A stretch of DNA of 32,978 nucleotides from a virus: IMG/VR virus record IMGVR_UViG_3300010885_017831, positions 1-32,978 of that record; one strand, given 5' to 3'. Under the pieces are notes generated by a model that did not search any database, was not told where the DNA came from, and saw only the letters and a program-made list of their open reading frames with translations. Every line of letters begins with the position of its first letter. Position 1 is the stretch's first letter. The position numbers and the translations under genes were made by a program. This document shows positions 1-32,978 of the stretch, piece after piece.

Positions 1-2859
1 AATCCAACCTGCTTGGATGTTTGTTCCATGGTACCAGTGGTCGCCTGATCCAATAGTTAGTGTTATATTAAATCTTCCCCAATATGGACTATTGCTATCA
101 GCAGTGTACGGTGTTACAGCCACCGACCAAGTTTGTTGTCCCATATTGTAATATACAATTCGATTATCAGTAATTCTAGTAAGACTTGCGCCAATATTAA
201 GATCGTAATTACCTTTCCACGTTAAATCAGCAGGATCATTACTTAATCCTAAAAATCCACCAAGGTCCACAACAAGTATCACTGATCCAGTAGCGCCTCC
301 TACATAAGTTGTTGCACTAGTTCTGTTATAAGATGTTGAACTACTCCAGCCACCACCTACCGCAGCCCCAACATATCCCGATGTATATCCGCTACCTGAA
401 CTTGAACTTAGATTCATGTCAATTGTACCAACAATAGTTTTCACAATGTTTTGTAATTGTGCTCGAGGACTTGCTGTAGGAGCAGGAATTGTTGGTTTAT
501 TTGATAAATCATTATAACTGCCAGTTGATGCAACTGTAGCCAATGTTGAACCAAAGTTTGTATCAGTAAGTATTTTTGCCCACGGGCTCCATGTATTTCC
601 AACATCCCTACGACTGCGGATATAATTATCAGCATGTGATCCTGTTGAGCCACTCCAACCAATTAAAAGTTCGCCACCACCACCACCGCCTAATGTAATC
701 AAATTACCGTAAGTTGTAGGATACCCGTTGTTATAAACACTACGTAAAGTTAATGCTTGACTAGGTTCAGCTGTGCCGTTTGTTTCTGCTGAAATAGTAC
801 CGCTATTTGTTATGTAGGCAGACGATCCCGAAGCATTACCAGTTAAATTGCCAGTAAAAGTAGGAGCAGTTATTGTGCCAGTTAATGCCAGTCCGCCTCC
901 TGGACGGAATTGTCCAGAATATTGTCCATTATTAGATATGTTAATATAGCCATCACCGCCCCAATAGAATCCAGTATCAATTGCGCCATCGTTGTAGAAA
1001 GCAATACTTGGACTAGATGCAGTACCATTAGATAAAAAGATTCTGCCACCTTGGGCATAAACTGATCCGGTTAAATCTCCGGTTACATTGCCTACTACAG
1101 GACCAGTATGTGTTCCGGCAGTGTTGCCAGTTACATTACCTACTACAGGACCAGTATGTGTTCCGGCAGAGTTACCAGTTACATTACCAGTTACATTACC
1201 AGTTACATTACCAGTTACATTACCACCAACATTGCCTGTATGAAATCCTGTAGTATTACCAGTTACGTTACCAGTTACATTGCCTAATAAATTTCCTGCA
1301 AAATAATTTGTTGCTGTATGGATTGTACCAGTTACATTACCAGTTACATTACCAGTTACATTACCACCAACATTGCCTGTATGAAATCCTGTAGTATTAC
1401 CAGTTACGTTACCAGTTACATTGCCTACTACAGGCCCAGTATGTGTTCCGGCAGTATTGCCAGTTACATTGCCGTTTACGTTTCCAGTGTGTACTCCGAA
1501 AGTGTTACCAGTTACATCACCAGTTACATCACCTAATACCGCACCAGAATGTTGGCCTGACGAATTTCCAGATAAGTTACCAGTTACATTGCCTACTACC
1601 GGCCCAGTATGTGTGCCAACACTACTACCTACTATGTTAATATTCCAGGCATTAGTATTATTGTCGTTGAAGACAAAATTAGTAGGTTTTCCGTTTACAT
1701 TATACCATTCAACAAAGTTAGCAACGTTAGCTATACTTGCTAAAGCCGCATGATCTGCTTCTGTAGCATGATCTGCATCTATTGCACTGTCTGCTTTGCC
1801 AATAAATTTACGTGCTCTGATATCAGAATTAACGTCTCTAGCAACAATTGTATTAGACGCCGATGCTGTAGTGGCAGTAACATAAGTTCCACCAAGGCTT
1901 AATGAATCTGCTTTTTGTGCTGTAGAATAAACATATCCTGCATACAAGTTTTTAAATGCTAAAACACTAGATCCGAGATCTGTAGTTGAATTTGTGCCAG
2001 GTAAAATATTATTGTTTAACAACGTTAGTGGAGTATTTGTTTGACCACCTGTAGTTGTTTGGAACAACATGTTACTACCTGTAAGATTCTTAATAGTAGG
2101 AATATTTGTTACACTATTAAAAATACTTAATACTGATCCAATTTGTAGGCCATCATCAACAATTTTTACAATTGTAGGAAATTCAGGATTAGAAATTGGT
2201 GCGTAAAAAGACGGTAAGTTAGTTCCTAATCGGTCTGCATTAGTTGCAGTACCGTTATATTTCATATTAGAATTAACGGTTATGCCTTGATAAATTGTTG
2301 GAAATCCAGTTATAGCAACACTTGGATTAAAATCAGCATCATTACTTACTGCAAAAATAATATTGCCGTTTGAGTATCCAAATTGCACTGGGTGGTAGTT
2401 GTTTACAGTGTCTTTAATTTTAACACTATGCATTTGTGTTCGGCCGTAACCGTACACCGACTCGGGTCCAACTAGTGTATAATTTGTACCATTAAATATT
2501 TTTAATTGATCAGTAACTTGATCATACCACATATCGCCAGCTGTAACTGAACTCGGAACTGTTTGATTAGTAGATGTTGTAACATTGTTAACTGCTAAAG
2601 ATTTCCAGTTAGCACCGTCATATACATTAATTTTCAATACGCCAGTAGTTGCATTGAACCATAACTGCCCATCTAACGGTTTAGTTGGCGGAGATGTTTT
2701 ACTGAAATTGTCTAATAAAAACACAAAATTTTCATTTTGTTTTTCTCCATAGCCAGCATAATTCTTACCAATTAAAGTAATATCGGTTACTGTGTTAATA
2801 GTACCATCGGGCACTATTGCTATTTGATCTCCGTTAAATCTGTTTATGGTATATGACAT
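1..2859 (-). CDS. Tail fibre protein, C-terminus cut by window edge
   Basis: This is an open frame of 953 codons that starts at 2859 (MSYTINRFNG) and is still open at base 1, so the C-terminus is missing. The start follows an AAGAGAG ribosome-binding site. Residues 22-110 hold the N-terminal module shared with the two upstream fibres: IGKNYAGYG at 30-38, then two GQLW/GDMW-type repeats. The middle contains fibre-type sequence (SNTIVARDVNSDIRA, and a VEWYNVNGKPTNF stretch). Residues about 406-593 are a Gly-Asn-Val-Thr repeat region. Residues about 693-773 resemble a pyocin-knob-type fibre domain (NTWSPWAKILTDTNF). The visible end is rich in Gly, Ser and Tyr and would be the distal part. By family analogy the N-terminus attaches to the baseplate and the distal end contacts the host. 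The receptor is unknown. It is the only gene of its apparent late unit in view. Confidence 0.85.
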   Translation of the reverse strand, partial: MSYTINRFNGDQIAIVPDGTINTVTDITLIGKNYAGYGEKQNENFVFLLDNFSKTSPPTKPLDGQLWFNATTGVLKINVYDGANWKSLAVNNVTTSTNQTVPSSVTAGDMWYDQVTDQLKIFNGTNYTLVGPESVYGYGRTQMHSVKIKDTVNNYHPVQFGYSNGNIIFAVSNDADFNPSVAITGFPTIYQGITVNSNMKYNGTATNADRLGTNLPSFYAPISNPEFPTIVKIVDDGLQIGSVLSIFNSVTNIPTIKNLTGSNMLFQTTTGGQTNTPLTLLNNNILPGTNSTTDLGSSVLAFKNLYAGYVYSTAQKADSLSLGGTYVTATTASASNTIVARDVNSDIRARKFIGKADSAIDADHATEADHAALASIANVANFVEWYNVNGKPTNFVFNDNNTNAWNINIVGSSVGTHTGPVVGNVTGNLSGNSSGQHSGAVLGDVTGDVTGNTFGVHTGNVNGNVTGNTAGTHTGPVVGNVTGNVTGNTTGFHTGNVGGNVTGNVTGNVTGTIHTATNYFAGNLLGNVTGNVTGNTTGFHTGNVGGNVTGNVTGNVTGNVTGNSAGTHTGPVVGNVTGNTAGTHTGPVVGNVTGDLTGSVYAQGGRIFLSNGTASSPSIAFYNDGAIDTGFYWGGDGYINISNNGQYSGQFRPGGGLALTGTITAPTFTGNLTGNASGSSAYITNSGTISAETNGTAEPSQALTLRSVYNNGYPTTYGNLITLGGGGGGELLIGWSGSTGSHADNYIRSRRDVGNTWSPWAKILTDTNFGSTLATVASTGSYNDLSNKPTIPAPTASPRAQLQNIVKTIVGTIDMNLSSSSGSGYTSGYVGAAVGGGWSSSTSYNRTSATTYVGGATGSVILVVDLGGFLGLSNDPADLTWKGNYDLNIGASLTRITDNRIVYYNMGQQTWSVAVTPYTADSNSPYWGRFNITLTIGSGDHWYHGTNIQAGWI
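1185..1286. repeat. 102-base perfect direct repeat, copy 1
   Basis: Bases 1185-1286 are identical to 1326-1427, read by eye base for base. The offset is 141 bases (47 codons), so the duplication keeps the reading frame. It lies within the GNVT region. Confidence 0.9.
1326..1427. repeat. 102-base perfect direct repeat, copy 2
   Basis: Identical to 1185-1286. The identity ends at 1184/1325 (t against g) on one side and at 1287/1428 (a against c) on the other. Perfect identity, including third codon positions, points to a recent duplication or gene conversion. Confidence 0.9.
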
Positions 2860-2881
2860 ATCGCTCTCTTTTAATATTCAA

Positions 2882-2889
2882 TATTTATT
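2882..2889 (-). promoter_or_regulatory. Late promoter-like octamer AATAAATA
   Basis: AATAAATA on the minus strand matches the T4 late -10 element TATAAATA at 7 of 8 positions. It lies 22 bases before the fibre start at 2859, in the 32-base gap after the preceding gene. The same octamer occurs before gp6 and before the gp48/gp54-type gene. Promoter activity is inferred. Confidence 0.6.
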
Positions 2890-2891
2890 GC

Positions 2892-4538
2892 TTACAGGTT
2901 TGACTGCCAGGTCCATGTTCCTGATTGTAAGGCAAACTGTCTTATCGAAGAATCATCTGTTACAAAAACTCTAACTACCGAAGTATTCAAATGTTCAGTA
3001 TTAGGGAATATTTTAGATAAAAAATCTGCGGCAATTTGTGTATTTGATCTCGCGCCAATAGTTAACGTAATTGCCAACGGAATTGTTGTAACTTTTGCAT
3101 CTACATAAGTTTTATTAGTTGCATCTGTACCATTAACTGGCGTAGCTAGATTAATAATCGTTGAACTACTAACATCCACCGACCCGGTTCCTTTAGGATC
3201 TAAAATAACATTACCGTTTGGATTAACCGCATTAACATAACTGATAGTATTTCCAGCAACATTAATATTTGACACTTGTAATGATGTTAAAGTTCCTATA
3301 CTAGTAAGACCTGGGGCAGATATAATACCTGTTCCTAATGCGTTGTTTGATATTACATCAAACCCATTTATTTTAAAAGTTTTTCCGCTTACTAAATTTA
3401 CATGTTCTGAACTTGTCCAAGAAGATGTAGAATTTATCCAGTTAAATGTTTTGTCAGTAGAGCCTTTTAAGGTAATGCCACCACCATCGGCAGTTGTATT
3501 AGTTGGACTAGTAACTGACCCTAATTCAATATTCTTATCATCAATAGTAACTATAGTAGAGTTTACAGTGGTAGTTGTTCCTTCAACTGTTAAATCTCCT
3601 CTAATACGTGCATTACCATTAACATCTAAAGTAGCTGTTGGTAAATCTGTATAGATTCCAAAACTTTGTGTTGCCGCATTTATATGCAATGGATACTGTA
3701 CTCCGCCGCTTCCAAGTAATTGTACTTGGAAATTTTGATTAGTAGCATTTGATTTAAATTTAAATAGCGAAGAAGTAACGTTTATTTCCGTATTAGCATT
3801 AGGGCCCAATATCAAAGGTGTAAGATTTTGAATTGATAGTGTACCAATAGATTGAGAACTAGCAGTAGTTGATACAAACGATTCTGTAGTTTTTAAAGTA
3901 CCGTCGGCAGCTATTAAACTCTGTGCTTGTGATGTAGTAACATTAAATGCCATACCCGATAATGAAGTTGATGTAAAACCAACTTTAATTGTTCCTGAAA
4001 TTCCTGCTATTGGATTTTTAGGAGTAAATGTATCTTTACTAAAAATGCCTAGTAGTGTTTGAGCAACAAACAAGTATGCGATCGTATGCTGTATATCGTT
4101 AGAATCTAAAATATCTTCAACTGTAAATCCAGTAATACCTTGATCAGCAGTATATAGCGGGCCTGCTAGTACTGTTGATAATCCATCATTAAAATATAAT
4201 TGTTGTCGTAAACTATCAATCCACAAATCTCCGGATGCAATTCCGCTTGGAGGAGTTGGGGACACAATTGTTCCGCCGCTAACTACAAACTGTGCGCCGT
4301 TGTAAACTTTAAGACGATTTTCTGTTGTGTCAAACCATAACTGTCCTTTAAGCGGATAGTTAGGTTGAGAAGAATTAGAAAAGTTTTCTAGTAACTTAAC
4401 AAAATTATCATTGATGAAAACTCCAAAACCAGTTGAATTTTTACCTATTAATGTTAAATCTGTGGATAGTTGATCAATAGACCCGTCTACTACACTAGTT
4501 AAAGCTGAACCATCTGATTTAAATATTGTATAACTCAT
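2892..4538 (-). CDS. Tail fibre protein (548 residues)
   Basis: A structural fibre protein that shares its N-terminal module with its two neighbours: IGKNSTGFG at 31-39, then KLLENFSNSSQPNYP, GQLWFDTTENRLKVYNG and GDLWIDSLRQQLYFNDG. A LGIFSKDTFTPK element near residue 165 is also in the upstream fibre (ISIISKDTFTPK). The middle has a stretch common in phage fibres of aquatic T4-like viruses (TVNSTIVTIDDKNIELG, then TADGGGITLKGSTDKTFNW, then GKTFKINGFDV). Near the C-terminus is NGTDATNKTYVDAKV, another common fibre element. It has no tail-collar domain, unlike the upstream fibre. Its ATG shares one base with the stop codon of that gene (TAATG), so the two are probably translationally coupled. 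It may be an adaptor or an alternative fibre. The partner is unknown. Confidence 0.8.
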   Translation of the reverse strand: MSYTIFKSDGSALTSVVDGSIDQLSTDLTLIGKNSTGFGVFINDNFVKLLENFSNSSQPNYPLKGQLWFDTTENRLKVYNGAQFVVSGGTIVSPTPPSGIASGDLWIDSLRQQLYFNDGLSTVLAGPLYTADQGITGFTVEDILDSNDIQHTIAYLFVAQTLLGIFSKDTFTPKNPIAGISGTIKVGFTSTSLSGMAFNVTTSQAQSLIAADGTLKTTESFVSTTASSQSIGTLSIQNLTPLILGPNANTEINVTSSLFKFKSNATNQNFQVQLLGSGGVQYPLHINAATQSFGIYTDLPTATLDVNGNARIRGDLTVEGTTTTVNSTIVTIDDKNIELGSVTSPTNTTADGGGITLKGSTDKTFNWINSTSSWTSSEHVNLVSGKTFKINGFDVISNNALGTGIISAPGLTSIGTLTSLQVSNINVAGNTISYVNAVNPNGNVILDPKGTGSVDVSSSTIINLATPVNGTDATNKTYVDAKVTTIPLAITLTIGARSNTQIAADFLSKIFPNTEHLNTSVVRVFVTDDSSIRQFALQSGTWTWQSNL

Positions 4539-6694
4539 TATAGAACCCCAGTAAAGATAATGTAATTGATAGTTTCATATGGATTCATAATGCTAATTGG
4601 TTGTCCTGTTGTGGTCGATATTACGCTACCACTATTAGGCAAGCCTGATCCGGTACTAGATGTAGGCAAGCCTAATCCTGCAATTGCATTTGGATCCGAT
4701 CCTGCATTTGGTATGCCAGCGGCATAATATTGAGCACTGGCGCTACTAAGATTATGTTTGTGGTCTGGTATGTTTGATACAGACAGCGTCACTTGTTGTA
4801 TGCCAGAGCCTGATCCAACTAGATCTGCTGTAACATCTGTTACCCTATCAGCTGAGCCTCCGCCGGCATCTACTAAAGTTCCTGAACCGTCTTTATATGG
4901 AACTGTTAAATTGTTATCCATATTATCACGACCTAGCGGGAATCGGCCGCGCAAATCAGGAAGTGCAAAAGAACTTTGTCCATTTAACAACGAAGCCGCT
5001 TTGTAAGTATATCCTATTACTGAAAACAATGCAGGATAAACGGAAATCCTAACTTCACTACCGTCACATAATAAGTAACCTGTTGGAACAATAGTTCCTG
5101 CAAATGGCATAATAACACCTACTGGAACTGTAGCTACATGATTAAGCAATGTTTGCTTAGTCATGCTCAATAACCCAACACTTGGTCTAAATACTAAAAA
5201 TTGATCTGTTAGATTAGAATCAGTTGCAGAGGTCTTATTTGTAATTAAATTTGAACTAATCGTAGTTGAAAATACCGCAGTGCCATTTGCACTCTGGCCG
5301 TCAAAACTAACAATATTACTAAGTACGTCTCCAATCATACTAAATGCAGTTGGACTAGATAACTTGGCAGCTGATCCGTTTACACTACCTGCCAAAGCTC
5401 CAGTAAACGAACCATTAAAGGTTCCTACAAAGTTCTGAGCATATATGTTTCTAAATTTTCTTGTAGCACTACCAATATCGTACAAGCCAGCAGCAGAATC
5501 TGTGCCAGGTAATAATACTGCACCGGCACTTGGATTACCACTTATTAAATTATTAACTAAAATATTTCCATAAGCAGAAACTGTTCCGCCAAAATTAGAA
5601 TTCAAAGCAACAGTTAGGCCGCCGTTTGTCTTAATACTTCCAGTTACACTACTCCAAGCGGTAGTTGGAGTATATACGGAGTTTGTTGTTCCTGTAACAT
5701 CTATGCCTGTACTTATTGTTATTAAACCAGCAACATCTAAAGCAGAAACAGGAGCTGTATTGTTTGGACCAATGCCTACCTTACCAGTTGCATCTAAATA
5801 AATGACTGATTGTGTTATTCCGCCATTGTTTAAACTAAAATTAATACTATTACCACTATTTTTAGAATAAAATACTGTTGAGTTTCCGCTAGTTCCTATA
5901 TTGAAACTTAAATCGCTACCAACGCTGATGCCGCCGTTTGATCGAACACTTAGAGGAAAATTAGTAACGCTAGTTGCATCAGATCTTAAAAAATTTGCAG
6001 ATGAAATTACATTTGTTCCAATTAATAATCCGTCAGCAGAAGTTGCTGTTCCGTGAAATCTTGATAAATTTCCAGAGGTTGCATTATCAATTTGACTTAA
6101 ATTCACACCTTGATTTATTGTTGTAAATCCCTGAATTGATAGCTTAGGTGTAAATGTATCTTTACTAATAATTGAAATAGGATAACTTGTTCCATTTGTT
6201 GCTTTAGATGCATACAAGCTAATTACGCTATGTGTGATATTATCAGTGTCTATAATACTTTCAACAATAGGACCTGTTAAAGATCCTTGTGCAAATTGCG
6301 GTCCTACTAGTAACCAGTTAGATCCTGAAAACAAATATAACTGACTGTTAGTAGTATCTACCCACAAATCGCCTTGCAAACTATTAGCAACCGCTGGAGC
6401 ATTTGATGCTTTTTTCAACGATCCAGAATTATTCCATACTGTGCCATCATATACTTTAAGTGTACTTACACTTGTATCATACCACAGTTGCCCCTGTACA
6501 GGATTATTGGGTGCTGTACTATTTGCAAAATTTTCTAATAAATGTAAAAAATCATTAGCAATGATAGAACCGTATCCTGCATAGTTACGTCCTACAAACG
6601 TTAAGCTAGTTTGATTATTAAGACTCTGATCTTGAACTGTTAATGGCTGTTTTGCAGGATTATTTGATTCTGTAAAGGTAACTTGATAAGTCAT
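4538..6694 (-). CDS. Short-tail-fibre-like protein with tail-collar domain (718 residues)
   Basis: The N-terminal module (GRNYAGYG at 35-42, LLENFANSTAPNNP, GQLWYDT, then GDLWVDT) matches the two downstream fibres. The central part is Gly/Ser/Asn-rich with fibre-type elements (APVSALDVAG, ATRKFRNIYAQNFVG). From about residue 528 there is a phage tail-collar domain: IMPFAGTIVPTGYLLCDGSE, then SSFALPDLRGRFPLGRDNMD at about 573-592. Near the end IPDHKHN places H645 and H647 in an His-x-His pair. In T4 gp12, a trimeric short fibre, a similar pair binds zinc. The C-terminus (MNPYETINYIIFTGVL) is typical of collar-domain proteins. It sits three bases after the 202-residue gene and overlaps the next fibre by one base. 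By analogy to gp12 it could be the irreversible-binding fibre, but the host receptor is not visible. Confidence 0.82.
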   Translation of the reverse strand: MTYQVTFTESNNPAKQPLTVQDQSLNNQTSLTFVGRNYAGYGSIIANDFLHLLENFANSTAPNNPVQGQLWYDTSVSTLKVYDGTVWNNSGSLKKASNAPAVANSLQGDLWVDTTNSQLYLFSGSNWLLVGPQFAQGSLTGPIVESIIDTDNITHSVISLYASKATNGTSYPISIISKDTFTPKLSIQGFTTINQGVNLSQIDNATSGNLSRFHGTATSADGLLIGTNVISSANFLRSDATSVTNFPLSVRSNGGISVGSDLSFNIGTSGNSTVFYSKNSGNSINFSLNNGGITQSVIYLDATGKVGIGPNNTAPVSALDVAGLITISTGIDVTGTTNSVYTPTTAWSSVTGSIKTNGGLTVALNSNFGGTVSAYGNILVNNLISGNPSAGAVLLPGTDSAAGLYDIGSATRKFRNIYAQNFVGTFNGSFTGALAGSVNGSAAKLSSPTAFSMIGDVLSNIVSFDGQSANGTAVFSTTISSNLITNKTSATDSNLTDQFLVFRPSVGLLSMTKQTLLNHVATVPVGVIMPFAGTIVPTGYLLCDGSEVRISVYPALFSVIGYTYKAASLLNGQSSFALPDLRGRFPLGRDNMDNNLTVPYKDGSGTLVDAGGGSADRVTDVTADLVGSGSGIQQVTLSVSNIPDHKHNLSSASAQYYAAGIPNAGSDPNAIAGLGLPTSSTGSGLPNSGSVISTTTGQPISIMNPYETINYIIFTGVL

Positions 6695-6697
6695 TGA

Positions 6698-7306
6698 TTA
6701 CACTCCTACTAAGCCAGTTAGACTTTGTATACGCACTGTATAATCTATCTGAATTAAACGATTTAAACTTTTTAACACAGGATGGAATATTACATGTGTT
6801 AGTAACAATGTTGATCCGTCTGATTTATAACTTTGTAAACCAAGTTCATCAAATACAAAAGTGCTTTCGGTATTAGTCGTAGTATCAAATGCACTTTGGC
6901 CGCCTGGTTCGCCGTAATCTAACAAGCAAGTAACAAAAATGTCAGTATAATTGGTGCCAGTTACGTGTCGACTTTCAATAAAATTTCGTGTTGGATCAGT
7001 ATTTGTACTTGAGTTGTTATTAACAACTTTAGCATAAGTTTCGTTATACAGACTAGCATTTGTACCACTACTATTTGGTGTTAGATAAGTGATAATACCC
7101 GTTGGATCTATTGCTGTTCCACCATTACCAAATGCCATTTTATAGATAAAACCCTGGCCACTGTTAGCCATACTTTCTGCCAAGGCAATACTAATATTCT
7201 CGTAGTGAATTGCGTTGCGTTTATCAATATAAACTTCAGCGGAAACTGGGTCATAAATCTTAATATGACCCTCTATATGAATTCCAGTTGCGTCTTTAGT
7301 CTGCAT
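6698..7306 (-). CDS. Unidentified baseplate-region structural protein (202 residues)
   Basis: I do not recognise this protein with certainty. It has no signal peptide, no membrane segment and no Cys cluster. It is rich in Thr, Asn and Ser and mainly beta-like. The C-terminal third (STFVFDELGLQSY, then LTHVIFHPVLKSLNRLIQIDY) is the best-marked part and ends in an alternating, beta-strand-like pattern. The gene follows a TAAATA-core promoter-like element and an AAGAGAGA ribosome-binding site, and is the first gene of a probable late unit that continues into the fibres. Lying between the gp7-position protein and the first fibre, it occupies the place of T4 gp8. T4 gp8 is 334 residues and I see no convincing motif match. 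A fibre-to-baseplate connector is an equally good guess. Confidence 0.7.
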   Translation of the reverse strand: MQTKDATGIHIEGHIKIYDPVSAEVYIDKRNAIHYENISIALAESMANSGQGFIYKMAFGNGGTAIDPTGIITYLTPNSSGTNASLYNETYAKVVNNNSSTNTDPTRNFIESRHVTGTNYTDIFVTCLLDYGEPGGQSAFDTTTNTESTFVFDELGLQSYKSDGSTLLLTHVIFHPVLKSLNRLIQIDYTVRIQSLTGLVGV

Positions 7307-7326
7307 ATCAATCTCTCTTTATCTTA

Positions 7327-7334
7327 TATTTAGC
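7327..7334 (-). promoter_or_regulatory. Late promoter-like element GCTAAATA
   Basis: GCTAAATA on the minus strand keeps the TAAATA core of the other three candidates and matches TATAAATA at 6 of 8 positions. It lies 20 bases before the start at 7306, in the 55-base gap after the giant gene. This is the weakest of the four by sequence but is equivalent in position. Confidence 0.5.
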
Positions 7335-7361
7335 TAGTTTCATTATCTGCTATTTTAATCA

Positions 7362-10300
7362 TTAATTCTTGTAATCAGCATACCAAATACCAGGGCTTGC
7401 TTTTAAAAATTCTGCAATTTTGCTGTTATCGTTCTGTATATTAACAGCATTATCCCAAGCAATACCAGTTCGCTTAACAACTGTAACCTGAGTTCCTGAA
7501 TTTAATAAATTAGTCAATCTTATCTGATTAGTTGTTCCAGTTACTGCAAAATCTGCATCAAGCTGGACATCTCCCTCAGGACTGTAAGGACTATTATTCA
7601 CATTGTGTACTTTATACGGGCTCTTTTTCAAACGTATATTTCCAATAAAGAATTTCCAGTTAGCGGAGTCTGTACTAAAAACTGTTGAGCTAACATGGTT
7701 TGCTATACATCTGTAAGTATAAGATCCTACATTTACAATAGTTCCAATAGTATAATTTGTAGATGATGTCCAAGTGGTTCCGTAATCATACCCTCCAACA
7801 AATACTTCAATGTCATCAGATTGTCCAAAATTTGTAGGAATTGTACTTGAGTATCCAGCACCGTAAGTCCATGTAGTAATAGATTTTGTTGGAGTAAACG
7901 TTAAATCTATAAAATTAGTACCGTCTGATAATATTTGTTCAGTAATCGATGTTTCAATATACGGAACAGTTTCTGACGGGCCAATATCTTGAACAAATGT
8001 GCCTTCTTTATTCGATGAATATGCGCCTGTACCTAATGTTCCTCTGCGCAGTCTTCCTAATACATTACCTTGTTTAGAAAAATACTCAATTCTTTCGCCT
8101 CGTATTTCAATTACACCTGGACGATTTAAAGTAGGATTAGGTATATCAAAGTTAGTTGCATCGGTAAGTTCAATAGTTAGATCATTTAATTTTAAATCTC
8201 GAGCAAGAGTTGTTCTCTTGCTTAAACTTAGTCGTTTAAAATGAACACGGTTTAACATATCTTTAAATTGCATATATGCAATTCCAGATGTTAATACATT
8301 ACTACTAAAAGTAATCAAAGTTATCTTATCTGTAGAACTAGGTATAGTTGCCAGTTGAATTGTTTCTTTATCATCATTTAATTTGTAATCAATACTAGGA
8401 ACTAATAGTGTTGTATTTCGTATGACCCAGATATAATTGTCATCAACTACAGACCTATCTAATTTTATAGTACCGTTAGAGATAGAAGTGTACTCATAAA
8501 ACTCAATTGTTCCAGGAGTTAATTCAATATTAGATGTAACACTAACTGAAGTTCTTTCAATGTCTAATATATTATGATTATATGAACTAATAACTTCAAC
8601 AATTGTTGATAAAGGATACACAGTACCAAAGGTAATAGTGTTTAATATAGGGTCGTACGAATAACCGCTTGAAGACGCTACACTAACTACTATTTCTTTT
8701 CCAGAATATAGTGTGTATACAGATCGATTAATTTTAATTGTGATGCCACTTAAATCTATTGTGTAATCGGATCCTAAATTTAATTTTATGCCATCAGCAA
8801 AAACATTTATTTGAGTAACAGCTACCGAATAAGGTAATATCTTTTTAGAATCAAGTGTGTAATTTAATCGATTGCTGCCAATTTTAAAATAACTATTATT
8901 TGGTGCTGGAAGAATATTTTGTCCAGCTCTTACAATCATATTTGACTCATTTGGCAGTTTGATACCAACTGGAAATACCATTGGGTAAGTTGTACTTACA
9001 CCGTCTATTGCAATCTTTTCTGTTTTAGTTACTGCAAATGTTTGTTGATTACCATTAACAATAGTAAAATTAATTAAAGAATTTGCAGGAGGAACTATTC
9101 CAAATCGCAGACCAACAGCATTAGCAAATTCATAAGTGCTATCAGTTTTAAATAATTCAGGAGTATATATTTCTCCGTTAATATAAACTAATGTTGTCAG
9201 TGAATCTTGCCAAGGAGCTTTTGTTATAAACTCGTTAGTTGTACCGTCTCCAACAAAATAGTCAAGGTCTAAAATATTTGAACCGTTAAATCCAATGTTA
9301 AAGACTGTGACTAATTGTCCAGTGGTAGGTGCTACCTTTAAACTAACTATTTTATTTTTATAATCAAAAGTATAGTCGTCATCAAGAGATTTGATGTTAT
9401 TTCCAACTTTTACAATAATTGCTTTGTTACTGTTAGGATGTATAGGTAAAGTAAAATCTTTTGTTGACCCGTTGCCGATAAAATTACTAATTTTGATATT
9501 AGAAGAACCAGATTGTGGTCTATCAAATACTTTAATAGCAACCGAATCTACTACTTGACCCGGTACAACTTCTTCAGGAGCAGGACTGCTGGTTGGAGTT
9601 ACAAACCCGTCGCCGTCTACTAAAATATCATCTGCTGCCAATCCTGTAGCAGTACTATATGCAAGATCTCCACCCTTAATAGAAGTGTCATAATCATTTT
9701 CTGAAGGAGCGACAGATCCATCACTGGTGCTTTTACGTAAAATAAACACATCGCCTGTTGCAACTACAAATGTATTTGGAATTGTAAACGTAGCGGAAGT
9801 GCCGTTTGCAATCGGTGTAGTTAGAATTGCAGTTTCATTAGTCTGAGTAAGTGTTCCATAGTTTGCATCGTCTAATCTAGTTGGATTAATTTTTCCGGTG
9901 ACATTAAGAACAACTCCAGCCGTTAGTGGGCTAGTTAGCGATAATGTTCCGTTAGCATTAATAATTACGTCATTTGGTTCTACAAGAGTTCGTGTAGTCG
10001 TGATACTTGTGTTATTTGGTATATTTGCATATAATACCTTATCAATACTAATAGTTGTGCTATTAATAATTCCAGTAATTATTGTATTGTATGTAAAGGT
10101 AGATACAGTTGCACATGCTAATACATCTCCAACGTATAAAGTTGAAGTATTATTAACTGTTAACTTAGTACTACCAGCATAATTGTATGAGAATATTAAT
10201 GTGCCAGATGGAGAACTATCCGGTGCCGCATTTAATATTACTGTAGTAGAATCAATGATTGCTGTCACTGTTCGAGTTTTTGGAAAACCATTTCCTTGCA

Positions 10301-13300
10301 CTGCCATGCCAATCACTATACCAGTAGTAGTTGAAACTTTTAATGTAGTATCATAACTGCCGCTTAACGATGTAACAGATATTCCAGAAGTAGTTACAGT
10401 AGTTACTGCTGTTGCAATCGGTGCATTTGCAAGAATATTATAAGTAAATTCTGTTGATATTCCGTTTAACGTGTAAGTATCAACGTTATTTTTTATATGA
10501 TAAATGTTAATTGCTGTTCCGGCTGTAGGAATATACGGCATTGTAAACGAATGTGTATTTGAGGCTACTGTTACATAGAAATCATCAAATGTTGGATCAA
10601 AATTATCCCACTTATCTTGGAAAAACGGAGATGAGTCCCAACCAGATAACACATTAAAACCAAGTCCATTAACAACAACGCCGCCGTAGTCAATACCAGT
10701 CATTAATTGACTCAAGTCTTTTCCTAACTGGCCAATTCCAGGAGTATAATGATATTGTATTCTGTCTGGAGCATTTAGTACAGTTTCATCAATATTGTAC
10801 TTGATGACAACTGTTGAATTGTTAGTAGGTGCGTAGCCTACAGCAAATGTTATTTGTCCGTAATACGAAGTAAATCCTTTAATTTTTGATGTTATAGTTT
10901 TTAAGGTATAATTTTCTCTTAATACAGGAATACTATTCACTGTAACACTAGACTTTCCAACACGTATATCTGGTGCCCATTTTAAATTAAATTGTAAAGT
11001 ATTACCGTTACCAGTGTATGTTTCAACTTGCTCAATCTGTGTTATATAATTTGTTTGCGATGTTCTGTCAAATTTAATTCCAATATGAGTAGAACGTACA
11101 ACACTATTTCCAATTATTGCAACAGCCTTTGCTTGTCTTCCAGTAATTAAATATCCACCATCAATAGTAATAGTAGGAGCTTGCAAATATCCTGTTCCAG
11201 TAGTTAACAATATAATCCTATTAACTTTTCCATTAGTAAAAAATGCTCTAGCAGTAGCACCCGATCCTACAGGGCTAGCAATAGTCACTGTTGGTTCTGT
11301 GATGTACCCTGAACCGCCATCAACAATAACTATTTCAGTAATACTAAATCCGTTATTGTCTAACCAAAATTTCCAAGGATAATTTTGTATAGCCGCATTA
11401 TCTGATTGTATGACACCATTGTTTACTGTAATATTAATTAATTCAATATTTCCAGTAGTATTATTGTAAATTGGTTGTAAATCAAAATCAGTTATAGGTA
11501 ATTTTGCAGTATCTAACCCATCATAGTTACTGACATATTCTCTAATTTTAGTTTTATAAGGTTTTACTTCGTTTACATAATCTTCAAAATTAGATAAATT
11601 ATCAACCGGATAATTTACTGGCTGATCGAGCATACCAATATTGTGCTGAGCTTTTACAAAACTAGTTTTAAAGATCCAGTCAACATATAATTGTTCGCTA
11701 AATGCATATCGAATACTTTCAAAAAACAAATCTAAATAATTTTGTTTTAATTCGTTAATAAAAATTTTATTTTTAATTACATTTAAAATAGTTTTTAATT
11801 CAACACTAGCAACAACGTCAAATGCATCTCCATCGTATGTGTTAGAATCATATCCTACGTTAGTACCAGTAAATTGATATAATGCTGAACTTAGTTGGAT
11901 TGTACCGTTTTCTATTCCAACAACTTGATAAGATGCAGTCCAGTCAACACTAGTTGAATTACTATATTTTTCTAAAAGTAACCAGCCACCTGTGTTAGCA
12001 ACTCGTATTTTAACAATATCTCCAATTACAGTGGTAATTGAATTTAAATCAACAAACGTATTAACTGCATAGTCGGGGCTTACAAACTGATTAAAACCAG
12101 TTGCATACCAATCAACATAATTCCAATACTTTCTCACATCATAACTTTGTGTTAGTGAGCGAGACCAGACTTTATAGATATTATCGTAAGAATATACACT
12201 CCAGCGATTAGATGCTTGAGAATCGCTGTGTACTAAAACAGAATAGTTTCTGACAGATAGTCTAGTTGTGTGGCCGTAACCTTCGCCTTGTGATAGTATA
12301 CTTACTCCTGTTATTTGACCAAGAGTGTTTATTGTTGTTCTAATTTCAGCACCTACTCCTGTGCCGGAAATTTTTACAAACGGAGCCACTAGATAACCTT
12401 TACCGCTTATAGTAATAAAAACATCTACTATTTTGCCGTCAAGAATAACTGGTGTTAGGCTTGGTGGAATAAAACCAGTTATATTTGCATATCCTAATTC
12501 TAAATCAGTATCTAATACAGTATCATATAATCCGTAAACAATATTTGGTTCTTTATCAAAAGAATCTAAATCAGAAATATCGCTATTTTCTGCAATTTGT
12601 TCTGCAATGAATAATCTGTTTGCTGTTTCAACAAACTGTTTAAGTGCTTCAAATCTGTTTACAAACATACCTTGTCTTGGTCTATTTTCAATACCATATT
12701 TTAATTTATTAGGCAAAGACATATCAGGAACTAGCAATCCTTTACTGTCGGTACCACTTAAACTGTCAAACCACTTTTGTTCTATAGTACTTGGAATACT
12801 AGTTGTAGGATCATTGCTAATCAATTTATACTGATTGTGAATATTTTGATCTGTGATTCCAGTAGTCCAATACTCAACAGATAATACAACATCTCTATCA
12901 TTTAAATAATTTTTTACATTTGTAAGACTAAATGAATTTAATCCAGTTAATGCAAGATAACTGTAACCCTGACCTCGAGGATTAGAAATTAAACTAGAAA
13001 CATTGGATGCTGAGATTTTTCTTCCTATAATATTAGGAGTAATTTTTTTATTTTTTACCCAGAAATAATATTTGTTTTTAAATGTCTTACTAATTTTATC
13101 ATAAATTTGTTTTGTAGCATATACAGCGTCACCGTATAGAGATTGACCGCTGATATCTAAAGTGATACCAGCTGGTGTGTCTGCTTGCACATCCCATTTG
13201 CTTGGCAACAAATTAGTCTCAACCCATTCGTAAATATCAATTGTTGAGCCTGTTGCTAATGTATTCCATGTGCTATTTCTATAGACTAAATTAGCATCGT

Positions 13301-16300
13301 AACTGTTAATAAACTTAGAAGTTCGTAAATCCCACCATAGTGTACCTACTTGTATTTCTCCCCATGCACTTGACTCGTCTACATTGACTTGAGATGTTCC
13401 TGTTGAATAAATTGCAGGGTCATAGAATGTTTTATATTTTATTTCTTCTTCAGCAGGACCTGCAATTTTACCTTGTAAAGGATCAATTGTATCAAGATAC
13501 GTGATTAACTTTCCAGTAACTTTATTGTATAAGAAAGCTGATTTAATTTTTGTAATATCTGGAACGGCTACTTGAGTTGAATTAACACTCCAACTGTATT
13601 TGTCAGATAATTTTCCATAATTATATACAGTACCAGAATTATATACTGTGTTAGTATCAGTAAACGGTGCTCCTACAAAAATCTGATTAGAACCTACAGC
13701 AAATCCAACACCGTAACCGTCATTTTGTATTGTGGTAGTTGGTAATGTTTCACTCCACACCCATTTAGAATCATACTTGTCATATACATCAACTCTTCCG
13801 CTGTCTACATTTCGTATTCTAAAAGAAGTAGAATTTTTATCAAACGTTGTTTCGCTAGCATCGAATGAAGTATTCAAATATATATCGCCTGCTTGACTGT
13901 AAATTACTAAAGTTTTGTCATCGTTCATGAACGATAACTTTGATCCAAATCTACCAGAAGACTCTGGAAGGTGCGGAATAATATCCTGATACTTAGTATA
14001 CTGACCGCTAGATTGTAGCGAGTAAACATCGACCTCGCCAGTTTGATTAATTGTAGATACTGTGGAGAAATCATCGCTTACTGCAAAATAATTTCCAGAG
14101 GATGTAATACTAATGCTTTGGCCAAAGGTAGAACTAGTACCTGTAATAGTTTGCGTTAATGACGGCAAAGTGCTAGTATTGTTATAGACATAGACTTTTC
14201 CTGTTGAATTTCCACCTGAGGCACTTACCAATAGTTTGCTAAAATCATCACTAATTGCTATTGAACTTGAATAGTTGTGTCCAGCTCCTGCACCGGTTAG
14301 TACAAATTGATTATCGTAAGTCCAGTCTGTTGTTACAAAGTTTAAAATACCAGTTGGGGTACTTGTTGGATTTCCGCTTAATAATAAAGTTGTTGCACTA
14401 ATAACTGATACAACATACTGAGATCCAGAAAACCCAGTACCTTGCACAAACATACCTTCTCTAATTCCAGAAGTAGATGTCACTACTATTGTAGAATTAG
14501 AACTACCAACTGGGTTGTATGCAGAACTTGTTTCAATTGTGTTTACATAATTTAATCTATAAACTTTTCCTTGATTATTGGTGTAACCCGTTGCTCCTAC
14601 TAGTAAAGTATTGTTGCCAAATACTAAAGAAGAGCCAAACCGTTCTCCAGCGGCTTCTTGAGGACTAATAATAGATGCTACAAAATTATAATTGTTATTA
14701 GGATCCTTTTTATATAACGAGACTGCACCTTGCTCAGATAAAGATGAATTTGTTCCTCCAAGATTTACTGGAATATATGATATTTTTTTCCAAGATGAAA
14801 TTCCAGAACCCGATACTGTATTAACAGCAGTAATTGATACAGAATCAACAGTTATAGTTAAATCATGAAGTACATCCTGACCGCCAATATTTGATCCTAA
14901 TATCTTAATTTTGTCGCCAGCTAAGTATCCAGCACCGCCAGTTTGTCTTGAAATGGTATAACCGGTTAATGTTGGAGCCACATTAAATGTTGCACCATTA
15001 CCTAGTATCACTTCTGCGGGTAACGACAAATAATTTTGTGAAGGAGTACTTCCACTTGCAGATACTGTAGTAATAGATTGTTCAAAAGCACCAGTAACTG
15101 TAATTATAATGTCGTTTACTGTATCTACTCCGCCTACCGCAGTTCCAAGTATTTTTAATTTGTTACCTACTTTATATCCAGCACCTCCAGATATTACTTT
15201 AACTGAGTATGTTGAACCAGTTACAACAATTGTAAATCGGGCGCCTTGGCCAACAGTCAAGGTTGTTCCTGATACAGCATTGTAAACAGCTTGTAGTGCA
15301 TTATCAACTTGATAATACTTTGAATTACTATAAACAATACTTTCTGCTGAGTATGCAATACCTTGGACATAATTTCCAATAAATTTTGTTGCGGCGTAAC
15401 TAGCGTTAGGAGATCCAACTGCCATCCATATTTTATCATTTGAAAATGCAATAACTGTCGAGTGTACACTTGTAAGATTTAAATTTATGCTTAATACTGG
15501 AATTGAAAACCCTGTACCTGTTCCGCCAACATCTGCTGGATTGACTGATAGACTATTTGCAGGTTGATATCCTAAACCAGGTTGATTTAAAATAACGTTA
15601 ACAATTTTTCCATTCTTAACAGTAATATCAGCAGTAGCACCTGTACCACTTCCACCTGTTAACAGAACATCACTATATGTTGATGTACTTGTAGTCGGAG
15701 TATATCCTGAACCTGCAGTATTTACAATGGTGGCAGCAAAATTTGAACCTATACCACCAATATTAATCGACGCGGCTGATAACACTTCGCCCGATACATA
15801 TTGATTGCTTACAGATACTAAAGTTACACTAAACACCGATCCGTTCTTAACAGTAATATTAGCAACTGCTCCTGACCCCGTTCCGCCTGTTAATGGAACA
15901 GAAGCATACAACTCTGTTCCAATTGTAGGTGAATAACCCGATCCTGTACTGGTTAGTACTAATGTAGATTCTATTTTTATTACATCTAATGCGGCAATAA
16001 CACCATACTGAAAACCTGTACTAATATTAGCAGATATCTGCGGGCTTTGAATTAATTGTTGTTTGGCCCATGCCGGTATAACTCCAGGTTTGATATACGT
16101 TGTTATTCGGCCGTCAGTTGTACTTAATGCCGCAATATCACCTTGTTTCGTAACTGCTAGAGTTCTACCATAATTTGATCTTACCTTAGGATACTGATCA
16201 GTTAATGCTGTTTGACTATAAATTGGATTGTATTTCCAAGAAGACCATTTGTTAGATCCATTGTTGTCAACCCATATTAACTCATCTAATTTTAATTTAG

Positions 16301-19300
16301 GTGGTAGCGTTGTATCCAATAGATCCAATGAAGGCAATCTTTGAGTTGTTAATGCTGAAATCTTTATAGAATTTAACTCAGTAAACGGATTTTGCCAGCC
16401 TGTAATAGTTGTTGTTACAACAAAAGAATTTAATTCTACAGATTCTATTTTATAAAATCCGTTAATTTTAGTTGTTTGTGTAATTCCAATATATGAACCT
16501 GCTTTAAAATTTACAAAATCATTAAGCTGAATAGTTAGTTTTTTACTAGGAGCATCATATGTTACACTGTTAACAATAAAATTAATATCAGAAATTCTAT
16601 AGACATTCCAAGAATTCTTTTCAAACGAGCACCAAACATAATCACCATTAGAAAAGTTGGATGGACTGTAAGTTACAATATCTTCTATTGACTTTAAACT
16701 AAGTGCCACATCTCCTGAATTCACATATCCTGCACTTCTTAACAACGGCTTGTAAGTTAACGTATCAGGCCATGGCGTCGAATCGTAGTTGTCAGGTTTT
16801 AAATAAATATCTCCAGGAGATACTTGTATTAAAAATGAATTAAGATCTTTATCTTTTTCATTTACTAATACATATTGCTGAGGATTACTTCTGATACTTG
16901 TTTCATCTAGAATAAATTCAATTTGTTGAAAGGCAGTACTAGCACCGTATTGTCCTACGCGAATTGCCCACTCTTCATAAAACTTTAAACTTTCTTTATT
17001 ATCAGAGCTTAATACATCAAATAATTTATTAAGAACATTTTGTGTTCCCTTTTCTCTAATCATTCCTTGATAAAATTTAAATTCACTAACATCATCTTGG
17101 ATAATATTACTCAGGTATTCTCTCTTCTGATAACCAATTATGTGTTGGCCTACTTTCTGATGTTGTAAATCAAAACTGTCAGAATCTAAACTATAAAAAT
17201 CTTCAAACTGTGTTGCAGAATTAGTCCAGTTAGGCAAAATCTTTTGCTCTGGTTTCTTTGACAATTGTGTCCAATCAGTTCTATTAAAATCTGTTGTGCC
17301 GCCTAATTTAGAATTTGCACTATAATAAAAACTTTGGTAGACTACAATGTCTCCAAGATTATAATCTTGCCATTGTTGCCAACTTTGAATATTAGCTTGG
17401 TCGAAAATAAATCCTGGAACATCTAAGCTACCATTCCAGTTATTAGTAACATAACCAGAAACTTTAATTCTTTCTTGTCTGTATCCGCTAGCTGGATTGT
17501 AAATAACATCATTAAAAATAGTAGTATTATTAATAATAACAACGTGTTCGTATTGTACTAGATAAAAACTTGCACAAAAAATGCCGTCTGCGGTCTTAGG
17601 ACTATATGAAATTAAATTATCTGATCTGTAAGAATTTAAATCAGCTGATGGTAATGTTGTTCCGTCAACTTTAAACATTTCGTACGAGTTAAAGCGATTA
17701 TCAATATCTTCTACTACTGATAAATCAGTAGTAAACGAAATTTCTCCAGCGGCTGGGCTTAGACTAATAACACTACTTCCATAATTATTTAAACTTTCAA
17801 GTTTAACATAATCATCAAAATCAAAAATTGGCAGAGTTGGAATATTTCTTGCGGCGCTATAATAATCGCCATTGTATCTTACTATTGTTCCGTAACTATA
17901 TTCTTTGCCTGGTACCCACTCGGACCATTTGTCTTGTCCAGAGCTCCAATTTTGTGTAGACCAGAACATGAATTCTTTAGCACTAGTTTCCCAATTAGAA
18001 ACTAATCCTAAATTTGTATTAAACTCATTAAATGTAAATCCTTGATCTTTTAACCACTCACCGTAACCTGTTAAAAAGTCAACAACTTCTTGTACTGACC
18101 CCAATACCTTGCCATACGGTACTATTAGTACATCAGTTCTATCCCATAATTTTCGAAGTATTGCATCTGCTCCGCCATTGATAGGCAATGCGGTTAATTT
18201 AGTAAATTGATCTGGATTAAAAGTAGGCCCAGTTTTAGTTAATAATTTTGATTGATAAAATGCTCCGTTATATTTTACAATAGAACCAACTGCATATTGT
18301 TGGCCTGGAGTCCAAACTGTAAATCCTTCTGAAATTCCACCTATATTAATTTTACTACCTGATTGCAAATATGTGTATGTATTAAAATACGGAGTTGTTT
18401 GACTATATCCGTTGATTTGATATCCTGTTTGCAATTTAGTGATAATCACACCACTATATGACAACTTTTTAATAGGATTAGATTTATTTAAAACAACATC
18501 ATAATCTTCTGCTGGGATAAAAACGTTACCTGTGCTAGAAGGAGTTTTACTATCTAATAATAATTTAAATTGATCTTTATTAGTAAACGCACCTACTCTA
18601 TAACTAAGTTGTACATTTAGTGTAGTCAATGAAGTTTTGTATAAATCGTATGCTTTTAAATTGTTGTTAAAAACATAACTTAATATAGACTGGACAAGAT
18701 AATTAACTAAACCAGAAGTTTGTACACGGGTAGTTGTTTCATAAGTACTTGGTAAGGCAATATCCTGTGGACGAATTCGTAGTTGAGTATCAGTATAAAC
18801 AAGTTGTCCTGCAACATTTCGAGATGTGCGAGATCGGTCTAACAGTATTCCAAATGTTTTTGACGGAGCCAATAGCATCAGTGTTGACATAATGCTAAAA
18901 GGATAATGACTACTACGTCTCCATGCTGATTCAACCGGGCCAACATCTCCAAATACATAATCAGCATAAGAAGAATTAGTAGGAACACCACGAGCAAGAC
19001 CTGACTGCATTGGGCTAACTATATTTCCAAATTCATCTACTGGTATATGATTAATTAAAAAAGGTTTAGCATATTTTGACGATTTAATTGCAGGTCTGCC
19101 AGGCTCGCGAATTAAACCATCAGAAACGTCTTGCCACATAACTTTGTTATCACTTGTATACGGTGCTGGACCGTATAGAGATTGCCACCAAGATGGTTCT
19201 AAACTAAATCCTAACATTTCCCACGGGCAAATATTTGGTCTGTCAGTGTCTAACAACCATCGATATACACCACGCCAATATCCTGGTAATCCAGTATCAT

Positions 19301-22300
19301 TAGGAGCAGAAAATCTAGTATAGTTGTAGTCTTTAGTAAGAGGCTTTGCATAATCGTTTCCAACTAATTTTGCCCACTTATAAAAATTAGAAGAAAGAAC
19401 ATTATTAAATTCTTCTCTACTATAAGCATTGGTTCTATTATAACTAGGAATTACATCATTTACATCGTAGATAGTTACATCGTATTCAACTTTAATATTA
19501 TTAAAAATTCTTTTTTCTAATTCTAAAATTATATTGTCTCTATAGTCGCCGTATGATAAAATTAAACTTCCATCGTGGCCTTGTATCATCAACCTTGGAG
19601 ATGCAAATGTCGTATCTAAGAAAATCTTAGGTTCGTATTTTGGCCATATACCTAACTTACTTGGAGTCTCAGGTATAAAAGATCCGTCAGTATTTTCGTA
19701 TTCGTAAGTAGTAATAATGTCACCGTTTGCAACAACTACTTGCGGTGTTAGTAAAATAAATCCCTGACTATCAAACGTATAATCTTTTTCATAAATTAAT
19801 TGTACGCCATTTAAATAAACTCCTACAGCTTTGTTTGATAACACGGATAAACTAAATGCAGTAGTTAATGGATATGTTAATATTCTGTAATCTTCAACCA
19901 CAAACTCTGTTTTTAAACTTGCTCCGTACGGAACCATATCACTAAAATAATAAGGACTAGTGTTTGGTTTGTTTCTATTAAGTTTTTCTAAAATTAAATC
20001 TACAAGAACAACCGGATCTCCGTCAATACCTATATTGCTAGCAGTATCAATAAATGCTCGTTTAAACGAATTGTAATCATCTCTTGCTTGGTCAACTGCT
20101 TTAATTACGTTATTATCTTCTGAAGTAATATGGTATAGGCTTAAACTTAGCGGGCCACTATGTTGTACAAATTTTGTTCCGTACGGTGTTACATCTCCCA
20201 AATCTCGCAGGTTACCAGCACCAGGAAATATTCCCGTAAAAGTAGTTAAATTGTCTACGATAGAATTTACATGATCTAAAACTTCACCTAAAGTAAAATT
20301 TCCAATCTCGTCATTTAACGGATTATTTTGCAAATTAACTGGTAGTTCATAAAAACCGTTTGAGTTAACTGACTGTGTAGTATATGCTTTGATAGTTAAA
20401 ATATCGTCTGTAGTTATATCCGAGATTAATACAACTTTTTTATAAACAGGTGTATCAACAACAGACCATAGTGTTGGTGATAAACGTTTTCCATTTACAT
20501 AAACTTTAATTACTAGATCGCTAAGACTATCAATATTATCAAAAATATCAATTTCAAAATTATTTGTTTTATTAGAATTTTTATATATTCTAACGGCGGC
20601 TTGCACATTACTAGCAGTACTAGTCTTCCAACCGTTGACAAAAACATATTCACCAGAATAACTATGTGTTAGCAAATAGCCAACATCTATTTTTTTAGAA
20701 ATAACAGATAAATCTTGTTTATATTCAAAGCTATCTGATACTAAATCAAAGTTAAAAACAATGTCACCAATATTACTTACATTTTTATAAGATAACGGAA
20801 ATCCTAAAACGTTGTCTGAAATTCCTGTGCCTTTCTTATAAGAGAATAACGATGTTCCTGTAAAAGTCGATCCGTAATAAACTGATGTATTTCCAAAACT
20901 TATACCGTCTTTATCGTAAACATCAAATTGAGGATTTTGATTAGTATTGGTTTTTTGCTGAGATTTTTTCCAAGTTGAACCGTTAAACCAATAAGATAAA
21001 CTTTGATTCTTAATACCATTTTTAACTAGCACTGTTTGATGTGCAATTGGTTCTGAAATTTCTACTAGATGTATTTGTTTAGTACTGTCAGCAAGATGCT
21101 GTAATTGTAAAAAATCAACACGATAAATTTTATTGTTTACTAAGGGATCAGCATCTGCGGTAAACAATATTGTTTGACCTTGAGATAGTGCAACACCGTC
21201 TACACTATATCCCGCTGACCCTTCAATTGTTGAAAAGATATCAGTGGTAAATGTATCAATTAGATTAACATCAGGACCTGCAATTGTTCCAAAATTAAAT
21301 AATTTTAAATCTGCTTGAAATTCAATAACAGGCCTAGTGGCACGAGCTATCTGATCGATATCTGCAACAGTTTTATTGTACGATGCTGTTAATGAAATAA
21401 CATCTTTGTGGAACCATCTATTATAACGAGACCACGGATTTCTATCTCTGCTTGCTCTATTGATTACAACATAATCTGATACACTGGCATAACCAGTAGC
21501 GTCACTGAACGGACCGTTATCAAACGGAGTTGCATCAAATTTAATTGCTTCGGATACGGTATATGGTCCTATAATTTCTAATATACTTTCAGGAATTAAT
21601 TTTATAGCAGAACCTACGCCCTCGACATAAAACTGTCCTGTTGCATATTGCTCAGGTTCTACTCGGCCGCCAAAACGAACTTTCATTCCGTTGCTTAACG
21701 GAATTGTTTCATTTACAAAGTAAGTTTTTTTACCTAGAACATCGTTTTCAACGTTGATATAAGTATTCTCATCAATATCTTGAATTTGGAATACGCCGCC
21801 AACATTTATGTCAGCTTCACTTTGATAGTACAGAATACTTGGAGAATCTAATGGAACTTTAAAAGTTATGGTTCCAATTTCAACAGCGTGTTTATCAATG
21901 CCGTTATTAATATATCTGTTATATTTTCCCACACTACGTTCTAACTTAATTGAAAACGGATGTGCAGGGCTATTGATTTCAAACTTGTATGTTTGTCCTC
22001 TGTATAGAGTTATTAACGGATCTCGTGTTAATCCATCAGGAGTAAACACATATTGATAGTCTGCTCCAATTTCTTGTAGTTCCACAGTATATGTACTAGT
22101 AACTTCTTGTTTTTGACCAAAGATTTCTATCGAGTCTGGGCCGTACGGTAACCAGTAGTAATTTTGAAAGTTAACAAATTTATCCCAATCAATATGTGGA
22201 TCCCAAGAATAAAATTCTTGACTGTTAATACGTGCATGGTTAGTTGTGTTGGCTCCAAACACATTTAATTGATTAATATAATCTTGGTAATCTTTAAAAA

Positions 22301-22577
22301 ATATAATATTATCAAGCGAGTCTTTAATTGTTATGCCCGGTTCTAATTGATAATCTTGTCTAGATTTTTCTTGTGAGGCAACAAATATATCCGATGCAAC
22401 AGATGCTTTAGAATTTGACCGACCAATATAGCCGTTGATCTTATCTACTGTACCTGGCTGAAATAACTGGTCAATCGTGGCTTGTAAAAACTTTTTATTT
22501 GCTGGAGTTTGATAAAACCCAGGTAATAAATTTGCACTAAGACCTGTTTTTCCGACTGGGTTGGTTTTTTTAACCAT
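7362..22577 (-). CDS. Giant baseplate protein in the gp7 position (5071 residues)
   Basis: One uninterrupted frame of 15.2 kb. It follows gp6 with an eight-base overlap, as gene 7 follows gene 6 in T4, but T4 gp7 has only 1032 residues. The N-terminus (TPANKKFLQATIDQLFQPGT, NGYIGR) and FQNYYWLPYGP at 137-147 are phage-specific scaffold motifs. Residues 183-268 are cupredoxin-like (HPFSIKL, then LYYQS and GGVFQI). About 1499-1514 holds VDFLTGYGEWLKDQGF. Five short W/Y-G-IV-Y modules resemble CBM5/12 chitin-binding folds (near 1418, 1549, 1727, 2399 and 4930). Residues 2130-2993 hold seven FG-GAP-like blades interrupted by insertions. GxGY repeats occur near 2203-2362, 2426-2589, 3376-3442 and 3742-3808. 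VNEVKPYKTKIREYVSNYDG follows the third GxGY block. About 4768-4855 holds FKDMLNRVHFKRLSL and GERIEYFSKQGN. No signal peptide or enzyme motif was seen. The wedge role is inferred from position. The many beta-modules suggest fibre-like or surface-exposed arms. Confidence 0.85.
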   Translation of the reverse strand: MVKKTNPVGKTGLSANLLPGFYQTPANKKFLQATIDQLFQPGTVDKINGYIGRSNSKASVASDIFVASQEKSRQDYQLEPGITIKDSLDNIIFFKDYQDYINQLNVFGANTTNHARINSQEFYSWDPHIDWDKFVNFQNYYWLPYGPDSIEIFGQKQEVTSTYTVELQEIGADYQYVFTPDGLTRDPLITLYRGQTYKFEINSPAHPFSIKLERSVGKYNRYINNGIDKHAVEIGTITFKVPLDSPSILYYQSEADINVGGVFQIQDIDENTYINVENDVLGKKTYFVNETIPLSNGMKVRFGGRVEPEQYATGQFYVEGVGSAIKLIPESILEIIGPYTVSEAIKFDATPFDNGPFSDATGYASVSDYVVINRASRDRNPWSRYNRWFHKDVISLTASYNKTVADIDQIARATRPVIEFQADLKLFNFGTIAGPDVNLIDTFTTDIFSTIEGSAGYSVDGVALSQGQTILFTADADPLVNNKIYRVDFLQLQHLADSTKQIHLVEISEPIAHQTVLVKNGIKNQSLSYWFNGSTWKKSQQKTNTNQNPQFDVYDKDGISFGNTSVYYGSTFTGTSLFSYKKGTGISDNVLGFPLSYKNVSNIGDIVFNFDLVSDSFEYKQDLSVISKKIDVGYLLTHSYSGEYVFVNGWKTSTASNVQAAVRIYKNSNKTNNFEIDIFDNIDSLSDLVIKVYVNGKRLSPTLWSVVDTPVYKKVVLISDITTDDILTIKAYTTQSVNSNGFYELPVNLQNNPLNDEIGNFTLGEVLDHVNSIVDNLTTFTGIFPGAGNLRDLGDVTPYGTKFVQHSGPLSLSLYHITSEDNNVIKAVDQARDDYNSFKRAFIDTASNIGIDGDPVVLVDLILEKLNRNKPNTSPYYFSDMVPYGASLKTEFVVEDYRILTYPLTTAFSLSVLSNKAVGVYLNGVQLIYEKDYTFDSQGFILLTPQVVVANGDIITTYEYENTDGSFIPETPSKLGIWPKYEPKIFLDTTFASPRLMIQGHDGSLILSYGDYRDNIILELEKRIFNNIKVEYDVTIYDVNDVIPSYNRTNAYSREEFNNVLSSNFYKWAKLVGNDYAKPLTKDYNYTRFSAPNDTGLPGYWRGVYRWLLDTDRPNICPWEMLGFSLEPSWWQSLYGPAPYTSDNKVMWQDVSDGLIREPGRPAIKSSKYAKPFLINHIPVDEFGNIVSPMQSGLARGVPTNSSYADYVFGDVGPVESAWRRSSHYPFSIMSTLMLLAPSKTFGILLDRSRTSRNVAGQLVYTDTQLRIRPQDIALPSTYETTTRVQTSGLVNYLVQSILSYVFNNNLKAYDLYKTSLTTLNVQLSYRVGAFTNKDQFKLLLDSKTPSSTGNVFIPAEDYDVVLNKSNPIKKLSYSGVIITKLQTGYQINGYSQTTPYFNTYTYLQSGSKINIGGISEGFTVWTPGQQYAVGSIVKYNGAFYQSKLLTKTGPTFNPDQFTKLTALPINGGADAILRKLWDRTDVLIVPYGKVLGSVQEVVDFLTGYGEWLKDQGFTFNEFNTNLGLVSNWETSAKEFMFWSTQNWSSGQDKWSEWVPGKEYSYGTIVRYNGDYYSAARNIPTLPIFDFDDYVKLESLNNYGSSVISLSPAAGEISFTTDLSVVEDIDNRFNSYEMFKVDGTTLPSADLNSYRSDNLISYSPKTADGIFCASFYLVQYEHVVIINNTTIFNDVIYNPASGYRQERIKVSGYVTNNWNGSLDVPGFIFDQANIQSWQQWQDYNLGDIVVYQSFYYSANSKLGGTTDFNRTDWTQLSKKPEQKILPNWTNSATQFEDFYSLDSDSFDLQHQKVGQHIIGYQKREYLSNIIQDDVSEFKFYQGMIREKGTQNVLNKLFDVLSSDNKESLKFYEEWAIRVGQYGASTAFQQIEFILDETSIRSNPQQYVLVNEKDKDLNSFLIQVSPGDIYLKPDNYDSTPWPDTLTYKPLLRSAGYVNSGDVALSLKSIEDIVTYSPSNFSNGDYVWCSFEKNSWNVYRISDINFIVNSVTYDAPSKKLTIQLNDFVNFKAGSYIGITQTTKINGFYKIESVELNSFVVTTTITGWQNPFTELNSIKISALTTQRLPSLDLLDTTLPPKLKLDELIWVDNNGSNKWSSWKYNPIYSQTALTDQYPKVRSNYGRTLAVTKQGDIAALSTTDGRITTYIKPGVIPAWAKQQLIQSPQISANISTGFQYGVIAALDVIKIESTLVLTSTGSGYSPTIGTELYASVPLTGGTGSGAVANITVKNGSVFSVTLVSVSNQYVSGEVLSAASINIGGIGSNFAATIVNTAGSGYTPTTSTSTYSDVLLTGGSGTGATADITVKNGKIVNVILNQPGLGYQPANSLSVNPADVGGTGTGFSIPVLSINLNLTSVHSTVIAFSNDKIWMAVGSPNASYAATKFIGNYVQGIAYSAESIVYSNSKYYQVDNALQAVYNAVSGTTLTVGQGARFTIVVTGSTYSVKVISGGAGYKVGNKLKILGTAVGGVDTVNDIIITVTGAFEQSITTVSASGSTPSQNYLSLPAEVILGNGATFNVAPTLTGYTISRQTGGAGYLAGDKIKILGSNIGGQDVLHDLTITVDSVSITAVNTVSGSGISSWKKISYIPVNLGGTNSSLSEQGAVSLYKKDPNNNYNFVASIISPQEAAGERFGSSLVFGNNTLLVGATGYTNNQGKVYRLNYVNTIETSSAYNPVGSSNSTIVVTSTSGIREGMFVQGTGFSGSQYVVSVISATTLLLSGNPTSTPTGILNFVTTDWTYDNQFVLTGAGAGHNYSSSIAISDDFSKLLVSASGGNSTGKVYVYNNTSTLPSLTQTITGTSSTFGQSISITSSGNYFAVSDDFSTVSTINQTGEVDVYSLQSSGQYTKYQDIIPHLPESSGRFGSKLSFMNDDKTLVIYSQAGDIYLNTSFDASETTFDKNSTSFRIRNVDSGRVDVYDKYDSKWVWSETLPTTTIQNDGYGVGFAVGSNQIFVGAPFTDTNTVYNSGTVYNYGKLSDKYSWSVNSTQVAVPDITKIKSAFLYNKVTGKLITYLDTIDPLQGKIAGPAEEEIKYKTFYDPAIYSTGTSQVNVDESSAWGEIQVGTLWWDLRTSKFINSYDANLVYRNSTWNTLATGSTIDIYEWVETNLLPSKWDVQADTPAGITLDISGQSLYGDAVYATKQIYDKISKTFKNKYYFWVKNKKITPNIIGRKISASNVSSLISNPRGQGYSYLALTGLNSFSLTNVKNYLNDRDVVLSVEYWTTGITDQNIHNQYKLISNDPTTSIPSTIEQKWFDSLSGTDSKGLLVPDMSLPNKLKYGIENRPRQGMFVNRFEALKQFVETANRLFIAEQIAENSDISDLDSFDKEPNIVYGLYDTVLDTDLELGYANITGFIPPSLTPVILDGKIVDVFITISGKGYLVAPFVKISGTGVGAEIRTTINTLGQITGVSILSQGEGYGHTTRLSVRNYSVLVHSDSQASNRWSVYSYDNIYKVWSRSLTQSYDVRKYWNYVDWYATGFNQFVSPDYAVNTFVDLNSITTVIGDIVKIRVANTGGWLLLEKYSNSTSVDWTASYQVVGIENGTIQLSSALYQFTGTNVGYDSNTYDGDAFDVVASVELKTILNVIKNKIFINELKQNYLDLFFESIRYAFSEQLYVDWIFKTSFVKAQHNIGMLDQPVNYPVDNLSNFEDYVNEVKPYKTKIREYVSNYDGLDTAKLPITDFDLQPIYNNTTGNIELINITVNNGVIQSDNAAIQNYPWKFWLDNNGFSITEIVIVDGGSGYITEPTVTIASPVGSGATARAFFTNGKVNRIILLTTGTGYLQAPTITIDGGYLITGRQAKAVAIIGNSVVRSTHIGIKFDRTSQTNYITQIEQVETYTGNGNTLQFNLKWAPDIRVGKSSVTVNSIPVLRENYTLKTITSKIKGFTSYYGQITFAVGYAPTNNSTVVIKYNIDETVLNAPDRIQYHYTPGIGQLGKDLSQLMTGIDYGGVVVNGLGFNVLSGWDSSPFFQDKWDNFDPTFDDFYVTVASNTHSFTMPYIPTAGTAINIYHIKNNVDTYTLNGISTEFTYNILANAPIATAVTTVTTSGISVTSLSGSYDTTLKVSTTTGIVIGMAVQGNGFPKTRTVTAIIDSTTVILNAAPDSSPSGTLIFSYNYAGSTKLTVNNTSTLYVGDVLACATVSTFTYNTIITGIINSTTISIDKVLYANIPNNTSITTTRTLVEPNDVIINANGTLSLTSPLTAGVVLNVTGKINPTRLDDANYGTLTQTNETAILTTPIANGTSATFTIPNTFVVATGDVFILRKSTSDGSVAPSENDYDTSIKGGDLAYSTATGLAADDILVDGDGFVTPTSSPAPEEVVPGQVVDSVAIKVFDRPQSGSSNIKISNFIGNGSTKDFTLPIHPNSNKAIIVKVGNNIKSLDDDYTFDYKNKIVSLKVAPTTGQLVTVFNIGFNGSNILDLDYFVGDGTTNEFITKAPWQDSLTTLVYINGEIYTPELFKTDSTYEFANAVGLRFGIVPPANSLINFTIVNGNQQTFAVTKTEKIAIDGVSTTYPMVFPVGIKLPNESNMIVRAGQNILPAPNNSYFKIGSNRLNYTLDSKKILPYSVAVTQINVFADGIKLNLGSDYTIDLSGITIKINRSVYTLYSGKEIVVSVASSSGYSYDPILNTITFGTVYPLSTIVEVISSYNHNILDIERTSVSVTSNIELTPGTIEFYEYTSISNGTIKLDRSVVDDNYIWVIRNTTLLVPSIDYKLNDDKETIQLATIPSSTDKITLITFSSNVLTSGIAYMQFKDMLNRVHFKRLSLSKRTTLARDLKLNDLTIELTDATNFDIPNPTLNRPGVIEIRGERIEYFSKQGNVLGRLRRGTLGTGAYSSNKEGTFVQDIGPSETVPYIETSITEQILSDGTNFIDLTFTPTKSITTWTYGAGYSSTIPTNFGQSDDIEVFVGGYDYGTTWTSSTNYTIGTIVNVGSYTYRCIANHVSSTVFSTDSANWKFFIGNIRLKKSPYKVHNVNNSPYSPEGDVQLDADFAVTGTTNQIRLTNLLNSGTQVTVVKRTGIAWDNAVNIQNDNSKIAEFLKASPGIWYADYKN
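14880..15270 (-). repeat. Tandem pair of GGAGY repeats inside the giant gene
   Basis: Two copies share GARFTIVV / GATFNVAP, GGAGYKVGNKLKILG / GGAGYLAGDKIKILG, and VGGVDTVNDIIITV / IGGQDVLHDLTITV, offset by 249 bases (83 codons). They sit between the second and third propeller-like blades. Confidence 0.7.
15495..15965 (-). repeat. Tandem pair of about 77-residue GSGY repeats inside the giant gene
   Basis: Two successive copies share TGSGYSPT / AGSGYTPT, LTGGTGSGA / LTGGSGTGA, and ITVKNGSVFSV / ITVKNGKIVNV. The nucleotide sequences also match, for example around 15610-15665 against 15841-15896, at an offset of 231 bases. This is a duplication that is still visible at DNA level. Confidence 0.75.
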
Positions 22578-25500
22578 TGTTTACTCCATTAGTTGCACTA
22601 GTAATATTTTGTGAAGATGTGACAGATGTTAAAGCATTTCCTGTAACAGTTTTAAGGTTGCCTGATGTAAATCCTGATACAATTACTATATCGTTAGAGG
22701 TACAGCAACTTAAAAATATCTGGTCGCTAGGACATTGAATTTCAAACAAACTACCAAAGTATTGATTTTCTTGTTTTGGAACAATAACAAAATTTGTAAT
22801 GTCAGGCGATAGCTGACTCATTACATACGTTGATAACTCTGTAAAATAAAATGTATCACCAAAATTCCAATTATCCAAAGCAAAGAACTGATTAATTGCT
22901 GTTAATATTCTTGAAATAATATCTGAATTAGAAACTGTTGAATCAACATTCTTAATTACATTAAATGTAGCTTGTAGACTTGATTCAGCGGCACTTCCAA
23001 ATAATAATTTATAATTTATTGGATGATAAATGATTTCATCAGATACTGATTTAATTAAATTTAGGTTAGGGCCTAATAAACTGTCCAACTCGTTAGAGCT
23101 TGGTGGCAATGGTTTTGAAATATTTGCACCGTGCAACCACTGTCTAAATTTAGTGTCATAGCTAGATGTCAACACATAAACATCTATTATATTGCTTGCA
23201 CCTGGATCAATTCTACTGTCATAGTCGGCACTATGTACATATTGGAATCTTAAATTATCTCTACCAATATAAACTTTATAATCAAGAGTTGGATTTAATT
23301 CTCCAGTACTTAGATATAATTTTTTAACAATATTAGTATCTTTAAAATAAAAATATTGTCCGTCTGTATATTGTGTTAAAGACCCTACTGAGCTTTGTGT
23401 AGCTAGAATAATTACAGGACCTGTTGCAGGATTATTAGTTACGTATTTGTAATCTTCTTGCCCTTGACTAATTAAATATTTTTTAAGAACAATATATGTT
23501 GGTGTTGCTGATATATCTGAACCAGGGTACACAACATCTAAAAATAATTGCGGATTGTCCACAACCCCGTTATTATCGGAATCTGCAAAAGATACTACTA
23601 TTTTTTTAGAATCAATATACCCGTCTAAACCAGTATAAGGAGACACAATGTCCCAAGACGAATCAGTTGTAAACGATTTTGTATCTGAAGGCAATGTATT
23701 GATGTTTAAAATTTTTATTTCGTCTTTAATTACAGAGCTTGAAACAACATCATAAATTTTTGTGTCAGCATCAACATAAAAATTAAGTTGTTTATCGCTT
23801 TCAAAAACATATCTTAAATATCTTGATGTGGTAGTATAGTACTGATTATTTGTCGTAAACAAAATTAACCAGCTAGAATCTTTTTGTGAGTTAGTAGCAT
23901 CGCCTTGGTTGCCTAGTGTAAATGCACTGGTTGTATTCAAATTAGATTCAAATATAATTTTCCAAGATTGTGTTCCTGCATCGTATCTTAACCCAAATGG
24001 TTGATTTGAAAATATTAAATCAATCATTGTAGATCTTACTGTAGAATCAATAGTTCTAGTAAATTTTGGAATTAATTGTCCAATTACAGGGTATACACCA
24101 TTTGTAGTATCAAATGTTTCATTAATTGTGATTGGTCCAAGTCCTGTTGATAGGATACCGGTTCCAGAAGCAGTACCATCGTCTGCTACTGAAATAATTT
24201 CAACCCATACATACGACTTAGCACCTTTGCTGTTTATATTTCCAGTTTTAATAATATTGTTATCAAGTGTATCAAAGTATTGTGTTGCAGGATCAGGTAC
24301 TACAAACTTAACTAGTGCGCCAGGTGTTAAAAATCTCAAGTCAGTTGCTGAATAAGAGCCAACTTTATACGGTGTAGAATTATTACTAGCACCAATATAG
24401 CCGCTTGAACTATTGCTATCTGTAGTTACATTGTACCATATGATTTCTAAACTTACTGTAAGATAATTTATAAAATTACTATAATAAAAATTTCTTAAAT
24501 CCGTAGTGTTTAAAATTTTATAGATATCTCCGTAGATAATTCCTTCAATATCTGTTTGAGTTAAGTAATTAAAATTAGACGAATAAGAATAATTTTCTTT
24601 GTATATTACGCCATCGTCTGCAAATAAATTTGTACTGCTGTATTTGCCAGTTGGGTCTGTTAAATCAAAGTATCTGCTAATACCGCTACTCGTTCTGTTA
24701 ACAGCTTTAACTTTTGCAACTTGCGTAGATGCAGACAACGGACTAACATTATAGTCCTCGCCGGTAATCATTCTATTTTGTGTATAATATGTTTGAGGAG
24801 CATTAGCTTTAATACTAGCATTAGTTTCAGTTATAGCCGAATTAGACGAAGAAGTAGTAAGACTTAAATTAATTGACAGTGTTTCATTTTTACCCTGCAC
24901 AGAAACATAAGGAATGTTAACACTAACATTTCGTATATCTGTTGGGTTAATTGTATAAGTTAAGTTATTACTAGATCTGTAATAAACTCTAAAGTTTCCA
25001 ACAGGCAAATTTCCAAATATACCGTCACTAAATTGTAAAGCTATTGAATCGCCTGCACGAGTCGCTACACTATAAATGTTTTTAATTTTACTGCTTAAAC
25101 TATTATAGATAACATTATTACCCGTAGTACTTGGAACTTGTGTCCATAGTTCTGATTCATTTCCGTTTTGATCTAAACTGTATAACCACACATCTGTATT
25201 ATTAATATTTTGTGTGTCAACGTTAATTGACTGATTCTTACTAGGTTGATTAATTACAAATGTTCCTTGATTTAAACTACCTTGTGTAAAGTTAAAGAAA
25301 AATCCTGTGCCGGCAGAACCAGAGCCGTAGCCGTCATCTTTAAAAATACATGCAGGGCTATTTCCAACTTTTGGTGATTCTTCGTAGATAAACGTTTTAT
25401 TTTTAAATGTTGTACTAGTAATTTCAAAATTCATCAAACGACCAGCAACTGTTTTAGAAAACGCATAAACAGGAAGCGCACTTCCTACACCATTAAATCT

Positions 25501-26061
25501 ATATTGACTTGTTGGTACTCCGTAAATTTCAGCAGAATCGCTAGGATTTCCAAATTGTTGGGTTGACGGTAGAGCGGCATTTATCACTTTAATAAACTGA
25601 TCGTACCAGGTTGCATTGCTTGGATCATTCCAAGTAATGTATTGTCCTGCTAGGTTTCTTCCATTGCTATCAATGATGCTTTCAGTAGTGCTGATGGTTG
25701 TAAATTTTAAAAGACCTGTTCCGGCAGTATTTCTATCAGCATTATAACTAACTAATCTTGCTAGACGCAATACGCTATCACGGCGTTCTGCCAGCTCTAG
25801 GAAGTTTTCACGAGCATTTAAGTCAACACGGAACGCAATACTCTGACCAATATAAGCAATTAAATCAATAAGTGCTAGGTATTCTGAACTTTCAATATAA
25901 TCATTAAAATCTTCTGGGAAATTTGTGCGGATATAGTCAATCATTGTTCGGCGCAAATTATCAAAGTCGTAGCTTTGAAAGTCTGCGTTTTTAAAAGATT
26001 GGTAAATTTTCTTCCAATCTTCAGAAACTAACAGGTTGTTTTGTCTATCTGTTGAGCTCAT
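22570..26061 (-). CDS. 6: Baseplate wedge subunit gp6
   Basis: The gp6 family forms the ring that joins the wedges of the T4-type baseplate. The N-terminus is diagnostic: SEDWKKIYQSFKNADFQSYD, then TMIDYIRTNFPEDFNDYIES, then LIDLIAYIGQSIAFRVDLNA and NFLELAERRDSVLRLARLV. Around residue 425-440 is YYTQNRMITGEDYNV, and the C-terminal part has FALDNWNFGDTFYFTELSTYV followed by a Cys pair (SCCTSND). At 1163 residues it is much longer than T4 gp6 (660). The extra length lies mainly in the Asn/Ser/Thr-rich middle. The start follows AGGAAA six bases away (counted from AGGA) and an AATAAATA late-promoter-like element. The last eight bases overlap the start of the giant protein, implying coupled production of two wedge partners. 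Confidence is high for the family, and the role is by homology. Confidence 0.93.
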   Translation of the reverse strand: MSSTDRQNNLLVSEDWKKIYQSFKNADFQSYDFDNLRRTMIDYIRTNFPEDFNDYIESSEYLALIDLIAYIGQSIAFRVDLNARENFLELAERRDSVLRLARLVSYNADRNTAGTGLLKFTTISTTESIIDSNGRNLAGQYITWNDPSNATWYDQFIKVINAALPSTQQFGNPSDSAEIYGVPTSQYRFNGVGSALPVYAFSKTVAGRLMNFEITSTTFKNKTFIYEESPKVGNSPACIFKDDGYGSGSAGTGFFFNFTQGSLNQGTFVINQPSKNQSINVDTQNINNTDVWLYSLDQNGNESELWTQVPSTTGNNVIYNSLSSKIKNIYSVATRAGDSIALQFSDGIFGNLPVGNFRVYYRSSNNLTYTINPTDIRNVSVNIPYVSVQGKNETLSINLSLTTSSSNSAITETNASIKANAPQTYYTQNRMITGEDYNVSPLSASTQVAKVKAVNRTSSGISRYFDLTDPTGKYSSTNLFADDGVIYKENYSYSSNFNYLTQTDIEGIIYGDIYKILNTTDLRNFYYSNFINYLTVSLEIIWYNVTTDSNSSSGYIGASNNSTPYKVGSYSATDLRFLTPGALVKFVVPDPATQYFDTLDNNIIKTGNINSKGAKSYVWVEIISVADDGTASGTGILSTGLGPITINETFDTTNGVYPVIGQLIPKFTRTIDSTVRSTMIDLIFSNQPFGLRYDAGTQSWKIIFESNLNTTSAFTLGNQGDATNSQKDSSWLILFTTNNQYYTTTSRYLRYVFESDKQLNFYVDADTKIYDVVSSSVIKDEIKILNINTLPSDTKSFTTDSSWDIVSPYTGLDGYIDSKKIVVSFADSDNNGVVDNPQLFLDVVYPGSDISATPTYIVLKKYLISQGQEDYKYVTNNPATGPVIILATQSSVGSLTQYTDGQYFYFKDTNIVKKLYLSTGELNPTLDYKVYIGRDNLRFQYVHSADYDSRIDPGASNIIDVYVLTSSYDTKFRQWLHGANISKPLPPSSNELDSLLGPNLNLIKSVSDEIIYHPINYKLLFGSAAESSLQATFNVIKNVDSTVSNSDIISRILTAINQFFALDNWNFGDTFYFTELSTYVMSQLSPDITNFVIVPKQENQYFGSLFEIQCPSDQIFLSCCTSNDIVIVSGFTSGNLKTVTGNALTSVTSSQNITSATNGVNNG

Positions 26062-26079
26062 AATATTTCCTAGTATCAG

Positions 26080-26087
26080 TATTTATT
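26080..26087 (-). promoter_or_regulatory. Late promoter-like octamer AATAAATA before gp6
   Basis: AATAAATA on the minus strand lies 18 bases before the gp6 ATG, in the 50-base gap after gp25. It matches TATAAATA at 7 of 8 positions and is identical to the elements at 2882-2889 and 31839-31846. Confidence 0.6.
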
Positions 26088-26111
26088 GATTAAAATTATA
26101 TGCATACATTA

Positions 26112-26546
26112 TCATGCAGTCAGTAATCCATTAGCTTGATCAAACTTCAACTGCAAGCTCTGTTGGATATTGTAAGGGAGATACTTTAATGTACATTGTA
26201 TTTGTAAACCTGTATCGTACGGCGTTACTAACACATTTCCTGCTTGGATTCGCGGATCGTGGTTAAGAATTTCATTAACGTTTTGTACTATAAGACTTTT
26301 AATTTGCTCAGTTAATGGTTCAAATAACAAGTCCCAGATAATGGTTCCAAAACGAGGTTGCATTAAACGCTCACCTTGTCTTATATGAAAGTGATTAAGC
26401 AAATCTTGTTTAATTAATTCAAAATCATAAAGAACAAAATTTTCTGAAGTTGTATTAACTGTACTAAAACCTCTATATTTCTGAGATGCGTTTTCAGTAG
26501 CTAGCGGTTTTGCAGGTATGGTTGTTTTATTATAAATTGTTGTCAT
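26112..26546 (-). CDS. 25: Baseplate wedge subunit gp25
   Basis: At 144 residues this has the usual size for gp25, a small baseplate protein with a lysozyme-like fold that joins the wedge to the inner baseplate and sheath. Homologues occur in contractile injection systems as TssE. The core motif RQGERLMQPRFGTIIWDLLF is at residues 56-75, followed by EPLTEQIKSLIVQNVNEIL, NHDPRI at 95-100 and a beta-rich C-terminus. The N-terminal about 30 residues are low in structure. Its ATG shares one base with the gp5 stop (TAATG), so it is probably read by coupled translation. It is the last gene of the tube/hub unit; the late-promoter-like element for gp6 lies just downstream. Confidence 0.93.
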   Translation of the reverse strand: MTTIYNKTTIPAKPLATENASQKYRGFSTVNTTSENFVLYDFELIKQDLLNHFHIRQGERLMQPRFGTIIWDLLFEPLTEQIKSLIVQNVNEILNHDPRIQAGNVLVTPYDTGLQIQCTLKYLPYNIQQSLQLKFDQANGLLTA

Positions 26547-28255
26547 TATTGCTCCTCATCTCCAGGCGGTGCTTGGCGGTCAAATGTATCTAACGGTGTA
26601 GAGTACGTTTTATATAAATCTGGTGTTGCTATTGCACTACCTGCTTCTCTATCAGTCATGTCTGGTTTAAAGTTTAACGGATCTAAATTCTCATGATGTG
26701 GCCACGGTTCGTGTGTTGGTATGCGCAACATGATACTTTCCGGTAGTGTTCCGTCTGCTTCGTCTGGGTTTGCAAAAGTAGGTAATGGTTCTGGTGGGGT
26801 TGCGGCTGTTGCTGTCCCTGCATCTCCGGCAATTCCTGAATTAAAATTAATGTTGCCGCCATCTATAGCAGTATTTGCCGCTTTAATAGTGAAGTCTCCA
26901 GAACTAGATACTACACTTGCTCCAGTTACATCAAGATTAAGATCGCCACCAGTTGTTATATTAACAGCATCTCCAGTTGTAACATCCCATGTAGATTCAA
27001 ACGATTGTATAAGTGTACCAGCAATAGTATCGTCTCGATTACCATCTGTTTGAGTTTTAAAATCTCCGTTTACAATTCTAATAAAATCTCCAACTGCTTC
27101 TATTTGAATTCTTCCACTTGAAGTTGTATCGCCTAATCCAGCGGCATCAGTAGCTTTTAAATTAATATTACGTCCGGCTTCCATATTAATATCTCTGTCA
27201 GCATAAAAGTTCATATCTTGTTTTGTATGCACACTGATACTATCTTCAGCATAGATATCTATTTTACCATCACTGCTTAATTCAATCCAACTAGTTCCTC
27301 TAGCATTTCCTATATAAATTAAATCTTCAGTATTGTGTAATAAAATTTGATGGCCGGTTCTTGTGCGCAAACGAATAAGTTCATTGTGTGGCAAGTCTGG
27401 TTGGCCGTCTGTCTCGCCATCTTCTAGATTAGCATACTCTGGCGGTCCTTCTGTTGCTGTGGTTTTACGCAACCATTTGTCATCGCCATCGTCCATGACA
27501 AATGTAGAACCGCCTAGTCGACTAACAAATGCGTTGGGAATTTTCCACTCTGATTTACCAATAGGAGCTTGCTTGGCACCTGGGCGTCTGTCAACTGGGC
27601 CTGGCGTACTAATACCAAACACCATACTAGGAATTTCTCTACGAGCACTGCTTGTGGTAATTCCTCTACTGTCATCAAATTGTAAACCTTGTTCAATGAA
27701 CACATCAGCTAACGGATGAGTTGGCTTGTAAGCATTTGTAGGGTTTACACTAATTTGTCCGATGTCTTCACCAGATTTGTCTGCTTTTTTGTTGTACTCT
27801 GCAACAGGAACTCTTCCAAGATTTCCTGCATTATCTGCTTCAGGATCTTCAACTACTTTTTGTGTTGCGGCAATACCTGGCACCATAAAGTTTGCGGCTT
27901 CGTCCATAACACAACCAATCCAGTAGCCATCTTTGGGATTAGAATCTACAAATATAACAATAACCCTGGTACCTACATCAGGCGGTATCATCCACATACC
28001 ATAACTTTTTTGTGTTTCATTATAATCGTCGGGACTTACACCAACGGCGCTTTCTGGAGTTACTCCGTAAAAAGGGCTCATATATTTTACACGATGTAAT
28101 GAGCTTTCTGAAGGTGTGTTACCAGACCCTGTTCTTAATAATTCAACTTGTAGTTGACCCATATAAGTTTTGTCAAGATGACTTACTACCCTAGCAAGAT
28201 ACGGGCCGGGCGACGATAGCGCAGGTGCTGATGAAATTTGATTAGTATCGCTCAT
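26546..28255 (-). CDS. 5: Baseplate hub spike protein gp5, without lysozyme domain
   Basis: gp5 is the central trimeric spike under the tail tube. Residues about 17-125 form the OB-fold domain (GPYLARVVSHLD, GQLQVELLR, then MWMIPPDVGTRVIVIFVDSN and GYWIGCVMDEA). Residues about 295-380 form the start of the VgrG-like beta-helix needle: RTRTGHQILLHNTEDLIYIG, then short repeats such as GKIDIYAEDSISV, DMNFYADRDINMEAGRNINL. The segment between them, where T4 gp5 carries its lysozyme, has no recognisable lysozyme motif. The C-terminal tail (LRIPTHEPWPHHENLDP, near residues 514-530) is acidic and Pro-rich, and gives a length of 569 residues, close to T4 gp5 (575). It overlaps the upstream hub gene by four bases (ATGA) and gp25 by one base. 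Confidence 0.9.
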   Translation of the reverse strand: MSDTNQISSAPALSSPGPYLARVVSHLDKTYMGQLQVELLRTGSGNTPSESSLHRVKYMSPFYGVTPESAVGVSPDDYNETQKSYGMWMIPPDVGTRVIVIFVDSNPKDGYWIGCVMDEAANFMVPGIAATQKVVEDPEADNAGNLGRVPVAEYNKKADKSGEDIGQISVNPTNAYKPTHPLADVFIEQGLQFDDSRGITTSSARREIPSMVFGISTPGPVDRRPGAKQAPIGKSEWKIPNAFVSRLGGSTFVMDDGDDKWLRKTTATEGPPEYANLEDGETDGQPDLPHNELIRLRTRTGHQILLHNTEDLIYIGNARGTSWIELSSDGKIDIYAEDSISVHTKQDMNFYADRDINMEAGRNINLKATDAAGLGDTTSSGRIQIEAVGDFIRIVNGDFKTQTDGNRDDTIAGTLIQSFESTWDVTTGDAVNITTGGDLNLDVTGASVVSSSGDFTIKAANTAIDGGNINFNSGIAGDAGTATAATPPEPLPTFANPDEADGTLPESIMLRIPTHEPWPHHENLDPLNFKPDMTDREAGSAIATPDLYKTYSTPLDTFDRQAPPGDEEQ

Positions 28256-30510
28256 GAGTCATATCCTGGGTCTGAGTCATTTGGTGGTTCTTCTGTACGT
28301 TTTGTATTGAATAATTTGTCAGGTGGATCATCAAATAATTTTTCTTGTTGCGGTCTTCTAAAACCTGTTAATACTTGTTTAAATGTTCCGCCAGAAAATT
28401 TACTAGCAACAGAATTAACACAATACAATCCGCTATAAGCTAATACAGGAGCCGATTTACTGCCAGCACCCATAGCATACAGGCCGGTGGTTTGATTAAT
28501 GTCTATAGGAGATCTAAAACTAATCATAATATCCACTTCACCATTTTGATGATTCATAGAGCCATCGCTATTAAGATTTTTATATTCTGTTTCTTGTGCA
28601 GTAAAGTTACCTGTTCCGCTTTGTTGAATAAAATAAGGATCGCCTATAATTTCTAAATTTAAATCATACAAATCTGTGCTTGTGGTTAATGCATCTTGGA
28701 ATAATTTAGCGGCACGTTGCCCTTGAGATTCTTGTCCGCCGCCACCAACTTTGTCAGAACTGGTTGTAGTTCCTGTATATTTTACAATAGTGGGCATTGC
28801 ACCTGGTTGTTTTGATGGTTTATTTCCATCAGGTAATGGACTCACGTTAGAATCCGGTTCGTCTACCGATGCTGTTGCGCCGCCTTGAACTTTATCCGCA
28901 GTTCGTTGTAAAGAATCTGCACCCATAATAACAGAAAATCCATTATTAATAGTAATATCAAATCGTAAAACGTCAACATTCTTTCCAGTAAAGATGTAAT
29001 TGTATTCTTTAACTGCTTGTTTTTTTAAATTATCATAACCGGGAGCTTTTACGTTTGGCGGGGTCATTCTACTTGCATGAACACTATATGGCACAACACG
29101 ATAAACAATTAACTTTGGTTTTGTGCCTGTACTTTCCATATTTTCGCTAGAAGAAATATTATATACCTGGCAATCAATTCTCCACCAACCTCGATAACCT
29201 TCGTCGCTTAAATTTGCAGGATCTAATGCTTCTTTAGCAAAATCACTTAACAACAATATTTGATTAATAGCGGCTGGTATGCTAGTGTCTTGAGTGAAAC
29301 GCATTTCACTTTCTTTAATATCAATGCCTGCTTTATTTCTGTTGAAACGACCAGTTTTATCATAAAGCACATTATCTTTACCTGTCGTAGGATCACCTCT
29401 GCGATCTTCGTCAAATCCTAAACTTGCTCTACCAAGAGCATTGCAAGCGTCTGATTGCTGAATAAGAGTTTGATTAAGTGTACTTCTAGAAACGCCAAGC
29501 GATCCAAATAAATCATTTAACTTGTCTGCTGACACGCTTGATGAAATAGTAGCACTAGATTCTTCTTCGTTATTAGTTGAACCGCTAGCAGGTGTTGCCT
29601 GTGAAGAAGGATCAACAGGAAATAATATTAAGTATTCGTCTGGAATTTTAATAGTACCTTGTGTTACTAGCTCTTGGGATCTACGATTCAATGCGGCTTG
29701 TAAACTATTAGATCCTGTTTGTAAAATCTCTTGTACCGTTGTTCCACTTGTTGCAACATCTTTCTTAAACAAAGCGTTAACATCTAATGTTGCCGCTTGG
29801 TTGTACGGCATTGCTTCGCAAGTGTATACACTGCCAGCCTCTGTAACTTTCATACTAAGATTTGTAAATGCAAAAGGAATACGACGACTACAACCTTTAA
29901 TGATATCCATCTGGCCGTTTTCTTTGTTGCCTCTAAAATCTATAGTTAAAATAAATGGTGCTTCTCTCCAATTATCGTGTCCTAATTTTTGTGCAATTGT
30001 CTGACAAGCAATAATAAACATTCCCATACTGTATGGTTCTGTTATAGTAAAAGACATGTTAGTAACGTTTGTATTTCCTAATCCAGGTAAAAATCCAATT
30101 AAACTTTTCATTTCTAAATTGTCTATATAGAAATCAAACTTACCATAGATTGTTTCTACTCGATTAGAAGGATCTATGTTAGCGTTTTTAGCAATCAGTG
30201 GAAATTTCTTACCTGCTTGATATGTAGTGTCTGGATGATTAAGTTCGTAATCTGTAAGACAACCAATGCCTAGTACGTAATCGTAACTGGCATAGTTAAA
30301 CAATGGATTTTTTAAAGGTAATTTAAGACCGGTTGTCTTAAAAGGTGCAGTAAGGGATCCAAGTAACCCAGTAATGCTGTCACCTATTGATCCAAGCCCC
30401 AGCGCACCAAGTGCCGCTACTGGACCTTTAGAAATAAATGATACTGCTGACTTTGCGGCGTTAACCGCAGTAGTTGCAGAATTTATTGCACCACTAATAT
30501 CAAAACTCAT
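28252..30510 (-). CDS. Probable baseplate hub protein (gp27-like role, 752 residues)
   Basis: This is a tail structural protein directly upstream of gp5, which it overlaps by four bases. The N-terminal 55 residues are Ala/Gly-rich and helical. The core starts near residue 70 (NYASYDYVLGIGCLTDYELN), with YGKFDFYIDNLEMKSLIGF, then TEPYSMGMFIIACQTIAQKL and APFILTIDFRGN. The last quarter has LEIIGDPYFIQQSGTGNF, VDIMISFRSPID, and YCVNSVASKFSGGTFKQVL, a pattern that fits hub proteins of contractile tails. The end is acidic and charged (PPNDSDPGYDS). T4 gp27 is 391 residues and is not adjacent to gene 5, so the assignment rests on position next to gp5 and general pattern, not on a clear motif match. 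Another large hub or tail-completion protein is possible. It begins one base after the gp53-like gene. Confidence 0.72.
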   Translation of the reverse strand: MSFDISGAINSATTAVNAAKSAVSFISKGPVAALGALGLGSIGDSITGLLGSLTAPFKTTGLKLPLKNPLFNYASYDYVLGIGCLTDYELNHPDTTYQAGKKFPLIAKNANIDPSNRVETIYGKFDFYIDNLEMKSLIGFLPGLGNTNVTNMSFTITEPYSMGMFIIACQTIAQKLGHDNWREAPFILTIDFRGNKENGQMDIIKGCSRRIPFAFTNLSMKVTEAGSVYTCEAMPYNQAATLDVNALFKKDVATSGTTVQEILQTGSNSLQAALNRRSQELVTQGTIKIPDEYLILFPVDPSSQATPASGSTNNEEESSATISSSVSADKLNDLFGSLGVSRSTLNQTLIQQSDACNALGRASLGFDEDRRGDPTTGKDNVLYDKTGRFNRNKAGIDIKESEMRFTQDTSIPAAINQILLLSDFAKEALDPANLSDEGYRGWWRIDCQVYNISSSENMESTGTKPKLIVYRVVPYSVHASRMTPPNVKAPGYDNLKKQAVKEYNYIFTGKNVDVLRFDITINNGFSVIMGADSLQRTADKVQGGATASVDEPDSNVSPLPDGNKPSKQPGAMPTIVKYTGTTTSSDKVGGGGQESQGQRAAKLFQDALTTSTDLYDLNLEIIGDPYFIQQSGTGNFTAQETEYKNLNSDGSMNHQNGEVDIMISFRSPIDINQTTGLYAMGAGSKSAPVLAYSGLYCVNSVASKFSGGTFKQVLTGFRRPQQEKLFDDPPDKLFNTKRTEEPPNDSDPGYDS

Positions 30511-30511
30511 A

Positions 30512-30811
30512 TTATAATCCTAATACTGATTTTAAACCGCTACTCTTTGGAATATAAATTTTTGTTCCTGGTACAAAATCTAAAATAGGATCTCGTAGTA
30601 TATCTAAATTACGCTGAATAAAAACCCACCATAGTCCAGGCTCGCCATATAAGTCGTAGGCAAGTAAATCTGGACGGTACATATATTGCGATTGAATTGA
30701 ATACAAAAAGTCGTCTGGCTCTGAACTGACGGGTCGAATAGCCAGTGTATCTAAATAGTTGTTACGTGTTTGCGTTGTAAAGTAAGGACTTGTATTCGAA
30801 TATGTTGCCAT
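30512..30811 (-). CDS. 53: Baseplate wedge subunit gp53-like (99 residues)
   Basis: The C-terminal half matches the gp53/LysM-like pattern: SQYMYRPDLLAYDLYGEPGL, then WWVFIQRNLDILRDPILDFV and PGTKIYIPKS. In T4, gp53 clamps wedges together and carries a LysM-type domain. The start at 30811 (MATYSN) is one base after the stop of the upstream gene (TAA C ATG). An ATG at 30856 in the same frame would add MLLAATLIILLDGSN but lies inside the upstream gene and lacks homology support. At 99 residues this is about half of T4 gp53 (196), so the N-terminal part is reduced. Neighbours are tube-cap and hub genes, which fits a baseplate role. Confidence 0.75.
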   Translation of the reverse strand: MATYSNTSPYFTTQTRNNYLDTLAIRPVSSEPDDFLYSIQSQYMYRPDLLAYDLYGEPGLWWVFIQRNLDILRDPILDFVPGTKIYIPKSSGLKSVLGL

Positions 30812-30812
30812 G

Positions 30813-31814
30813 TTAGACCCATCCAAAAGAATTATTAAGGTAGCCGCCAGCAACAAATCTATCTAAACTAAAGTTACGTACAGAATTTCTACTGTAGATC
30901 GGTTGTAGTTTAATTACGAATTCACTTTTAGTTGGAACATGACTAACTCCACCACTAGTTGTTCCACCGATACCAAATGTTCCTAGTAAGCCTGCTACTT
31001 GGCCAACGCCGCCTGCAATGTTACTTACCGCATCTGTAATACCAGTTAGCCCAGGAATGGAACCGCCTAATGCTCCGCCAACTGCGCCAGCAAGGCCACC
31101 AATTCCTTCTGCTACTCCTTCAACTGCTCCAGCGGCACTGCCAACAACATTTACTCCAATGTAATCACAATCTTTATTTAAAGTTGTTGAAAAACTTGTA
31201 ACTACGCAAGGAACATTTTTAAAAACATAATTGCCATAGCCATTTAAGAAAATAATCGGTGGAGGGTTGCCTGCCTTAGGATCATTTCCTGTGAACATTT
31301 TGGTAAGACTACGTAAATAATGCACGGCAGCAATCCAGTACAATCCTTGTGTTGGATCTTCTACGTTCATCGGAGCTGTGATACTAATCTCGCCAGGATC
31401 ACTATTTTGATAAGATCTAAATGTATAGTTTGAGTGCGTAGTTTGTATTGGGTTATATGTAGCTTTACTAGACATACTAATTGTTGGAGTATACGGAAAA
31501 ATTAAACCACCTGCATCTTTTAATGGCGCAAGAACTGGACTTGTTCTAAAACTACTCCAGTTGGCAAGGCTAAGCCTGACACGCCAATCGTTGGAGTTTG
31601 CATCACCTCCAAAGCTAGCAACTGCGCTCATTAAATCTCCAACTGCTTCGCCTGCAGAAGGCAAGTCAATTGCTCGAAGCGCACTTAGTACATCGCCATC
31701 TTCAAAACCCTTGCTTATGGCATCACCCAGTCTACTTGCTGTGCTGATTGCGCCGCCGACTGCACCTATTGCATTTTGGGCGGCGCCTAACGTTGATACT
31801 AAGTCTAAAGCCAT
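30813..31814 (-). CDS. Tail-tube cap / baseplate tube-initiator protein (gp48/gp54 family)
   Basis: A 333-residue protein, close in size to T4 gp54 (320) and gp48 (364), which sit on the hub and start tail-tube growth. The core is RVRLSLANWSSF at 78-89, GGLIFPYTPTISM at 102-114, then NYTFRSYQNSDPGEISITAP, YWIAAVHYLRSLTKMF at 159-174 and PPPIIFLNGYGNYVFKNVPC at 184-203. The C-terminus (EFVIKLQPIYSRNSVRNFSL) is a beta-rich tail. Which of gp48 and gp54 it matches cannot be settled here. Residues 225-290 are an unusual Gly/Ala-rich stretch between the core and the tail. The N-terminal 70 residues are Ala-rich and helical. The gene starts the late minus-strand unit, with AAGGAAA eight bases before the ATG. 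Confidence 0.8.
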   Translation of the reverse strand: MALDLVSTLGAAQNAIGAVGGAISTASRLGDAISKGFEDGDVLSALRAIDLPSAGEAVGDLMSAVASFGGDANSNDWRVRLSLANWSSFRTSPVLAPLKDAGGLIFPYTPTISMSSKATYNPIQTTHSNYTFRSYQNSDPGEISITAPMNVEDPTQGLYWIAAVHYLRSLTKMFTGNDPKAGNPPPIIFLNGYGNYVFKNVPCVVTSFSTTLNKDCDYIGVNVVGSAAGAVEGVAEGIGGLAGAVGGALGGSIPGLTGITDAVSNIAGGVGQVAGLLGTFGIGGTTSGGVSHVPTKSEFVIKLQPIYSRNSVRNFSLDRFVAGGYLNNSFGWV

Positions 31815-31838
31815 AAAATAGTTTTCCTTTTGATACTC

Positions 31839-31846
31839 TATTTATT
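31839..31846 (-). promoter_or_regulatory. Late promoter-like octamer AATAAATA, divergent
   Basis: AATAAATA on the minus strand lies 24 bases before the start at 31814. It matches T4 TATAAATA at 7 of 8 positions and is identical to the gp6 and last-fibre elements. Its outer base (31846) is also the first base of the plus-strand -35 box. Confidence 0.6.
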
Positions 31847-31874
31847 TGACTTTAATAAGTGCGTAGTTTATAAT
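31846..31874 (+). promoter_or_regulatory. Sigma70-type promoter for gp55
   Basis: TTGACT (31846-31851), a 17-base spacer and TATAAT (31869-31874) give a near-perfect host sigma70 promoter: 5 of 6 at -35, 6 of 6 at -10, optimal spacing. Transcription would start near 31881, leaving a leader of about 15 bases before the gp55 ATG at 31896. Confidence 0.75.
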
Positions 31875-31883
31875 ATAACATCC

Positions 31884-31887
31884 GGAG
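31884..31887 (+). promoter_or_regulatory. Ribosome-binding site that fixes the gp55 start
   Basis: GGAG stands eight bases before the ATG at 31896. The in-frame ATG at 31830 lies upstream of the predicted transcript start and its codons overlap the promoter, so 31896 is preferred. Confidence 0.7.
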
Positions 31888-31895
31888 AACGATTA

Positions 31896-32744
31896 ATGAC
31901 ATTAATACCAAGAGCACCTAAGGTTAATTACCTAAACAACAAGGATATGTTGTTAGAAATACATAGAAGCAAGACATCATATTGCAGTTTTATCAAACCC
32001 GAATATCATCAATACGACTTAATTGTACCTAGTACTGATAAAATTAATATTCGAACTATTGCAGAAGCCAAACGTAATCAGGCCAAGCGACAAGGAGATG
32101 CTGAATATCAACGCAGAAAAGCCCTTGGCGAAAAAGTTAAACAAGCAGACTGCGAAGTCGATTACAAGAAAATAGCCAAAACTGATCTAGTGTTTAGAGT
32201 AATGTCCTACGATCATATTCCGCTGAACGGCATTAGAAAAAAGAATCCAAAAACTCTTGCAGATCACAGAGACAAAGTAAATTTTCCTCCATTTCAGCAC
32301 TGGAAATTCAATGACGAGGGCGCACTAGTATGTGTTGGAAAAAGTCACTGGAAGGGTGATCTAGAAACAGGACACTTTGACAAAGATGCGGGCCAAATTA
32401 CTCCAACATTAGCAAGAATGATGTTAAAATTATGTGAGAGGTATGCTACTCGCGGTAACGTTCGTGGCTACACATATAATGACGAAATGAAAGGCCAAGC
32501 TATTTTGCAATTAACACAAATTGGATTACAATTTGACGAAAGCAAATCGGACAATCCGTTTGCCTACTTTACTGCGGCTGTTACCAACAGTTTTGTTCGT
32601 GTTATTAATATTGAAAAACGTAATCAAAATATACGCGATGACATTTTAGAAATCAACGGTATGAATCCTAGTTACAGTAGAACTGGCGCTGGAGAACACG
32701 AGGCCGCACTTAAAAGACATAACGAGGATACTGCTAGTGAGTAA
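31896..32744 (+). CDS. 55: Late-transcription sigma factor gp55
   Basis: gp55 is the phage sigma-family factor that directs host RNA polymerase to late promoters. The N-terminus (KVNYLNNKDMLLEI, residues 9-22) matches the T4 gp55 start. Residues about 171-251 match the sigma region-2-like core: ARMMLKLCERYATRGNVRGY, then DEMKGQAILQLTQIGLQFDE, NPFAYFTAAVTNSFVRVINI and EKRNQNIRDDI. The protein is 282 residues against 185 in T4. The extra length is a charged segment at about 36-165 (with KRNQAKRQGDAEYQRRKALG) between the two conserved parts. The C-terminus (HEAALKRHNEDTASE) lacks the hydrophobic LDFLYE-type end that in T4 gp55 binds the sliding clamp. The start at 31896 is chosen from the GGAG site and homology. 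It is transcribed away from the late genes it would activate and is followed by gp47 with an eight-base overlap. Confidence 0.88.
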   Translation: MTLIPRAPKVNYLNNKDMLLEIHRSKTSYCSFIKPEYHQYDLIVPSTDKINIRTIAEAKRNQAKRQGDAEYQRRKALGEKVKQADCEVDYKKIAKTDLVFRVMSYDHIPLNGIRKKNPKTLADHRDKVNFPPFQHWKFNDEGALVCVGKSHWKGDLETGHFDKDAGQITPTLARMMLKLCERYATRGNVRGYTYNDEMKGQAILQLTQIGLQFDESKSDNPFAYFTAAVTNSFVRVINIEKRNQNIRDDILEINGMNPSYSRTGAGEHEAALKRHNEDTASE

Positions 32745-32978
32745 TTTGTTTAAAAAAGTTGCCTGTTTCACAGACATCCACTTTGGATTAAAGTCAAACA
32801 GTAGCGTTCATAACAAAGACTGCGAAGACTTTGTGGACTGGTATATTGCCAAAGCTAAGGAGGAAGGATGTGATACAGGAATTTTTATGGGGGACTGGCA
32901 TCATAATCGCAACAGTCTTAATATCACTACTATGGACTATAGCCTTAGGGCCTTGGAAAAGCTGGGTCAGGCGTTTGA
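32737..32978 (+). CDS. 47: Recombination endonuclease subunit gp47 (Mre11/SbcD type), 5' part only
   Basis: The visible N-terminus carries the calcineurin-like phosphoesterase motifs of the SbcD/Mre11 family: CFTDIHFG (motif I, Asp and His metal ligands), then about 40 residues on, IFMGDWHHNRNSLN (motif II). With gp46 this protein forms a nuclease/ATPase that processes DNA ends in recombination-dependent replication. The likely start is a GTG at 32737 that overlaps the last codons of gp55 by eight bases. A TTG at 32746, just after the gp55 stop, is an alternative. The gene runs off the right edge after about 80 codons, so the later motifs and gp46 are not visible. The grouping with gp55 resembles other T4-like phages. 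Confidence 0.88.
   Translation, partial: MSNLFKKVACFTDIHFGLKSNSSVHNKDCEDFVDWYIAKAKEEGCDTGIFMGDWHHNRNSLNITTMDYSLRALEKLGQAF

Follow-up and report, generated by a model that had tools for sequence, protein, structure and literature searches.

The window analysed here, a viral fragment of 33 kb (32,978 bases, with no N), carries a baseplate operon of the T4 superfamily on its minus strand, and a single very long gene in that operon occupies the place that gene 7 has in T4. We conclude that its product, here called the giant, is probably the baseplate wedge protein that fills the gp7 slot in a jumbo myophage of the T4 superfamily, with relatives in the RaK2, Atu_ph07 and PA5oct group. In T4, gp7 joins two chains of gp6, and each of the six wedges is formed in this way; gp7 is regarded as a core component of constant size in T4-type baseplates. 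The protein found in this place in cyanophages and jumbo phages is 3–7 times larger, with optional modules inserted at particular sites. The features of the window are listed in Table 1.

A sequence-only reading of this DNA had described one frame of 5071 residues filling about 46% of the window, and had named a frameshift or an assembly error joining separate genes as what would refute it. The frame was found as described: an ORF of 15,216 bases and 5,071 codons runs from ATG to stop on the minus strand, as does the rest of the baseplate operon (no strand had been given earlier). Its ATG overlaps the gp6 stop codon by 8 nt with GGAG just upstream, and codon-position GC is coding-like over its entire length. 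A relative with 86% nucleotide and 90% protein identity (L004) is also exactly 5071 aa long, and comparison of the two gave a dN/dS of 0.07 overall and of 0.03–0.13 in each 300-codon block. All 48 complete relatives in IMG/VR, L004 included, are single ORFs of 4520–5693 aa, and 16 exceed 5071 aa. Because of the identical length of L004, the low dN/dS and the 48 single-frame relatives, a frameshift, an assembly artefact or a joining of genes is excluded, and the giant is one protein under selection throughout its length. On one 109-kb contig (L047, 10001–18085) the frame stops early, at 2694 aa; in another contig whose giant starts with an identical N-terminus (L048) it runs to its full 5041 aa, and the early stop is probably an assembly error.

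The operon reads gp53-gp5-gp25-gp6-giant in the downstream direction, with the gp6 gene immediately upstream of the giant gene, so that the assignment of the giant to the gp7 position by gene order was borne out. The window gp6 showed a weak Pfam match to Gp6-like_1st and an HHalign probability of 97.7% to cyanophage gp6. It is itself enlarged (660 aa in T4), and the gp6 of Vibrio phage 2.275.O (L088) has 1287 aa and a CBM5/12 domain in its annotation.

Table 1 Features of the window and of the giant protein (residue numbers are those of the giant)
Feature	Coordinates	Strand	Evidence or remark
Fibre-like gene, third of three	1..2859	-	Cut by window end
Fibre-like gene, second of three	2892..4538	-	
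Fibre-like gene with collar domain	4538..6694	-	
Small 202-aa gene, phrog_11259	6698..7306	-	Directly behind giant gene
Giant gp7-slot protein	7362..22577	-	5071 aa, 558.7 kDa, pI 5.0; phrog_10938 family
Tandem fibre-type modules, residues 4366–4506	9060..9482	-	Internal HMM
Variable insertion site, residues 4051–4250	9828..10427	-	27–738 aa in window-group relatives
Fibre-type module (GNG..F.L..P), residues 3854–3929	10791..11018	-	Internal HMM
Second GSGY-type beta-module, residues 3745–3810	11148..11345	-	HHalign 94%, E=1.2e-7 to cyanophage gp7
Conserved scaffold, residues 3451–3700	11478..12227	-	Ends in KPYKTKIREYV
GSGY-type beta-module, residues 3375–3445	12243..12455	-	Common to cyanophage gp7 and gp8
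Conserved scaffold, second half, residues 3001–3350	12528..13577	-	RaK2 equivalent also modelled
Optional FG-GAP beta-propeller region, residues 2130–2990	13608..16190	-	Pfam FG-GAP_2 E=1.2e-6
Conserved scaffold, residues 351–2150	16128..21527	-	
Candidate counterpart of T4/cyanophage gp7 FYxxKGxxxxxxxLF motif, residues 1812–1866	16980..17144	-	GYQKREYL...FYQGMIREKGTQNVLNKLF
CBM5/12 (chitinase chitin-binding) module, residues ~1420–1465	18183..18320	-	Profile and fold match
Optional block, residues 151–350	21528..22127	-	200 aa in window group
Conserved N-terminal block, residues 1–150	22128..22577	-	LLPxFYQTxxNKKFLxATIDQLFQPG...WDPHIDWD
gp6-like baseplate wedge protein, 1163 aa	22570..26061	-	phrog_10646 baseplate wedge E=7e-292
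gp25 baseplate wedge	26112..26546	-	Pfam GPW_gp25 E=4.8e-10
gp5-like hub/spike protein	26546..28255	-	phrog_13211 baseplate hub and tail lysozyme E=2.3e-50
Virion protein between gp53 and gp5	28252..30510	-	
gp53-like wedge protein	30512..30856	-	phrog_7145 E=5.2e-27; Pfam Phage_gp53 E=3.8e-4
Virion structural protein	30813..31814	-	Precedes gp53

Profile searches matched the giant to phrog_10938 with E=7e-256 (best stretch residues 678–1547) and, for its second half, with E=2.8e-78; an NCBIfam search returned no match. Members of this family include RaK2 gp465/ORF070w (3326 aa), GAP32_230 (annotated as 3341 aa), CBB_236 (3340 aa), 121Q gp582, PA5oct gp355 (3857 aa), Atu_ph07 gp180 (4449 aa) and Phosso gp294 (4555 aa), and the giants of Vibrio phage 2.275.O (3771 aa) and SCTP-2 (gp140, 3807 aa) belong to it as well. 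Those of RaK2, GAP32, CBB, 121Q, PA5oct, 2.275.O and SCTP-2 share the slot behind gp6 and a scaffold homologous over most of its length. They differ from the window giant in size, having 3.3–3.9 kaa against 5.1 kaa, and are labelled merely "virion structural protein" or "hypothetical protein". Among cultured relatives in the phage collection, coverage was highest for the giants of Atu_ph07, Phosso and AP-J-162 (gp58, 4455 aa), with 97% of the N-terminal query aligned and 28% identity; they are about 0.5 kaa shorter than the window giant and have divergent insertions. The gp25-gp6-giant order of the window recurs in these three phages and in RaK2, GAP32, CBB and PA5oct, and the giant of cultured relatives follows gp25-gp6 wherever these two are annotated (the SCTP-2 neighbours carry no annotation). 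Two scans of IMG/VR gave at least 401 and at least 481 matching stretches, and some of those in the second, a profile scan, were on contigs above 500 kb. The window giant is an ordinary member of an already recorded, poorly characterised family, and neither its size nor its family is new. Genes of about 200 aa were also seen directly after the giant gene in Phosso, SCTP-2 and 2.275.O, and nearby in PA5oct and Atu_ph07.

Family members are known from virions. Mass spectrometry of CBB virions detected 21 unique peptides of CBB_236 (PMC5259590), and PA5oct gp355 is annotated as a virion protein by ESI-MS/MS; by analogy with these two orthologues the window giant would be a virion protein too. In phAPEC6, gp245 (381.88 kDa) gave 17 virion peptides (PMC7247149), and its size and its place adjoining a wedge gene indicate that it probably belongs to phrog_10938. 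The 4455-aa protein of AP-J-162 is recorded as a "structural protein" and likewise adjoins a wedge gene (PMC11242549).

The sequence-only reading held that the giant takes the place of gp7, and genome content agreed with this. Each of eight complete or near-complete jumbo genomes contained one phrog_10938 gene, and a profile scan of the same eight detected no T4-type gp7 (phrog_964). Because the giant lies in the baseplate operon behind gp6, and T4-type gp7 is missing from 8/8 genomes, we infer that in the (gp6)2-gp7 wedge it supplies the third chain. As that reading also stated, it is nearly five times (~4.9 times) as long as T4 gp7, which has 1032 aa.

Direct comparisons with T4 gp7 gave little. 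The two proteins share the slot after gp6 and a presumed wedge role. None of Pfam Gp7_helical, Gp7_5th and Gp7_6th or phrog_964 was found in the giant, whereas T4 gp7 itself was matched as a control, and direct profile comparison of the two gave an HHalign probability below 1%. For a structure model of scaffold residues 351–1550 (pLDDT 83, pTM 0.74), Foldseek retrieved nothing from the PDB at E ≤ 0.001. The same was true when two models (pLDDT 72 and 83) were considered, and T4 gp7 was not among the matches listed; these fold comparisons used slices, and beads-on-a-string proteins compare poorly. Matches of the core model to UBA1 in the PDB were spurious (TM 0.06), and against BFVD the core model retrieved the family itself and otherwise only marginal matches of low probability. 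When slices and profiles of the giant were searched against PDB sequences, CBM5/12 matches or chance matches were all that came back; sequence and fold searches of the PDB together found no solved-structure relative of the scaffold.

Indirect, suggestive evidence for homology came from the cyanophages. Their gp7 or "baseplate wedge initiator" families (phrog_2885, phrog_4406 and phrog_701) include S-SSM7 gp7 (3007 aa), the S-CAM9 "wedge initiator" (3884 aa), the ACG-2014f gp7-slot protein (4225 aa), S-RIM8 gp7 (6395 aa) and the P-SSM3 protein "similar to gp7" (7312 aa), all encoded after gp25-gp6. According to a published comparison, cyano- and pelagimyophages lack T4 gp7, and another protein, VrlC, appears to stand in for it (PMC7029224). 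Since these reach 7312 aa, the window giant is neither a record in size nor a new kind of protein; phage proteins as long as 7,694 aa had been noted earlier (PMC7162821). Against T4 gp7, the cyanophage gp7 profile aligned at the FYxxKGxxxxxxxLF motif with 95% HHalign probability (90% for S-SSM7 alone). Residues 1812–1866 of the giant in turn matched cyanophage gp7 with E=0.0021 and a probability of 13%, and 0/200 shuffles reached the score; 25 slices were compared in all, of which others had higher scores owing to common beta-modules. When the RaK2-type family was represented by a broader profile, the match to cyanophage gp7 at this place was weaker. As a calibration, the gp6 of the window family reached only E=0.0022 against T4 gp6, although that homology is undisputed. 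The N-terminus of the giant was not significantly similar to that of cyanophage gp7 (9/200 shuffles), and outside the common parts the two scaffolds were not significantly alike. The giant and cyanophage gp7 have in common the slot, growth by module insertion, GSGY beta-modules (HHalign 94%) and a weak KGT motif, which lies near residue 200 in cyanophage gp7 (~700 in S-RIM8 and P-SSM3) and at 1835 in the giant. Matches to phrog_26741 were considered as gp7-motif homology and rejected, being accounted for by the common GSGY beta-module.

These sequence comparisons suggest that the scaffold may be homologous to T4 gp7, and the start of residues 1–150 may be the counterpart of the gp7 helical domain. 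The helices of the wedge core would then be split between an N-terminal part at residues ~12–47, which is not statistically supported, and the KGT motif at ~1835. Between this putative N-terminal landmark and the KGT motif the distance is ~80 residues in T4, 160 in S-SSM7 and 700 in S-RIM8 and P-SSM3, and this spacer may have been a repeated insertion site. Relative to S-SSM7, S-RIM8 and P-SSM3 (L192, L193) carry about 500 inserted residues after the N-terminal block and ahead of the KGT motif, a growth pattern like that in jumbo phages.

It is possible, though doubtful, that the scaffold has a fold absent from solved structures and is no homologue of gp7; an independent wedge protein would then have taken over from gp7 across a widespread set of jumbo phages. 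If gp7 was replaced in this way, sugar-binding and propeller modules would stand within the wedge, and part of host recognition would be built into the skeleton of the baseplate and not into the fibres. The family is abundant and known from virions; its interest lies in its unsolved structure and in whether gp7 was expanded or replaced.

Lengths in an alignment of 67 relatives separated scaffold from insertions. Within the window group the segments 1–150, 351–2150, 3001–3350 and 3451–3700 were of near-constant length, and length variation was restricted to a few sites. The 1–150 block was present in all homologues except two truncated by contig ends (L027 and L052). The optional block at 151–350 is 82–125 aa long in PA5oct, Phosso, Atu_ph07 and SCTP-2 and is reduced to 10–11 aa in RaK2, GAP32 and 2.275.O; part of it (residues 166–290) is found again in fibre and wedge-fibre-connector proteins of cyanophages (tblastn, E down to 4e-9). 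Some relatives are named YHYH proteins, and a Pfam search of residues 1–350 gave no match to the YHYH domain (PF14240). Region 2151–3000 spans 464–864 aa in the window group and only 57–59 aa in RaK2 and GAP32, which lack the FG-GAP propeller.

The beta-modules of propeller, sugar-binding and fibre type that had been proposed from the sequence were all recovered by profile searches and Foldseek. The FG-GAP_2 match scored 29 bits against a cut-off of 23, and inspection placed seven blade-like repeats at 2130, 2372, 2644, 2764, 2815, 2874 and 2953, with other modules nested between blades 1 and 2, 2 and 3, and 3 and 4. The CBM5/12 module at ~1420–1465 was matched by the family profile (hmmsearch) to Deacetylase DA1 (E=3.5e-5) and chitinase A1 1ed7 (E=1.1e-4) and by local Foldseek matches with probability 1.0; with the single sequence, Pfam gave 19.5 bits, under the cut-off of 26.2. 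CBM5/12 motifs occur at 1422, 1554, 1735, 2405 and 4938, of which the first was confirmed by profile and local fold. Fibre-type modules lie at 914–958, 3854–3929, 4366–4428 and 4441–4506, and the first of the tandem pair, beginning at 4366, weakly matched the N-terminal domain of the T7 tail fibre. A match to phrog_460 ("head closure Hc2") was rejected as head-closure homology and appears to reflect the GSGY beta-module; matches to Pfam CdAMP_rec, PstA-like and Toprim were at chance level.

These many fibre-type and sugar-binding-type modules, together with the failure to match the fold or profile of T4 gp7, would fit a virion protein unrelated to gp7, that is, a giant receptor-binding or fibre-like accessory encoded behind gp6, with an unrecognised other protein as the third wedge chain. 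We consider this unlikely. In all relatives the scaffold is kept over thousands of residues at near-constant lengths, unlike typical fast-evolving receptor-binding proteins; gp6 and the giant have stayed adjacent across very divergent phages; none of the eight genomes has another T4-type gp7; and the weak gp7 motif falls at a strongly conserved place.

The sequence-only reading had also suggested that parts of the baseplate edge or fibre system were fused into the chain, and this was not supported. Profiles of T4 gp8, gp9, gp10 and gp11 showed no similarity to the giant except in one mobile beta-module that is also present in cyanophage gp8. Fusion of gp7 with these neighbouring edge genes or with fibre genes would explain why gp8 (PF09215) was detected in T4 and 3/3 cyanophages and in 0/8 RaK2-type genomes (L002, L003, L083–L086, L088, L099), and why Pfam and PHROG profiles recognised none of gp8 to gp11 in the window. 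The non-detection of gp8 is weak evidence, however, because gp8 was also undetected in LG08, whose gp7 is small (881 aa). In addition, PA5oct carries a separate gene noted as gp10-like, and cyanophages with a gp7 of 3.0–7.3 kaa retain a separate gp8. Such a fusion is very improbable, and growth of the family by module insertion is far more likely.

The unusual size of the giant and its many separable modules, and the prohead protease encoded by RaK2 (PMC3622015), could point to a precursor polyprotein that is cut at maturation to give several proteins of the virion. The nesting of optional modules between propeller blades is, however, unsuited to their excision as separate chains, and the cyanophage counterparts are likewise single frames; we regard cleavage as highly unlikely. 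The published virion tables give coverage and peptide numbers, without the gel position of the giant.

For the preferred gp7-slot wedge protein, the following arrangement may be proposed. The scaffold (1–150, 351–2150, 3001–3350 and 3451–3700) would join two gp6 chains in each of the six wedges, giving six copies per virion, and would reach out to the baseplate rim. The grafted modules, namely the 151–350 block, the propeller at 2130–2990 with its nested modules and the variable C-terminal stretch, would face outward and could bind sugars of the host surface or other parts of the tail. On this arrangement the wedges of the baseplate could themselves be in contact with host glycans.

The three consecutive fibre-like genes behind the operon (window 1–6694) have a paralogous N-terminal region in common, the first and second sharing 34% identity over ~300 aa and the second and third 38% over ~210 aa. 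Judged from this shared region, the three products may compete for one attachment site.
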